Shown here piece after piece: positions 1-64,000 of a DNA stretch of 64,000 nt (the stretch's first letter is position 1; each line of letters begins with the position of its first letter). The notes under the pieces were generated by a model. The model saw only the letters and a list, made by a program, of their open reading frames with translations. It did not search any database and was not told the DNA's origin. Both the position numbers and the translations under genes were made by a program. Source of the DNA: Deltaproteobacteria bacterium (GTDB taxonomy: Bacteria > Desulfobacterota > Syntrophorhabdia > Syntrophorhabdales > Syntrophorhabdaceae); assembly GCA_029777945.1 (NCBI GenBank), contig JAKORG010000019.1:1-64000 (forward strand). Direction: 5' to 3'.

Positions 1-147
1 AGAGGCATCAACGTAGGTGTAATAAGGACAAGACTTTCAGAGTTAGGAGAGATAATATATGCGGCCCCAAGAATATTAGAAGATGGTGGGGTTGTCTTTG
101 AATTCATAGTTGCAACAGATAGTGATGAATCAGCATTTTTATCATAG
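1..147 (+). pseudogene. cheA: CheA histidine kinase, N-terminal piece ending at an in-frame TAG (window-truncated)
   Basis: Reading frame 1 is open from the window edge and ends at TAG (145-147). The peptide contains ELGEIIYAAP and VVFEFIVATDSDE, which match the end of the CheA P2/linker region. The same frame continues after the TAG with RDDGLKWKRYEIAEKI and then runs into the P3 domain at 274, so the stop lies inside what should be one cheA gene. The 5' end (Hpt domain) is outside the window. Either a nonsense mutation or a sequence error splits the kinase. A natural two-part CheA is less likely because the downstream part has no ribosome binding site. Confidence 0.75.
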
Positions 148-273
148 AGAGACGACGGCCTAAAATGGAAAAGATATGAGATTGCCGAAAAAATTAAAAG
201 GGAAAAGGAAAATGGTGGAGCTGGAGAGATAGCGGACAGCGATAAATTTCCCAGGATTTCCACAACAAATACA

Positions 274-1446
274 GTGAGGGTTGATTTAAAAAGACTTGAT
301 GAACTTATGGAGATGGTAGGTGAACTTGTTATCACAAAGGCACGGCTCGACGACATCCTGAGGGGAATCTCAAGATACATTCCAGAACAAGAACTGGATT
401 TTTTTGAAGAAACACATATGCGAATGGGAAGGCAATTGAAAAATCTTCGTGAAGGGATTATGCGTATAAGGATGGTGCCTATAGGAGAGGTCTTTGATAG
501 AATGCGGTTTGTTGTTCTGGACTTAGAGAGGGAAATGGGTAAAAAGATACACCTTGAGATTATCGGAGAAAATACGGAGATTGATAAACTCGTTGTGGAA
601 AGGATGATGGACCCTATGCTTCACCTTGTTAGAAACGCTATAAGCCACGGTATAGAAAAAGAAGAAGAGAGGATTTCTAAAGGTAAGTCAAAACAAGGGA
701 ACATAAAACTCAGTGCCCATACATCAGGGGATTCTGTGGTCATAGAAATAGAAGATGACGGAAGGGGTATCGACGCAGAAAGGATAATATCAAAGGCAAA
801 ATCAAAGGGTTTAATTAACGAGGATTTTACTTTGTCTTTTCAAGAAAGAAACAGGGAAATATTGAACATTATCTGTTCAACTGGCTTCTCAACCAGAGAA
901 AATGCAGATATGGCAAGCGGTAGAGGTCTTGGTATGACTATTGTAAAAAATGCCATAGAGACATTGGGGGATAGCTTATCCCTTGAAACAGAAAAGGATA
1001 AGGGCACACGTTTTATTATAAACCTGCCCCTTACCCTTGAAATCGTGGACGCCTTTATACTTATTGCAGGAGGACAGTTATTTGCGATACCACAGCCTTC
1101 TGTAAAGGAGGTAATAGAAATTGAACCGGAAAAAATAACGATTATGGAGAATAACGAGCTTATTTTGTACAGGGGTGAGCCTTTACCTGTAATAAGATTA
1201 AGCAGGCTCTTTAATCTTAAAGAAAACTACGGTCAGATTATATACGGGATTATTATAGGCAGAGGTTATAATTCTGTGGCAGTAATGGTGGAACAGGTAA
1301 TAACAAAAAGGGAGATAGTCATAAGACCCATAACAGATACCCTTGTAAGTGTAAAAGGTATTGGAGGCGCAACTGAATTAGGAGACGGTAAGCCCATATT
1401 GATACTTAATGCCTCTGAACTTTTGGACATGGCTATGAAAAGGTAA
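274..1446 (+). CDS. cheA: Chemotaxis histidine kinase CheA, P3-P4-P5 part
   Basis: CheA autophosphorylates on the Hpt domain and passes phosphate to CheY and CheB in the receptor array. Seen here: P3 dimerisation helices (about residues 1-65, RLDELMEMVGELVI), the P4 HATPase domain with N-box LHLVRNAISHGIE, G1 box DDGRGID and G2 box GRGLGM, and a C-terminal CheW-like P5 domain (about 255-390). The GTG at 274 is only the first in-frame start after the TAG at 145-147. It has no Shine-Dalgarno, and the frame is open upstream from 148, so the true gene starts before the window. As sequenced, the protein would lack the phosphorylatable His domain. It is first in a same-strand chain of chemosensory genes; cheW follows after 38 nt. 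Confidence 0.9.
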   Translation: MRVDLKRLDELMEMVGELVITKARLDDILRGISRYIPEQELDFFEETHMRMGRQLKNLREGIMRIRMVPIGEVFDRMRFVVLDLEREMGKKIHLEIIGENTEIDKLVVERMMDPMLHLVRNAISHGIEKEEERISKGKSKQGNIKLSAHTSGDSVVIEIEDDGRGIDAERIISKAKSKGLINEDFTLSFQERNREILNIICSTGFSTRENADMASGRGLGMTIVKNAIETLGDSLSLETEKDKGTRFIINLPLTLEIVDAFILIAGGQLFAIPQPSVKEVIEIEPEKITIMENNELILYRGEPLPVIRLSRLFNLKENYGQIIYGIIIGRGYNSVAVMVEQVITKREIVIRPITDTLVSVKGIGGATELGDGKPILILNASELLDMAMKR

Positions 1447-1484
1447 AAAAAATGTTTTTTTAAATATGGAAAGGAGGTGGTCAT

Positions 1485-1940
1485 ATGCCCGATGACAAAG
1501 ATAAAGAAAATTATATTCTCTTTAAACTCGTAGGAACCACTTATGGAATTAAAAGCGACGATGTCAGTCAAATGGAGATGGTGGAACACATAACCCCTGT
1601 GCCCAATGCGCCAGATTTTGTGGAAGGTCTTGTGTTTTTAAGGGGTGAAGTGATCCCTGCCATAAATTTGAGGGCACGATTCGGGTTTGAAAAAATCGAA
1701 TACGATATTAAAACAAGGATCATTATTGTTCAAAAGGGTGAAAGAAAGGTAGGTCTAATCGTTGACAATGCCCGTGAATTTGTTGCCATCCCCGGTGAAG
1801 TTATTAAGCCACCACCTGAAACAATTTCAGGGTTAAGTGGACAATATCTCCAGGGTGTTGCAACAATGGGGGACAGGCTTATTTTGATATTGAACATTGA
1901 AAAGGTTTTAAACTTTACAAATATAAAAACATCTGTGTAG
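1485..1940 (+). CDS. cheW: Chemotaxis coupling protein CheW
   Basis: CheW is the adaptor that links receptors (MCPs) to CheA. The 151-residue length and the single CheW/SH3-like domain fit the family: LFKLVGTTYGIKSDDV near the start, VPNAPDFVEGLVFLRGEVIPAI around residues 38-60, and LIVDNAREFVAIPGEVI around 92-108. The start is supported by an excellent ribosome binding site (AAGGAGGTGG) about 6 nt before the ATG. It lies between cheA and the MCP gene, so kinase, adaptor and receptor are encoded together. The stop is TAG, showing that UAG is an ordinary stop codon in this genome. Confidence 0.95.
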   Translation: MPDDKDKENYILFKLVGTTYGIKSDDVSQMEMVEHITPVPNAPDFVEGLVFLRGEVIPAINLRARFGFEKIEYDIKTRIIIVQKGERKVGLIVDNAREFVAIPGEVIKPPPETISGLSGQYLQGVATMGDRLILILNIEKVLNFTNIKTSV

Positions 1941-1966
1941 GAAAACAATTGAAGGAGGTATAAAGT

Positions 1967-2260
1967 ATGGTTGAAAAGAAAGAAAAACCAAAAGAAAGCA
2001 GTAAAAAGAATAAAGAAAAGGATGTGGTGATGACAAAAGGTTCGAACCCATTAAATTTAAGGGAACATACAGATGAAATTGTAAGGTCTGGAAATGAACT
2101 TTCAAGGATAAATGATAGGCTAAAAGAAGATGCTGAAAAACAGGTGCGTAAGCTTGATGAAACCATAAAAGGTTTAAACGAGCTCGCCTCAATTATAAAG
2201 AGACAGCTTCCCAGGTTGAATCCATTGCCTCATCTTCTGAGGAGCACACATCCTTCATAA
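1967..2260 (+). pseudogene. Methyl-accepting chemotaxis protein, N-terminal part before a frameshift
   Basis: Starts with a strong ribosome binding site (GAAGGAGGTATAAAGT) before ATG 1967. The first ~75 residues are charged and helical (many K and E, no membrane segment) and lead into [10 protein letters not shown]. At about 2197 the frame breaks: frame 2 continues as unrelated residues to a stop at 2260, while frame 1 continues the natural MCP sequence ([20 protein letters not shown], then [10 protein letters not shown]). Adding one A to the A-run at 2197-2199 would join the two frames. This segment and the next entry are therefore one gene, about 700 residues when repaired. Confidence 0.8.
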
Positions 2261-2265
2261 ACGAA

Positions 2266-4071
2266 ATGGCAGCCTCCATCGAGCAAATTACTGCAAATAT
2301 GGTGAGTTTAACTTCATCCATCAACGAGACCTCATCATCTATTACAGAGACGTCTTCATCCATTAAAAACGTAGCAGATGTGACCCAAGAAATGGTAACC
2401 TCTGCAACACAGGTAACCACTTCCATAAATGAGATTGCAAATTCCATAAGACATGTAAGCACAGAAACAGATTCCCTTGTTACCTCCATAAATGACACAG
2501 CATCCACTATCGATGAAATGGCTCAATCCATTAAGTCTGTAGCAGAAAATGCAGAAAACCTTGCCTCTGCAGCTGAAGAGACGTCATCATCCATTAACGA
2601 GATGGCAGCTTCTATCGAAGAGGTCTCTGCCACCTCTGAAAATCTTGCTGCCCTCGTGGAGCAGATATCTGCAACTATAGAACAGACTGTTCATTCTGTT
2701 CAAGGTGTTTCTACAAGCGCTGAAAAAATTAGTGAATCTGCTTCGAGCTCCGCATCTGCATCAATGCAATTAGACCGTTCGATACGCTCAATAGCCAATC
2801 TGGCAAAAACAGCAGATGAGATAACAAACCGTGCCACAAAAGACGCACAAGAAGGAGCATCTACCATTGAAAAATCCATCAAAGCACTTTTGAAGATAAA
2901 AGAAACAATGAAACAGTCTTCAACAGTAATAAGGGACATGGGCAAGCGTTCATCTGAGATAGGAAGCATTGTAAACACGATAAATCTCATCGCAGAGAGG
3001 ACGAATTTACTTTCTCTCAATGCATCCATTGAAGCAGCCCGTGCAGGTGAAGCAGGAAGGGGCTTTGCCGTTGTAGCTGAAGAGATAAGAAATCTTGCAG
3101 AGCGAGCTGCAAAGGCTACATCTGATATTGCCAGCATTATTAAGACATTTCAAGAGGTCACACAGGAGGCTGTAACAACCACCAACGAAGGCTTGAAGAT
3201 TGCAGAAGAGGGAAGTACTCTTGCTGAGGATGCAGGGAAGAGCTTAAAAAAGATACTTCTTGGCATAGAAGATGTGGCACAGCTTGTAAACCAGATATCC
3301 ACAGCCACAAACGAACAACTCACAGCAGGTCAAAATCTTGTGAATGAGGCAAGTATCACTGCCACACAAGCCAAACAGATTGCAAATGCTACCTCTGAGC
3401 AGTCAAAGGCTGTGTATGGCATGGTGCAGATAAGTGGACAGATGCGTAAGATTGCGCAGCAGGTCTCCCAGGCTATGGCTGAACAGGCAAAGGCTTCAAG
3501 GAATATAATAAAAGCAGCCCAAAACACGAATAACTACGCCGCTTCTGTGAGCAGGGCAACAAAAGAACAGGCAGATGGTGCAAACCAGATAGCCCGGGTT
3601 ATGGAAAGTATGAAAAAGAGCACGACTATTATCTCAAAGGCTATTTCCGAACAGGCAACAGCAGGAGAACAAGTCTCCCGTGAAGCTCTACGCCTTGCAA
3701 GGCTAATAGAAAATATAAACAGGGCAATGAGTGAGCAGGCAAATGCAGCAAATCAGATAGATAAAGCAGCAGAAAACATGAAAAGACAGGCAGACCAGAT
3801 AACAAAGGCAATGAGTGAGCAGTCAAGGGCAATGAAGGACACGAGCTTTGCCATAGATAATATCATAAAACAGATAAAACTCATAACAGGTGGAAACATA
3901 AAACAGTCAGAGCTTACTACAAAAATTAGCGAACTCATACTGGACATAAGGAGATTTTTCGAAAAGGATGTGGAGATTGTCCACGATTCAGAAAAAATAA
4001 TTTCAAATCTTATTGAAAAAGTTAAATCCCTTGATATATTATGGAAAAAAGGACAATCTAAATTGGGCTAA
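2266..4071 (+). CDS. Cytoplasmic methyl-accepting chemotaxis protein (main part)
   Basis: Receptor of the chemosensory array. The signalling hairpin is clear: [18 protein letters not shown] followed by [19 protein letters not shown]. No transmembrane segment or periplasmic domain is visible, so this is a soluble receptor. Long heptad-rich stretches flank the hairpin: Ser/Thr/Asn-rich repeats of the type SINE(T/M)-(A/S)SSI before it, and repeats of the type AMSEQA-x-AANQI after it. The ATG at 2266 is only the first Met in this frame; the frame is open upstream to about 2197, where a one-base deletion separates it from the true N-terminus starting at 1967. Its place after cheW supports an operon-specific receptor. 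The signal sensed is unknown. Confidence 0.9.
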
Positions 4072-4118
4072 TACCAGTATTTAAAACAATATTTAGTTTA
4101 TATCTGTAAAGAGGTGCT

Positions 4119-6851
4119 ATGGCCACAATAGGTATATTTACCACGGACAAGGATTTAAAAATTACTACGTGGGATGAATGGCTCGAAGTTGCCACAGGTA
4201 TAAAAAAGTCAGAGGCAAAGGATAAACCTCTCGAGGCTATAGTGCCTGACTTAGAAGAGAGAAACATAAAAAAAAGGTTTCTAAATGTTCTTGAAAACGG
4301 TGTTGTAGAGGTATTATCCCCTGTATTTCACCATAATATTATAGATTGTAGGCCCTTAAAACCCTCCAATCTCTTTGAAAAGATGCAACAGAGGGTGACT
4401 ATCGCACCTTTAAAAGAGGACGAAACCATTGTAGGTACTATTGTTACAATAGAGGATCTCACAGAAAAAATGGAAAGGGAAAGGCAATTTTCAGAAAAAC
4501 TTAAAAGTCAAAACGAAGCCGAAAGACTCTCTGCAGCACAGTTTTTTGTTCAAGAAAAAAAGGTTGAAGATAAGGGCATTTTTAAGGATATCTTAAAGGA
4601 TGAGAGCTGGCGGGTAAGAAAGGTGGCTGTTGATGCCTTAAAAAGCAAAACAGATTTAGACACCGTTGCCACGCTCCTTAAATCATTGAAAGAGGAACAT
4701 AACAATATCAACATCCTAAATAGTGCACTCCAAATACTCACGATGAGTGAAATTGATGTTACAGATACACTTGTGAATTTTCTCATGTCAGATGACCGTG
4801 AATTAAGACAATATGCAGCCCTTGCCCTTGGTGAAATAAAAGATAAAAAAGCAATACCTTATCTTTTAAAGGCCTTAAATGACGATGATATAAATGTAAG
4901 ATATCATGTCATAGAGGCTTTAGGAAAGATGAAGGCAAAGGAGGCTGTTAGGCCCATATTAGAGATTTTGGAAACAAGGGATTTTTTTCTTGCTTTTCCT
5001 GCTATAGATGCACTGGCTAATATAGGCGATGAAAGGGCTGCGGCAAAGCTTATAGGGCTCTTAGATGATGAATTATTATCAGGTCCTGCTATAGATGCAA
5101 TGGCTGTATTGGGCAGCGAAGATACTGTGCCCTACCTCGTTCGTGCACTGGATCATGTCAATGTCAATATGGTAGTATCAATCCTAAAAGCGATTGTATC
5201 CATTTATGAACACTATAATGAAAAATACGGTGCCGGAGATATAATAGCTGATATTGTAAAGAACAGGATAAGTAGGACTGGGGCTGATAAAATAGTCAAA
5301 TCCTTAGATGGTGCATCCGATGAATCCTTGCACATTATTGCCCTAATTTTAGGATGGCTCGAAGGTGATGTAATAGATAAAGCACTCACCGGGATACTGG
5401 GAAAGACCTCTGCACGGAAAGAGATAATAGATTCCATTGTAACACACGGGCAACACATAGTTAATCTCCTTATAGACCAAGTATATTCTAAGGATATGGA
5501 GATTAAGAAATCTGCCATTATTGCATTGGGTCGTATAGGAGATAAAAGGGCAGTGTCTGCCCTTATATCCGTTCTTGACGAAGAGCCTGAACTTGCCATT
5601 ATTTCAGCAGGTGCCCTCGCAAAGATAGGGGATAGAAGTGCCTTTGAAGCACTCCTTAACCACATAGCTGATAGGGATGTAGGGGTAAGGCAGGCTGTAA
5701 TATCTGCTTTAAATTCTATAGGTCATCCTGATATGGCTGACAAGATGTTATTATTTCTAAAAGATAAAGACCCCATTGTCAGGGAATCGGCAGTAAAAAT
5801 TGCTGGATACTTTGGTTACGCTGAATGCATAGACCTTCTCATTGAAAGATGCACCGATGAAGTAGAGAATGTCCGATATGCTGCCATACAATGCCTACCC
5901 TTTCTTGAAGATAAAAGGGTGCTATCTATAATTGTTAATGCCTTGAAAAAAGACACGCCAAAGGTTAGGGCAGCGGCTGCATACGCTTTAGGACAACTTG
6001 AGGATAAGGAGGCATTTTACTATCTAAAGGATGCTATAAACGATACTGATCCCTGGGTAAGATACTTTGCTGCAAAGGCAATGGGTAATTTTAAAAACCC
6101 AGAGGCTATTGACGTATTGTTAAATGTAGTTGAAAAAGAAACTGCCGAGCATGTTCGTATATCTGCCATTGAATCAATTGGAAAGATTGGGGGTGTAAAA
6201 GCAGTATCTGTGCTGTCAGGCTTTATAAAAAGTGAAAATTTCGATGTGGCAAGGACAGCAATTAGCGGTCTTGGCACAATTAGACATCCCGATGCATTAA
6301 ACTTACTTTTATCTATGGTCCATTCAACGGATAGATTTATAAAGATTGAAACGATTAAAGCCCTTGGCTTAATGGGTGGACCAGAGGCTGTAAACACCTT
6401 AAAATGGATAGCAGCTTCAGAAGAAGATGAGGATATGGCAAGTAAGGCCATAGAATCTTTGAGCCTTATAGGAAGTAAGGATGCCGTAAAGGCGCTACTG
6501 GAGCTAACATACCATAAATCAAGAAAAAGCTTATGCATTCTTAAACTTTCCCAGTTAATGGGCAAACATATTTCGTGGATTACTGAAGGGCTGGATCACC
6601 CGAACCCCCATGTAAGAAGTGCCGTTGTAGATATTCTGGCGAGGATGAAACATCCCGATGCCACAGAGGCAATTGTAAGGGCTTTAGATGATAAAGATAC
6701 ACAGGTAAAACTTTCTGCTATAGATGCCTTAAGTTATTTAGGAAGCAGATATGGAGAAAAAAAGCTATCAAAGATGGCTTTATATGACAGCAACAAAATG
6801 ATAAGAGATGCGGCAAAAAAGGTATTAATGAAGATAAAAGGGGCATTTTGA
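4119..6851 (+). CDS. PAS domain plus long HEAT-repeat protein
   Basis: A 910-residue protein with an N-terminal PAS domain (about residues 1-115, beginning GIFTTDKDLKITTWDEWLE and ending VGTIVTIEDLTEKMER), a short helix, and then about 770 residues of HEAT/PBS-lyase-type repeats of roughly 31 residues, e.g. ALGEIKDKKAIPYLLKALND and YALGQLEDKEAFYYLKDA. There is no enzyme domain. HEAT arrays are protein-binding scaffolds, so a role in holding or tuning chemosensory partners is inferred. The PAS domain closely resembles those at the start of the GGDEF (9799) and HD-GYP (11155) proteins in this operon. The start has a GAGGTG ribosome binding site. It sits between the MCP gene and cheR. Confidence 0.85.
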   Translation: MATIGIFTTDKDLKITTWDEWLEVATGIKKSEAKDKPLEAIVPDLEERNIKKRFLNVLENGVVEVLSPVFHHNIIDCRPLKPSNLFEKMQQRVTIAPLKEDETIVGTIVTIEDLTEKMERERQFSEKLKSQNEAERLSAAQFFVQEKKVEDKGIFKDILKDESWRVRKVAVDALKSKTDLDTVATLLKSLKEEHNNINILNSALQILTMSEIDVTDTLVNFLMSDDRELRQYAALALGEIKDKKAIPYLLKALNDDDINVRYHVIEALGKMKAKEAVRPILEILETRDFFLAFPAIDALANIGDERAAAKLIGLLDDELLSGPAIDAMAVLGSEDTVPYLVRALDHVNVNMVVSILKAIVSIYEHYNEKYGAGDIIADIVKNRISRTGADKIVKSLDGASDESLHIIALILGWLEGDVIDKALTGILGKTSARKEIIDSIVTHGQHIVNLLIDQVYSKDMEIKKSAIIALGRIGDKRAVSALISVLDEEPELAIISAGALAKIGDRSAFEALLNHIADRDVGVRQAVISALNSIGHPDMADKMLLFLKDKDPIVRESAVKIAGYFGYAECIDLLIERCTDEVENVRYAAIQCLPFLEDKRVLSIIVNALKKDTPKVRAAAAYALGQLEDKEAFYYLKDAINDTDPWVRYFAAKAMGNFKNPEAIDVLLNVVEKETAEHVRISAIESIGKIGGVKAVSVLSGFIKSENFDVARTAISGLGTIRHPDALNLLLSMVHSTDRFIKIETIKALGLMGGPEAVNTLKWIAASEEDEDMASKAIESLSLIGSKDAVKALLELTYHKSRKSLCILKLSQLMGKHISWITEGLDHPNPHVRSAVVDILARMKHPDATEAIVRALDDKDTQVKLSAIDALSYLGSRYGEKKLSKMALYDSNKMIRDAAKKVLMKIKGAF

Positions 6852-6863
6852 TAAGGAGACAGG

Positions 6864-7700
6864 GTGAGATTTTACAGCGAGACCCTTGGCTTACCTGATA
6901 GTGCATTTACCCTTTTAAGGGAATTAATAAGGGAAAAGACTGGCATCTTTTATGAGGACGGAAAAAAGGACATACTCTGCGATAAACTCTCCCCCCTTGT
7001 CCTTGAAAAGGGCTTCAACTCATTCCTTGATTACTATTATTTTTTAAAATACGATGAGGAAAGCTATAGAGAATGGGAAAGGGTTTTCGATGTCTTATCT
7101 GTGCCTGAAACATATTTCTGGCGTGAAATAGACCAGATAAATGCACTGATTAATGTTATTGTGCCTGAACACCATAAAGATAGAAAAGAAGAACCTCTAA
7201 GAATATGGAGTGCTGCTTGTGCTACAGGAGAAGAACCATTAACCATAGCAATAGAAATAAACGAAACAGGTTGGTTTGAGAGATTAAACATAGAAATAAA
7301 TGGAACGGACGCAAGTAGAAAATCAATTGAGAAGGCAAGAGAGGGATTATACAGGGATAGGTCTTTCAGAAACATACCGCAAGACATAAAGGAAAAGTAT
7401 TTCTTAAAACAGGGGAATATGTTCAAGATTACAGAGGATATACACAAACGCGTAAAATTCTCTGTAGCAAATCTTTTAGAAACCCATAAGATTTACGATT
7501 TAGCAGCATCCCATGTAATCTTCTGCAGAAATGTTTTTATTTATTTTAGCGAAAATGTTATACGAAAAATAGTAAGGTTTTTTTTTGAACGTATGCCTTC
7601 GCCAGGTTATCTTTTTGTCGGTGCCGCTGAATCACTGCTTAAGATAACCAGTGACTTTCAACTAAAAGAAATAGGTGGCGCGCTTTGCTATGTTAAATGA
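6864..7700 (+). CDS. cheR: Chemotaxis protein methyltransferase CheR
   Basis: CheR methylates receptor glutamates with S-adenosylmethionine for adaptation. The 278-residue protein has the N-terminal all-helical CheR_N domain (about 1-75) and the SAM-dependent methyltransferase domain. The SAM-binding motif is RIWSAACATGEEPLTIAIEI, and the signature near the C-terminus is VIFCRNVFIYF. The GTG start at 6864 follows ATAAGGAGACAG, 12 nt after the HEAT gene stops. CheR and CheB form the adaptation pair of this cluster. There is no C-terminal pentapeptide-binding or TPR extension. Confidence 0.95.
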   Translation: MRFYSETLGLPDSAFTLLRELIREKTGIFYEDGKKDILCDKLSPLVLEKGFNSFLDYYYFLKYDEESYREWERVFDVLSVPETYFWREIDQINALINVIVPEHHKDRKEEPLRIWSAACATGEEPLTIAIEINETGWFERLNIEINGTDASRKSIEKAREGLYRDRSFRNIPQDIKEKYFLKQGNMFKITEDIHKRVKFSVANLLETHKIYDLAASHVIFCRNVFIYFSENVIRKIVRFFFERMPSPGYLFVGAAESLLKITSDFQLKEIGGALCYVK

Positions 7701-7757
7701 TTATGGCATGGTCAATGTATAAATTTGTATTAAACATAATATAAATCAGGAGGCCAA

Positions 7758-8801
7758 ATGGGCGATATCATTCGTGTGCTGGTAGTTGATGATTCTGCCT
7801 ATGTAAGAAAGGTAGTTAAACAGATACTATCGAGAAGCCCCTTTATTGAAGTAGTGGGAACTGCCAAGGATGGAGAAGAGGCATTAGAGATGGTAGAGGC
7901 ACTAAATCCCGATGTTGTAACCCTTGATTTAATCATGCCCAACCTCGATGGCGTGGAATTTTTGAAAAAACAGATGGCAAAAAAACCGATACCTGTAATA
8001 ATTTTAAGCATTGCAAGCGATACAAGCGAATTGGCATTAAAGGCACTGGATGCAGGGGCCATCGATTTTGTCCAGAAACCAACAGCCCTTGCCACAGAAA
8101 GAATTTACGAAATTGCCGAAGAGATAGTGGAGAAGGTAAGGGTCGCATCAAAAGTGCCGATGAAACAAATAATCCCCTATGTCGAAAAAAAGGAGATACC
8201 ACATCCTGTTATTTTAGAGACAAAGTCAAAAAGGGTAGATATTGTTGTAATAGGTATTTCAACAGGTGGTCCACAGGCACTGAAATTTCTTATACCACAG
8301 CTACCAAAGGATTTTCCTGTGCCCATTGCAATAGTCATCCATATGCCTGTTGGTTATACAGAAGCATTTGCAAACAAGCTTAACGAGATATCTTCAATTA
8401 CTGTTAAAGAGGCAAAGGAAGGGGATGTAGTTGAGGAAGGCACAGCCCTTATTGCACCTGCAGGGAGGCACATGACCTTTTACAGGCGTGCAGACAATGT
8501 TGTTGTGACGCACCTTGATTTAAGACCCTTTGATACGCTGCATAAACCTTCTGTGGATGTAATGTTTAGATCAGCCTCTGAGGTATTTAAAAATCGTGTC
8601 CTTGGTATAGTAATGACGGGTATGGGTTCAGACGGAAAAGAAGGTGCCGCATGGATAAAAGCACAGGGAGGAATAATATTGACCGAGGCAGAGGAGTCGT
8701 GTATTGTATACGGTATGCCAAGGTCGGTTGTGGAAGCAGGTTTAAGTGATGAAAGTTATAGTCTCGAAAAGATGATAGAAGGTATTCTAAAGAATATTTA
8801 A
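7758..8801 (+). CDS. cheB: Chemotaxis response regulator / protein-glutamate methylesterase CheB
   Basis: CheB removes methyl groups from receptor glutamates (and deamidates Gln) when phosphorylated by CheA. The receiver domain (residues 1-120) has acidic residues in VVDDSAYVRK, phospho-acceptor Asp in VVTLDLIMPNLDG, and Lys in DFVQKPT. The C-terminal methylesterase domain has the catalytic Ser in IGISTGGPQA, His in VIHMPVGYTEAFA and Asp in VMTGMGSDGKEGA. The length of 347 residues is normal. The ATG follows CAGGAGGCCAA. Confidence 0.96.
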   Translation: MGDIIRVLVVDDSAYVRKVVKQILSRSPFIEVVGTAKDGEEALEMVEALNPDVVTLDLIMPNLDGVEFLKKQMAKKPIPVIILSIASDTSELALKALDAGAIDFVQKPTALATERIYEIAEEIVEKVRVASKVPMKQIIPYVEKKEIPHPVILETKSKRVDIVVIGISTGGPQALKFLIPQLPKDFPVPIAIVIHMPVGYTEAFANKLNEISSITVKEAKEGDVVEEGTALIAPAGRHMTFYRRADNVVVTHLDLRPFDTLHKPSVDVMFRSASEVFKNRVLGIVMTGMGSDGKEGAAWIKAQGGIILTEAEESCIVYGMPRSVVEAGLSDESYSLEKMIEGILKNI

Positions 8802-8841
8802 AATCATTTTTGAGGCTTAAACTTATTTTTAAGGAGGTTAA

Positions 8842-9201
8842 ATGAAGGTTTTAATAATCGATGATTCAGCACTGGCAAGGAGGGTATTGAAAAATATTCT
8901 TGCCAATGCAAGTTATGATGTTATTGAAGCTGAAGATGGCATCACAGGCATTGAAAAGTATTTTCTTGAAAAACCTGATGTGGTCTTCCTTGACCTTACA
9001 ATGGAGGGTTTGAAGGGCATAGATGTTCTAAGGAAAATAAGGGAGATGGATAAAAATTCAAAGATTATTGTTGCCACAGCAGATATCCAGGCCGCTACAA
9101 AAGAAGAGGTTTTAAGAGAAGGTGCAATAGGATTTGTAAACAAACCCTTTTCACCTGAAAAGGTAATGGATGAGCTAAAAAAAGTTAAAAATGGGGGTTA
9201 A
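8842..9201 (+). CDS. cheY: CheY-type single-domain response regulator
   Basis: A 119-residue stand-alone receiver domain. Key residues are Asp pair in IIDDSALARR, phospho-acceptor Asp in VVFLDLTMEGLKG, Thr in IIVATADIQ and Lys in GFVNKPFSPE. It presumably carries the phosphoryl signal from CheA to an output (motor, or one of the enzymes encoded downstream). A strong ribosome binding site (TAAGGAGGTTAA) precedes the ATG. The gene directly precedes a cheC homologue, whose product usually dephosphorylates CheY-P, so the pair likely forms one signalling step. Confidence 0.93.
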   Translation: MKVLIIDDSALARRVLKNILANASYDVIEAEDGITGIEKYFLEKPDVVFLDLTMEGLKGIDVLRKIREMDKNSKIIVATADIQAATKEEVLREGAIGFVNKPFSPEKVMDELKKVKNGG

Positions 9202-9202
9202 G

Positions 9203-9799
9203 ATGATCTTGACAGACAGGCAAAGGGATTCCCTTAAGGAATTGATAAACATTGCCTTTGGCAAGGCAGTATCTTCTTTATCAGAATTAACAGGATACAG
9301 AATAGTGATAGATGTGCCAAAGATAGGTATTTATAGTATTAATGAAATTGTTCCTAACATTGAAGGTATTGTAACAGAAGAAGTTGCTACGGTCCATCAG
9401 ATCTTCACAGGACGTTTAGCAGGCGATGCCTTTCTTCTCCTTGACCAAAACGGTGCAAAGGCCTTAACGAGCCTATTAATAGATGAACAGGTAGAAACCA
9501 TAGATGTTTCTACCAAAGAGGTTTTGATAGAGGTAGGTAATATCATTCTCAATGCCTGTCTGGGCACATTCGGCAATATGCTTAATGTTCACATCACCTT
9601 TTCTGTGCCACGATTGCATCTAAGTGCCTTAAATGATATGATAAATAGCCTCATCATAGGAAAAGAAGGGATTAGATATGCACTTTTGATTACTACTCAA
9701 TTTAAATTAAAAGGCAGTGAAATAGGGGGCTACCTTGTGATAGTCCTGGGTGTAGGTTCCCTTGATAGACTCCTGGAGGAAATTGAAAAACTCGGGTAA
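9203..9799 (+). CDS. cheC: CheC-like CheY-P phosphatase
   Basis: CheC/CheX/FliY-family protein, which hydrolyses CheY-P. Two copies of the family's phosphatase signature are visible: ELINIAFGKAVSSLSELTG near the N-terminus and EVGNIILNACLGTFGNML at about residue 115-132, each with the E-x2-N core. Two candidate starts exist: ATG 9191, overlapping cheY without a ribosome binding site, and ATG 9203, with GGGGGT 5 nt upstream; the latter is chosen. A receptor deamidase (CheD), CheC's usual partner, is not present in this window. The stop TAATG overlaps the next start. Confidence 0.87.
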   Translation: MILTDRQRDSLKELINIAFGKAVSSLSELTGYRIVIDVPKIGIYSINEIVPNIEGIVTEEVATVHQIFTGRLAGDAFLLLDQNGAKALTSLLIDEQVETIDVSTKEVLIEVGNIILNACLGTFGNMLNVHITFSVPRLHLSALNDMINSLIIGKEGIRYALLITTQFKLKGSEIGGYLVIVLGVGSLDRLLEEIEKLG

Positions 9800-11139
9800 T
9801 GATTCCTATGGATTTATACGAAGAGGGTTTATCAAACTGGGTTGAAAATTTTTTATTCAAAGGTGTATTTGCCACAGACAAAAACCTCAAGATAATACTA
9901 TGGAATAGGTGGCTTGAAGAAAAAAGCGGTTTATTCTCAGAAAAGTTAATGGGGAAAAATGTCCTCGAGGTATTTCCTGAAACAATCGAAAAAAAGGCAG
10001 ATAGATATTTTTATCAGGCTTTAAACGGTGAACCAATTCTTCTTTCCCATAGATTTCATAAGTATCTTATAAAAATACCGCCAGAAAAAGATTTTTCTAA
10101 CTATTTTTCAGAGATGCAGCAGACCGTGCAAATTGCCCCTTTAATTTCAAATAACATTCTATTGGGAACAATCACCATGATAGAAGATGTGACAGAGAGG
10201 GTATACACGGAGATGCTTTTAAAGAAAAAGGCAGAGATATTAAAAGAAGCAGAGGAAGAAGCAAAAAAGGAAAGGGACCTTGCACAGCACTATTTAAATA
10301 TAGTTGGTGTAATCATTCTTATCCTCGATAAGAACGGAAACATAGAGCTTATAAACAAAAGGGGATGTGAAATCCTTGGCTATAAAAAAGAAGAACTCAT
10401 TGGAAAAAACTGGTTTGACACATTTATAGTGGATAGCGAAAAAGAAGAGGTAAAAAAAGTGTTCAAAGGTCTGATGAATGGGGATTTAGAGCCCTTTGAA
10501 GAGCATGAAAATTTTATTAAAACAAAAAGCCGCGGCATCAGGATTATCCACTGGCACAACACGATTCTAAAGGACAGTAAAGGAAAGATTACAGGGGTTT
10601 TGAGTTCAGGAGAGGATATAACAGAAAAAAAACAGCTTGAAGAAATCCTGAAATCCATGGTTATAACAGATGAATTGACAGGTCTAAACAACAGAAGAGG
10701 TTTTTTAACACTGGCAGGGCAACAGTTAAAGATAGCCCAGAGGACAGGGGAAAACATGCTTCTTTTCTTTATAGACATCGATAATATGAAATGGATAAAC
10801 GATACATTAGGACATAATGCAGGGGATATTGCATTGAAAAACACTGCAAAGATATTGAAAGAGACATACAGGGAATCGGATATTATATCGAGATTTGGAG
10901 GTGATGAATTTGCGGTTCTTGTCTTAGATACACACCCTTCTAATGCACAGGTATTAATTGAAAGGCTAAAGGAAAATATAAAAAAACAAAATGAAAAAAA
11001 CGAAAATGGATTTAAATTTTCTCTGAGTATAGGTTTTTCCATATTTAACCCTGAAAATGCAAAAAGTTTAGACGAATTAATAACAGAGGCAGATGCAATG
11101 ATGTACGAAGATAAGAAGAGAAAAAAGTATAACGAGTAA
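9799..11139 (+). CDS. PAS-PAS-GGDEF diguanylate cyclase
   Basis: Predicted to make the second messenger c-di-GMP from two GTP. An N-terminal PAS domain (about 15-130, with GVFATDKNLKIILWNRWLEE) is followed by a coiled-coil linker rich in K and E (130-165), a second PAS domain (about 165-280, ILGYKKEELIGKNWFDTF) and a GGDEF domain (about 290-446). The active-site motif is the canonical GGDEF in SRFGGDEFAVLV, so activity is expected. An RxxD inhibitory site (RESD) lies five residues upstream, suggesting product feedback. The first PAS is the operon-specific type shared with the proteins at 4119 and 11155. The start overlaps the cheC stop by one base (TAATG), indicating translational coupling. 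Confidence 0.92.
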   Translation: MIPMDLYEEGLSNWVENFLFKGVFATDKNLKIILWNRWLEEKSGLFSEKLMGKNVLEVFPETIEKKADRYFYQALNGEPILLSHRFHKYLIKIPPEKDFSNYFSEMQQTVQIAPLISNNILLGTITMIEDVTERVYTEMLLKKKAEILKEAEEEAKKERDLAQHYLNIVGVIILILDKNGNIELINKRGCEILGYKKEELIGKNWFDTFIVDSEKEEVKKVFKGLMNGDLEPFEEHENFIKTKSRGIRIIHWHNTILKDSKGKITGVLSSGEDITEKKQLEEILKSMVITDELTGLNNRRGFLTLAGQQLKIAQRTGENMLLFFIDIDNMKWINDTLGHNAGDIALKNTAKILKETYRESDIISRFGGDEFAVLVLDTHPSNAQVLIERLKENIKKQNEKNENGFKFSLSIGFSIFNPENAKSLDELITEADAMMYEDKKRKKYNE

Positions 11140-11154
11140 TAAGGATTATTGTAG

Positions 11155-13056
11155 ATGAAGGATTATGTCCTTGACTGGCTTAAAGATAATGTTAATTTTG
11201 GCATATTCACCACAGATGAGCATTTCATAATTGATGGATGGAATAGGTGGCTTGAACTAAATACAGGCATGAAGGCTGATTACATCCTGGGAAAAGGGCT
11301 TTTCGAGCTTTGGCCTACATTAAAAGATTCTTTCATCTTTGATTATTATAAAGAGGCCCTTGAAGGTAAGACATCTGTCGTTTCACAGAAGTTTCATAAA
11401 TATATAATACCTATTAAACTAAAGGAAAAAAATAATCATTATTTTACCCACATGCAGCAAAGTGGAATAATATCATCCCTTCTAAAACACGAAAAAGTGA
11501 TAGGAACTATAACCATTTTAAAGGACGTAACAGATCGTGTAATTACAGAGAAAAGGCTTGCAGAAATTGAGGAAAGATATAGAAGATTTATCGAGGCATC
11601 TCCGGACATGATTTTTTTAAAAGATGAAAATTTTCGTTATGTGCTGGCCAATAAGGCATACCTTGATTTTGTCGGTAAAGACGAAAAAGACATAATAGGT
11701 AAGACCGCCTATGAATGTATGCCAAAAGAGTTAGCGAAAAAATTCTCTGCTTCCGATAGATTGGCCTTAGAAAAAGATTCCCTTATATTAACAGAGGAAA
11801 CATCAGATGGAAAAGTTTACGAAATAAGAAAATTCCCCGTTACACTTCCCGATATGAAAAAAGGGATAGGCGGCTTTATCCACGATGTAACAGAAATAAA
11901 GGAGAACATAAACAATCTCAAAGGAGCCAGAGAAAGATTTCAACACCTAAGCTTAGTGCTTTGGTCATTACTTGAAATTAACAAACTCATAACACAAGAA
12001 AAAAACATTGAGACCCTTGTGGGAAATGTATGCAAAATTCTTGTAGAAAAAAGAAGCTACAACCATGCATTGATTTTATTGTCAGAAGGCTACGATGTTA
12101 TTGCCTCATGCAGTGCGGTCTATGATAAATCTGATATGGAAACCCTTGAAAGATCTGTCAAATACGATATACCCGATTGCTTCAAAAGGGCATTAAAAGC
12201 AAGAGACATTGTCATTGTTGACCCCTTTGTGGACTGTGTAGGATGTCCTTTGTTAAAAAATATAAGGGAAGAAAAGTGCGAATTAGTAAAGATTGAATAT
12301 AACGCCAAGATATATGGCATTTTAAATATCTCCCTTTCTACAAAGTTTATAGATAACCAGGAAGAGAAAGAGCTTTTTATGCGTGTTGCAGATGATTTAG
12401 GTTTTGCCATATACAGCATAGAACAGGAAAAAGAAAGAAAGAAGGCAGAAGAAGAACTCAAAGAAAGCTATAATAGATTAAGAAACATAATAGGGTCTGT
12501 AATTGATGTGATAAGCCTTGCCGTTGAATCAAGAGACCCTTACACTGCGGGTCACCAAAAAAGGGTTGCTAACCTTGCAAGGATAATTGCCCAAGAGATG
12601 GGGTTGAGTGCCGAACAGATTGAAAATGTCAGAATGGCAGGCACAATCCATGACCTCGGAAAGATTGCTACACCAGCAGAGATACTGAGTTCCCCAAAGA
12701 AATTGACAAACATCGAGTTTGAACTCGTAAAACAGCATCCAAAAAACGCCTACGATATATTAAAAAATATAGATTATCTAAAGACAGTGGCAGAAATTGT
12801 ATACCAGCACCATGAGAAACTTGACGGCTCCGGCTATCCAAGGGGTCTAAAAGGTGATGAGATAATGATAGAGGCAAAGATACTCTGTGTAGCCGATGTG
12901 GTGGAGGCAATAGCATCGCACCGCCCTTACAGGCCTTCCCTGGGAATAGAGGCTGCCCTTGAGGAGATTGAGAAAAATGCCGGTATTTTATACGATGAAA
13001 CAGTTGTTTATGCGTGTCTTAAGATTTTCAGGGAAAAACATTTTAGCTTTGAATAG
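11155..13056 (+). CDS. PAS-PAS-GAF-HD-GYP c-di-GMP phosphodiesterase
   Basis: 633 residues: operon-specific PAS (about 10-130, GIFTTDEHFIIDGWNRWLEL), a second PAS (about 140-250, SPDMIFLKDENFRYVLANKA), a GAF-like domain (about 270-425) and a C-terminal HD-GYP domain (about 450-625). Metal and catalytic residues are visible as AGTIHDLGKIATPAEIL and HHEKLDGSGYPRGLKGDE. HD-GYP enzymes hydrolyse c-di-GMP, opposing the GGDEF protein encoded just before it. The GAF-like region holds a Cys cluster (DCVGCPLL, EEKCELV) that might bind a metal or sense redox; this is only a guess. It is last in the chemosensory operon and is followed by a strong terminator. Confidence 0.92.
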   Translation: MKDYVLDWLKDNVNFGIFTTDEHFIIDGWNRWLELNTGMKADYILGKGLFELWPTLKDSFIFDYYKEALEGKTSVVSQKFHKYIIPIKLKEKNNHYFTHMQQSGIISSLLKHEKVIGTITILKDVTDRVITEKRLAEIEERYRRFIEASPDMIFLKDENFRYVLANKAYLDFVGKDEKDIIGKTAYECMPKELAKKFSASDRLALEKDSLILTEETSDGKVYEIRKFPVTLPDMKKGIGGFIHDVTEIKENINNLKGARERFQHLSLVLWSLLEINKLITQEKNIETLVGNVCKILVEKRSYNHALILLSEGYDVIASCSAVYDKSDMETLERSVKYDIPDCFKRALKARDIVIVDPFVDCVGCPLLKNIREEKCELVKIEYNAKIYGILNISLSTKFIDNQEEKELFMRVADDLGFAIYSIEQEKERKKAEEELKESYNRLRNIIGSVIDVISLAVESRDPYTAGHQKRVANLARIIAQEMGLSAEQIENVRMAGTIHDLGKIATPAEILSSPKKLTNIEFELVKQHPKNAYDILKNIDYLKTVAEIVYQHHEKLDGSGYPRGLKGDEIMIEAKILCVADVVEAIASHRPYRPSLGIEAALEEIEKNAGILYDETVVYACLKIFREKHFSFE

Positions 13057-13068
13057 TTTTTAATTCAT

Positions 13069-13099
13069 AAAAAAAGGGGGGAGTACCCCCCTTTTTTTT
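13069..13099. terminator. Bidirectional intrinsic terminator
   Basis: An A-run, six G, the loop AGTA, six C and a T-run form a perfect hairpin. It can work for both the + strand chemosensory operon ending at 13056 and the - strand etfA gene ending at 13098, whose stop codon lies inside the T-run. Confidence 0.93.
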
Positions 13100-14084
13100 A
13101 CTTGTTGAGTTTTGCCTTAAACTTTTCGATAAGTTTTGGTACTATCTGGGCATAATCACCTACGATGCCGAAAGTAGCTGCTTTAAAGATAGGTGCATCA
13201 GGGTCTTTATTAATGGCAACTATACAATCAGATGTCCTCATGCCAGCTAAGTGCTGGATTGCACCGGAAATACCGCATGCGATATAGATTTTAGGCTTAA
13301 CTGTTTTTCCTGTCTGGCCAACCTGGTGTTCATATGGAATCCATCCAGAATCTACTGCTGCGCGGGATGCACCCACTGCACCACCCAAAACATCGGCAAG
13401 TTGTTTTAAAAGCTCAAATCCTTCGGGTTTGCCAAGGCCCCTACCACCGGATACTATAATATCTGCCTCAACGAGGTTTACAGTTGTAGCAGCCTTTATA
13501 AATTCCAGTACCTTGGCATTAAGATCTGCCTCTGCCACTGTAAAGGACTCTTTTACTACCTCGCCCTGGTTTGCATCGTTTTTTTCAGGCATTGCAAAGG
13601 ATTTAGGTCTTACGGTTATAATCTGGGGTTTTGCCTTCTCATTAACCACGGTTACCATATAGTTTCCGCCGAATGCTGCCCTTGTCATTTTAACCTGTCC
13701 ACCTTCAACCTTCAAACCTATTGTATCTGTGCAGAGACCAAAACCGAGTAATGCCGCAGTTGCAGCTGCCACATCTGTTCCCTGGCTTGTTGCCCTAAAA
13801 AGTGCCACCTCTGGTTTATACTTGTCCAGGAGAAAGTTTGCTGCCTTTGAATACGCATCGGGTAAAAAGTTTTTATATACTGGGCCTTCTACAACAAATA
13901 CCTTTGATGCACCATAGGCAATAGCCTCTTTTGCAATGGCATCCACACTGTCTCCTATTACAAATGCACAGACATTTGAACCGAGATCTTGTGCCATTGC
14001 CTTTCCAATACCGAGTAATTCAAAAGACATAGGGGATACTGCCCCTTCTTTTTGTTCTATATAAACCCAAACATCATTAGCCAT
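13098..14084 (-). CDS. etfA: Electron transfer flavoprotein alpha subunit (set 1)
   Basis: With EtfB it forms the FAD-containing ETF that takes electrons from acyl-CoA dehydrogenases or exchanges them with NADH and ferredoxin. The 328-residue protein has the ETF N-terminal domain and the C-terminal FAD-binding domain with [46 protein letters not shown] and [11 protein letters not shown]. Ribosome binding site GGAGGAGGGACAAT precedes the ATG. It lies 18 nt after etfB and is the last gene of thiolase-crotonase-etfB-etfA. A second etfBA pair (28450-26663) has a different context, so the two sets probably serve different dehydrogenases. Confidence 0.96.
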
Positions 14085-14102
14085 TATTGTCCCTCCTCCT
14101 GG

Positions 14103-14903
14103 TTATTTTATAACTTTCATTTCTATTAGCTTTTCAGTCAATGTATTTGCAATATCTTCCACTTCACCCTTGAGTATTTCACCTGCACCTCTTGGAGGTG
14201 GCACTGCAATCTCTACAACCTTTGTTGATGCGCCATTGGATCCAACTTTAGCTGTATCTACACCTAAATCTCCAGCCTTCCATTCAGGAATAGGAATTTT
14301 TGAAGCCTTTCTGATACCCATCAGGTTAGGTAGACGGGGTTCATTAATGCCCTTGATAACAGATACTACTGCAGGTAATTTTGCCTCCACCACTTCAATT
14401 CCACCTTCAATAGCCCTTTCCACCACGATCTTTTTTGCACCGGCATCGATGGATCTTATTTTTGAAACATAAGTTAGCTGGCTGAATCCCAATATGGCTG
14501 CAAGCATTGCACCTACAACACCGGTATTACCATCTGTTGACTGTTTACCAGTAAACACAATGTCCACATCGCCTATCTTTTTTATTGCAGATGCCAGCAC
14601 ATATGCCGTTGCATAGGTATCAGAACCTGCAAATGCATCATCTGTAAGCCTGTAAACTTGATTCACCGTGAGAGCAAGGGCATTCCTCAGGACATCGTTT
14701 GCCTTTTCAGGCCCCATTGAGATTGCCACAATTTCACCATCATAATTCTCCCTTGTGAGTAATGCCTCTTCAATGGCAAACTCATCGAAAGGATTTGTAA
14801 TCGTTGCCTCCATGGCATCTCTTTTTAATGTCCCCTTAGGGATATCCCACTTGATCTCTGCTTCAGTATCAGGAACCTGTTTAATACATACGACTATCTT
14901 CAC
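14103..14903 (-). CDS. etfB: Electron transfer flavoprotein beta subunit (set 1)
   Basis: 266 residues, with the ETF beta N-terminus MKIVVCIKQVPDTEAEIKW, the nucleotide-binding loop region TGKQSTDGNTGVVGAMLA and the recognition-loop region GINEPRLPNLMGIRKA. EtfB pairs with the EtfA encoded downstream. The start has AAAGGAGGAC before the ATG. Being in an operon with thiolase and crotonase suggests a role in acyl-CoA oxidation or, in the reverse direction, butyryl-CoA-type synthesis. Whether it bifurcates electrons cannot be decided by eye. Confidence 0.96.
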   Translation of the reverse strand: MKIVVCIKQVPDTEAEIKWDIPKGTLKRDAMEATITNPFDEFAIEEALLTRENYDGEIVAISMGPEKANDVLRNALALTVNQVYRLTDDAFAGSDTYATAYVLASAIKKIGDVDIVFTGKQSTDGNTGVVGAMLAAILGFSQLTYVSKIRSIDAGAKKIVVERAIEGGIEVVEAKLPAVVSVIKGINEPRLPNLMGIRKASKIPIPEWKAGDLGVDTAKVGSNGASTKVVEIAVPPPRGAGEILKGEVEDIANTLTEKLIEMKVIK

Positions 14904-14926
14904 AGCGTCCTCCTTTTTTAATTTTT

Positions 14927-15709
14927 TTATTCACCCGTAAATGTGGGTTTTCTTTTTTCTACAAAAGCTGTCATTCCTTCTTTCTGGTCTTTTGTAGCAA
15001 AACAAAGACCGAAGTCCTTTGCCTCTAGCATTAAGACCGATTCCATATCGAGAAAAAGGCTCTTGTTAATACATTCCTTTGCAAGACGCATTGCAAAAGG
15101 ACCATTGGATTTTATCTTTTCTGCAAGCTCCATAACCTCTTTCATTAAATTTTCATGGGGCACAACTTTATTTATAAAACCCATTTCATATGCCTCCTGG
15201 GCACTTATCATCTTCCCTGTAAATATCATCTCCTTTGCCCTTGCAAGACCAACGAGCTTTGCTGCCCTCTGTGTTCCACCAAATCCCGGATGAATGCCGA
15301 GGGTTGTTTCAGGAAAACCTACCTTTGCCTTATCAGATGCATAGATGATATCACAGGCAATGGCAACCTCAAATCCTCCACCCAAGGCAAAGCCGTTTAC
15401 CGCTGCAATCACAGGTTTTGACATATTTTCAAGGGCCGATATGGCCTCATGTCCTCTCTGGGAAAACTGCATACCCTGAAGGCCAGTCATATCCTTCATC
15501 TCAAGGATATCTGCACCAGCTATAAATGCCTTATCCCCTTCACCTGTAACCACCACAACCCAGACATCCTTATTTGCCTCTAACTCGGCTACTGCGTTTT
15601 TTAAATCATCAAGGGTCTCGGAATTTAAGGCATTTAATGCCTTTGGCCGATTAAATTTTATGATAGCAATCTTATCCTTTATCTCCACTATAAGGTTTTT
15701 GTATTCCAT
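14927..15709 (-). CDS. Enoyl-CoA hydratase / crotonase family protein
   Basis: Hydrates trans-2-enoyl-CoA to 3-hydroxyacyl-CoA. The crotonase fold motifs are visible: FNRPKALNALN, oxyanion-hole stretch DKAFIAGADI, and AAVNGFALGGGFEVAIACD, followed by FPETTLGIHPGFGGTQRAAK. Both catalytic-type glutamates (in GGGFEVAIACD and PETTLGIHPG) are at their usual places. A GAGG ribosome binding site favours the ATG at 15709, giving MEYKNLIVE; an upstream ATG (15724) inside the thiolase gene is less likely. The thiolase stop lies only 2 nt before this start, so the genes are coupled. Confidence 0.95.
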   Translation of the reverse strand: MEYKNLIVEIKDKIAIIKFNRPKALNALNSETLDDLKNAVAELEANKDVWVVVVTGEGDKAFIAGADILEMKDMTGLQGMQFSQRGHEAISALENMSKPVIAAVNGFALGGGFEVAIACDIIYASDKAKVGFPETTLGIHPGFGGTQRAAKLVGLARAKEMIFTGKMISAQEAYEMGFINKVVPHENLMKEVMELAEKIKSNGPFAMRLAKECINKSLFLDMESVLMLEAKDFGLCFATKDQKEGMTAFVEKRKPTFTGE

Positions 15710-15711
15710 AA

Positions 15712-16995
15712 TTAAACCTCGCATTCAAGGACTGCTGCCAATCCCATACCACCACCTATACACATGGAAACAAGACCGTATCTGAGACCGAGCCTTCTCA
15801 TCTGATAAAGGGCTGTGGTAACGAGCCTTGCACCTGTGCATCCGATGGGGTGTCCCAGGGATATACCACCGCCGAACACATTGCACTTTTCCATGTTTAT
15901 CTTTAATTCTCTGATGCATGCAATTGACTGGGATGCAAATGCCTCGTTGAGTTCGATAAGGTCTATCTGGTCAAGTGTCATGTTTGCCTTTTTTAAGGCC
16001 TTTCTTATTGCTGGGATGGGACCCAATCCCATATAAGCAGGGTCTACGCCGCCATTTGCCCAGGAGATCAGTCTTCCCATGGGTTTTATACCTAATTCTT
16101 TTGCCTTGTCAGCTGCCATAAGGACAACGGCTGCAGCAGCGTCATTTATACCCGATGCATTACCGGCAGTTACTGTTCCATCTTTTTTAAATGCAGGGGC
16201 GAGTTTTGACATTTTTTCTAAAGATGTATCCATTGGCCTTTCATCTGTATCAAATATAATAGGATCGCCTTTTTTCTGAGGAATCTTAACAGGCACAATT
16301 TCGTCTTTGAATAGCCCTTCTTTAATCGCCTTTCTTGCACGCTGATGACTCATTAAACCGAATTCATCCTGTTCGAGCCTTGAAATGTTATATTTGGCAG
16401 CAATATTTTCAGCAGTCATGCCCATATGGTATCCGTAAAAAATTTCCCAGACGCCGTCGAGGACCATCAAGTCTATTGCCTTTGTGTCGAACATCCTTGC
16501 ACCCCAGCGTAATCCAGGCAGTGCAAATGGGGCAAGACTCATATTTTCCATACCACCTGCAACAACTATATCATTATCACCTACTGCTATGGATTGCACA
16601 CCGTTTATAATGGCCCTAAGACCTGAGGAACATACCTTGTTTACTGTGTATGCCCCTATTTCTTTTGGTATGCCTGCATAGATACTTGCCTGCCTTGCAG
16701 AATTCTGCCCTAACCCGGCCTGTATAACATTTCCCATTATCACTTCATCGATTATTACCTCTTTAAGGCCTTCATCGTAGTCATATGCCTTTGCCTCGAG
16801 TTCGGTATCTGTTTTGCCGTTAAAGATATCTGGGGCTACATCCTGGTCCTTTTTTCTCGAAGGTCTAATGCCTGCCCTTTTTATCGCCTCTTTAATTGCT
16901 AAAGCACCGAGTTGAACCACAGGGACATCTTTTAAAGACTGGCCAAACTGACCAATAGGTGTTCTTGCACAGGAAACGATTACAACATCTCTCAT
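15712..16995 (-). CDS. Acetyl-CoA acetyltransferase (thiolase) with an inserted segment
   Basis: Thiolase catalyses condensation of two acetyl-CoA or thiolytic cleavage of 3-ketoacyl-CoA. Catalytic residues are the nucleophilic Cys in NKVCSSGLRA, NEAFAS, His in GHPIGCTGARL and the second Cys in MCIGGGMG. The start is set at ATG 16995 (MRDVVIVSCARTPIG) because GAAAGGAGTGGGGT precedes it; the longer open frame to 17046 has no such signal. About 35 charged residues (from RPSRKKDQD to YDYDEGLKEV) are inserted near residue 40 compared with usual thiolases, between the first helix and the DEVIMGNVIQAG motif. First gene of thiolase-crotonase-etfBA. Confidence 0.94.
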   Translation of the reverse strand: MRDVVIVSCARTPIGQFGQSLKDVPVVQLGALAIKEAIKRAGIRPSRKKDQDVAPDIFNGKTDTELEAKAYDYDEGLKEVIIDEVIMGNVIQAGLGQNSARQASIYAGIPKEIGAYTVNKVCSSGLRAIINGVQSIAVGDNDIVVAGGMENMSLAPFALPGLRWGARMFDTKAIDLMVLDGVWEIFYGYHMGMTAENIAAKYNISRLEQDEFGLMSHQRARKAIKEGLFKDEIVPVKIPQKKGDPIIFDTDERPMDTSLEKMSKLAPAFKKDGTVTAGNASGINDAAAAVVLMAADKAKELGIKPMGRLISWANGGVDPAYMGLGPIPAIRKALKKANMTLDQIDLIELNEAFASQSIACIRELKINMEKCNVFGGGISLGHPIGCTGARLVTTALYQMRRLGLRYGLVSMCIGGGMGLAAVLECEV

Positions 16996-17017
16996 ACCCC
17001 ACTCCTTTCGTTTATTA

Positions 17018-17073
17018 TGTGAATTTGAAAAAAAATTCACAAACATTTAATATGAAATGAATTGATTTGTCAA
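17018..17073 (-). promoter_or_regulatory. Promoter and palindromic operator of the thiolase-crotonase-etfBA operon
   Basis: On the minus strand TTGACA (17073-17068), a 17-nt spacer and TTAAAT (17050-17045) form a good sigma70-type promoter. A 9-bp inverted repeat TGTGAATTT-N6-AAATTCACA (17018-17041) covers the expected transcription start, the classic place for a repressor. A similar TGTGAAT half site lies at 29712-29718 before the acyl-CoA dehydrogenase gene. Confidence 0.65.
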
Positions 17074-17117
17074 TGATTTTTAATATGTAAAGAAAAATTT
17101 AATCATACAACTATTTA

Positions 17118-17309
17118 TTATTTATTCTCTGAAACAAACCTTGCATAGGAACGGTCGTATGTGAGCTCACCTTCCTTTGAGAAAAAACAGCCGGGTATCT
17201 GTTTTTTACTTCTGTGATATGCCACGCACTCACAACATTTACCCTTTCTGCTGCAAGGCTCGTATGTGCATGTGCAAGATGCCCTGTTTTTTTCAATATT
17301 GCATTCCAT
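17118..17309 (-). CDS. Small cysteine-rich protein (DUF6485-like)
   Basis: 63 residues with eight cysteines: [31 protein letters not shown] and IPGCFF. The pattern resembles the small DUF6485 family of uncharacterised Cys-rich proteins common in anaerobes; the family name is from memory. Metal or cluster binding is likely. The ATG at 17309 has an ideal ribosome binding site (ATAAGGAGGTATATC); a longer open frame upstream overlaps the LarA-like gene. It lies 11 nt after that gene, so it is the third member of eno-larA-like-DUF. Confidence 0.75.
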
Positions 17310-17320
17310 GATATACCTCC

Positions 17321-19928
<2,608 letters not shown>

Positions 19929-19952
19929 ATATTTTTGGATAATATTTCCTCA

Positions 19953-19981
19953 TTGACATTACAGAAAACCTTAAGTTAATA
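19953..19981 (+). promoter_or_regulatory. Promoter of purB (leaderless type)
   Basis: A perfect TTGACA (19953-19958), a 17-nt spacer and TTAATA (19976-19981) end 7 nt before the purB ATG. Transcription should begin at or within a base or two of the start codon. No Shine-Dalgarno is present. Confidence 0.65.
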
Positions 19982-19988
19982 TACAGCC

Positions 19989-21287
19989 ATGATAGAGAGA
20001 TATACATTAAAGAGAATGGCCGATATCTGGAGTGAAGAAAATAGGTTTAAAAAGTGGTTAGAGATAGAGTTACTCATATGTGAGGCATATGCACACCTGG
20101 GTATCATACCCCAAAGTGATCTCTCTCAAATTAAAGAAAAGGCAAATTTTTCAGTCCAAAGGATAAAGGAGATAGAAGAAAGGACAAAACACGATGTGGT
20201 TGCCTTTATAGAATGTGTGTCTGAATTTGTAGGGCCATCTTCCAAATACATCCACATGGGTGTTACATCCTCTGATATACTGGACACATCCTTTTCCCTT
20301 CTTTTAAGAGACGCATCAGAGATAATAATCAAAGACATAGTTGATTTCATGTCTGTTTTAAAAGAAAAGGCCTTTAATTATAAAGACACACCTATGATAG
20401 GTAGAACACACGGTATCCACGCAGAGCCCATTACCTTTGGCCTTAAAATGGCCCATTTCTACGACGAGATGAGACGGAACCTCGAGAGGATGAATTTGGC
20501 AAAGGATAGGATAAACTACGGTAAAATATCAGGTGCAGTGGGCACATTTGCCCATGTTAAACCCCAGGTAGAGGCATATGTCTGTGAAAGGCTCGGTTTA
20601 AAACCTGCACCGATTTCAACGCAGATCATCCCCCGTGATTACTATGCTGAATTTTTCACAACCCTGGGTATCATAGGGTCTTCCATAGAAAAGATGGCTT
20701 TGGAGATAAGAAATCTCCAGAGGACTGAGGTCGGTGAGGCAGAGGAATATTTTCAAAAGGGCCAAACAGGCTCATCGGCAATGCCACACAAGAGAAACCC
20801 TATTTCATCTGAAAACCTCTGCGGCCTTGCAAGGCTTTTGCGTGGCTATGTGGTGGCAGGTCTCGAGGATATAGTCTTATGGCATGAAAGAGACATAAGT
20901 CATTCTTCTGTTGAACGAATAATTGCACCTGATGCCACAATCCTTGTGGACTATATGCTCGAACGGATAAAGAATATGTATAAAAACCTTATTGTTTATC
21001 CTGAAAAGATGAAAAGGAATATGGATTTGACAAAGGGGCTTTATCATTCAGAATCAATACTTCTTGGCCTTATAAAAAAAGGGCTTACAAGACAGGATGC
21101 GTATAAACTTACACAATTGTGTGCTATGCGGTGCTATGAAACAGGGCTTGATTTTAAAGAAGAACTTAAAAAAGATGAAGCAATAAGAACATATCTCACG
21201 GAAGGTGAAATAGAGGAATTAACAAGCCAAGAACATTATTTCAGATATGTAGACACAATCTTTAACAGGGTTTTTGGCGATAATTAG
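19989..21287 (+). CDS. purB: Adenylosuccinate lyase
   Basis: Cleaves SAICAR and adenylosuccinate in purine synthesis. The 432-residue length is normal. Superfamily motifs: MIERYTLKRMADIWSEENRF at the start, HMGVTSSDILDTS (about 88-100), GRTHGIHAEPITFGLK, and the signature loop GSSAMPHKRNPISSE with the catalytic Ser. There is no ribosome binding site; the promoter -10 ends 7 nt before the ATG, which suggests a leaderless mRNA. Its stop overlaps the stop of the convergent gene at 21284 by 3 nt. Confidence 0.97.
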   Translation: MIERYTLKRMADIWSEENRFKKWLEIELLICEAYAHLGIIPQSDLSQIKEKANFSVQRIKEIEERTKHDVVAFIECVSEFVGPSSKYIHMGVTSSDILDTSFSLLLRDASEIIIKDIVDFMSVLKEKAFNYKDTPMIGRTHGIHAEPITFGLKMAHFYDEMRRNLERMNLAKDRINYGKISGAVGTFAHVKPQVEAYVCERLGLKPAPISTQIIPRDYYAEFFTTLGIIGSSIEKMALEIRNLQRTEVGEAEEYFQKGQTGSSAMPHKRNPISSENLCGLARLLRGYVVAGLEDIVLWHERDISHSSVERIIAPDATILVDYMLERIKNMYKNLIVYPEKMKRNMDLTKGLYHSESILLGLIKKGLTRQDAYKLTQLCAMRCYETGLDFKEELKKDEAIRTYLTEGEIEELTSQEHYFRYVDTIFNRVFGDN

Positions 21288-21778
21288 CCTGCACTTTCAA
21301 TTATTTCGAGTATTTCCCTTGCCCTTTCCTTTATCTCAAAAGACCTGCCTGTCATTTTAATGATATTCAATTTTGTTTTGAGGTCATCCCGTTGTCTTGA
21401 TGACAGGGTTTCAATCATCTCCTTTAATTTTTCCATTGCATCCATTGCATATCCTGTAAGATTGCTATCGAGGATAAGAAGTAAGGTGGATAAATCATCA
21501 GGAAGGCCATATTTATCAATGTATTTTTTCACATAATTTATAAATGAATCTGTTCCGTATGAAGAGTGGATCTTATTTAACAGTTTATCGTGTTCAATGG
21601 TTCCCTTTTCTCCCTTTAAAAGCCTGTTTATAGCCTCTTTTCTCTTTCCCGTTATCCATCTATCAGCATAGGGGTTTACCTTTTTTTCTGTTTTTTCATC
21701 GAGTCTTCCATAATGTCTGCTCTTATCACGCCTGCGGTCTATCTCCCGCCAGTTTGGTCTATCATCGTAATCTACCAT
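21284..21778 (-). CDS. Conserved-looking hypothetical protein, 164 residues
   Basis: Not recognised. The N-terminal ~50 residues are very basic and acidic (DYDDRPNWREIDRRRDKSRH, then YGRLDEKTEKK), followed by a helical domain (about 50-164) without signal peptide or membrane segment. A GAGGTC site precedes the ATG, and codon use looks like the neighbours, so it is probably a real gene. The tail overlaps the purB stop codon convergently. The charged start may bind nucleic acid; this is speculation. Confidence 0.7.
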   Translation of the reverse strand: MVDYDDRPNWREIDRRRDKSRHYGRLDEKTEKKVNPYADRWITGKRKEAINRLLKGEKGTIEHDKLLNKIHSSYGTDSFINYVKKYIDKYGLPDDLSTLLLILDSNLTGYAMDAMEKLKEMIETLSSRQRDDLKTKLNIIKMTGRSFEIKERAREILEIIESAG

Positions 21779-21846
21779 TTTTTGACCTCAAACTTTAATC
21801 TTTTTTTATTATAATAACACGGGAAGAAATAAAAGTAAAAACGAGT

Positions 21847-22380
21847 TTATTTTATCCACGTCCAGAAGGTCTCTACAAGGCCTAACTTCCAGACACCCTT
21901 TTCTTTGTACATCTGAACTATGGCAGGTCTTTCTGATTTTTTGTAATGGATGATCACCTCTGCATAATTGCCTTCAATCTTGCCCATCTTCCATGCACTC
22001 TGTTCAAGCGCTGTTTTTGGGTCAAAATTTTCAAGGAAGGCGTTCCAGTATTCCCTTGATAATGGGCCACAGTTATTGAAGTCTTCGAATATCATCTCTC
22101 TGTTTAATGGATTTGCCTTTTTCTCTTTTTTGCTCTGTTTTTCAGCATATTTATAGATATCTTCTATAATCCTTTTTTTTGATTTTTCAGTAATGCCTTC
22201 CCATATACCTCTAAAGTCTCTTATCTCCATGAATTTAAAGATTTTTTCTGCTGAATTTAGTATATTATCCAGTTCTGTTTGCTGTTGTATACTTTGGGCT
22301 AAAAGGGTCTTTGAAAAAATTATTGCTAAATAAAAAAATAAAAATAGTAATATTGTCTTTTTCAATTGATTAAAAATCAA
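21847..22380 (-). CDS. Secreted hypothetical protein, 177 residues
   Basis: Not recognised. An N-terminal signal peptide is clear (KKTILLFLFFYLAIIFSKTLLAQ), and there is no lipobox Cys. The mature part has a helical start and then short beta-like segments (YAEVIIHYKKSERPAIVQMY, EKGVWKLGLVETFW), reminiscent of NTF2-like or DUF4878-like periplasmic domains; this is a guess. Start codons are weak: TTG at 22380, or TTG at 22365 giving MKKTILLF. The only Shine-Dalgarno-like sequence (GGAGGG) lies within the palindrome just upstream. It follows the yjbE-like gene and may belong to the same envelope group. Confidence 0.7.
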   Translation of the reverse strand: MIFNQLKKTILLFLFFYLAIIFSKTLLAQSIQQQTELDNILNSAEKIFKFMEIRDFRGIWEGITEKSKKRIIEDIYKYAEKQSKKEKKANPLNREMIFEDFNNCGPLSREYWNAFLENFDPKTALEQSAWKMGKIEGNYAEVIIHYKKSERPAIVQMYKEKGVWKLGLVETFWTWIK

Positions 22381-22400
22381 CCGGAGGGCATGCCCTCCGG
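22381..22400. terminator. Perfect 20-bp palindrome, probable terminator or leader hairpin
   Basis: CCGGAGGGCA followed by its exact reverse complement. It lies 25 nt after the stop of the yjbE-like gene and touches the start of the next minus-strand gene. On the minus strand it is followed by TTGATTTTTAATC, a weak T-tract. It could terminate the upstream gene or hide the GGAGGG ribosome binding site of the downstream gene. Confidence 0.6.
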
Positions 22401-22425
22401 TATATAGATAAAAGATTAATCGATA

Positions 22426-22743
22426 TTAATGATGGGCTGGTGTTGTACTACCACTACCACTTGTTGCTGCTGCAACACCTGCTGCAACTGCTGCTGCTCC
22501 TACTGCGGCTGCTGCAATTGTGCCTGCACCAACACCTGCTGCAACCCCGGTACCTGCTGCTGCACCGGTTGCTGCTGCTGCACCGGTGCCTGCACCTGCC
22601 GCACCAGCACCTGCACCGGCACCTGCTGCTTCACCGGCACCTACTGCTGCAGCACCAGATTCTGCCTGTGCATATAAAACTGAAGGAATTAAAAGACTAA
22701 TAAAAAACAATATGCCTATACCTATACACAAAAACCTCTTCAT
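22426..22743 (-). CDS. YjbE-like secreted Ala/Gly-rich protein
   Basis: 105 residues: a signal peptide (MKRFLCIGIGILFFISLL to VLYAQA), then a low-complexity Ala/Gly/Thr stretch of about 70 residues ending GSGSTTPAHH. E. coli YjbE, the first gene product of the exopolysaccharide-related yjbEFGH operon, is likewise a short secreted Ala/Ser/Gly-rich protein, and a YjbH-like gene lies 36 nt upstream here. The function is unknown; a surface or matrix peptide is plausible. AAGGAGGTTTACATG is an excellent ribosome binding site. The DNA is locally more GC-rich because of the GCN and GGN codons. The opposite-strand open frames rich in Cys, Thr and Leu are artefacts of these repeats. Confidence 0.72.
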   Translation of the reverse strand: MKRFLCIGIGILFFISLLIPSVLYAQAESGAAAVGAGEAAGAGAGAGAAGAGTGAAAATGAAAGTGVAAGVGAGTIAAAAVGAAAVAAGVAAATSGSGSTTPAHH

Positions 22744-22779
22744 GTAAACCTCCTTTATATTATTATCCCCTCTTCAAAT

Positions 22780-24891
22780 TTATTTAAACATGTGTGATTT
22801 ATCATTGTCAATAAATTTCTTTGAGTTTCTTCCGAAAAAATCAAATAGATCGTTGTGATGTATTATATCCTGGGCTACATCCCTTGTCCACGGAGAGATG
22901 GAATAATTATAAATTGTCTTTGAATCAGACCCTGTAAACAATCTTAAAGGTATAGTAATTGAAATGCCCTTATCGTGATAACCTATATTATACGGGTCCT
23001 TAAAAACACTTCTTGTATCTGTCCAGCTATACCAGGCAGATATGGAAATACCACTTTTTATAAATTTGGTAATGGTAAGCCTTGTTCCTTTATCCCCTGC
23101 AAGAAACCTCCCTGTTTTTAAATCAAAGGACAGCTCTTTCTCTGGGATGTTTAGTCTTGTATTTAAAAACACAGTTTTATAAGACTGTGTGTAATCGTGA
23201 CTTAATTTAAAAGGGTTGTCTATATCCCTCTTTTTTACAATGCTTCCACTTAAGCCAAGATAAATCCTTCCGTCAAAAAAAGGCCTTGCAACCTCACCGT
23301 CAAAACCTGCATACTGAATCTCCAGTAAACCACCTGCCAGTCTTGAGTAGATTTCGTGTTCACTTTTAAAAATTTGATTTACCATTAGACTGCCTATTGT
23401 TACATTTTTTTGCAGATATTTCCATGCATCAGACCTTACAGGTATAGAAAGTGGTTCAACAGATGATTTTATGTTGTTTAAGGGATAGCCCTCAATACTA
23501 CCTGTAATTTCTCCACCATGCCACGGGAAATAGCTCATCCATGCACTGGCACCCAATCTATACTTAAAAAAACCTGATGGGTCATTTAAAAGCTGTTGAA
23601 AAGAGGGTTTTATACCGTAATCAAATGTCTTTTTATGGAATAATCTAATATCAGGCATCCAGTTTATATCCGTTTTTATGTTCGAAAGCCTTAAAAATTC
23701 AAAAGGCTTAAGCCTTTCTGCAAACAAATCGTCTACATCTGTTTTTGTTGTAGTATATTTCAAAATAGGAACACCATTGCTTGTAATAATTATATCTATC
23801 TTTTCTATGTGTGCCGGTGCTATATCTTTCAAGATATTAAGTATTACCCCTATTGCCCTTGCAGTATAAAAATATCTATCGTTCTCCGCTGTTATTAAAA
23901 TATCATTTCCTTCGATGCTTACACCTATATTTTTAAACCCCGATGCATATAGCGCCCTTTCAAGCCTTAAAGAGAGAGGATTTTCCTTATCCTTTGGTTT
24001 TTCTTTATATGGTTGATCAAAGATAGGTAGTATGGTTTTATTTAAATCAAAGGCAAAAGAAACATTCAGCCCAATCTGTTCACCCCTTTGATAACTCATT
24101 ATAATATTCGTCCATTTGTAAGGAGACCATCTAAAACCATAGTTAAAATTGGAGGGAACGCCTTTTTTGAAATGTTTTGCCTGTGCGGGATCGTGAATCT
24201 GTTTCTCGTATCTTATGGGGCTATACTCTGCCATCAATGCATATTTTTCCGAAAGATGAAACTGAATGCCACCAAAGAACTGGCTGTCCTTTAGCCACTG
24301 TTTTGGATCATCGAGTATATCTATCTTAAATGTCTCATCAGATGGTGGCAATGCCCTCTTTCCAAATCTCCCATTTCCAAAACCAATAGTAAAATCAAAG
24401 GGAAAAATCTGTTTACTTAATACAAAGTACTGGGATGGATAAAGCCTTGTTCCTTGAGGGTCATTTATGGCAAAGGCAATGGCAGGCATATATTTTCCTT
24501 CACGAATAAATTGGTATTTAAAATCCATGGCCTTATCTTTATATTCACCGTATGATGTACTTAATGCCTTAACACCTCTAATCTGGGTGACCCTGCCCTC
24601 TATCTCAAGGCCCTTTAACGGACCTAAAACAAGGTAATACCAGATGTAAGGATACGCTATACCCATACCTGTTCTAAAATTATTTTCCTTTAAAACCCTT
24701 GCAGTGGGTATCTCAATGAGTCCTGTTGTTCCCCAGTTTGCAGGGTTAACAAACGGTTCATCAGTAGCATAAACACAATTGATAACATCTATTTTTCCCA
24801 TGATGATATGGCATAAAATAAGAATGTGCGTGATTAAAATTAAAAGGAAAAAAAATTTTTTAGTTTTATATATAGCAGAATCTTTTTGCAC
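22780..24891 (-). CDS. YjbH-like outer-membrane protein (exopolysaccharide-associated)
   Basis: A 703-residue exported protein. The N-terminal hydrophobic segment (FFFLLILITHILILCHIIMG) and probable cleavage after CVYA precede PANWGTTGLIEIPTARV, the opening typical of YjbH/PF06082 proteins. The rest has alternating strands rich in aromatic residues, as expected for outer-membrane beta-barrels, e.g. FDGRIYLGLSGSIV and ISISAWYSWTDTRSVF. A central alpha/beta part (about 310-400) divides two barrel-like regions. YjbH family members are linked to exopolysaccharide export or surface properties. The start is GTG 24891 after CAGGGAATT. It leads the group yjbH-yjbE-like-secreted protein; yjbF and yjbG homologues are absent. 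Confidence 0.78.
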   Translation of the reverse strand: MQKDSAIYKTKKFFFLLILITHILILCHIIMGKIDVINCVYATDEPFVNPANWGTTGLIEIPTARVLKENNFRTGMGIAYPYIWYYLVLGPLKGLEIEGRVTQIRGVKALSTSYGEYKDKAMDFKYQFIREGKYMPAIAFAINDPQGTRLYPSQYFVLSKQIFPFDFTIGFGNGRFGKRALPPSDETFKIDILDDPKQWLKDSQFFGGIQFHLSEKYALMAEYSPIRYEKQIHDPAQAKHFKKGVPSNFNYGFRWSPYKWTNIIMSYQRGEQIGLNVSFAFDLNKTILPIFDQPYKEKPKDKENPLSLRLERALYASGFKNIGVSIEGNDILITAENDRYFYTARAIGVILNILKDIAPAHIEKIDIIITSNGVPILKYTTTKTDVDDLFAERLKPFEFLRLSNIKTDINWMPDIRLFHKKTFDYGIKPSFQQLLNDPSGFFKYRLGASAWMSYFPWHGGEITGSIEGYPLNNIKSSVEPLSIPVRSDAWKYLQKNVTIGSLMVNQIFKSEHEIYSRLAGGLLEIQYAGFDGEVARPFFDGRIYLGLSGSIVKKRDIDNPFKLSHDYTQSYKTVFLNTRLNIPEKELSFDLKTGRFLAGDKGTRLTITKFIKSGISISAWYSWTDTRSVFKDPYNIGYHDKGISITIPLRLFTGSDSKTIYNYSISPWTRDVAQDIIHHNDLFDFFGRNSKKFIDNDKSHMFK

Positions 24892-25085
24892 AATTCCCTG
24901 TCGCCAATGAAAGAATTTTAAAATCCATAGTATAGATAAACATTTGTAAAGATGTTTATTAAGAATTTATTGATTTTATACTTATTTTTCCCTTTATTTC
25001 CATAAAAAAATGTTTTGGACTAAATGCTTTTCTTGTATTTATTAAATTAAGGAAAATTTCTCAATGAAATGACTAAAGGAATCTT
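24892..25085. other. Intergenic region upstream of the yjbH-like gene
   Basis: No gene seen. It holds an AT-rich inverted repeat ATAAACAT-N8-ATGTTTAT (24936-24959), about 45 nt before the GTG start of the yjbH-like gene, which could be a protein-binding site. No clear GC-rich terminator for fixX was found. Confidence 0.4.
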
Positions 25086-25364
25086 CTATCCGTATCTGTA
25101 TTGAACACCAAATTCGCCCTTTGGATATATCCAGTCTATGGCACCTTCAGTGCAGGCAATCCTGCATGTCCCGCATTCAAGACACCCTGCATATTCAACG
25201 GTTATCTCATCGGTTTGTTCATTGTATGAATAGAGGTGTCCAGGACATACAAAGAGACAGTATTTGATTTTACATTTTGTTCTGCATATTTCATGGTTTA
25301 TCTTTATGTGAGTCTCTTTATCTGTTTTAAATGCATCTATGGCAAGTTTTTCTTCGATTTTCAT
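25086..25364 (-). CDS. fixX: FixX-like ferredoxin
   Basis: A 92-residue ferredoxin-like protein that pairs with FixC as the iron-sulfur part of an ETF:quinone oxidoreductase. Cysteines in CRTKCKIKYCLFVCPGHL and CLECGTCRIACTEGAI provide cluster ligands; the second group is the usual C-x2-C-x2-C-x3-C set. It ends GEFGVQYRYG, as in FixX proteins. It starts 7 nt after fixC and is the last gene of acd-etfB-etfA-fixC-fixX. Confidence 0.93.
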   Translation of the reverse strand: MKIEEKLAIDAFKTDKETHIKINHEICRTKCKIKYCLFVCPGHLYSYNEQTDEITVEYAGCLECGTCRIACTEGAIDWIYPKGEFGVQYRYG

Positions 25365-25371
25365 AATTTCC

Positions 25372-26661
25372 TCAGATATTTTTTATGTTATAAAGTTCTT
25401 TCAATCTTTTAAAGCTGAGCATTCCCGATGATTTTAGTTCTTTCCACAGGGTGGAGCCAATCTTTTCTTTAGGTCCTTCACCAAACCAAATCACCTTCTC
25501 AACAAATAAGGGGAAATATTTAGGATAAAAATTAAAAAATGCATCGTTGTCGAGAAATTCTGGCATGTCTTTACAATTGTACATATCCTTTAAAACAAAA
25601 GAATTTTTTAGTTTTTCTTCGTATAAAGAAAGGGTATTTGCAGAAAAATCACCTTTTTCAAATGCGTCTAAAATCGTCTCTGCTGCAATAATGCCTGAGG
25701 CAATAGCAAATTCCATGCCCCTTACTGTAACACCCATATTCAATGCAAAACCTGCTGCATCTCCTACAACGAGTATACCGTTAGCGTAAAGCCTTGAAAG
25801 ATTATTATACCCTCCTTCAGGTATCACATGGGCAGAATATTCAACGACGCTACCCCCTTCTAAAAGTCTTTTTATCTCATATCTTTCTTTAAATGCATCT
25901 ATCAATGAATGGGCCTCAATTGTAGCAGCCCTTTCCATTATTGCCTTTATGCCAACTACTACACCGAGGGAGATTGTTTCTTTATTGGTATAAAGAAAAC
26001 CTCCACCAAACGTACCTTTTGTTACATCACCTATAAAGAGATGGGCACAACCTTCATCTTTTTCAACATTGAATCTGTCGTTAATCTTCTCTTCTGTGAG
26101 CTCTATTACCTCCTTTATACCCACTGCATAGTTTTTGGGTCTCATCTTTGGCTTAAGGCCTGCCTTTTCACCTATAAAGGAAAGCACACCATCTGCTGCC
26201 ACAACAACACTGGCAGGAATCTCTTCTTCCCCTGATTTTACACCAAAGACCCGGTTGTCTTCCCACAAAAGGTCATCAACCCTGTATTTGGGAATGACAT
26301 ATACACCCTTTTCCATTAGTTTCTCTGACAGCCACCTATCAAATATTGATCTCAAAACAGAGTAACTATGACCTGTTTTTCTGAATTTTTCACCTGTAAA
26401 GTCTATATTTAGTGAATTTCCCTCTCCAAATAAACTCCATCTCTCTCTTACGATCTTTCTTTCAAAGGGTGCATCTAAAAACATATCACCTATCAAAGGT
26501 TTAATCGGTTCAAGATATAATCTTCCACCAGTAACATTTTTACTGCCAGAAAAATCACCCCTTTCGAGGACTAAGACCTGTAGCCCCCTATCTGCAAGTT
26601 TATATGCGCAGGCAAGTCCTGAAAGACCTCCACCCACTATTACTACATCAATCTTTTCCAC
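25372..26661 (-). CDS. fixC: FixC-like flavoprotein (ETF:quinone oxidoreductase)
   Basis: A 429-residue FAD protein of the FixC/ETF-QO family. The dinucleotide-binding motif VVIVGGGLSGLACAYKLADR starts at residue 6, and the second FAD motif is GILVVGDAAGFALNMGVTVRG. With EtfA, EtfB and FixX it forms the EtfABCX complex, which passes electrons to quinone. In nitrogen fixers and some anaerobes it uses NADH to reduce both quinone and ferredoxin or flavodoxin. Next to an acyl-CoA dehydrogenase gene, a path from acyl-CoA to the membrane quinone pool is also plausible. The ATG overlaps the end region of etfA with 1 nt between stop and start. Confidence 0.93.
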   Translation of the reverse strand: MEKIDVVIVGGGLSGLACAYKLADRGLQVLVLERGDFSGSKNVTGGRLYLEPIKPLIGDMFLDAPFERKIVRERWSLFGEGNSLNIDFTGEKFRKTGHSYSVLRSIFDRWLSEKLMEKGVYVIPKYRVDDLLWEDNRVFGVKSGEEEIPASVVVAADGVLSFIGEKAGLKPKMRPKNYAVGIKEVIELTEEKINDRFNVEKDEGCAHLFIGDVTKGTFGGGFLYTNKETISLGVVVGIKAIMERAATIEAHSLIDAFKERYEIKRLLEGGSVVEYSAHVIPEGGYNNLSRLYANGILVVGDAAGFALNMGVTVRGMEFAIASGIIAAETILDAFEKGDFSANTLSLYEEKLKNSFVLKDMYNCKDMPEFLDNDAFFNFYPKYFPLFVEKVIWFGEGPKEKIGSTLWKELKSSGMLSFKRLKELYNIKNI

Positions 26662-26662
26662 T

Positions 26663-27643
26663 TTACCCCTCTTTTTTTGCTGCCATTAATTCTTCTTTCA
26701 AGGCCGGCAAAACATTAAACAGGTCATCTACTATCCCGTAATCTGCATATTGAAAGATAAGGGCATTAGGGTCTTTATTTATGGCAACTACCACTTTTGA
26801 TGTATCCATACTCATGGTATGGTGTAATGCCCCTGAAACACCGCATCCAATGTATAGCTTAGGCGATACTGTTTTTCCACTCTTCCCAATCTGATCTTCG
26901 TAGTCACGCCACTTACTGTCCACAACGGCACGAGATGCACCAACCCTTGCGCCAATTATATCTGCAATCTCTTCGAGTATCTTAAAATTTTCAGGATCTT
27001 TCATGCCCCTGCCACCACATATTATAAAATCTGCCTCCTGTAAATCTACCTTTTCAGATTGGCCTTTTGTGATATTTACTAAATGCATTCTTTTATCCGG
27101 TACTGCATTGATCTTTTCCTCTATTACCTCACCAGTTCTATTGCCCTTTTCTATGGAGAAAGAATTGGGTCTAAATGTAATTATTACCTTATCTGTACTT
27201 TTTGGAGAAACCCATGAAATTATCTTTCCTCCATATATAGGCTTTTTTACTTTTAATTCACCATCAATAATCTCAATACCCGTTGCATCTGATATAAAAG
27301 CAGCGCCAATCCTGGCCGTAAGTCTTGGGAATAGGTCTTTCCCCGTTATTGTAGATGCACCTATTATAAGAAATGGTGAATATTTTTTAGTAATAAACTC
27401 TAATGCATCAGTATATGTATCCCATCTATAATCCTTATATACTTCTCCGTCTATAATAATGACTTTTTCTTCATAGGGTCTTATATCCTCTGCAAGGTTT
27501 ATAACATTATCACCTATGAGAACTGCCAGTAGATTCGATAACAATTTATCTGTCAGTTCCCTTCCTTTTGTTAAAAGTTCGAAACTCGTCTTCCTTATTT
27601 TTCCTTCTTTACACTCAATAAATACGCATATATCCTTGCCCAT
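26663..27643 (-). CDS. fixB: Electron transfer flavoprotein alpha subunit (set 2, FixB-like)
   Basis: A 326-residue EtfA/FixB protein. FAD-domain motifs: CGGRGMKDPENFKIL, GASRAVVDSKW, DQIGKSGKTVSPKLYIGCGV and AINKDPNALIFQ. It clearly diverges from the set-1 EtfA at 13098, so the two are not a recent duplication. AAGGAGATTATAT precedes the ATG. It sits between etfB and fixC, matching the fixABCX order. Confidence 0.94.
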   Translation of the reverse strand: MGKDICVFIECKEGKIRKTSFELLTKGRELTDKLLSNLLAVLIGDNVINLAEDIRPYEEKVIIIDGEVYKDYRWDTYTDALEFITKKYSPFLIIGASTITGKDLFPRLTARIGAAFISDATGIEIIDGELKVKKPIYGGKIISWVSPKSTDKVIITFRPNSFSIEKGNRTGEVIEEKINAVPDKRMHLVNITKGQSEKVDLQEADFIICGGRGMKDPENFKILEEIADIIGARVGASRAVVDSKWRDYEDQIGKSGKTVSPKLYIGCGVSGALHHTMSMDTSKVVVAINKDPNALIFQYADYGIVDDLFNVLPALKEELMAAKKEG

Positions 27644-27658
27644 ATATAATCTCCTTAT

Positions 27659-28450
27659 CTATAAAACTTTTGCCTCTTCCTTTAGTAGTTTTACCAGTTT
27701 CTTTGCCTTGTCCTGCGGTGTTTCACCATCTATTATCTTAACAGGTGGCCTTGCCTTCGGTGTTTCATAAAATAATACCCCGATCTTTGAGGCGCCATTG
27801 TTTAGCTCTTCTTTTTGAAAGCCCAAAGTCAACGGGTCCAGAATGGGTATATTTGCCTTCATAGCCTTCATAACCCCTGTGATTAAAGGCACCCTCGGTT
27901 CATTTATGCCTTTTTGTGTGGTAAAAAGGGCAGGTAATTCCACCTCAAAGGTCTGCCTTGCCCCTTCTAAATCCCTTTCCACTATCATGTGTTTTTCGTC
28001 TTTAACATCGAGTTTCATTATGGCGCTTATATGGGGTATATTTAAAAATTCGGCCACCATAGGGCCTATTGCTCCGTTTTCGTCGTCTATTGCCTGTCTT
28101 CCACATAAAATGATGTCAAAACCTTCTTTTTTTGCAAAACCTGCTAAAATCTTTGCCGTAATTAGAGGGTCTTCTGTATCCATATCTGTATTATCAATTA
28201 GATATGCCTGGTCAGCACCCATGGCTATGGCAGTGCGCAGCGCTTCTATTGCCTTTTTTCCACCGCATGTGCAAACAATAATTTTAGATTCCTTCAATTT
28301 TGTCTTTAACCTTATGGCCTCTTCTACTGCGAACTCATCGAAAAAGTTGAGATTGTACTTATTTTCAATCTCCAGCGACTTATTGTCGCTTTTAATCAAT
28401 ATCCTTGCCTCAGTGTCTGCAACCTGTTTTACAAAAACGAGTATGTTCAA
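27659..28450 (-). CDS. fixA: Electron transfer flavoprotein beta subunit (set 2, FixA-like)
   Basis: A 263-residue EtfB/FixA protein: MNILVFVKQVADTEARI start, nucleotide-binding region CGRQAIDDENGAIGPMVAEF, and the recognition-loop region GINEPRVPLITGVMKAM. It pairs with the downstream EtfA. AGGGAGGTAATGTTTTGAAC supports the start. Third-to-last partners fixC and fixX follow in order, so this ETF is likely quinone-linked, unlike set 1. Confidence 0.94.
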   Translation of the reverse strand: MNILVFVKQVADTEARILIKSDNKSLEIENKYNLNFFDEFAVEEAIRLKTKLKESKIIVCTCGGKKAIEALRTAIAMGADQAYLIDNTDMDTEDPLITAKILAGFAKKEGFDIILCGRQAIDDENGAIGPMVAEFLNIPHISAIMKLDVKDEKHMIVERDLEGARQTFEVELPALFTTQKGINEPRVPLITGVMKAMKANIPILDPLTLGFQKEELNNGASKIGVLFYETPKARPPVKIIDGETPQDKAKKLVKLLKEEAKVL

Positions 28451-28538
28451 AACATTACCTCCCTGAATTTACTAAATTTAAATTTAAAAGCGGGCATTAA
28501 TTTAAACATAAACTGACGGATATTTGAAGTAAAAATAT

Positions 28539-29687
28539 TTATAGTTTTCCTAAAATGTTTCTGCCTATAAAATCTTTTAAGACCTCGTGGGTTCCACCTC
28601 CATATAAAAGAAACCTTGCATCCCTAAAGTAACGCTGAGGTGTATATTCGTGGGCAAAGGCATTTGCCCCATAAATCCTTGTTACCTCGTCCACAACCTT
28701 CAGACATACCTCTGTGGCAAACATCTTTGCCTCTGCTGCCAATGTCCTTACATCCATATTGTTTTCCATCATCCAGGCACCGTAGTATATCATAAGCCGC
28801 GCTGCATTCATAAGTGTATCCATCTCTGCAAATTTTTCCCTAATGAGTTGGTAATTGCCTATGGGCTGACCGAATGCTACCCTTTTCCTTGCAAATTCAA
28901 GACCTTCTTTGTAGGCACCCTTTGCAATGCCCAATGCCATGGCAGCAGTCATTAATCTTACCTCATCAAGTATCTCGCCTACATAGATAACGCCTTTTCC
29001 GAGTTCATCTCCTAAAAAGTTTTCATCAGGTATCCATACGTTGTCGAATACAAGCTCTCCTGTTACTGTGCCCCTGCAGCCAAGCTTATTTAAAACCTGA
29101 CCGCTTGAAAAACCAGGTGTTCCTTTTTCTACGAGGAAGAAATTGAGGGCCTTTAATCCCTTTGATGGATCCGTTGTGGCCAAAACAGTGCAGAAATCAC
29201 AGATGGGTCCATTTGTTATCCACATCTTTGTTCCGTTTATCCTCCAGCCGTTTCCGTCTTTTACTGCCGTTGTCCTTGTTGCACCCAAGTCAGAACCGGA
29301 CTGGTCTTCGGTAAAACAAATGGTAGCAATCTTTTCGCCCCTCATGGCAGGATAAAGACACCTCTCTTTTATTGAATCGTTTCCAAATCTATAAATAAAG
29401 TACGTTCCCATGAGTATATTCATTATCACACTCTGGGCGAACCCCACAGAGCCCCTTGTTATCTCTTCATAGAAGGTCATGCACATAATTTTATCGGCAT
29501 TCATGCCGCCTATCTCTTCAGGATATCTAAGCCCCAGATAACCGAGGGCTGTAAATTCTTTCCACAAATCCCACGGGAATTCATCCTTTTCGTCTATTTC
29601 CTGCGCCTTTGGAACTATCATCTTGTCCACTGTATCTACTATAACCTTTTTGAAAAATTCCTGCTGTTCCGTTAAGGTAAAATCCAT
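28539..29687 (-). CDS. Acyl-CoA dehydrogenase family protein
   Basis: A 382-residue FAD enzyme that introduces a double bond alpha-beta to the CoA thioester and hands electrons to ETF. Motifs: ICFTEDQSGSDLGATRTTA, WRINGTKMWITNGP, RVAFGQPIGNYQLI and the C-terminal RDARFLLYGGGTHEV. The usual catalytic Glu of the YEGTSE motif is a Gly here (YGGGTHE); some family members carry the base elsewhere, and a Glu is present in LDEVRL near the alternative site. Substrate specificity is therefore uncertain. A good ribosome binding site (AAAAGGGGGTATTTT) precedes the ATG. It is the first gene of the etfBA-fixCX operon, with its own promoter and palindrome. Confidence 0.92.
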   Translation of the reverse strand: MDFTLTEQQEFFKKVIVDTVDKMIVPKAQEIDEKDEFPWDLWKEFTALGYLGLRYPEEIGGMNADKIMCMTFYEEITRGSVGFAQSVIMNILMGTYFIYRFGNDSIKERCLYPAMRGEKIATICFTEDQSGSDLGATRTTAVKDGNGWRINGTKMWITNGPICDFCTVLATTDPSKGLKALNFFLVEKGTPGFSSGQVLNKLGCRGTVTGELVFDNVWIPDENFLGDELGKGVIYVGEILDEVRLMTAAMALGIAKGAYKEGLEFARKRVAFGQPIGNYQLIREKFAEMDTLMNAARLMIYYGAWMMENNMDVRTLAAEAKMFATEVCLKVVDEVTRIYGANAFAHEYTPQRYFRDARFLLYGGGTHEVLKDFIGRNILGKL

Positions 29688-29723
29688 AAAATACCCCCTT
29701 TTTTGGAAAAATGTGAATCGATT

Positions 29724-29759
29724 TTTGTATACAATATTTTACCTACGGATTTTTGTCAA
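29724..29759 (-). promoter_or_regulatory. Promoter with overlapping TTTGTATACAAT palindrome for the acd-etf-fixCX operon
   Basis: On the minus strand TTGACA (29759-29754), a 17-nt spacer and TATTGT (29736-29731). The -10 lies inside the palindrome ATTGTATACAAA (29735-29724, minus strand), so a bound protein would block the promoter. The motif fits the yGTM-KACr pattern of FadR-subfamily GntR regulators. Confidence 0.6.
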
Positions 29760-29779
29760 GTAAAAATTCTGCTTAATAT

Positions 29780-31309
29780 TCAACTTTCTACAAAACACTT
29801 CAATTTTGTAGCCCTTATAGGATGCCTTAATTTTCTCAAGGCCTTTGCCTCGATCTGTCTTATCCTTTCCCTTGTAACATCGAATATTTGGCCTACTTCT
29901 TCCAATGTATGGTCGTATTTTTCACCGATACCGAATCTCTTTCTGATGACCTTTTCCTCTCTCGGAGTAAGGGTTGATAAAACCAAATTTAACTGATTTA
30001 CCAAATCATCAAAGATGGCAATGTCCTGCGGGGTTGGTGATGTCTTATCTTCTACAAAATCTGCAAGATGGGTGTCTTCATCATCTCCAATAGGCGTTTC
30101 CAATGAAATGGGTTCCTTTGTTATCCTTAATGCCTTTTTTACCTTGTCTGCACTTAACCCTACCCTCTCGGCAATCTCATCGGGAAAGGGTTCCCTGCCT
30201 AATTCCTGGACAAGTTCTCTTGATGCCCTTACGATTTTATTTATCGTCTCAATCATGTGAACGGGAATTCTTATTGTCCTTGATTGATCTGCCAATGCCC
30301 TTGTAATAGACTGTCTTATCCACCATGTGGCATAGGTGCTGAATTTATAACCCCTTTTATATTCGAATCTATCCACTGCCTTCATAAGCCCGATATTTCC
30401 TTCCTGGATTAAATCAAGAAAGGATAACCCCCTGTTTGTATATTTCTTTGCAAGGCTAACAACTAACCTTAAATTTGACTTAACAAGCTCGTTTTTTGCA
30501 GCAAGACACCTCTTCTCTGCATCTTCAATCTTTTTAAGATATGTTTTTAAGACTTCGTAAGACATGCCAGATTCGGACTCTATTTTTTGAATTCTCTTGT
30601 AAAGCATTGAAAGGTGTTTGTCATTTTCTGTATTGTGCTTTCTTTTGTATTTTGTAATTTCTGCCTCTGTCTTCTCTATCTTCTCCACATATCTTTTCAT
30701 GCGCCAGACGATCTTATCTATTACCTTCCTCGTTAAATTCATACTGGTTATCAACTTTTTAATCTCTTCCCAATCCTCGTCTGAAGGATTCTTTTTGTTG
30801 TATATGGATCTTATTGATTCGAGATTTTTTATGAGTCTTTCCTTTTGATATTCTACCTCTGCGTCTGTATAGTCTTCTTCTTCTACATCAAGGGTAATAT
30901 CCTTAGCTGTTATCCTATTTGCCTTTAAGGCAATAAGGAGGTTCAAGAGTTCTTTTACTGTGCCTGGAAAAGAAAGGATAATCTCCTTTACCTCTTCCTT
31001 TGCCTCTTCCATCCTTAGCACTATTTCCTTTTCCCCTTCCTTTGTTAAAAGGGATAGGCTACTCATCTCTTTTATGTAGTGTCTTACAGGATTTACTATA
31101 TCACTATCGTGGAGGCCTTCGAGGTCTTCTGTAAATAGTTCATCGAGCCTATCCTCTCCTTCTACCACATCGCTACTTTCATCCACATCGAATATGTCTA
31201 TTTCATCAAATATGTTTTCGCTATTACTTGTATCTGCCAAAATAGTGGAAAGTTCTTTTTGCTCCTTATTTTCCTCAAAAACAAAGAAATCTTTTACTTT
31301 TTCAGGCAT
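29780..31309 (-). CDS. rpoD: RNA polymerase primary sigma factor RpoD
   Basis: Primary sigma70 factor, 509 residues. An acidic N-terminal region 1.1-like part (about 1-75) is followed by region 1.2 ([21 protein letters not shown]), a non-conserved helical insert, region 2 ([57 protein letters not shown]), region 3, and region 4 with [16 protein letters not shown] and the helix-turn-helix [30 protein letters not shown] precedes the ATG. It is the last gene of rpsU-yqeY-mutS2-dnaG-rpoD, 17 nt after dnaG. Confidence 0.97.
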
Positions 31310-31326
31310 GGTTACCTCACTTATTT

Positions 31327-33030
31327 TTAATTTTTTAATAGTGACAGGACCTGCCTTTTTTCATCGAGCAGTCCCATAATAACCAAATCATCACCCCTTT
31401 TTTCTGCCTCCAGCAATTGCTGGGTTATCTTTTTGAGCTCTTCTTTTATAAATTTTTTCTCCACGTGTTTTAGATAATCCATTAAGATCTTTTCCAGCTC
31501 TTCCTCACCGCAATCGAATGTCATTAATGCGCATTCGCAGGCTATGGACTTTAGATGCTCCTCTTCTATTGTGCTGATAAAGGCATTCACCTCAAATCCC
31601 AGATTCTTTTCATAGAAATCCATAATCTTTTCTATTATGCCTTTTGTATTGTTATCTTTTATGAATTTTATCACCCCCTTTTCTTTAAAAAATTCTATCA
31701 AGTTCGGATTGTTAATGAGTATACCTATAACCTTTTTGCCTATAATATCCTTGATCTGTTCCTGTGTATTTAATGGTTTCAACTCTTTTCTCTCTGTCCC
31801 ATCCCAGAAGATATGCTCTTCCACTTTTGTAAGCTCTGATATGCGTTTTATATAGAGGTTCTTGGTAACGTTATCTTTTATCTTTTCCACATAGGGCAAT
31901 ACGTTTTTAATAAAAGACAATCTACCTTCAAGGGTTTCTATACCATATCTTTTCATATGGAAATCGAGATAATAATCGAGTATAGGTTTTTTCTCGTCTA
32001 ATACCTTATTAAGGGCTTCTTTTCCTTTTTCTCTTATAAAACTATCCGGGTCATATCCTTTTGGTAATGCCACCATTTTTGAATTTATCTCTAATTCTGT
32101 AATTAATTCAATGAGCCTTAATGAGCTTTTCAGTCCTGCCTCATCACCATCAAGCATAAGGGTTATGTTTTCCGTATAGTTCTTTGATTTAATCAACTGT
32201 TCTTTTGTTACAGCAGTCCCCAGTGTTGCCACAGTATTCTTTATCCCCTTTGTATAAAGGGAAATAAAATCAAAATACCCTTCAACTATATATACCTCAT
32301 CTGCCTCCTGGATATACTTTCTTGTCTTGTCAATGCCAAAAAGGGATGTCCTTTTTGAAAAAAAGGGTGATTCCGGTGAATTTATGTATTTCGGTATATT
32401 AGGATTTTTTTCAATGGCCCTTGCACCAAACCCTATGACCCTTTTATTTATATCGCATATGGGAATGACAATCCTTCCCCTGAAAATATCGTATATCTCC
32501 TTTTCGCTGGCTTTAATTATCCCTGTAGACATTAGTATATCTTTAGGAATCTCCGTTTCCTTTAAAAATTTTCCTATATTTAACTTTCTGTCACTGTAAC
32601 CTATCCTGAACTCATCTATTATCTGTTCTGTTATTCCCCTTTTCAAAAGATAATCCATGGCGTGAGGTGAATTTTTTAGATTATTTTGAAAATAATCTGC
32701 TAATTTTCCCATGGCATCAAGGATGGTCATCCGCCTTGAATCTTTATAGGATGTAATCTTTATACCGTATTGTCTTGCAAGGGTTTCAACTGCCTCTTTA
32801 AAGCTTAAATTTTCGTATTTCATTATAAAATTGATTACATTACCGCCTTCGTGGCACCCAAAACAGTAAAAAATCTGTTTTTCTGTGCTTATAGTAAAGG
32901 AAGGGGTCTTTTCCTGATGGAACGGACAAAGTCCCACAAAATTTTTTCCTGCCCTACGTAATTTTACGTATTTTGTTACAACATCCAGTATGTCGACCCT
33001 GTTTAGTATTTCATCAAGGGCACTTCTCAT
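31327..33030 (-). CDS. dnaG: DNA primase
   Basis: Makes RNA primers for DNA replication. 567 residues: CHC2 zinc finger ([14 protein letters not shown] and [10 protein letters not shown], about 35-65), catalytic core with the TOPRIM acidic motifs [14 protein letters not shown] and [10 protein letters not shown], and a C-terminal helicase-binding helical domain. The ATG overlaps the mutS2 stop (ATGA), indicating translational coupling in the macromolecular-synthesis operon. Confidence 0.97.
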
Positions 33031-35330
33031 GCAAGCTCCAGAATCGTTATCCCTGTATTTCTCTCATCCCGTTTTATACCCTTTACAAAATCTGTTTTGC
33101 TGAAGTGTTCTTTTACGGCATTCATAAGCCTTCCTGTTCCTATCCCATGGAGCACCTTAACCCTGGGCATCCCTTGAATTAATGCCCTGTCTACAAATTT
33201 ATCCAGTGTTTTCAATGCCTCATCAACCCTCATACCCATAATGTTTATCTGGGGCTCCTCTATGCTTTCATAGTCTATTTGTATTTCTTTTCTATTCTCT
33301 TCTTTCACATCTTCTTTTTCTTTTACAGGCAGTTTCGATATAAGCTCTGTCTTTACCTTTGTTCTAAGGTTACCAGTGACGATTTCTACTGTATTGTCCT
33401 TTTCATCGATATCCACAATGCGGCCCCTGATACCTAAACTCTTCACCTTAACATAATCGCCTTTTTTTACATCCTCTTTTTTTGTTTCCGTTTCTTTTAG
33501 CACGGTCTTTTTAATTATCTCTATTCTCTTTTTTGCCGCCTCAACAGAAGCTTTATCCCTTTTTGAAATCTCCTTCATTACACTGGTGATCTCAGCCTCA
33601 ATCTCTTCAATCTTCTGGCGCACCTTTTCCTCAAGATTTTTTAAGTATTCTTCCCTTTTTTCTTTAAGGTTCAGTATTCTTTTCTTTAGGTCTTCCCTTA
33701 TCTTTATTGCGGCATTTAATTCCCTTTCAGCCTCTTCCTTTTTTTGTCTTAGGGAACTTATAAGTTCGTTTAGCATAAACTCCTGTGAATCAAGATACTC
33801 GTAACTTTTCTCTATAATCCGAGAAGGAACGGATATCTTTTTTGCCACATTTATTGCATTACTGTATCCTGCCAATCCGTAGTTTAATTTATATCTCGGT
33901 GTCATTGTTTCATAGTCAAAATCTGTGGCAACATTTATGGCAAAGGGTTTTGTGTAACCGTAGGATTTTAAAAGGTTCAGATGGGTTGTTACAATGACCT
34001 TTGAGCCCTTTTCTACAAATGTATCGATTATTGCCATAGAAATGGCCGAAGCCTCCTGAGGTTCTGTGTTTCCGCCTATTTCATCTATAAGGATGAGTTC
34101 ATTACCACGGGCCTTATTATAGAGTTCTGTAATAGTCATCATATGGGCGGTAAAGCTACTCAATTCCATGGATATATCCTGTTCATCACCTATTATGGCA
34201 AATATACCTGAAAAAAAAGGCACCTTTGGTTTACCCTTCGCAGGGATAAAAAGCCCTGAAAGGGCCATGGCAGATATAAGGCCTATGGTCTTTAATGCTG
34301 CAGTCTTTCCGCCTGCATTGGGTCCACTTATAATCATTGCCCTTTTGTCGCTTTTTAAGGTTATATCTATGGGCACGGTCTTTTCTTTTTTTGTTAAATA
34401 AATAAAAGGGTTAACCGCATCTTTTATGTCTAATTCACCGTTTTGTGTAATCTCCGGTCTCACACAATTGAACTGGATGCTAAAAAGGGCAATACTGGTG
34501 TATAGGTCGAGCTCTTTTATTACCTCAAGGTTTTCTTCGAGATCATTTGCGTATTTTGCAATAAATGCAGTTAAGTCCTTTAATATCCTCTTTTCTTCTT
34601 CCTTTTCCTCATTTTCCAGTATGTTGATGGTGTTGTTTAGTTCAACACACTCCATTGGTTCAACAAAAGATGTCTTTAATGTATGAGAATAATCGTGGAC
34701 AATTCCTTTTAACACCTGATTAAAATTCGGTTTCAAAGGTAGCACATATCTATTATTTCTCAGTGCTATATATGTATCCTGAACAATGGGCCTTACCTGC
34801 TCCCTTTCCATAATCCTTTCAAGGAGTTTTCTTATTTTTTCCCTGTGAATGTAAAGCTCTGTCCTGATCCTTGATAGTTCATATGTCGCAGTATCTTCTA
34901 TAAAACATTCGGGGTTTATTGTTTTTACTATTTTTTGATGCACCTGTTTTAACGGTTTTATCCTTTCTATTAATTGTATTATGAAATCTTCTTTTTTATG
35001 GGCCTTTTTAAGAAAATTAAAGGTCTCGTGACAGGACCTTAAAAAGTCTGCTATCAATACTATTTCTTTTAATTCAAGGACCACATCTTTTATGGCCAGC
35101 CTTTTTATGATTTCTGTGATTTCGCCGTTATTATAAAGTGGAGGTGCACCATCCCACTTAATAATCTCTAATAAGGCCTCTATTTTATCTTGTCTGATTT
35201 TTATATCTTCGATAGAATTAAGTGGTTTTAAACCTTCTAAAGATTGATTAATGTATGGGGTTACGGAAAAATTTCTAAGATAATCAATTAAATTTTTGAA
35301 ATCTAAATATGAAAGTGTTTTATCGATCAT
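33027..35330 (-). CDS. mutS2: MutS2 family ATPase / Smr nuclease
   Basis: 767 residues. MutS2 acts on branched DNA or, as shown in Bacillus, on collided ribosomes (RqcU). The ATPase has Walker A SGPNAGGKTAALKTIG (about 335-350) and Walker B ELILIDEIGGNTEP. A long charged coiled coil (about 515-610) and a C-terminal Smr domain (about 690-767, MGMRVDEALKTLDKF, HGIGTGRL) follow. There is no MutS mismatch-recognition domain, as expected for MutS2. The start has no strong ribosome binding site and lies 19 nt after yqeY. Confidence 0.95.
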   Translation of the reverse strand: MIDKTLSYLDFKNLIDYLRNFSVTPYINQSLEGLKPLNSIEDIKIRQDKIEALLEIIKWDGAPPLYNNGEITEIIKRLAIKDVVLELKEIVLIADFLRSCHETFNFLKKAHKKEDFIIQLIERIKPLKQVHQKIVKTINPECFIEDTATYELSRIRTELYIHREKIRKLLERIMEREQVRPIVQDTYIALRNNRYVLPLKPNFNQVLKGIVHDYSHTLKTSFVEPMECVELNNTINILENEEKEEEKRILKDLTAFIAKYANDLEENLEVIKELDLYTSIALFSIQFNCVRPEITQNGELDIKDAVNPFIYLTKKEKTVPIDITLKSDKRAMIISGPNAGGKTAALKTIGLISAMALSGLFIPAKGKPKVPFFSGIFAIIGDEQDISMELSSFTAHMMTITELYNKARGNELILIDEIGGNTEPQEASAISMAIIDTFVEKGSKVIVTTHLNLLKSYGYTKPFAINVATDFDYETMTPRYKLNYGLAGYSNAINVAKKISVPSRIIEKSYEYLDSQEFMLNELISSLRQKKEEAERELNAAIKIREDLKKRILNLKEKREEYLKNLEEKVRQKIEEIEAEITSVMKEISKRDKASVEAAKKRIEIIKKTVLKETETKKEDVKKGDYVKVKSLGIRGRIVDIDEKDNTVEIVTGNLRTKVKTELISKLPVKEKEDVKEENRKEIQIDYESIEEPQINIMGMRVDEALKTLDKFVDRALIQGMPRVKVLHGIGTGRLMNAVKEHFSKTDFVKGIKRDERNTGITILELA

Positions 35331-35349
35331 ATAGGGCTTTTTTGACTAT

Positions 35350-35799
35350 CTATCCTGATGATAGTCTTTTAAGCACCAGTTCCCTTAACACCTTACCGTC
35401 TATCCTCCCCGGAAATTTCCCTAACAGAAATTTTATTACCTTACCCATATCCTTTTTATCAGTAACATTAAGACTTGCTATTGCTTCGTCAATTTCCTTT
35501 ATAAGCTCAACTTCTGTAAGGGACTCAGGCAAAAGCTCCTTTAAAATCTCTATCTCTTTTTCCTCTTTTTCAACAAGGTCATATCTATTACCTTTTTTGA
35601 AGCCTTCTATGGATTCGAGTCTCTGTTTAATAGATGACCTTACTAAAGAGAAAAATTCATCTTCTGTAATCTCCCTTATCTTCTCTACCTCTTTGTTTTT
35701 AATAGCAGCAAGGAGCATCCTGTACGTAGAAACTTTTAAAGTGTCTTTGCCCTTTATAGCCTCCTTTAGCCCCTGCTCTATTCTGGATTTAAGTTCCAT
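35350..35799 (-). CDS. yqeY: GatB/YqeY domain protein
   Basis: 149-residue YqeY family protein related to the C-terminal tRNA-binding tail domain of GatB. Typical start ELKSRIEQGLKEAIKGKD with KVSTYRMLLAAIKNKEVE, and C-terminal MGKVIKFLLGKFPGRIDGKV. Its function is unclear, with a link to tRNA amidation suspected. It begins 1 nt after the rpsU stop. The rpsU-yqeY-dnaG-rpoD arrangement is common. Confidence 0.94.
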   Translation of the reverse strand: MELKSRIEQGLKEAIKGKDTLKVSTYRMLLAAIKNKEVEKIREITEDEFFSLVRSSIKQRLESIEGFKKGNRYDLVEKEEKEIEILKELLPESLTEVELIKEIDEAIASLNVTDKKDMGKVIKFLLGKFPGRIDGKVLRELVLKRLSSG

Positions 35800-35800
35800 T

Positions 35801-36010
35801 TTAATACAAGCCTTTATCCATTGACCTTTTCATTTTCTTAAGGGCCCTTTTTTTAGCTGCGAGGATCTTCTTCTTTCTCTTTACACTTGGCTTTTCATAG
35901 TGTTCTCTCTTTTTTATCTCAGAGAGAATCCCTGTTTTCTCGCACTGCTTTTTAAACCTTCTAAGGGCACTTTCGAATGATTCTCCTTCCCTTACTATAA
36001 CTGCTGGCAT
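35801..36010 (-). CDS. rpsU: 30S ribosomal protein S21
   Basis: 69 residues: [20 protein letters not shown], then [20 protein letters not shown] and a Lys/Arg-rich tail. Small-subunit protein close to the anti-Shine-Dalgarno end of 16S rRNA, and first gene of the macromolecular-synthesis operon. GGAGGGAAAA precedes the ATG. Presence of bS21 is notable beside the apparent leaderless genes in this window, since S21 affects initiation. Confidence 0.97.
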
Positions 36011-36079
36011 CCATTTTTCCCTCCCTCCGTGTTAAAAATTTTTATATGTAAAACCTTTGTCTCCATCGTTGACCAACTA

Positions 36080-36108
36080 TTAAAACCCAAACTAATGGTC
36101 AAAGTCAA
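36080..36108 (-). promoter_or_regulatory. Probable promoter of rpsU operon
   Basis: On the minus strand TTGACT (36108-36103), a 17-nt spacer and TTTTAA (36085-36080), giving a leader of about 65 nt that includes the ribosome binding site. The -10 is weak. Confidence 0.45.
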
Positions 36109-36261
36109 TAAATTTCCCAATAGTTTTTGAACACTTTCTTAATTTTTTTTATAATTATCCGTTTAGATAAAGGATTTCTGTTGTTTGTATACACATTAAA
36201 TGATTTAAGCCTTTAATATTGCCATGTCAATAGAAAATTATAATTTTTTAATCAGGGATAG

Positions 36262-36291
36262 TTGAAATAATGCACCATAGGGCATTATATT
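36262..36291 (+). promoter_or_regulatory. Promoter of the zinc-ribbon gene (leaderless type)
   Basis: TTGAAA (36262-36267), an 18-nt spacer and TATATT (36286-36291) end 6 nt before the ATG at 36298, so transcription should start at the ATG. Confidence 0.55.
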
Positions 36292-36297
36292 ATTAAT

Positions 36298-36540
36298 ATG
36301 ACGGAGAAAGAAAAACTTCTCATAGATAAATATGCAGAACAGGCCTTTCATGGGACTTTATTCAGACAGCATTACCCTGTCTGCAAGTGCGGTAAGGTTT
36401 TTGATGAAAAAGAACTATATAATGCACCGGGTGTGTTTCTGAGAAAAGTGGACGTGTTCGGAAAAACCTTTACCATGATTGAGCCCATTTGTCCTGTTTG
36501 TAAAGAAAGGATACCTGGAACATATAGCATTCTTAATTAG
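36298..36540 (+). CDS. Small zinc-ribbon hypothetical protein, 80 residues
   Basis: Not recognised by family. A helical start (MTEKEKLLIDKYAEQAFHG) leads to a probable zinc ribbon: CKCGKVFDEKELY and PICPVCKERIPG provide four Cys (CxC and CxxC). No signal peptide. The ATG has no Shine-Dalgarno, but a -35/-10 promoter ends 6 nt upstream, suggesting a leaderless mRNA. It is a single gene between divergent rpsU and convergent marC, whose stop lies 5 nt after this one. Confidence 0.72.
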   Translation: MTEKEKLLIDKYAEQAFHGTLFRQHYPVCKCGKVFDEKELYNAPGVFLRKVDVFGKTFTMIEPICPVCKERIPGTYSILN

Positions 36541-36545
36541 CATAT

Positions 36546-37115
36546 TTACCCTGTAAGGCCTTTTCTTATAAACATTACTGCAATGCTTGCAATAATAAGG
36601 GCAAATACCTTTGAAAGGGCCTCGATAAACTTTTTCCCTAAAAACTTCAATATAAATTCAGAAAATTTTAAAATTATCCAGCAGATTATAAGGTTTATTA
36701 TAAGGGAGATCATAAACATATAAAATCCGTAATTATTTCTTATGATGATGGATGTGGTAAGCACTGCCGGCCCTGCAAGTAATGGAACACCGAGGGGCAC
36801 CACTCCAAACATATCATCTTCCATAACAGGTTCAGAACGTCCTGTTACAATATCCTTTACTGCTATAATAAAAAGCACGACCCCTCCGGCAATAAAAAAG
36901 TCCTTAATCGATATACCGAGATAGGTAAGTATTTTATTGCCCACAATTACAAACAATAATGTGGTTATAAAAGATGTAAAGATTGAATCTCTGAGCTGTT
37001 TTTTTCTTTTAACTCCATCGAGGCTTGCTGTAAATTTTATATAGATAGGTAGTATTCCAATGGCATCGAATGCCACAAACAGTGGTATAAAGGATAGAAG
37101 AAAATTATCGAGCAT
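36546..37115 (-). CDS. MarC family integral membrane protein
   Basis: 189 residues with about six membrane segments, e.g. DNFLLSFIPLFVAFDAIGIL, FFIAGGVVLFIIAVKDIV and VFALIIASIAVMFIRKG. The signature VPLGVPLLAGPAVLTTSI identifies the MarC/UPF0056 family; its transport role is unknown (the old multiple-antibiotic-resistance link is not supported). There is no ribosome binding site. A TTGAAA (37149-37144) with a poor -10 (AAAATT) 5 nt before the ATG hints at another leaderless start, but weakly. Confidence 0.92.
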   Translation of the reverse strand: MLDNFLLSFIPLFVAFDAIGILPIYIKFTASLDGVKRKKQLRDSIFTSFITTLLFVIVGNKILTYLGISIKDFFIAGGVVLFIIAVKDIVTGRSEPVMEDDMFGVVPLGVPLLAGPAVLTTSIIIRNNYGFYMFMISLIINLIICWIILKFSEFILKFLGKKFIEALSKVFALIIASIAVMFIRKGLTG

Positions 37116-37223
37116 ACATTAATTTTAAGGCATTAATGGTTTTTTTCAAGGTTATGACTACTATATTTTGAGTTTTTAAATCTTTTTATTTTTTTTGAGA
37201 TTGTGATATAATGCCTACGCTTT

Positions 37224-37664
37224 ATGGTTAAATGCTGTAAATACCCAATCTTTATCATTATTGCTTCATTTATATTAGTATTTGGCTGCGCTAAAACAAA
37301 AGATGAAGGCCCCGGTGCAAAGGATTACTTTAATAAGGCCTACCATTTTATAGATGCTGGTTTTCCTCAGGAGGCAATAAATCTCTATACCCTTGCCATC
37401 AAAAAGGACCCTGAATTTGTTGATGCCTATTATAACAGGGGGGTTGTGCATTTTACATTAAGAGAATATAAACAGGCATTACGTGACTTTAATATTGTCA
37501 TCGAAAAAAGACCGGACATGGCAATTGCCTATGCCAGTAGAGGATCAACCCTTGAAAAATTAGGGGATCATTACAATGCATTAAAGGATTATAAAAAGGC
37601 CGCTCATCTTGGAGATAAAGATACTCAAGCATATTTGAGGTCAATAAATATAAAATGGGACTAA
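37224..37664 (+). CDS. TPR-repeat lipoprotein
   Basis: 146 residues. A signal peptide with lipobox (IIASFILVFGC, Cys at residue 22) predicts a lipoprotein. Three TPR units follow: AKDYFNKAYHFIDAGFPQEA, VDAYYNRGVVHFTLREYKQA and AIAYASRGSTLEKLGDHYNA. TPRs bind other proteins, so a role in envelope complex assembly is possible. There is no ribosome binding site; a perfect TATAAT (37207-37212) lies 11 nt before the ATG, so the leader would be only a few nt. The stop faces the tiny membrane gene at 37667. Confidence 0.85.
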   Translation: MVKCCKYPIFIIIASFILVFGCAKTKDEGPGAKDYFNKAYHFIDAGFPQEAINLYTLAIKKDPEFVDAYYNRGVVHFTLREYKQALRDFNIVIEKRPDMAIAYASRGSTLEKLGDHYNALKDYKKAAHLGDKDTQAYLRSINIKWD

Positions 37665-37666
37665 CA

Positions 37667-37786
37667 TTATATCTTTTTCTGATTTTGCCTTCTTTTTTTA
37701 ATCCACTGGTTTATTAGATAGCCGGCAAAAAAAACTCCCATGGCAAACCATATAATTTCATAAATGAGCATAAAATCAAAATTCAT
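37667..37786 (-). CDS. Tiny membrane protein, 39 residues, downstream of the symporter
   Basis: MNFDFMLIYEIIWFAMGVFF is followed by AGYLINQW and a basic tail IKKRRQNQKKI. It has one predicted membrane helix with positive-inside tail and a good ribosome binding site (TCAGGAGAAAGAA). It lies 59 nt after the symporter stop, past a hairpin that should terminate most transcripts. Not recognised; possibly an accessory peptide of the transporter. Being short, it needs protein-level proof. Confidence 0.55.
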   Translation of the reverse strand: MNFDFMLIYEIIWFAMGVFFAGYLINQWIKKRRQNQKKI

Positions 37787-37810
37787 TTTCTTTCTCCTGA
37801 TAATATAGAT

Positions 37811-37838
37811 AAAAAGAGGGGCGTATCTTCGCCCCCCT
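37811..37838 (-). terminator. Intrinsic terminator after the symporter gene
   Basis: On the minus strand GGGGCG, loop AAGATA, CGCCCC and then TCTTTTTAT form a strong hairpin plus T-tract 8 nt after the symporter stop codon. Confidence 0.8.
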
Positions 37839-37845
37839 GTATAGT

Positions 37846-39417
37846 TTATTTTTTCGCTGGAAACAGTTTATCTATAAGCTCTTTTGAAGGCGGTTTGGTT
37901 ATGGCGCTTACAACAAAATAGAGGATACCACAGCCTATAACAAGCCACCATTCAAAAGTTCCCATACCTATTTCCTTTTTGAAAAGGACCTTATAACCGC
38001 CGTATATACTCATGCCAGTTCCGTAAAGAACCGTTACAAGGGCACCCCATTTAGTTGCCCGCTTCCAGTAATACGAAACAGCGGTGACATAGAAGAATAT
38101 GGCACCTAAACCCATAGCAGCAAGACCCATAAAAATGGATAGAAGTGGTGGAGGATTAACAAGGGTCCAGTAAAAGGGTAAGAACAAGAAGAGGGCTATT
38201 AAGAAATAGCCGAAATAGAGCATAGATTTGTCAGATACATTTGGCCACCATGTCTTTATAATATCCCTTGTAATGTTTGCACTCATGATAAATACCATCC
38301 CTGCCAGGGTCGACAGGGCTGCTGCAAAAAGACCCATTACATAAAGGGTCATCATTGCTGGACCACCTACTACATGGGCAAGGGCCGGTGCTGCAAGGTC
38401 TGCTCCCCATGGTTTTATCTTCAAGAGGTTCGGGCCGTAAATCATCCTTGCTACAAGTCCGTTGCTACTGCAGTCGAGCATTATAGGTATACCTGCAATG
38501 AGATAAACAACTAAAATCAGTATCCAATAACCCTTCTTTGTCAATCTTCCCATTCCTAAAAATCGGCTCACATTGTGGGGAAAACCTATTGCCATTGTAA
38601 AAAATATAACAGGTGTGGCAAGGATACCTGTAAGGCTTGCAAATAACTCTGTCGGTCCTACCTTTGGAAGCTCAGGTCTCATAAGCTTGATGAGTGCAGG
38701 CCCTACCTTTGGCTCCATATATAACTTTGCTGAAATTTCGTAAAATCCACCTGACCAGATGATTGCCCAGATGCCTAAGAGTGCACCGACAAAACCTAAA
38801 AAAGCACCCTGGAATGCCATAGACCACTGTGTTCCTACATATCCACCGAGCACCATATAAAGCCATGCAATGAATATGGATAAAAGAAGACACCACAATG
38901 GTGGTAAACCGGTTACTGCATACCAAACACCACCTGCAGCCTTTAATTGTCCCACAGAATACATGAAAAGGAAGTAGAGCATACATATAGCTACTACAGT
39001 CTGAAGCATCTTGCTCTCAAATCTCCTTCCAATTGTCTCAGGAAGTGTGGCTGCCCCGAGTTTTGCAGAAAATTCCCTTGTCTTTATTGCTGCAAGCCAG
39101 CAACAGGGAATCAGTCCTAAAAGGCTCCAGATTCCTGCAAACCACATGCCCGAGAACCCAACAGAATACACAACACCTGTTGAGCCACAGAATGCCCATC
39201 CTGAAAGATAAGATGCAGCAAGGGCACAGCCTGTTACTGCAGGACCTATGTCTCTTTTACCCACGAGATACTCATCAAATGAGCCCTTAGCTATCCTTCT
39301 TTTACTGGCAAACCCAAGGAGAATTGATATAAGTAAAAGTAATCCAACGCCGATGATGGACAACACCACTATTGTTGTAGTGGGTTTTGGCATGTCAAGA
39401 TATTGTATTGGGTTCAT
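37846..39417 (-). CDS. Sodium:solute symporter family transporter
   Basis: A 523-residue SSS-family permease (PutP/ActP/PanF type) with about 13 membrane segments. Visible are GSFDEYLVGKRDIGPAVTGC (loop before helix 2), ALAASYLSGWAFCGSTGVVY (sodium-site helix), IGFPHNVSRFLGM and ALSTLAGMVFIMSANITRDI, the last the SSS signature region. It likely imports an organic acid or amino acid with sodium. The start is placed at ATG 39417 because it overlaps the stop of the 51-residue upstream gene (ATGA); a longer frame to 39501 would overlap that gene completely. The substrate is unknown. Confidence 0.9.
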   Translation of the reverse strand: MNPIQYLDMPKPTTTIVVLSIIGVGLLLLISILLGFASKRRIAKGSFDEYLVGKRDIGPAVTGCALAASYLSGWAFCGSTGVVYSVGFSGMWFAGIWSLLGLIPCCWLAAIKTREFSAKLGAATLPETIGRRFESKMLQTVVAICMLYFLFMYSVGQLKAAGGVWYAVTGLPPLWCLLLSIFIAWLYMVLGGYVGTQWSMAFQGAFLGFVGALLGIWAIIWSGGFYEISAKLYMEPKVGPALIKLMRPELPKVGPTELFASLTGILATPVIFFTMAIGFPHNVSRFLGMGRLTKKGYWILILVVYLIAGIPIMLDCSSNGLVARMIYGPNLLKIKPWGADLAAPALAHVVGGPAMMTLYVMGLFAAALSTLAGMVFIMSANITRDIIKTWWPNVSDKSMLYFGYFLIALFLFLPFYWTLVNPPPLLSIFMGLAAMGLGAIFFYVTAVSYYWKRATKWGALVTVLYGTGMSIYGGYKVLFKKEIGMGTFEWWLVIGCGILYFVVSAITKPPSKELIDKLFPAKK

Positions 39418-39569
39418 TCTTTCCACCCCCTTGTTATAATCCATGTTCCAATGAATGTCATGAGAAACAGCCCGATGATCAATGCCCACCAGACATACCA
39501 CGGTGCCATCAGAACTGATGGATCAGGCAGCTGCACTGGCGGTGGCGTAATAGGTTGAGTTGGTTGCAT
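39414..39569 (-). CDS. Small membrane protein, 51 residues, coupled to the symporter
   Basis: MQPTQPITPPPVQLPDPSVL is followed by one membrane helix (YVWWALIIGLFLMTFIGTWI) and RGWKE. A strong ribosome binding site (AAAGGAGGGTTATTT) precedes the ATG. The stop TGA overlaps the symporter ATG, so translation is coupled. The layout resembles transporters with a small accessory subunit (as DUF4212 or DUF485 proteins beside other SSS members), but the sequence is not one I recognise. Confidence 0.72.
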   Translation of the reverse strand: MQPTQPITPPPVQLPDPSVLMAPWYVWWALIIGLFLMTFIGTWIITRGWKE

Positions 39570-39873
39570 AAATAACCCTCCTTTTTTATTTTTTTAAAAA
39601 TTTTTAGATTAAAGTTCAAATCACCCCCTTTCTGATAAGATTTTTACGAAACAAAGCAAAACTCCTTGAGGCATCTATTTTTTGTATACAAATTTTTTGA
39701 TTATTTCTTTTATAGAAACCCCCTTTCCCCTTTTTAAGCCCCTTTTTCTTTATAAGGATACCTTTATAATCAAAAAAGTCAACAAAAAATTGATATTAAT
39801 CACATTTTTTGTGTACAATTCAAAGGAAATGCTTGAAATTAAAGGAAAAATAAAACATTCATCTCTTTAAAAA
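39570..39873. promoter_or_regulatory. Intergenic region with two GTATAC-type palindromes
   Basis: About 300 nt without a gene. It holds the perfect palindrome TTTGTATACAAA (39681-39692) and the near copy TTTGTGTACAAT (39808-39819). A TTGACT-like -35 lies between them on the minus strand (near 39780), but I could not assign a good -10. The sites probably bind the same regulator as the one before the acyl-CoA dehydrogenase gene. Confidence 0.5.
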
Positions 39874-41160
39874 TTAATGTTTAAACAATCTCTGTCCTGT
39901 AAACACCATAGTGACATTTGATTCATTGCATGCCTCTATTACCTCATAGTCCCGCTCTGAACCCCCTGGCTGGATTATTGCCGTTACCCCTTCCTTTATG
40001 GCAGCATCTACACCGTCTCTGAATGGGAAAAACCCGTCAGACACAACAACAGAACCTATAAGACCTGCCTTTTGTCTGTTCGTGTATTCTTCAATGGTCT
40101 TTAGCTCCTCAATTTTTCTCAATCCTTTTTCAGCCTCAAGCTTATACTCTGCATAAGAAATACCATACCTTTTAAATACCTCGAGGTCTTTAAACTTCTT
40201 ATATGCCTTGAATATGGCAATCTCCACTACACCTACCCTATCCTGCTCCCCAGTGCCTATGGCAACAGTTGCCTCATCCTTGACAAAAAGAACAGAGTTT
40301 GAACTTACCCCTGTCTCTACATACCAGCCAAAGAGCATGTCCTCATATTCTCTTTCTGTAGGTAATCTTTTTATCTTATACGTGTTACCTTTATAAACGG
40401 CTTCTGCTGGCTTTAAATCTTCCTTTGATTTTATCCTGAAGGGCTGGGATTCCTGAATGATTAGACCTCCGTCTATAAGGGATTTAAAATCGATGTGTCT
40501 TATAAATTTTAGTTTATGCAATGCCTCAATGTTTTTTATCTTGAGCATCCTCAAGTTTTTCCATTTTTTTAATATATCAACTGCCTTTCCTTCAAACTCC
40601 GGTGCACACACCACTTCAAAATAATAGGGCAATAATTCTTTTGCTGTTTCTTCGTCAAGAGTTTTTGTAAATACAACACAACCGCCAAAGGCAGCGATGC
40701 GGTCACAGGAGAATGCCTTTATAAATGCCTCAGCACTCGTTGAGCCATATGCAACACTGGAGGGATTATTATGTTTCATAATGGCACAGGCAGGCCTTTT
40801 ATCGAGGTATTTCAAAATATTTAGTGCATTATCTACATCCGTTAAGTTTATCTTGCCAGGATGTTTTCCTACCTGTATCATATCATCTTCTGTAATGGCG
40901 CTTGTAAGTTTTATGTCAGTATCAAAAAAATGCACATCACCCAAAACAATATTACCGTTTATAAGTTCATACATAGCAGCAGGTTGGTCAGGGTTTTCTC
41001 CATATCTTAAACCCCTTTCCACATTGCAGCCTTCATCACTATCATATATATTCCACATCTTCTTTTTATATACAAGCACCTGGCCATCGAAGTCTATTTT
41101 TATAACATTCGGAAAATTATCCTTTACAATCTTCTTATACATCCTTTTTATATCTTCCAT
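39874..41160 (-). CDS. purH: AICAR transformylase (PurH formyltransferase domain only)
   Basis: Formylates AICAR with 10-formyl-THF, the penultimate step of purine synthesis. 428 residues covering the AICARFT domain: LRYGENPDQPAAMY, ACAIMKHNNPSSVAYG, SCDRIAAFGG, SSNSVLFVKDEATVAIGTGE, QDRVGVVEIA and DGFFPFRDGVDAAI, ending TMVFTGQRLFKH. The N-terminal IMP cyclohydrolase (MGS-fold) domain of bifunctional PurH is missing, so IMP cyclohydrolase must be encoded elsewhere. GGAGGTCGT precedes the ATG. It lies 47 nt after transketolase on the same strand. Confidence 0.93.
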   Translation of the reverse strand: MEDIKRMYKKIVKDNFPNVIKIDFDGQVLVYKKKMWNIYDSDEGCNVERGLRYGENPDQPAAMYELINGNIVLGDVHFFDTDIKLTSAITEDDMIQVGKHPGKINLTDVDNALNILKYLDKRPACAIMKHNNPSSVAYGSTSAEAFIKAFSCDRIAAFGGCVVFTKTLDEETAKELLPYYFEVVCAPEFEGKAVDILKKWKNLRMLKIKNIEALHKLKFIRHIDFKSLIDGGLIIQESQPFRIKSKEDLKPAEAVYKGNTYKIKRLPTEREYEDMLFGWYVETGVSSNSVLFVKDEATVAIGTGEQDRVGVVEIAIFKAYKKFKDLEVFKRYGISYAEYKLEAEKGLRKIEELKTIEEYTNRQKAGLIGSVVVSDGFFPFRDGVDAAIKEGVTAIIQPGGSERDYEVIEACNESNVTMVFTGQRLFKH

Positions 41161-41207
41161 ACGACCTCCATAGAAACCAATTTTTTAATTTTTTTACATC
41201 ACACTAT

Positions 41208-43100
41208 TCACATTAACAATTCGATGATTTTTTCACATACAGTTTCTACATCAAGACCTTCATATTTATAAGCCTCTTCTGAATCACCGGAGACGCCATA
41301 GTTCTTTACACCAAAGGATTCAAACCTACCCTTATAATGCTGTTTTAAAAGATATAATGCAAGAAACGGTGCTATACCTGTTCTTATATTATGGTCTTCG
41401 TAAGTTATGATTGCAGGCAGTTTTAATGCCTTTTTCATGACATCCTCATCTATTTCGTCTACACAGGCCATATTCACAATCATAAGGGTTTTACCCTTTT
41501 TTAAAAGTCTTTCCCTGATTTGGATTGCCTTTTGCACCATTGCCCCATAAGTAATAATGGCACCGTCATCTCCATCCCTTATTATATCCATTTTACCATA
41601 TACAAATTCATACGCTTCATCAAAAAAGATACTACCATTCTCTTTTAAGATGATATCCCAGCGTGACCTTCCTGTTCCTAAGATAAAATTCCCTTTTGTC
41701 TTTGCAATAAACCTTGTTACCCTATCTACCTGATTTGGGTCACAGGGTATAATTGTTCTGAAATGATAGAGGTTTTTAGCCAGGCCTATGTAATTTATAC
41801 ACTGGTGTGTCTTTCCATCCTGGCCCACATCAAGACCTAAATGGGTGAGTATTAATTTTAAATTTGTGCCGTTTATATCGTTCAATCTATGCTGGTTAAA
41901 GGTTTCTTCAATACCAAATACACCAAAGTCTGCAAAAAAACATAATATTCCGGTAGTTGATGCAGCACCTGCAATGGTGGCAGTATTGTGCTCTTGAATA
42001 CCGCCCTGAAAGAAATGGTCAGGATAAGCCTTTGCAAAATCATTTGTCTTTACAGAGCCTGCCAGATCACAGTCAAACACACAAATGTGTTTCCCATTCT
42101 GTATATTCAGGTCTGCTAAATCTTTTAGTGCGTTTCCAAAGGCAGTCCTGTTATCCACTTTATCATCCAATGTGTATATCCTTGGTTTTCCTGTATCAAT
42201 CTCGCCTGTTGCTTCATCGGGCCTTGTGGGTATAAAACTCCATCTTCCTTTTCTAATTTCCCTATAGTAATCAAGCCTGTCTTCTATGGAAAGTATTGAA
42301 ACTGCCTCTTTATATTCATTTGTATTTAGAGGACTGCCGTGATATTTTTCCTTGTGTTCCATAAAACCAATGCCAAACCCCATTATGGTTTTTGCAAGGA
42401 TACATGTAGGATTATTTGTATGCCTTGCCTTTTTCAATGCTAAATATATCTCATTGTAATTATGACCGTTTATCTCTATTACATCCCATCCATCGGATAA
42501 ATAATTCTCTGCAATGTTTTGAGGCATTACATTGTAAATGTTTCCACTTATCTGAAGATTATTATAGTCTATGATAACGGTAATGTTATTGAGCCCGTAT
42601 TTTTTTGCAAACCTTCTTGCCTCGCTGATCTGACCTTTCTGCTGTTCCCCATCGCCCATAGTAACATAGATATGGTTATCAATCTTTTTTATCTTCGATG
42701 CAATTGCAAAACCGCAACCTGCAGATAGACCTTGACCGAGATTGCCTGTAGACCAGTCTATAAACGGAATACCCTTTACAACATGGCCTTCAAAGGGACT
42801 ACCACCTTTTCTGAAAAATGCGATTACCTCATCGTGAGGAAGATATCCTAACCTTGCAAGGGCTGAATAGACACCAGGGGATGTATGACCATGACTTATA
42901 ATGATTCTGTCCCTCTGTCTGCTCTTTAACTCGGCAAAAGAAAAGAGTACAAGGTATATATCAAGGGACGATATAGACCCTCCAGGATGCCCTGATGCAG
43001 CAAGGGTTGTCATGGTTATGATATCGCCTTTTGCAAGCCTTGAAAGTTCTTGAAATTTTTTTATTTCAGCCTCTGTGAGACTATCTCTCTCAAATGCCAT
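41208..43100 (-). CDS. tkt: Transketolase
   Basis: A thiamine-diphosphate enzyme of the non-oxidative pentose phosphate pathway. Full length (630 residues): N-terminal ThDP-binding domain with SGHPGGSISSLDIYL, VTMGDGEQQKGQISEARR (GDG motif) and IIDYNNLQISG; Pyr domain with FQGGIQEHNTATIAGAAST containing the catalytic Glu; C-terminal domain with YEDHNIRTGIAPF. The closest relatives are likely transketolases joined from the split N/C type; activity as DXP synthase is unlikely because the length and motifs differ. Overlaps the end of nth by 11 nt and follows it in an operon. Confidence 0.92.
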   Translation of the reverse strand: MAFERDSLTEAEIKKFQELSRLAKGDIITMTTLAASGHPGGSISSLDIYLVLFSFAELKSRQRDRIIISHGHTSPGVYSALARLGYLPHDEVIAFFRKGGSPFEGHVVKGIPFIDWSTGNLGQGLSAGCGFAIASKIKKIDNHIYVTMGDGEQQKGQISEARRFAKKYGLNNITVIIDYNNLQISGNIYNVMPQNIAENYLSDGWDVIEINGHNYNEIYLALKKARHTNNPTCILAKTIMGFGIGFMEHKEKYHGSPLNTNEYKEAVSILSIEDRLDYYREIRKGRWSFIPTRPDEATGEIDTGKPRIYTLDDKVDNRTAFGNALKDLADLNIQNGKHICVFDCDLAGSVKTNDFAKAYPDHFFQGGIQEHNTATIAGAASTTGILCFFADFGVFGIEETFNQHRLNDINGTNLKLILTHLGLDVGQDGKTHQCINYIGLAKNLYHFRTIIPCDPNQVDRVTRFIAKTKGNFILGTGRSRWDIILKENGSIFFDEAYEFVYGKMDIIRDGDDGAIITYGAMVQKAIQIRERLLKKGKTLMIVNMACVDEIDEDVMKKALKLPAIITYEDHNIRTGIAPFLALYLLKQHYKGRFESFGVKNYGVSGDSEEAYKYEGLDVETVCEKIIELLM

Positions 43101-43728
43101 CCCTTCCTCCTTTGAAATAATCGCAGTCTTCTTGCAATAAACATCTTTTGCACTCCGGTCTTCTCGCCTTGCATATGTATCTGCCGTGTAAGGTTAAAAG
43201 TAGCGATAAATCTGTATAGTCTTTTTCTTTTACTTTTTTTCGCAAATCCATCTCAATCTTTTCAGGGTCTTTTTGCTTCGTAAGCCCTATCCTGTTAGAA
43301 AGCCTTATGACATGGGTATCCACAATAATGGCAGGCCTTTTGAATGCAACACCTACAATCAGATTTGCTGATTTCCTTCCGATACCTTTAATCGTTGCAA
43401 ATGTATCTATATCATCGGGGATATTGCCGCCAAACCTTTCTTTTATCTCTTTCACGACATTTTTTATAGCCCTTGCCTTATTTCTGTAAAATCCCGTTGG
43501 TTTTATGTCCTCTTCCAGTTCCTCAATGGAAACGTTTAAATAATCATCTAAAATTTTATATTTTTTAAAAAGGTCTTTTGTTACTTTGTTTACCCTTTCG
43601 TCTGTGCATTGGGCAGAAAGTATGGTGCTTATGGTAAGTTCCAGCGGGTTAGTGTAGGTAAGTTCAATCCTTGCATTACCGTGCATTTTTTTAAGTTTTT
43701 CCAAAATGGAACTTATGTCCTTTTCCAA
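43090..43728 (-). CDS. nth: Endonuclease III
   Basis: A DNA glycosylase/AP lyase for oxidised pyrimidines. 212 residues with the helix-hairpin-helix IKGIGRKSANLIVGVAF, catalytic Lys in LSAQCTDERVNKVTKDLF, catalytic Asp in IIVDTHVIRLSNRIGL, and the [4Fe-4S] motif CKARRPECKRCLLQEDC. It starts 1 nt after the polX stop, so both repair genes are co-transcribed. Confidence 0.96.
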   Translation of the reverse strand: MEKDISSILEKLKKMHGNARIELTYTNPLELTISTILSAQCTDERVNKVTKDLFKKYKILDDYLNVSIEELEEDIKPTGFYRNKARAIKNVVKEIKERFGGNIPDDIDTFATIKGIGRKSANLIVGVAFKRPAIIVDTHVIRLSNRIGLTKQKDPEKIEMDLRKKVKEKDYTDLSLLLTLHGRYICKARRPECKRCLLQEDCDYFKGGRDGI

Positions 43729-43729
43729 A

Positions 43730-45457
43730 TCATATCCCCTTTAATCTTTTAAGGTGAAGCAAGATATCCTTTATATCATTTAATGTTTTTGCATTCAATA
43801 CATCTTTGTTTTCGAGCCAGCCTTTCCTTGCAATGCCCACACCATAGAAGATATCATAAAAACCATCTGACGAATGGGCATCGGGATTTATAGAAATTAA
43901 TACCCCTTTTTCTTTAGCATATTTCAGATATCTCCAGTCTAAATCAAGCCTGTATGGACTTGCATTTAACTCGATTATAACATGGTTTTCTGCACAGGCG
44001 TCTATGATCCCCTTTAAGTCTACTGGATAACCATTTCTTGAAAGGAGAAGCCTTCCTGTGGGATGGCCCAGCATTGTTGTATATGGGTTTTCAATGACCT
44101 TAATGAGTCTTTTTTCCATTTCGTCCCTTTTCATATGAAAATTCGAATGAATAGAGGCTATGACAAAATCAAAACCTCTAAGAATCTCCTCATCGTAATC
44201 GAGGCTGCCATCAGCTAAGATATCGCTTTCAATGCCCTTGAATATGTAAAAGTCATGGTTTTTTTTATTTAGGCTATCTATGAGCTCCCATTGCCTTAAA
44301 ATATCATCAGTTTTCAATCCTCGCGCATAATATGCACTTTTACTGTGGTCTGAGATACCAATATAAGACATACCCATTTCTTTTGCCTTAATGCCCAGTT
44401 TTTCTATTGTGTCAATGCCGTCGCTGAAGTCTGAATGGATGTGAAAAATGCCCTTTATGTCTGACACGTTTATAATTTGAGGTATCTCTTTTTTCATTGC
44501 AGCCTCAACCTCACCCATATCTTCCCTTAATTCAGGAGGAATGAACTGCAATCCTAAAAACTCATAGATTTCTTCTTCGGAACTACATTTTATAAGGTTT
44601 TCTCCTTCAAAAAGACCGTATTCATTTAGTTTTAAACCCTTTGCCTTAGATATGGACCTCAATCGCACGTTGTGTTCTTTGCTTCCGGTAAAATACATAA
44701 CAGCATAGGGGAATGAGGTCTTTTCTACAACCCTTAAATCTGCTTCAATCCCGGTCTTCAGCCTACACGATGTCTTTGTATCGCCTGTTAAAAGCACCTC
44801 TTCTATCTCAGGCAAGGTTACAAAGAATTTTGTTACAGGTTCGTGCTCATTGGCAGCCACAAGGATATCTATATCCTTTACCACCTCTTTTCTTCTTCTT
44901 ATGCTACCGCAGACCTCTATGTTTTCCTCCAATATAATCTTTGATAATTTATCTTTTATTGCCTGCGCCTGTGGATATGCATCTCCTAATAGGTATTCCC
45001 CTTTATGTCTTTTTAAAAATTCAATGCCCTTAAGTATCTTTTCCTGGGTCTTTTCTCCAAAATTTGGAAGTGTTATTAGTCTATTTTCCCTGCAGGCATA
45101 TTCAAGTTCGCCTAAATTGGTGATACCCAGTATATCGTATAAAACCTTAATCTTTTTTGGACCAAGGTTAGGCACTTCCAATAGCTCAAGTAATGAAGGA
45201 GGAATCTCTTTTTTAAGATTTTCAAGGTATTCGATAGAACCTGTTTTGACATATTCTTCTATCTTTGAGGCTATAGCATCGCCTATACCTTTTATCTTTT
45301 TTAGTTCCTTATTTTTTATTACAGTGTCTAAATCTTCAATGCCTGATATAACCCTTGCCGCATTGTAATATGCCTTTGATTTAAAAGGGTTTTCCCCTTT
45401 TATCTCAAGAAGCGCCCCGATTTCATTGAGTATATCTGATATGATTTTCACATGCAT
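43730..45457 (-). CDS. polX: DNA polymerase X family protein with PHP domain
   Basis: 575 residues. Helix-hairpin-helix region (GIGDAIASKIEEYVKTGSIE, VPNLGPKKIKVLYDILGI), nucleotidyltransferase site with ICGSIRRRKEVVKDIDILVA-type motif (CGSIRRRKEVVKDIDIL) and IEADLRVV, then a C-terminal PHP domain (FHIHSDFSDGIDTIEKL, SDHSKSAYYARGL, HPTGRLLLSR, NPDAHSSDG). It fills gaps in base-excision repair; the PHP domain gives 3'-5' exonuclease or phosphatase activity. There is no ribosome binding site, and a strong promoter ends 6 nt before the ATG. First gene of polX-nth-tkt-purH. Confidence 0.95.
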   Translation of the reverse strand: MHVKIISDILNEIGALLEIKGENPFKSKAYYNAARVISGIEDLDTVIKNKELKKIKGIGDAIASKIEEYVKTGSIEYLENLKKEIPPSLLELLEVPNLGPKKIKVLYDILGITNLGELEYACRENRLITLPNFGEKTQEKILKGIEFLKRHKGEYLLGDAYPQAQAIKDKLSKIILEENIEVCGSIRRRKEVVKDIDILVAANEHEPVTKFFVTLPEIEEVLLTGDTKTSCRLKTGIEADLRVVEKTSFPYAVMYFTGSKEHNVRLRSISKAKGLKLNEYGLFEGENLIKCSSEEEIYEFLGLQFIPPELREDMGEVEAAMKKEIPQIINVSDIKGIFHIHSDFSDGIDTIEKLGIKAKEMGMSYIGISDHSKSAYYARGLKTDDILRQWELIDSLNKKNHDFYIFKGIESDILADGSLDYDEEILRGFDFVIASIHSNFHMKRDEMEKRLIKVIENPYTTMLGHPTGRLLLSRNGYPVDLKGIIDACAENHVIIELNASPYRLDLDWRYLKYAKEKGVLISINPDAHSSDGFYDIFYGVGIARKGWLENKDVLNAKTLNDIKDILLHLKRLKGI

Positions 45458-45463
45458 AAACCT

Positions 45464-45492
45464 ATTATTTCCGATGATAAAAAAAATGTCAA
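45464..45492 (-). promoter_or_regulatory. Promoter of polX (leaderless type)
   Basis: On the minus strand TTGACA (45492-45487), a 17-nt spacer and AATAAT (45469-45464) end 6 nt before the ATG at 45457. Confidence 0.65.
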
Positions 45493-45634
45493 CAGGGTAA
45501 TATAAAAGCCATTCTAAAACAAAATTTCCTTTTTTTAGCCCATAGGCCTATAAATGTTTATTTAAGTTGCTCCTAACCACCGAAATTTAAAAATTTTTTT
45601 AATTTATTTTCTTTAATGGATTTGGTATTTGGTT

Positions 45635-45663
45635 TTGCTTTTGATAGCTATGTTGTGTTATAT
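45635..45663 (+). promoter_or_regulatory. Promoter of ubiD (leaderless type)
   Basis: TTGCTT (45635-45640), a 17-nt spacer and TTATAT (45658-45663) end 7 nt before ATG 45671. There is no ribosome binding site. Confidence 0.5.
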
Positions 45664-45670
45664 CTTTCTT

Positions 45671-47128
45671 ATGCATGGGCTTAAAGATTTCATAGACATA
45701 CTCGAAAAAGAAAACGAATTAATTAGACTAAAAAAACCTGTTTCAAAAGATTTAGAGATAACAGAGATTACAGACAGGATTTGTAAGGCAACACCGGATA
45801 AGAATAAGGCCATTCTATTTGAAAATGTAGTGGGTTATGACATCCCCATTGTAACAAACATTTTTGGCAGCGAGAAGAGAATCAGTCTTTGCTTTGGAGT
45901 TAAAAAATTAGAAGAACTTAATAATAAGATAACTGGACTTCTAAAATTTGATTTTAAAGGCAGTATCTTTGAGCTTTTAAAAAGAGGTGGGGAATTATTC
46001 AATCTATTTAAATCCTTTTCCTCTGAAAAAATTGTAGATAGACCTGCCTGCCAGCAGGTTATATTTAAAAACAACTTTTCCCTCAATGCATTACCTATAC
46101 CCCATATATGGCCAAAAGACGGTGGCCGTTATATTACACTGCCTCAGGTAATCACCTGCAATCCTGAAACAGGGAAAAGAAATGTGGGCATGTATAGACT
46201 ACAGGCAATGGACGATAAGACCCTTATAGTCCACTGGCAAAGACACAAACATGGAAGAGAGCACGAAGACAAGGCAAAGGAATTAAATATACGGTATATT
46301 CCCTCTGCCATAGTCATAGGTGGTGATCCACTTTGTATATGGGCTGCATCAGCACCATTACCCCCGGAAATGGACGAATATGGGTTAGTTTCTTTTTTTA
46401 GAGGCAAGCCTTTGGAGATGGCAAAATGTATAACCCAGCCCCTAAGTGTTCCCGCACACGCAGACATTGTAATAGAGGGCTACATTGATATAGAGGATAT
46501 GAGAATGGAGGGGCCCTTTGGTGATCATACAGGTTATTATACACCTCAGGCTTTGTTTCCCTCATTCCATATAACAGCTATAACTATGAAGAAGGATCCA
46601 ATCTATCCAGCAACGATTACCGGTATACCGCCTATGGAAGATTTCTGGATGGGAAAGGCAGTGGAAAGATTGGCCCTTCCCTTTTTAAAGATGACACTTC
46701 CTGAAATACAGGACATAAATATGCCTTCCTTTGGAGTGTTTCACAATCTATTAATAGTTTCCATTAAAAAAAGGTTTCCCGGTCATGCAAGGAAGGTAAT
46801 AAATGCCCTATGGGGTATGGGGCTTATATCTTTAACAAAGGCTATTGTTGTTGTAGACCATGATGTGGATGTCCAGGACCTATACAGGGTAGGCTGGTAT
46901 GTGTTGGGAAATGTAGACTGGCTAAGGGATACAATAATTATGGAAGGCCCTGTGGATCAGTTGGACCATGCAACTGATAAGGATTCCTTTGGCGGGAAGA
47001 TAGGGATTGATGCAACGAGGAAATTCAAAGAAGAAGGCTATAACAGACAATGGCCAGAAATTGTAAAGATGGATGAAGAAGTAATCAAAAAGGTAGATAT
47101 AGATTGGGAAGCAGCAGGTATCTTTTAA
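45671..47128 (+). CDS. ubiD: UbiD family decarboxylase
   Basis: A prenyl-FMN-dependent decarboxylase, 485 residues. Motifs: MHGLKDFIDILEKENELIRL at the start, HIWPKDGGRYITLPQVITCN, VGMYRLQAMD, HWQRHKHGREHE, and the catalytic EGPFGDHTGYYTP with the acidic residues of the E-R-E site. Together with the UbiA gene that follows, the likely role is decarboxylation in menaquinone (futalosine route) or ubiquinone-like quinone synthesis. The start is ATG 45671; an open frame to 45629 is probably not translated because the promoter lies within it. Confidence 0.9.
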   Translation: MHGLKDFIDILEKENELIRLKKPVSKDLEITEITDRICKATPDKNKAILFENVVGYDIPIVTNIFGSEKRISLCFGVKKLEELNNKITGLLKFDFKGSIFELLKRGGELFNLFKSFSSEKIVDRPACQQVIFKNNFSLNALPIPHIWPKDGGRYITLPQVITCNPETGKRNVGMYRLQAMDDKTLIVHWQRHKHGREHEDKAKELNIRYIPSAIVIGGDPLCIWAASAPLPPEMDEYGLVSFFRGKPLEMAKCITQPLSVPAHADIVIEGYIDIEDMRMEGPFGDHTGYYTPQALFPSFHITAITMKKDPIYPATITGIPPMEDFWMGKAVERLALPFLKMTLPEIQDINMPSFGVFHNLLIVSIKKRFPGHARKVINALWGMGLISLTKAIVVVDHDVDVQDLYRVGWYVLGNVDWLRDTIIMEGPVDQLDHATDKDSFGGKIGIDATRKFKEEGYNRQWPEIVKMDEEVIKKVDIDWEAAGIF

Positions 47129-48009
47129 ACAACCTTAAATCCATCTTTCTATTCTTGCAGATGATAAAATTTGAACACACGATCTTTGCCCTTCCCTTTG
47201 CATATATAGGTGTGTTTCTTGCAGCAAAGGGTTTTCCCGATGTTAAAAAATTTTTCCTCATTACCATTGCCTTTAGTGCTGCAAGGACTTATGCCATGAC
47301 CTTAAACAGAATTATTGACTTAAAATACGACAGCAAGAACCCGAGAACCAGTGAAAGACATCTTGTTAAGGGTATTGTCAGAAAAAAAACAGCCATATAC
47401 GGTGTACTTATCTCTTTTATCGTTTTTGTCATAACTGCCTATGCCCTTGGCCCTTTACCTTTTATCCTTACCCCTGTAGCCCTTTTCTTTCTTTCCTTTT
47501 ATCACATCACAAAAAGATTTACATACTTTTCCCATTTCTTCTTAGGTTTAACAGATGGGCTTGCACCAGCAGGTGCCTGGGTGGCCATCCGTGGGTCTTT
47601 TTTTACTTTGTCAGACCAGCCGGCATGGATATTGATTTTTATTGTCACATTCTGGATCGCAGGTTTTGATATACTATATCAGTGTCAGGATATTGAATTT
47701 GACCGAAAAGAAGGCCTCCACACGATACCATCAAGGTTTGGGACAGAGATGGCATTAAAAATAGCGCGATTATGCCATATTATTATGTTGTTAGGCCTTG
47801 TTTATCTTGGTTTTTTTCTCAATTTCAATATCTTTTATATAATCTCCCTTGTAATCTCTACAGTATTACTACTAAAAGAACACAGCCTTATTTCTCCCCA
47901 TGATTTATCAAAGCTCGATATGGCCTTTTTCAACATGAATGGCTATATTAGCATCATAATATTTTTAGGAATTATGCTGTCCATATTTACAAATAGGGGT
48001 TACTTATGA
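47104..48009 (+). CDS. ubiA: UbiA family prenyltransferase
   Basis: A membrane prenyltransferase that attaches a polyprenyl chain to an aromatic acid. About 300 residues with 8-9 membrane helices and both Asp-rich motifs: NRIIDLKYDSKNPRTSER and YQCQDIEFDRKEGLHTIPSRFG. The conserved N-terminal KFEHTIFALPFAYIGVF is present. The start is uncertain: TTG 47104 (overlapping ubiD) gives the usual leader helix; ATG 47161 would begin directly at the conserved motif. The ubiD-ubiA pairing matches the last steps of futalosine-type menaquinone synthesis (MqnP/MqnL-type), an inference. Confidence 0.9.
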   Translation: MGSSRYLLNNLKSIFLFLQMIKFEHTIFALPFAYIGVFLAAKGFPDVKKFFLITIAFSAARTYAMTLNRIIDLKYDSKNPRTSERHLVKGIVRKKTAIYGVLISFIVFVITAYALGPLPFILTPVALFFLSFYHITKRFTYFSHFFLGLTDGLAPAGAWVAIRGSFFTLSDQPAWILIFIVTFWIAGFDILYQCQDIEFDRKEGLHTIPSRFGTEMALKIARLCHIIMLLGLVYLGFFLNFNIFYIISLVISTVLLLKEHSLISPHDLSKLDMAFFNMNGYISIIIFLGIMLSIFTNRGYL

Positions 48010-48944
48010 AAAAGATCGTAGTTTTCTTTCTTTTGTTTTTTTGTTTTTCTCCATTTGCCTTTGCACAGCCAAAAAACACCATCAAGGTAGGCATACTTCC
48101 CATACTCGATTCCCTGCCAATATATGTAGCTTTAGATAAGGGATATTTCAAAGACAAAGGCATTGAGGTAGAGATAATCCACTGTGCCTCTGCAGCAGAA
48201 AGAGACCAGCTTATGGCAGCAGGTGCATTGGATATTATAATAAACGATCTAATTGCCCTTGCCCTGTTCAATAAAGATAGGATAAATCTTGTAGCCACAA
48301 GATATGCCATGTTGCCTCAAAAAGACCATCCCCAATTTTATATACTTTCTTCAAAAAAAAGTAAGATTAATCACCCCAAGGGGCTTAAAAATGTCCCCAT
48401 AGGGATTTCAGAGGCAACAATCATACATTACGTAACAGAGAGATTGCTCGAAAGAAACGGCTTGAAAAAAGAAGAGATAAGGTTTATACCCATACAAAGA
48501 ATACCTGATAGGTTATCTGCATTAGAAAGAGGTGAAATAGATGCTGCTACACTGCCTGACCCTTTAGCTATTCTTGCGATGATGAAAGGTGCTGTTCTGA
48601 TACTCGATGATAGCAAAGAAAAGAGCTTTAGCGGTAGCATTTACTCTGTGAGAAAGGAATTCTTGGAGAAAAATCTTCAAGCCACAAAGGCATTTCTATT
48701 ATCTATCAATAAGGCTATAGATGATATAAATAAAGACAAAGGCAAATGGGCAAATCTTGTTGTGGAAAAGAAACTTGTTCCCCCTGTTCTTTTAAATTCA
48801 TTTAAGATACCATCATACCCAGCCTTTGATGTGCCCGATAATAGAAGATGGGAAGACATAATACAATGGTTAAAGGGCAGGTCTTTAATAAAAACCAGTA
48901 TTTCCTATAACGATTCTATAAAGGACATTTTAAAGTTAAGATGA
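48006..48944 (+). CDS. ABC transporter substrate-binding protein (NMT1/SsuA-like)
   Basis: 312-residue periplasmic protein. Signal peptide (KKIVVFFLLFFCFSPFAFA) and type-2 periplasmic-binding fold: IKVGILPILDSLPIYVALDK, GYFKDKGIEVEII, DQLMAAGALDIIINDLIALA. The fold is shared by nitrate, sulfonate and pyrimidine (thiamine precursor) binding proteins, so the ligand is open. The start overlaps the ubiA stop (ATGA), so it is coupled with quinone genes. ATPase and permease follow. Confidence 0.88.
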   Translation: MKKIVVFFLLFFCFSPFAFAQPKNTIKVGILPILDSLPIYVALDKGYFKDKGIEVEIIHCASAAERDQLMAAGALDIIINDLIALALFNKDRINLVATRYAMLPQKDHPQFYILSSKKSKINHPKGLKNVPIGISEATIIHYVTERLLERNGLKKEEIRFIPIQRIPDRLSALERGEIDAATLPDPLAILAMMKGAVLILDDSKEKSFSGSIYSVRKEFLEKNLQATKAFLLSINKAIDDINKDKGKWANLVVEKKLVPPVLLNSFKIPSYPAFDVPDNRRWEDIIQWLKGRSLIKTSISYNDSIKDILKLR

Positions 48945-49678
48945 TTTATATTAACGGAATCACATTTTTTTACAGAGAAGAGCGGCCTATCTTTGAAGAT
49001 TTTTCAATGATAGTTCAAAAGGGTGAGGCATGGTCTATAATAGGCCCTTCCGGATGTGGAAAAACAACCCTTTTATACCTTATAACAGGGCTTCTGAAAC
49101 CTGCAAAAGGAACCATTGAAATAGAGGGGACAAAGGTAGATAGACCAAGAAAAAATACAGCCCTGATACTTCAAGATTACGGCCTTTTGCCTTGGAGAAC
49201 TGTCAGGGAAAATATAGAGCTGGGATTAAGAATAAGGGGAATTAGAGAAGACCAAACAGTAAATATATGGCTTGAGAGATTAAATATTAAAGATGTGTCG
49301 GAAAGATATCCCCATCAGCTATCTGGTGGTCAGAGACAGAGAACTGCCATAGCAAGGGCGCTTGTTTTAAAACCTGATATCCTCTTAATGGATGAGCCCT
49401 TTTCGTCTCTCGATGCACCAACACGGGAGAACCTTCAAAGCCTCATATTAGACCTTCAGAATGAACAGGGTTTAACAGTTATACTTGTGACCCATACCAT
49501 AGAAGAGGCTGCCTTTATGGGCAGAAAAATACTCCATCTTAGTTATCCACCTAATAAAAACCCTGTTATTATAGAAAACCCTGAAATACCTCTTAACAGA
49601 ACAGATGCTAAATTCATAGCCACGTGTTCAAGGATAAGAGAGACAATAGGAAATGGTTTATGGGCACAGGCCGTATAA
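48941..49678 (+). CDS. ABC transporter ATP-binding protein
   Basis: 245-residue ATPase of the NitT/TauT importer type: Walker A IGPSGCGKTTLLYL, Q-loop ILQDYGLLPW, signature LSGGQRQRTAIARAL, Walker B ILLMDEPFSSLD, H-loop VTHTIEEA. It overlaps the binding-protein stop by 4 nt, and the permease start lies inside its end. Confidence 0.95.
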   Translation: MIYINGITFFYREERPIFEDFSMIVQKGEAWSIIGPSGCGKTTLLYLITGLLKPAKGTIEIEGTKVDRPRKNTALILQDYGLLPWRTVRENIELGLRIRGIREDQTVNIWLERLNIKDVSERYPHQLSGGQRQRTAIARALVLKPDILLMDEPFSSLDAPTRENLQSLILDLQNEQGLTVILVTHTIEEAAFMGRKILHLSYPPNKNPVIIENPEIPLNRTDAKFIATCSRIRETIGNGLWAQAV

Positions 49679-50403
49679 ATACAATTATTGCCTTTTTTGT
49701 TATTATCCTCATCTGGCATTCACTATCCATGCTTATAAATCAACCCATACTTCCAAGGCCCCTATCTGTTCTTAAGATATTTATCTCTTCCTTTCCAAAA
49801 GATTTGGGAATACACTTCTTTGCAAGCTTAAAAAGGGTTGTGATAAGTATCATATTAGCTGTAATAATTTCGGCACCGCTGGGAATACTTATAGGTCAGA
49901 TAGGGTTTTTAAACCGTATTTTCTCTCCTTTCATATATCTACTTTATCCTGTTCCGAAGGTAGTTTTTGTCCCTGTTATCATACTTTTATTCGGTATAGG
50001 AGACGGTGCAAAGGTGCTTATGATTTTCATCATCCTCTTTTTTCAGATACTTGTTTTATCAAGAGACGCAGCAACTCACCTGAGACCTGAACTTATCCTA
50101 TCTGTAAAGAGTTTGGGGGCAAAAAAAAGGAAGATGTTCTTATACGTCTTTCTCCCTGCAACACTACCTGCCATATTTACAGGGGTTAGGCAATCCATAG
50201 GGACTGCAATTGCTGTTTTGTATGTGGCAGAGCTCTTTGCAACAAAATACGGCCTTGGATACTATATATATCTTACAGGGAGCACCCTTTTTGACTATCC
50301 TGCCATGTATGCAGGGATATTTGCCATGGGAATACTCGGTTTTGGTCTGTATTTCCTAACAGACTTTCTTGAAAGAAAGGTATGCACTTGGAGATTCGTA
50401 TAA
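49660..50403 (+). CDS. ABC transporter permease
   Basis: A membrane subunit of the NitT/TauT type with about six helices. The cytoplasmic EAA-like loop reads SVKSLGAKKRKMFLYVFLPATLPAIF. The start is placed at ATG 49660 (MGTGRINTIIAFF) with AGGA upstream; an earlier GTG at 49624 would lengthen the overlap with the ATPase gene. The gene ends 15 nt from the convergent histidine kinase gene, with no obvious terminator between them. Confidence 0.92.
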   Translation: MGTGRINTIIAFFVIILIWHSLSMLINQPILPRPLSVLKIFISSFPKDLGIHFFASLKRVVISIILAVIISAPLGILIGQIGFLNRIFSPFIYLLYPVPKVVFVPVIILLFGIGDGAKVLMIFIILFFQILVLSRDAATHLRPELILSVKSLGAKKRKMFLYVFLPATLPAIFTGVRQSIGTAIAVLYVAELFATKYGLGYYIYLTGSTLFDYPAMYAGIFAMGILGFGLYFLTDFLERKVCTWRFV

Positions 50404-50418
50404 GATAGTGGTTGGATT

Positions 50419-52368
50419 TTAATCATCAATAACCTCCTTCATTAGAGAGATTATCTTTTTTTCTGTAAAGGGTTTATCGAGAAAGAGATTTGCTCCAAGG
50501 GATTTTACCTTTTCCCTTTGGTCCTCGCTCATATACCCACTGGAGATTATAACAGGTGTAGAAAGCCCCATCTTTCTAATCTCTTTTAAAACTTCGTCAC
50601 CTTTCATACCGGGCATAATTATATCCAGGACTATACAATCGAATAACTTATTTTTTAAGTGCTGTAGTGCCTCGTCACCTCTATTGCAGCATAGAACATC
50701 GATTCCCATCTTATCAAGGACAATAGAAAACATTTCACCAATAAATTCCTCGTCATCTACCACAAGGACCTTTTTCCTCTGTTTTAATTTTTCCCCATCT
50801 AAGGTTCCTTGTTGAAAAGCCCCCTTTTTCTCTTTCAGCATATCTCTTTTAATGGGTATATAGATAGAAAATTTTGTCCCCTTACCTATCTCGCTTTCTA
50901 CCTCTATAAATCCATTGTATTTTTTTACTGTTCTTTCGACCCTGTATAACCCTAAACCCATATTTCTGCCCGATTTTTTTGTAGTAGAATAAGGTGTAAA
51001 TAGTTTCTCCTTTGTTATACCATCCATGCCTTTACCTGTATCTTCAACGGAGATAAGGATATATTCTAAATCTCCAATTGTTACATTCCTTGTGGATACC
51101 TTTATTGTCCCTTTGCCCTCCATTGCCTCCTTTGCATTTATAAAGAGGTTTAAAAATATATGCTGAAATTCCGATTCATCACCCTCGATGATACAATGTG
51201 TTGCCTCTATGTCTCTTTCTACTGTAATATTTTTTAAGGTCTCACATAAAAGGAGTAAACTATCCTCTATAACGGTACGGACATCAAATTTATGGGAAGG
51301 CCTTTCCTGTTTCCTTGCAAAATTTAAAAGCTGTTTTGTTAGGCTTGATGCCCGTTCTGCTGATCTTTCAATGACTTCTACATACTTTAAAAGCCTTTCA
51401 TCGTTATGTAAAAAATTTTTTAGCAGCGAACTATATCCAAGAATACCTGTAAGCATATTATTGAAATCGTGGGCAATGCCTGCAGAGAGCATACCCAAGG
51501 TTTCCATCTTTTCCTTAAAAAGGTTTTCTTCCTCCATTAATTTAAACTCTGTAATATCTTTCAAAATAATGCCTTTGAAAGTAGCTTTTCTTTCAGGATT
51601 ATATACTGCATATTGGTCCACCTCGAATATAATCTTTTTATCGCCTATATTAAACTGAAAATTTCCTCTTACAGTAGAGTCTCTTTCAGAGGATTCTAAC
51701 CTGATTTCAGGGAATAGCTCGTGTATATGAATCCCAGAATAAGGATAGATATCTCTGGGAAGCATCTTTTTTGCCTTTTCATTCATCCATATAACCTTTC
51801 CTGTGTCTTCTATAAAAATAAACGGATACGGAAGGTCATTGATCATTGAAAAACTGCTCTGTTGAAAATGGGAGGTTCTTTCCATTGCATCATATTTTCT
51901 ATAGATGATGCCGAGTCTGTGGCAACATTTGCATAACAGGTCTATATATTTTATGGGTATGTCTTCTGTTGAATCCCTTTTTTTACCCAGCACTATAAAC
52001 CCTTCGATATTAAAATTCCTTACCATGGGATAGATATAAATTATCTGATACCCGCATACGTTTCTATGGAGGGAAGGAAACAATGAATTGTTGTTCAGTC
52101 TTTCAATATCTGTTAAATAAATTTTACTCGTATCCTGATAAATACTATAAAAACTTTCCTGTATCTTACCTTCGTTTATGGATATCATAAGGCATGTATC
52201 AAATTCGGTCTCTTCAACAAAGATTTTCGGTATCTCACCAAGGGGGGATTTACTGTCTTCTAATAAGTATAAAAATCTCGAGAGCGCAGAGTATAGGTTT
52301 AAAAATTTTTCCTGTGTTGATAGCTGGGATTTTACAATATCATGCATTATCTGACTATCATCTATCAT
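50419..52368 (-). CDS. Hybrid sensor histidine kinase with C-terminal receiver
   Basis: 649 residues, soluble. GAF-like N-terminus (about 20-160), PAS domain (about 165-285, FIFIEDTGKVIWMNEKAKKM), HisKA with phospho-acceptor His in GIAHDFNNMLTGILGYSSLL, HATPase with HIFLNLFINAKEAM, VEDTGKGMDG and GRNMGLGLYRV, and a receiver domain with acceptor Asp in CIVLDIIMPGMKG. There is no output domain, so a partner is needed. It starts 12 nt after the HDOD gene, suggesting a joint signalling pair. Confidence 0.93.
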   Translation of the reverse strand: MIDDSQIMHDIVKSQLSTQEKFLNLYSALSRFLYLLEDSKSPLGEIPKIFVEETEFDTCLMISINEGKIQESFYSIYQDTSKIYLTDIERLNNNSLFPSLHRNVCGYQIIYIYPMVRNFNIEGFIVLGKKRDSTEDIPIKYIDLLCKCCHRLGIIYRKYDAMERTSHFQQSSFSMINDLPYPFIFIEDTGKVIWMNEKAKKMLPRDIYPYSGIHIHELFPEIRLESSERDSTVRGNFQFNIGDKKIIFEVDQYAVYNPERKATFKGIILKDITEFKLMEEENLFKEKMETLGMLSAGIAHDFNNMLTGILGYSSLLKNFLHNDERLLKYVEVIERSAERASSLTKQLLNFARKQERPSHKFDVRTVIEDSLLLLCETLKNITVERDIEATHCIIEGDESEFQHIFLNLFINAKEAMEGKGTIKVSTRNVTIGDLEYILISVEDTGKGMDGITKEKLFTPYSTTKKSGRNMGLGLYRVERTVKKYNGFIEVESEIGKGTKFSIYIPIKRDMLKEKKGAFQQGTLDGEKLKQRKKVLVVDDEEFIGEMFSIVLDKMGIDVLCCNRGDEALQHLKNKLFDCIVLDIIMPGMKGDEVLKEIRKMGLSTPVIISSGYMSEDQREKVKSLGANLFLDKPFTEKKIISLMKEVIDD

Positions 52369-52380
52369 TTATATACCCCC

Positions 52381-52851
52381 TTAATGTTCGAGTATTGATA
52401 GTAGATTATCTGTCTCTGCAAGTAAATTTTCTTTTTCCTTGTTTAATATATAGCTTTCAGAAGATATAACCTCATCTCTGTAATAAAAGAATCTATCCGC
52501 TTCCTGGATGAACTTTAAGATATAATAAGATGTATCGTTTGTAATTTCGTGACTGTGATGGTGTTTTATGACGCGTAAAAAGATTTCGGGCAGTTTCCAT
52601 TTTAATCCTAATATATAACCTGTTTCCTGATGGTCTATGCCGAATGTATCTTTTTCCATATCAGCTAAGGATTCTCTCTTTAATTTAGCCTCTTCTATTA
52701 GCTTTCCATACCATTCGATATGCATGAAAAAAACGATTTTACCTATATCGTGGAGAAGGGACAGGGTAAACGCCTCTTCTTGCTCTTCAATACCCATCTT
52801 CTGTAAGAGTAAACGTGTTGATAATGCAACAAAGAGAGAGTGATCTAACAT
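52381..52851 (-). pseudogene. HDOD domain protein, C-terminal part after a frameshift
   Basis: The C-terminal half of an HDOD domain: MLDHSLFVALSTRLLLQKMG, then LSLLHDIGKIVFFMH with an HD pair. It follows the fragment at 52845-53192 but in another frame. Restoring one A in the A6 run (T6 at 52866-52871 on the + strand) gives a continuous HFKKTSLHYMLDHSLF. Repaired, the protein is about 270 residues, a normal HDOD signalling protein. Confidence 0.8.
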
Positions 52852-53192
52852 ATAATGGAGGCTGGTTTTTTAAAATGTAAAAAATCTGCAAAGATGTTTA
52901 GATAATAAAGACAAAATAAGATGCTCTTCAATTCCCGAACCCCTAAATTTATCACTGCCTTTTCAACGGTATTCACCGGCATCCCTATCCTGAAAAAAGC
53001 TGAGTTTGCAATACCTAAGATCTTGGAAGAAATACCTATATCATTTTTTATTAAATTGGCAATCTGGTTTATACTTATATTTTCCTCTTTTAGCATATTA
53101 AGGGCTTTTAAGATAATATTCGAATTTGAGGGAATAATCTTAAGCTGAGACGCAGAATGAATCAGAACCTCTTTCAAATTGTCATTGGGCAT
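52845..53192 (-). pseudogene. HDOD domain protein, N-terminal part before a frameshift
   Basis: The N-terminal half of an HDOD domain (MPNDNLKEVLIHSASQLKII, IKNDIGISSKILGIANSAFF, TVEKAVINLGVRELKSILF). The frame ends in KKPASIIC after a homopolymer frameshift, and the gene continues as the entry 52381-52851. HDOD proteins are non-enzymatic signalling modules often found beside kinases and c-di-GMP genes; the hybrid kinase gene follows. Confidence 0.8.
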
Positions 53193-53349
53193 ATCTTTTT
53201 GTATAAATTGTTTTTATAAAAGTAAAGAATTTTTTTCAATTAAAAAATTATTTTATTAAAATTTTATTCCATAAAAACATGCAAAAAAATAAGGATAGAA
53301 ACAAAATCTATTGCACAAAAAATGCGGTATGTGTTATAAAAAACAGGAA

Positions 53350-53423
53350 GGGCCGTTAGCTCAGTCCGGTAGAGCAGTTGACTCTTAATCAATTGGCCGG
53401 AGGTTCGAATCCTCCACGGCCCA
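53350..53423 (+). tRNA. tRNA-Lys (CTT)
   Basis: Acceptor stem GGGCCGT pairs with ACGGCCC, followed by discriminator A. The D-arm TAGCTCAGTCCGGTAGAGCA, anticodon stem TTGA/TCAA with loop CTCTTAA (anticodon CTT), and T-arm with GGTTCGAATCC are all present. CCA is not encoded. An integrase remnant lies 65 nt downstream. Confidence 0.96.
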
Positions 53424-53745
53424 TAAAAAAAATTCATTCCAATTAAACTTTCTGATACATAAGCACCACAAAATCTTAAACTTTAAGCTAAAGGTAGTAT
53501 AATTTTTTTATTGTAAGATTTTTATGGCCAATAAGTTTAGCTACAGAATATATAGCTCATTTTTTTGTTAGCCCTTTCGCAAAGGTATGTCTGAAACCAT
53601 AAAATAAGGAGGGTTCTAACCTATTTTATAGATTTTGTTAAAAGAAACGTTTGTGTTATTCATGACCTTTTACTATCAGGTATTTTTCACTATCCTTTAA
53701 TATCTTTTGTTTCTTCTGTGATGTAAAAAACCCTTTTTAATAAGG
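53424..53745. other. Decayed region between tRNA-Lys and ccdA
   Basis: No intact gene. It contains the integrase remnant listed separately (53488-53607) and AT-rich sequence without other clear features. Confidence 0.6.
53488..53607 (-). pseudogene. Tyrosine recombinase (phage/XerC-type integrase) C-terminal remnant
   Basis: A minus-strand frame reads LFYGFRHTFAKGLTKK, then TGA (53559-53557), then AIYSVAKLIGHKN and LTIKKLYYL before TAG. This matches the end of tyrosine recombinases: (H)xLRHTFA, (L)LGHKN and the nucleophilic Tyr about ten residues later. The first His of HxxR is Tyr here, and the rest of the gene is missing. Its site just beyond tRNA-Lys fits an old element integrated at that tRNA. 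Confidence 0.7.
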
Positions 53746-54450
53746 TCAAAACAGGCCAAATAAAGCACTTATTCTTGTAAAGATAGAGGTAAAAAGAAAG
53801 ATACCTACAAGAATCAAAAGGATGCCCAAAATTTTAGATGTATATCTTGCAATAAAGTTATATCTCTTAATAAAATCAAAAATTCTTTCAAAGATAAACG
53901 AGCATATAATAAAAGGTATAGCCATTCCTACAGAATACAAACTTAAAAGATAAATCCCCTGCCCTATTTTATCTGAGGACCATGCAAGCATCAAGATGGA
54001 AGAAAGGGCAGGCCCTACACAGGGGGTCCAGCCAAGGGAAAAGGTGATGCCTATTAAAAAAGAACCGAATATACCTGCAGGTTTTCTATTTAGTTGGAAT
54101 ATTTTCTGTTTTTCCAAAAAAGGTATCTTTATTACATCGAGATAGTATAAACCAATAAGAATCAATGTAATACCACCTGTTTTAACAAAATAATCTTTAT
54201 AATAAGAAAAAAGTCTTCCAATTAAAGACGATGCAAGCCCCAATGATATAAAGACAAGGGAAAAACCCAGTATAAAGGACAGAGAATGCATAAGAACGAT
54301 TTTTCTGTATTTCTTTCCCTGGGATTGAATATAATTATCGTATGTTATACCACTGATAAAAATAAGATAGGAAGGCACAAGGGGTAAGACGCAGGGGCTG
54401 AAAAAAGAAAGCAAACCAGCGGTAAATGCAATAAAACCACCAATGTCCAT
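53746..54450 (-). CDS. ccdA: CcdA/DsbD-type thiol:disulfide membrane transporter
   Basis: 234 residues with six membrane helices. It carries reducing power from cytoplasmic thioredoxin across the membrane for cytochrome c assembly or other extracytoplasmic thiols. The two catalytic Cys are in LSFFSPCVLPLVPSYL and LGWTPCVGPALSSIL. GGGGGAAAA precedes the ATG. No cytochrome or thioredoxin-like partner gene lies beside it. Confidence 0.93.
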   Translation of the reverse strand: MDIGGFIAFTAGLLSFFSPCVLPLVPSYLIFISGITYDNYIQSQGKKYRKIVLMHSLSFILGFSLVFISLGLASSLIGRLFSYYKDYFVKTGGITLILIGLYYLDVIKIPFLEKQKIFQLNRKPAGIFGSFLIGITFSLGWTPCVGPALSSILMLAWSSDKIGQGIYLLSLYSVGMAIPFIICSFIFERIFDFIKRYNFIARYTSKILGILLILVGIFLFTSIFTRISALFGLF

Positions 54451-54508
54451 TTTTCCCCCTGTGCAAAAACTTCAGTGGCTATAATATTTATTTTATGGAG
54501 CCATGTCA

Positions 54509-55426
54509 ATGAAATATGCATCTATTGATATAGGAACCAACACGGTACTTATGCTCATAGCAAGGGTAAATGACAAAAAAACCTTAAAAGAAATCCTGGA
54601 TGTTTCTACCATAACAAGACTCGGTGAAGGGCTAAAAAACACAGGTTATCTTCAACAACACGCTATGGACAGGACCTTTGTTGCCCTCGAAAGATATTTA
54701 AACATCACAAAAAAACACGGTGTTGATAAAATTCTCTGCGTTGGCACAAGCGCCCTCAGGGAGGCAGAAAACAGCGATGTGTTTTTAAAAAGGGTACAAA
54801 AAGACCTCGGTTTAAAAATTAGAATTATCTCGGAAAAAGAAGAGGCATATTATACCTATCTATCTGTTATATACGATCAAAAAATAAACTGTGACGAATG
54901 TGTAATCGTGGACATAGGTGGTGGAAGCACAGAAATAATAAGGGCAAATAAATTAGACTTTATTGACTTTATATCTATCCCCATAGGTGCCGTCAAGCTC
55001 ACAGAGACCTTTATAAAACACGATCCACCCTTAAAGACAGAAATTATCAACATGAGAAGATACATAAAAGAAAATTTAAATGTATTGTTTAACGGTGATC
55101 GCTGTACCTTTGTAGGCACAGGGGGCACAATAACAAATGTGGCAAGTATAAAAAAAGGCCTCACAGCATATAAAAAAGAGTATATCCACGGCATGGCCAT
55201 AACGGACAGAGATATTGATGGTGTTATCCAATTTATAATGCCGCTAAATGCCCATGAAAGAAAAAACATACCGGGCCTTGAGGCAGAGAGGGAAGATATA
55301 ATCCTTCAAGGCATCATACTTTTGAAAGAGATAATGGAATATTTTTCTTTTAATAGAATAATCGTGAGCGCCAATGGAGTCCGTTTCGGCGTCCTTTTCG
55401 AAAGATTAAAAATCGAGTTCCTTTAA
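54509..55426 (+). CDS. ppx: Ppx/GppA phosphatase family protein
   Basis: 305 residues of the actin-like Ppx/GppA fold, which hydrolyses polyphosphate or pppGpp. Motifs: IDIGTNTVLMLIA, ILCVGTSALREAEN, VIVDIGGGSTEII and FVGTGGTITNVA. It is the short form (catalytic core only) without the C-terminal HD domain. Start ATG 54509 has GGAG 9 nt upstream; ATG 54503 is too close to that site. Confidence 0.93.
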   Translation: MKYASIDIGTNTVLMLIARVNDKKTLKEILDVSTITRLGEGLKNTGYLQQHAMDRTFVALERYLNITKKHGVDKILCVGTSALREAENSDVFLKRVQKDLGLKIRIISEKEEAYYTYLSVIYDQKINCDECVIVDIGGGSTEIIRANKLDFIDFISIPIGAVKLTETFIKHDPPLKTEIINMRRYIKENLNVLFNGDRCTFVGTGGTITNVASIKKGLTAYKKEYIHGMAITDRDIDGVIQFIMPLNAHERKNIPGLEAEREDIILQGIILLKEIMEYFSFNRIIVSANGVRFGVLFERLKIEFL

Positions 55427-55548
55427 TTCCCCTTTAAACTTTTCTTTAAATTTTTTCCCGACTTTGACAGTTATTTTCCATAATCTATTGATATTCCACA
55501 ATTCTTTTTTTTAAAAAAGTTCATTTTGCCACTACAAGGTTTTTTGGA

Positions 55549-56397
55549 TTAAAGATTTATGTCTTTTAAGATTGATAGTGTCTTAGGTGAAGGGATTTTA
55601 AAGGTTCTTAATATCTTTGTGCCTAAGTCGTCATATCTGGTTTTAAGGAGGTAGGTTTGACCACTGGAATCAAATTTTGCAAAGTTCATGTTGTTTATTG
55701 ATTCTCTTATCTTTGATGATGTAATATCTATCTCTGATTTTTTGAGATTTAACTCCAGGGTTCTCTGAACCAAAAATGCAAGAAAGCTTATAAAGAAATG
55801 TCCCTTTATCCTTTTTTCCGTCCAGTGAAATATGGGCCTTACTTCTAAATGGCTCTTCATTATTCTGAATGACTCTTCTATCCTCCAAAGATTATGATAT
55901 GCTGATATCACATCATGGGCACTAAGATTTTCTTCACTTGTCTGGATTCCATAGTATCCATCAAATCTCTCATCCCTTAATATGGATTCCTCATCAAAGG
56001 TACAGACTGAGGATATCTTAAGGTATTTCCTCCCTCCTTGTTTGAGGTTTAATGACCCTTTCTCAAGTAATCTTTTTGCCTTTTCTATCAGTCTTTCCCT
56101 ATCATATCTATCTTTTTCAGCCCTCTTTGGAGAATAGGTTATGATTAATTTCTCTTTTAATACCTCTTTATTTCCTTTTTCTGAAATAAGGTTTTCGTAA
56201 TCTATTACCTTGTATCTAATCTCTTCTTTTTCTACTGTATTGTAGCCTTCTTCTATGAAAATTTTCTCTTGTATGTCTTTAGGTAAACTCTTTATCCTAC
56301 TGGCAACTATATATTCAAACCCCATGGCTTTTATTCTTTTTAGGTTCACCTTGCTGTTTATACCCCTGTCTGCAACTATTATCACCTTGTTTAACAT
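55549..56397 (-). pseudogene. IS1634-type transposase, C-terminal part
   Basis: The C-terminal DDE-transposase half: KVIIVADRGINSKVNLKRI (second Asp), and AYHNLWRIEESFRIMKSHLE (the Y-x2-R-x3-E-x6-K-like signature with the third acidic residue), followed by GHFFISFLAFLVQRTLE. It is out of frame with the fragment before it because of an extra base in an A7 run (T7 at 56405-56411 on the + strand). Confidence 0.82.
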
Positions 56398-56875
56398 GAA
56401 CCGCTTTTTTTAATTTCTCAAGGGCATTTTCAAGGGTCTTGCCATCAAAGGTATTGCCTGGAAATAACTCATAACCTATAGGCATCCCATCTAAGTTTAT
56501 GAGTAAACCTAAAACAACCTGGACTTCATTGAACTTGTTATCCTTACTGAAACCAAAGTCCTTTAAACTATCTGCCTTCACACTCTCAAAGTAGAAGGTT
56601 GTTACATCGTAAAATACAACATCTATCTTCATATTGAACAAATTCATATTCCTTAAAAAAAGCTCTTTCTCTAAATCATCCTTATGATCGCTTAATATGT
56701 CTAAACTACGGTATAGATGCTGTAGCTCTACCTCTGGTAATCCAAAATACTTCATCTGATTGTTGTAAATCCCTAATTTGCTCTTGGGATTAAGTAGATG
56801 CTCTATAACCATTCTGAGACAACTGTTAGTTAAATCAAATTTCGCTCTTGTCCTTAACTTAACCTCATCTAACAT
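56315..56875 (-). pseudogene. IS1634-type transposase, middle part
   Basis: The middle of the transposase with the first catalytic Asp in DVVFYDVTTFYFES and VVLGLLINLDGMPIGYELFP. It is in the same frame as the N-terminal fragment (56924-57148), separated by TAG at 56926-56924; the readthrough frame GYKIYEKIWKKLKIDE fits the family. Its end (after EKLKK) is out of frame with the C-terminal part. Confidence 0.8.
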
Positions 56876-56923
56876 CTCGTCTATCTTTAATTTCTTCCAG
56901 ATTTTCTCGTATATCTTGTATCC

Positions 56924-57148
56924 CTAATTCACTATCTCGGCAGGTGTTATATCCTCAAAATCAGGGTTATCGGTTATAATAGATTTTAGCTTTTCTATGA
57001 CATTAAGAAAGGAAGGATCTTTTTTAAGCACATCCAGTCTGCCAAAGTTAAATAAAACTTTATGCCTTGGAACCCCCTTTTCATCACGATATGATTCTAC
57101 TACCTGAACGTATTGGTGGTCTTTGGATTTTGTTATCTTAACGTACAT
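56924..57148 (-). pseudogene. IS1634-type transposase, N-terminal part
   Basis: The first 74 residues of the transposase (MYVKITKSKDHQYVQVVESY, VLFNFGRLDVL), typical of IS1634 family starts, ending at an in-frame TAG at 56926-56924. The same frame continues the transposase downstream of the stop. Confidence 0.8.
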
Positions 57149-57199
57149 ACCTAAATACTACACTAATCTTATAAAAAGTCAAGTAAAAAGTAATGAAAG

Positions 57200-57436
57200 A
57201 TGAATTTAAAACAATATGGTTGCCACTACAAAATAAAAAAATTAAAAGTGGAACCATTGAATTTATTGGGTTTTATAATAAAAATAAGGGTATTTTTTAA
57301 AGATTCTGTCAAAGTCGGGTATAATACAGAAGAGGAAATAGATTTTGTCCTTAATGTTTTGCCAAAGATTATAGATAGATTAAGACAGATATCACCGTAC
57401 TGGAGGCCTGAACAGAAAATTTCAAGCTGTGCTTAA
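57200..57436 (+). pseudogene. Cysteine desulfurase (NifS/IscS) C-terminal fragment
   Basis: The last ~45 residues read IKIRVFFKDSVKVGYNTEEE, then IDFVLNVLPKIIDRLRQISP. This matches the end of cysteine desulfurases (RVSF..NTEEEID..L..LP.I..RLR.ISP). The PLP-lysine domain and catalytic Cys loop are absent, and the other half is not found across the neighbouring IS. It is probably a remnant left by an insertion-deletion event. Confidence 0.65.
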
Positions 57437-57514
57437 GGATTATTTATAACTCCTCGCTCGTATGGCCTGGATAATGTGCAGCCCTACAGCTATGAGATGA
57501 TGCACTTTAGTTCC

Positions 57515-58234
57515 TTAAATGACACCAACCGCATCCTTTAAAACAAATAGCCTTTTCACATTTTCTTTTATCTCTTTTATTTTATCAGGAGAAAAAGGCT
57601 CAATTGTCATAAATGAGGGGTTTAGGGTGTTTCTTGGTTTAAACTCCTGAATGTAAAATCTCTTTGCAGTTTTTATGTATTTTACTGTTTCGTATACATC
57701 TTTTTCTTTATGAAAGAATGGGACAACAGTCATTCTGAACTCATAATCTATACTGCCTTCCAATATAAACCTTAAACTTTCTTTTATCTTTTCCACATCA
57801 ACCTCTATCCCACACCAGCGAGAATATCTATCCAGTGGACCTTTTATATCCATGGCAATATAGTCGAGTAAATCTCTTTTGGCAAGTTCTTTTAGCATCT
57901 CAGGGTTAGAGCCGTTTGTGTCGAGTTTAATATTAAACCCAAGGGATTTGATTTCTTCAATGAGTTCCAATAGCCCTTTATGTATTGTAGGTTCTCCACC
58001 TGTTATTACAATATGGTTTACCCACTTTTTAAACTTTTTTAGCCTTTTAATGATGTAGTCTAAGGGTATGTCTTCAAGTTCGTTAGGTCTTAAAACAAGG
58101 TCTGAATTATGACAATAAGGGCATCTAAAATTGCATCCGCCTGTGAATATTACAGAGGACAGATGCCCTTTCCAGTCAATAAAACTCGTCTCAATAAAAC
58201 CTTTAATAGGCACCTTTTCAGCCTTTAACGACAT
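57515..58234 (-). CDS. nrdG: Anaerobic ribonucleotide reductase activating protein (radical SAM)
   Basis: 239 residues. It generates the glycyl radical on NrdD using S-adenosylmethionine and a [4Fe-4S] cluster. The cluster motif is CNFRCPYCHN (C-x3-C-x2-C) near residue 33; ITGGEPTIHKGLLELI is the SAM-binding GGE region. The start overlaps the end of the glutaredoxin-like gene by 17 nt; NrdD is encoded upstream. It is larger than the E. coli-type NrdG and closer to the NrdG2/PflA-like form. Confidence 0.92.
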   Translation of the reverse strand: MSLKAEKVPIKGFIETSFIDWKGHLSSVIFTGGCNFRCPYCHNSDLVLRPNELEDIPLDYIIKRLKKFKKWVNHIVITGGEPTIHKGLLELIEEIKSLGFNIKLDTNGSNPEMLKELAKRDLLDYIAMDIKGPLDRYSRWCGIEVDVEKIKESLRFILEGSIDYEFRMTVVPFFHKEKDVYETVKYIKTAKRFYIQEFKPRNTLNPSFMTIEPFSPDKIKEIKENVKRLFVLKDAVGVI

Positions 58235-58478
58235 TTATTACCTCTTCTATGGTTGGCACAATGCCTCTCCAGCTAAAGAGTTCGTTTTCATTTTTATCCT
58301 CTATTATAATAGTTGGCAATGCCTTTACACCGTAAAATGTCGCCTCTGCCAAACCATCTGCTGTGCCTACATTGTATTCGGATACATAGATTTGTTTTTC
58401 CAATAGACTATCCTTTAGCCTCTTTGCCATGGGACACATGGGACAGTCGTCTTTGTAAAAGATTTTCACTGTATTCAT
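58218..58478 (-). CDS. Glutaredoxin/NrdH-like thiol protein
   Basis: 86 residues with a redox motif CPMC in FYKDDCPMCPMAKRLKDSL, cis-Pro in VKALPTIII, and a C-terminal helix: a small thioredoxin-fold protein. Between nrdD and nrdG it probably supplies reducing equivalents to the reductase; some class III enzymes use thioredoxin or glutaredoxin instead of formate. ATG 58478 with AAGGGGTGA is chosen over an in-frame GTG at 58487. Confidence 0.87.
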   Translation of the reverse strand: MNTVKIFYKDDCPMCPMAKRLKDSLLEKQIYVSEYNVGTADGLAEATFYGVKALPTIIIEDKNENELFSWRGIVPTIEEVINVVKG

Positions 58479-58501
58479 AAGTATCACCCCTTTTTTGTAA
58501 A

Positions 58502-60586
58502 TTATCCGTTAATTACCTGTCTTTCTTGCCCAAAGTAATGTTCGTTTCTATACCTGTCTTTGAGTTCACCTAACTTTCCTTTATTCCAGCTTGAAATCTT
58601 TGTAAAGTAACCTGTAATCCTTGTTATACCATCTACATCTTTTGAACCACAGTAAGAGCATGTATTGCTTAAACCCCTTGATGTTCTGTGGCATTTGTTG
58701 CATGTAGTAAACTCAGGAGAAAAGGCAATCTGGTCATTTGTTGTGTAGCGGAATGTCTTTATTACAAAATCAGCTATTGCCTCTTTCGTTGGATGGGCCT
58801 CTCCAAGCCAGATGTGGGATATAGAGCCTGCTTCAATAAGGGGATGGAATTTACCTTCATTTGTTACCCTTTCAATGGGGTTCATAGGTGTATGGACATT
58901 TAGATGCGTTGAGTTTGTATAGTATATCTCACCTGATGCTATATCACCCTTTACAATCCTACCAGATGTAGGGGAAAAATATCTTAAATCGAGCCTTGCA
59001 AACCTGTAACTTGTGCTTTCTGCAGGAGTCTGTTCAAGGACAACCTTTAGCTTTTCACTCTCTCTTATTTTATTTGTCAGTAGATTCAAGTGAGATATAA
59101 CTTTTAGTCCGAATTTCATTGCCCTGTTTGACTCGTGGAGCTCTTCGCCTAAATGCACCTGAACCATCTCATTAAGACCGACCATGCCGATTAAGTGCGT
59201 TGCAATGTCAAACCTTAGATAGGGCATATCATCCTGCTTCATTGTTAAAAGGGATAGAGGTCCGTTTTCACCAAGGGCTAAAAGCTTTTCAAGAAATGCC
59301 CTTTTTTCTTTGTGGGCACGAATTGCCAATATAAACCTCTCGGTGAGAAGGTCAAAAAGCCTCGTGTCATTTCCCTTTGCTAAATAGACAATTCTTGGCA
59401 GATTCAAGGATACATTCTGTAATGCACAGTATCTCATCCTCCAGGGCTCTTTAGCGTCCTTTAAGTCCCTTTCCTCAAGTTTAAAACTCAAGCGACAGCA
59501 CTCTGATATTTTTGCAGTCTCACCCCTGTCAAAGACAAAGTATGTGTTACCTTTATCAGATGCTACATCGCATATATGATAGAGAAAATCCTGCCAGCCC
59601 TCTGTCTTGAAAAATTTTTCTGTAATATGGACTAAGGGTTTTGGAAAGAAAAATGGCCTTCCTGCACCATCTCCTTCTTTATAAACTTCAAAGAGCTTCC
59701 AGACGAACCTCTGGGCTTCTTTTTCATATTCCCCGTATGTTTTGCCAGTATATACACCACCTGGACCTATGGCAGGTGTTTTTTCAAAGTGTTTCGGTAT
59801 CTCCCAGTATAGATTAATATCAGAAAATATGGCCTGTCCTCCCCTTGCCACTGCCTGCTGGGAGAATTCAAATATGAGCATCTGGGCAAGCTGCTTTACA
59901 TCATTGTCAGACATGCCTTCAAGGTATGGAGCAAAGAATATATTTATGGCATCCCAGCCAATGGCACCGGCAAAGTTGCTCTGTAAAGCAGCAGCAAACT
60001 TTACTAAGTGGGCAAAGAGCACTTCAGGGTGTTTTGCTGGTTTTGCCATAGACAACGAGTGAGGTAGATTTAGACCAAATCTTTTTATATATTCAAGGGA
60101 TTGACCGCTACAGTAAGGTCTGTCTATGAAGCCTAAATCGTGAAGATGTATGTCTCCATTCATGTGGGCATCTGCCACATCTTGAGAGAATACAGCTAAA
60201 AGGGCATATTCTTTTTTAATCCTCTCTGCAAGGGTGAGGTTAGTTGCTTCAGGTCCATGTGGGACATTTGCATTTTCTTTGTTTGGGTGGAGTATAAGAC
60301 TATCCACATCGTATATAGGCATACCAAGCCTTGTGTGCATCTTCCTTGCTGTTTCAAGACCCCTTTCTATGAGTTTTGCGTTGACAATCTCCCTTATGAG
60401 GGGTGCTGTGACCATCTTTACCCCTGCTTTTCTTATGGTCTGTTCCACTTCAATGCTTATCTGATTAGCAGTCTCTTCGTCAATGAGGGTCTCTCTTATA
60501 AGGGCATTGACTATTTTTTCTCTATTCCAATCAGAAATCGTCTCTTCCGATGTCCTAACGAAGAGATTAATATCCGTTGTTTCCAT
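58502..60586 (-). CDS. nrdD: Anaerobic (class III) ribonucleoside-triphosphate reductase
   Basis: 694 residues. It reduces ribonucleotides to deoxyribonucleotides without oxygen via a glycyl radical. An N-terminal ATP-cone lies at about 20-100; the catalytic barrel includes HMNGDIHLHDLGFIDRPYCSG and GQAIFSDINLYWEIP. The C-terminal Zn site is CNKCHRTSRG and CSYCGSKD, followed by the glycyl-radical motif RITGYFTK. AAAGGGGGAAC precedes the ATG. First gene of nrdD-nrdH-like-nrdG, controlled by NrdR boxes. No aerobic class I genes are in the window. Confidence 0.96.
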   Translation of the reverse strand: METTDINLFVRTSEETISDWNREKIVNALIRETLIDEETANQISIEVEQTIRKAGVKMVTAPLIREIVNAKLIERGLETARKMHTRLGMPIYDVDSLILHPNKENANVPHGPEATNLTLAERIKKEYALLAVFSQDVADAHMNGDIHLHDLGFIDRPYCSGQSLEYIKRFGLNLPHSLSMAKPAKHPEVLFAHLVKFAAALQSNFAGAIGWDAINIFFAPYLEGMSDNDVKQLAQMLIFEFSQQAVARGGQAIFSDINLYWEIPKHFEKTPAIGPGGVYTGKTYGEYEKEAQRFVWKLFEVYKEGDGAGRPFFFPKPLVHITEKFFKTEGWQDFLYHICDVASDKGNTYFVFDRGETAKISECCRLSFKLEERDLKDAKEPWRMRYCALQNVSLNLPRIVYLAKGNDTRLFDLLTERFILAIRAHKEKRAFLEKLLALGENGPLSLLTMKQDDMPYLRFDIATHLIGMVGLNEMVQVHLGEELHESNRAMKFGLKVISHLNLLTNKIRESEKLKVVLEQTPAESTSYRFARLDLRYFSPTSGRIVKGDIASGEIYYTNSTHLNVHTPMNPIERVTNEGKFHPLIEAGSISHIWLGEAHPTKEAIADFVIKTFRYTTNDQIAFSPEFTTCNKCHRTSRGLSNTCSYCGSKDVDGITRITGYFTKISSWNKGKLGELKDRYRNEHYFGQERQVING

Positions 60587-60601
60587 TGTTCCCCCTTTAT
60601 A

Positions 60602-60661
60602 CCACTATATTTAGTAGGCTGACTAAATATATATACTATATTTAGCGATTTAATCTGTCAA
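60602..60661 (-). promoter_or_regulatory. Promoter with two NrdR boxes upstream of nrdD
   Basis: On the minus strand TTGACA (60661-60656), a 17-nt spacer and TAGTAT (60638-60633). Two copies of ACTATATTTAG(T/C) lie at 60604-60615 and 60635-60646, exactly 31 bp apart (three helical turns), the spacing and core (CACTATATnTAGTG-like) of NrdR boxes. The distal one overlaps the -10 and the proximal one the transcribed start, fitting repression when dATP is high. Confidence 0.82.
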
Positions 60662-60726
60662 GAAATTTTTAAAAGTTTTTTGCAATCGGAGATGATAATA
60701 TACCACTACCTAATTTTATTTTCTCC

Positions 60727-61704
60727 TTAAACCCTTTCAGACTTAAGAATCATTGCAGATTCTTCAGGTGTTGTGGGAACCACATAGAATTCATCTTCTC
60801 TTTTGTATTTGGAGGAACGGAGATCTCTTGGCATGATTTCAATATGCCAGTGAAAATAATCATCTATTAAAAGCGCCTCTTCCTGCCAGGGTATTTTCAT
60901 CATATTAGGCGATGTATGAATCACAATAGTATAAGCATTGGTTAATCGCTCTATGCGTTTCATTGTGCTTGTAAAAATGGAGATAAAATCTATCTTTTTA
61001 TCTTCTTCTTGAGGATTTTCAAAATGGGCACTATGATAGCGGGGGATAATCCATACCTCAAAAGGAAATCTCGAGGCAAAGGGACAAAAGGCTAAAAAAT
61101 TGTTATTTATGGCCACAACCCTTTTATTCTGTCTTATTTCCTGTGAAATAATGTCACAAAATAAACATCTTTCCTTTTTGCTGAAATGTATCCTTGACTG
61201 ATAAAACTCAAGCCCTAATCGTTGAGGTATTATGGGTGTTGCAAGGACATGGGAGTGGGGATGAAATATATATGAGCCTGCAAGCTCACCGTGGTTTTTA
61301 AATATAAGGATATATTTAAACCTCTTGTCTTTTTTTAAATCTAAAATCCTGTCTTTATATAAATCTACGAGATTTATAAACTCCTTTTCTGTGAAGGCCG
61401 ACATGGTTTTATTGTGGTTTGGATTTTCCACAATAATCTCGTGCGCGCCCACATTATCCATCTTGTCATAGATACCTTCTGCCCTTTTATTTTCCTGTGC
61501 CTCAATGATAAAAATTGGATTAGAGGCAGGAAAGCAGCGAACAGCCCATGAACCGTCTTCGTTTTTTATCTCCTTTATCTTTGGTGGTGTAAGGTTTTCG
61601 TTTCCAGGACAAAAAAGGCATGTACCCAAAGATGAGCGTTTAATGATCGTGTATCCTACTACACACCAGTTACCTGTAACAGGGTCCCTTCTTAATTCTG
61701 CCAT
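60727..61704 (-). CDS. galT: GalT-like nucleotidylyltransferase (HIT superfamily)
   Basis: 325-residue GalT-fold protein: start MAELRRDPVTGNWCVV, zinc ligands CLFCPGNENLTPP and CLFCDII, central YILIFKNHGELAGSY, and the active-site HPHSHVLATPIIPQ. GalT normally has H-x-H-x-Q; here the last position is His (HPHSH), as in HIT hydrolases. A second HIT-like part ends with DDYFHWHIEIMPR. So uridylyl transfer is likely but not certain; ADP-glucose phosphorylase-like or other activity is possible. There is no ribosome binding site; a TTGACA/TATGAT promoter ends 8 nt before the ATG. A single gene divergent from ftsH. Confidence 0.8.
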   Translation of the reverse strand: MAELRRDPVTGNWCVVGYTIIKRSSLGTCLFCPGNENLTPPKIKEIKNEDGSWAVRCFPASNPIFIIEAQENKRAEGIYDKMDNVGAHEIIVENPNHNKTMSAFTEKEFINLVDLYKDRILDLKKDKRFKYILIFKNHGELAGSYIFHPHSHVLATPIIPQRLGLEFYQSRIHFSKKERCLFCDIISQEIRQNKRVVAINNNFLAFCPFASRFPFEVWIIPRYHSAHFENPQEEDKKIDFISIFTSTMKRIERLTNAYTIVIHTSPNMMKIPWQEEALLIDDYFHWHIEIMPRDLRSSKYKREDEFYVVPTTPEESAMILKSERV

Positions 61705-61712
61705 TTAAACTA

Positions 61713-61741
61713 ATCATAGTCTACAAAGCATCTTTTGTCAA
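61713..61741 (-). promoter_or_regulatory. Promoter of the galT-like gene (leaderless type)
   Basis: On the minus strand TTGACA (61741-61736), a 17-nt spacer and TATGAT (61718-61713) end 8 nt before the ATG at 61704. Confidence 0.65.
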
Positions 61742-61788
61742 TTTTAATTAAAAATTTGATGATAAAAAGGCATATGGTTTAAAATCTA

Positions 61789-61818
61789 TTGAAAATAAAA
61801 GGCTTTATATGGTAAAAC
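61789..61818 (+). promoter_or_regulatory. Probable promoter of ftsH (leaderless type)
   Basis: TTGAAA (61789-61794), an 18-nt spacer and TAAAAC (61813-61818) end 6 nt before the ATG at 61825. The -10 is moderate. There is no ribosome binding site before ftsH. Confidence 0.45.
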
Positions 61819-61824
61819 CCATAT

Positions 61825-63654
61825 ATGTCAAAAAACACAAATACAAACCCAATAAACAAAAACATCTTTATATGGCTTTTTATAGTTCTTTTAGGTCTTT
61901 TTATCTTCAATGTCTACTATAAACCCAAAAAAACTTATGAACAGGTAATATTCAGCGATTTTGTAGAGGCAGTGAAGGCAAACAGCATCCTTGCCGTGAC
62001 CATCCAGGGTAAAAATATCTACGGCACATATAAAGACGGAAGGGAATTCAAAAGTTATGCCCCTGATGACCCAGAGTTGATGAAAATACTCAGGGAACAC
62101 AATGTTAAAATAAATGCAAAACCAGATGAAGAATCAAGTTTCTGGCAGAATATATTTATATCGTGGTTCCCCATGCTATTACTCATCGGTGTATGGATCT
62201 TTTTCATGAGACAGATGCAATCAGGCGGCGGGAAGGCAATGGCATTTGGTAAAAGCCGGGCAAGGCTTTTTACGAGCAAAGAAAACAAGGTAACTTTTAA
62301 GGATGTGGCCGGCGTTGACGAGGCAAAGGAAGAGCTACAAGAAATTATTGAATTTCTAACAGACCCTAAAAAGTTTACAAAGCTTGGTGGCAGGATACCC
62401 AAAGGTGTTTTACTCGTTGGCCCACCAGGCACAGGAAAGACCCTTCTTGCAAGGGCCATTGCAGGTGAGGCAAATGTGCCCTTTTTCAGTATAAGCGGTT
62501 CAGACTTTGTCGAAATGTTTGTGGGTGTTGGTGCATCGCGCGTGCGAGATTTGTTCAATCAAGGTAAAAAAAATGCCCCTTGCATAATCTTTATAGACGA
62601 AATAGATGCAGTGGGAAGGCATAGGGGCGCAGGGCTTGGCGGTGGTCATGACGAAAGGGAACAGACTCTAAATCAACTCCTCGTAGAGATGGACGGGTTT
62701 GAATCAAATGAAGGTGTTATTGTCATGTCTGCAACAAATAGACCTGATGTGCTGGATCCAGCCTTACTAAGACCTGGCAGGTTTGACAGACAGATAGTGG
62801 TTACAACGCCGGATGTAAAGGGAAGAGAGGCCATACTAAAGGTGCATACAAGAAAAACAGTGCTTGCCGATAATGTGGACTTAACGATAATTGCCAGGGG
62901 AACACCGGGGTTTTCCGGTGCTGATTTAGAAAACCTTGTAAACGAGGCTGCACTAATTGCTGCGAGAAGAGGCAAAACAGCCATAGAAATGGAAGACTTT
63001 GAACACGCTAAGGATAAAGTACTCATGGGTGTTGAGAGAAGGAGCATGATAATCCCCTTTGAAGAGAGAAAGATTGCAGCATACCATGAGGCAGGCCATG
63101 CCCTTGTGGCAAAGATGTTGCCCAATGCAGATCCCATCCACAAGGTAACGATAATCCCAAGGGGCAGGGCACTGGGCGTAACCCAGCAATTACCTATAGA
63201 CGACAGGCACACATATTCAAAGGAATATCTCATAGATAATATCACAATACTGCTTGGCGGAAGGGTTGCAGAAGAGATCGTTCTAAAAAAATCCACAACA
63301 GGTGCAGGAAATGATATAGAACGGGCTACAGAGATAGCAAGGAAGATGATATGTGAGTGGGGCATGAGTGAGAGGTTAGGCCCACTTAGCTATGGAAAAA
63401 ATGAGGAACACATCTTCCTCGGGAAAGAGATTGCAAGACATCGCGACTTCAGTGAAAAAACAGCTCAAGAGATAGATGAAGAGCTTCGCAACCTCATAAA
63501 TAGCTGTTTTGAGAGGGCAAAGGAAATATTATTAACCAACATTACAACGCTCCATACAATAGCAAATGCATTGCTTGAAAAAGAGTCTCTCGACGGTCAG
63601 GAGATAGACCATATCATCAGAGAAACCCAAGGTGAAAAACAGGCTATTGCATAA
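61825..63654 (+). CDS. ftsH: ATP-dependent zinc metalloprotease FtsH
   Basis: A membrane-bound AAA+ protease that removes damaged membrane proteins and regulators. 609 residues: two N-terminal membrane helices (about 12-30 and 112-128) around a small periplasmic domain, AAA ATPase with Walker [19 protein letters not shown], Walker [17 protein letters not shown], pore motif [17 protein letters not shown] and SRH region [19 protein letters not shown], then the protease domain with zinc motif [15 protein letters not shown]. The start lacks a ribosome binding site and is preceded by a likely leaderless promoter. folP begins within its last codons. Confidence 0.97.
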
Positions 63655-64000
63655 AGAAATACCCCTTATAATGGGGATTCTTAATGTTACACCCGATTCG
63701 TTTTATGATGGAGGCAGATATATAAAATTAGAAGATGCCTTAAAACGTGCCTTGGAGATGATAGAGGAGGGTGCAGACATCATCGATGTGGGAGGTGAAT
63801 CTACAAGGCCCTTTTCAGAGCCCGCATCTACCTATGAAGAATTAAAAAGGGTTATCCCTGTGATAGAGCATATCAGGGCGCAAACAGATATTCCAATATC
63901 AATAGATACGTATAAATCAGAGGTTGCTAAAGAGGCCCTTTGTGCTGGAGCCGATATAGTAAACGATATCAGTGGATTTGGATTTGATGAAAAAATGGCT
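63632..64000 (+). CDS. folP: Dihydropteroate synthase (3' end outside window)
   Basis: Condenses p-aminobenzoate with the pterin diphosphate in folate synthesis. The partial protein shows the first signature [18 protein letters not shown], then [18 protein letters not shown] and [16 protein letters not shown] with [13 protein letters not shown]. The start is probably GTG 63632 ([14 protein letters not shown]), overlapping ftsH by 23 nt with AAGG just upstream; TTG 63647 is an alternative. An ftsH-folP order is common. Cut by the window edge. Confidence 0.93.

Follow-up and report, generated by a model that had tools for sequence, protein, structure and literature searches.

Known systems that lead from CheA to c-di-GMP are classed as ACF or TFP (PMC8846402). 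In the ACF system Wsp of Pseudomonas, a CheA-type kinase, CheW, an MCP, CheR, CheB and a diguanylate cyclase are encoded in a cluster, and the output is c-di-GMP and not the motor (PMC8846402). The locus analysed here resembles Wsp in this gene content, with CheA, CheW, MCP, CheR and CheB all in one cluster, and in its predicted output. However, WspR is a direct phosphorylation target with a receiver domain of its own, whereas the output enzymes of our locus have no receiver domain. Its CheR is free of a WspC-type TPR fusion, and it adds CheY, CheC, HD-GYP enzymes, a PAS-HEAT protein and a particular PAS subtype.

An output enzyme without a receiver is known from P. aeruginosa, where the PAS-bearing phosphodiesterase Pch is CheA-dependent and a receiver-type adaptor yet to be identified has been postulated for it (PMC3861689). 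Our locus also encodes PAS-bearing c-di-GMP enzymes that lack a receiver, but Pch is an EAL enzyme of a flagellar system, and the account of it in PMC3861689 mentions no linked CheY-CheC-PAS module.

HEAT-repeat proteins have likewise been found in chemosensory systems. OE2401F acts with che proteins in Halobacterium (PMC2666748), and Cpc7, the HEAT protein of Myxococcus Che7, is reported to bind the single-domain CheY7, according to the account in PMC11514114, which cites Darnell 2014. The Che7 system of Myxococcus xanthus and our locus thus share a HEAT-repeat protein within a che system. Compared by description and not by sequence, Che7 differs from it in that the PAS-HEAT fusion and the linked c-di-GMP enzymes are features of our locus. 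The Geobacter beta group is listed with cheA, cheW, cheB and cheR and without mcp (PMC2577667), whereas our locus includes an MCP gene at 1967-4071. Finally, the CheC of our locus shares its family and both phosphatase motifs with CheC of Bacillus subtilis and Thermotoga maritima, but has CheY on one side and a PAS output protein on the other, or occurs fused as CheY-CheC.

Organization and state of the chemosensory cluster

The window, i.e., the whole stretch of 64,000 nucleotides that was analysed, corresponds to bases 1-64000 of contig C65 in a 2.4-Mb Syntrophorhabdaceae MAG (102 contigs, 97% complete). The nearest named relatives are the Syntrophorhabdaceae MAGs SKW35 and SKW285, whose HEAT protein is 69-71% identical to that of the window. 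All genes that the preliminary description had listed for positions 4119-13056 were found there as open frames, and the operon it had recognized, with CheA/W/R/B/Y/C and a receptor, is present as a complete CheA/W/MCP/R/B/Y/C set in one cluster. The genes lie on the same strand and overlap or are closely spaced:

1-1446, forward strand: CheA, C-terminal two thirds (dimerisation, ATPase and CheW-like domains); 74% identical to the intact CheA (669 aa) from the sibling genome G001
1485-1940, forward strand: CheW (PF01584, E 3e-32)
1967-4071, forward strand: chemoreceptor (MCP) in which no input domain or HAMP was recognised (PF00015, E 1e-44)
4119-6851, forward strand: PAS-HEAT protein, 910 aa; PAS at residues ~1-125, HEAT repeats from there to the end (Pfam matches given below)
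6864-7700, forward strand: CheR methyltransferase, CheR_N and CheR domains only (PF01739, E 8e-47)
7758-8801, forward strand: CheB methylesterase with receiver (PF01339, E 4e-60; PF00072)
8842-9201, forward strand: CheY, single receiver domain (PF00072, E 8e-27)
9191-9799, forward strand: CheC-family phosphatase with two D-x3-E-x2-N-x22-P sites (CheX/CheC Pfam, motifs, T. maritima CheC match)
9799-11139, forward strand: PAS-PAS-GGDEF diguanylate cyclase, 446 aa; first PAS of the shared subtype (PF00990, E 5.5e-41)
11155-13056, forward strand: PAS-PAS-(unassigned 255-435)-HD-GYP phosphodiesterase, 633 aa; first PAS of the shared subtype (PF13487, E 5.8e-43)

In the PAS-HEAT protein, PF13646 matched in 14 stretches, together with PF03130 and PF02985, and the PAS domain was assigned by alignment and single-sequence matches. 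The MCP is probably cytoplasmic, as it shows no recognised input domain or HAMP. The GGDEF motif and the RxxD I-site are intact in three orthologues of the cyclase, which scores best of the six GGDEF matches in the genome and in which a Pfam search for a Response_reg domain found none. The metal and catalytic motifs HD and GYP are intact in the 633-aa protein and in a 473-aa HD-GYP protein in every genome that carries them.

The 473-aa protein belongs to an upstream part of the cluster that the preliminary description had missed. The N-terminal part of CheA with the Hpt motif lies at the end of contig C52, and the last 23 bases of C52 are identical to the first 23 of the window, an exact overlap inside cheA. 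Two sibling MAGs have the entire cluster on a single contig (L036 in G001; L037 and L038, with identical layout, in G002). In G001, a CheY-CheC fusion (328 aa), a PAS-PAS-HD-GYP protein (473 aa), a HisKA_3 kinase, a NarL-type regulator and a double receiver are followed by CheA, CheW, MCP, PAS-HEAT, CheR, CheB, CheY, CheC, PAS-PAS-GGDEF and the 633-aa HD-GYP protein. The first four upstream genes form a unit without an adjoining CheA in G012, and a partial one in G197. The full gene set is known from only three MAGs in two genera, and the 633-aa HD-GYP gene, present in the window's genome (G000) and G001, is missing from one of the three, G002. The histidine kinase of the upstream module (L039, 10218-10937) has 239 aa here, compared with 385 aa in each of the two siblings; the PAS part at its N terminus is missing or out of frame.

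The window copy contains two interruptions. An in-frame TAG at 145-147 in cheA stands where the sibling has Trp, and a one-base frameshift near 2197 divides the MCP gene into frames of 97 and 601 aa, whereas the siblings have intact genes of 699 and 703 aa. Neither sibling has an interrupted cheA. Unless the TAG and the frameshift are sequence errors, the window copy may be non-working in this strain. Taken by themselves, the two interruptions would suit a decaying operon, which we regard as improbable because the frames are otherwise intact and dN (~0.10-0.21) is far below dS (>1.4, saturated) in all genes compared, including cheA and MCP but excepting CheY, for which dS could not be estimated. 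This pattern shows purifying selection. Long-standing decay is therefore unlikely by these substitution rates, and errors or a recent change are possible. Two more genes in the window appear split, at 52381-53192 (HDOD-type) and at 55549-56875 (adjacent overlapping frames), which suggests sequence errors in the assembly.

A PAS subtype linked to CheY and CheC

The HEAT, GGDEF and HD-GYP proteins had been described as sharing one type of PAS domain, and in our alignment the marks named for it are present in all three. A search of the window's own genome with the HEAT protein alone returned three PAS matches and no others, namely the GGDEF protein (38% identity, E 7e-19), the 633-aa HD-GYP protein (31%, E 3e-14) and the 473-aa PAS-HD-GYP protein on C52 (29%, E 3e-4). 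With a profile of the three window PAS domains, the next match was again the 473-aa protein (E 2e-10), the remaining PAS domains of the genome reaching E 4e-4 at best. The subtype accounts for four of the ~61 PAS matches genome-wide. PAS enzymes and a HEAT protein thus do occur in one cluster, as the "three outputs" of the preliminary description had it, but the PAS proteins number four, the 473-aa protein being the fourth.

In a tree of 69 PAS domains, 30 of them other PAS domains from the same genome, the four cluster domains grouped with phylum-wide kin and apart from those 30 (support 88/91, 89% of bootstraps), so that they form part of one supported subtype and do not fall into unrelated clades. 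The earlier view of the three as recent relatives does not hold, since the copies are 31-38% identical and each ortholog group is older than the split of the two genera; orthologues from the window and G001 are 63-74% identical within the PAS domain. In the tree, the GGDEF/HD-GYP copies are separated from the HEAT copy by PAS domains from other families: the PAS domains of the GGDEF and 633-aa HD-GYP proteins cluster with those of G313, G116 and G270, which belong to other families (99/94), and the PAS domain of the HEAT protein is nearer to the 473-aa group (91/90, weak). A single clade of the window trio was neither recovered nor rejected (AU p 0.37). The tree and the low identity rule out a recent duplication of the trio, and the kinship of the cluster's PAS domains is real but old.

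The product of 9191-9799, a predicted CheY~P phosphatase, is CheC rather than CheX, because both halves contain the motif D-x3-E-x2-N-x22-P and because it matches T. maritima CheC (1xkr, E 3.5e-27; CheX 3hzh gave E 0.013). Across 11 sequences, E17, N20, P43, E114, N117 and P140 are invariant and D13 is nearly so.

Searching 395 genomes of the phylum with a profile of the PAS subtype (E <= 1e-12) yielded 35 matches, of which 29 come from genomes other than G000 and G002, in genera other than the two that hold the cluster. A CheC profile run on these 395 genomes detected a CheC gene within ~1.3 kb on the same strand at 24 of the 29; among the remaining five, one (G036) is 60 bp short of a contig end and three have the weakest scores. 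Of 23 loci checked for CheY, 22 had it as well. The best 27 CheC matches all adjoin a PAS domain of the subtype, with the caveat that some of them had been used to build the CheC profile. The outputs that follow CheY-CheC vary, being mostly PAS-GGDEF but also PAS-HD-GYP (G012), PAS-PAS-kinase-receiver (G313) or PAS alone (G234). Simpler versions consist of three genes, CheY-CheC-PAS-GGDEF, and cheA does not adjoin most of the PAS-CheC modules read, G240 being an exception.

Distance matrices of PAS, CheC and CheY are correlated (Mantel r 0.87-0.89; 0 of 2000 permutations as high). Such a correlation speaks for co-inheritance and not for contact, and shared descent of neighbouring genes contributes to it. 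The CheC tree mirrors the PAS groups, with the copy of the cyclase module next to those of G313 and G116 and the copy of the 473-aa module next to those of G012 and G197, and this agreement holds where one genome has two modules as well as for a different module in G010, a member of the window's own family. Homologues scattered without che genes would have spoken against the proposed switch; instead, the subtype tracks CheY-CheC through the phylum. A literature search, mainly of freely accessible papers, found no description of the CheC-PAS-GGDEF module, and the co-travelling of this PAS subtype with CheY and CheC across the phylum appears to be a new element.

Four residues conserved in the subtype, W35, W38, H87 and Q108 (numbering of the GGDEF protein), are atypical of PAS domains in general. 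Among the nearest folds in a search with a PAS model were PAS domains that bind flavin (LOV, NifL) or haem (DosP), and a ligand assignment on this basis was dropped, as the matches are generic (TM ~0.5-0.7, identity <=20%). The PAS domains could each sense, in parallel, a common small ligand or redox cofactor, with CheY and CheC serving the CheA branch only and the linkage reflecting a shared task. We consider this reading rather unlikely: PAS domains usually sense ligands, the four residues could line a pocket and flavin and haem PAS domains are among the nearest folds, but the generic nature of these matches weakens the last point, and a ligand alone leaves unexplained why CheY and CheC are tracked across differing outputs.

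HEAT proteins and the CheA core

HEAT proteins are common in che operons of the phylum, besides being known from Myxococcus (Cpc7) and haloarchaea, and we rejected HEAT as a new element of the cluster for this wide occurrence in the phylum's che operons. In this genome and at 15 related loci, the flagellar operon encodes a HEAT protein that has no PAS and is situated between CheB and CheR. Throughout the order, the flagellar-operon HEAT protein between cheB and cheR has ~610-670 aa (L035 6483-8321, L041 8380-10287, L042 8032-9879 and 12 or more others).

The nearest relatives of CheA outside the two genera, taken at E 1e-78, show 29-34% identity over the full length. Around the related CheA genes, the HEAT gene directly precedes CheR, followed by CheB where the stretch extends so far, in seven out of ten loci, and the window HEAT protein matches the HEAT proteins of these loci with E 1e-22 to 1e-52. 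The HEAT-type che clusters of Desulfobacterota (CheA-CheW-CheW-...-HEAT-CheR-CheB) thus share with the window the HEAT-CheR-CheB order and the nearest CheA kin, but their HEAT protein lacks PAS, and the stretches read contain no CheC or c-di-GMP enzyme of this kind. Judging from the description in the text of PMC2577667, they probably overlap with the Geobacter beta group. Four HEAT-type clusters (L164, L166, L167, L169) additionally encode a DUF4388 protein, which in some cases has a receiver. In three of these, an AAA ATPase gene is found between cheA and cheW; the Pfam check of both proteins covered L164.

A PAS-HEAT protein was not found outside the three genomes in the subtype search within the phylum (395 genomes); the absence elsewhere rests on this search, as a contig scan with the PAS-HEAT alignment reached close relatives only (two MAGs). 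From these comparisons, HEAT-CheR-CheB is a separate, old che arrangement in the phylum, and PAS-HEAT is a fusion that ties this arrangement to the CheY-CheC-PAS module. Together with the linkage of PAS, CheC and CheY, this makes the window a combination of two modules: one is a CheA core of the HEAT type, the other an output module of CheY, CheC and PAS, and the PAS is also fused to HEAT.

A proposed c-di-GMP output of the cluster

The genome has CheW domains at four places, which represent one CheA and one CheW in each of two systems, and the other system belongs to the flagellar operon on C35. The absence of flagellar genes nearby had been noted in the preliminary description, and our analysis recognised none there either. 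The flagellar che operon on C35 is separate. Alternatively, the cluster could serve flagellar chemotaxis, with CheY acting on the motor and the c-di-GMP enzymes as accessories. Such a role would fit the flagellar operon and further MCPs of this genome and the CheY-CheC-PAS-GGDEF-CheA set of G240, which lies near flagellar-type genes. This seems to us a very doubtful explanation of the cluster, given that the C35 operon has its own CheA, CheY, CheR, CheB and HEAT protein and that the surroundings of the cluster are free of recognised flagellar genes.

We think the chances slightly favour a second chemosensory system of non-flagellar type, in which CheY~P/CheC sets the c-di-GMP level by acting on receiver-less PAS proteins. 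In such a system, the receptor and CheW would control CheA, which would phosphorylate CheY, and the two-site CheC would take the phosphate off CheY~P, with CheR and CheB adapting the receptor. Because the output enzymes lack a receiver domain, they would be reached either by contact with CheY~P/CheC or by parallel regulation, and the co-inheritance of PAS with CheY and CheC leads us to favour contact at the PAS domain. CheY~P, or the balance of CheY~P and CheC, would thus most likely act on the output enzymes via their shared N-terminal PAS, and cyclase and HD-GYP activities would be raised or lowered in coordination. PAS-HEAT is the non-catalytic member of this set, and its most likely role is to connect the PAS enzymes with the CheA/CheR/CheB array. 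The CheA-controlled c-di-GMP switch suggested earlier is plausible in view of the intact motifs, the full che set and the separate flagellar operon; its basis is gene linkage, which is silent on which partner touches which, and the partners are predictions.

More tentatively, reading out the CheY~P/CheC state could be the dedicated function of the PAS subtype throughout the phylum, which would make it an unrecognised class of CheY target that drives receiver-less outputs (cyclase, phosphodiesterase, kinase and HEAT scaffold); we offer this as a possibility that has the odds against it. If true, a chemotaxis-type kinase could drive many different receiver-less outputs across the phylum. How CheA controls receiver-less c-di-GMP enzymes is the question raised for Pch (PMC3861689), and the PAS subtype, found on four different proteins of one operon and co-inherited with CheY and CheC, is a concrete candidate for the missing link.

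Downstream of the cluster, the window contains two EtfA/EtfB-like gene pairs (13098-14903 and 26663-28450), one of them near enoyl-CoA hydratase-like and thiolase-like genes. Identified by eye, these pairs and their neighbours are compatible with syntrophic acyl-CoA metabolism.
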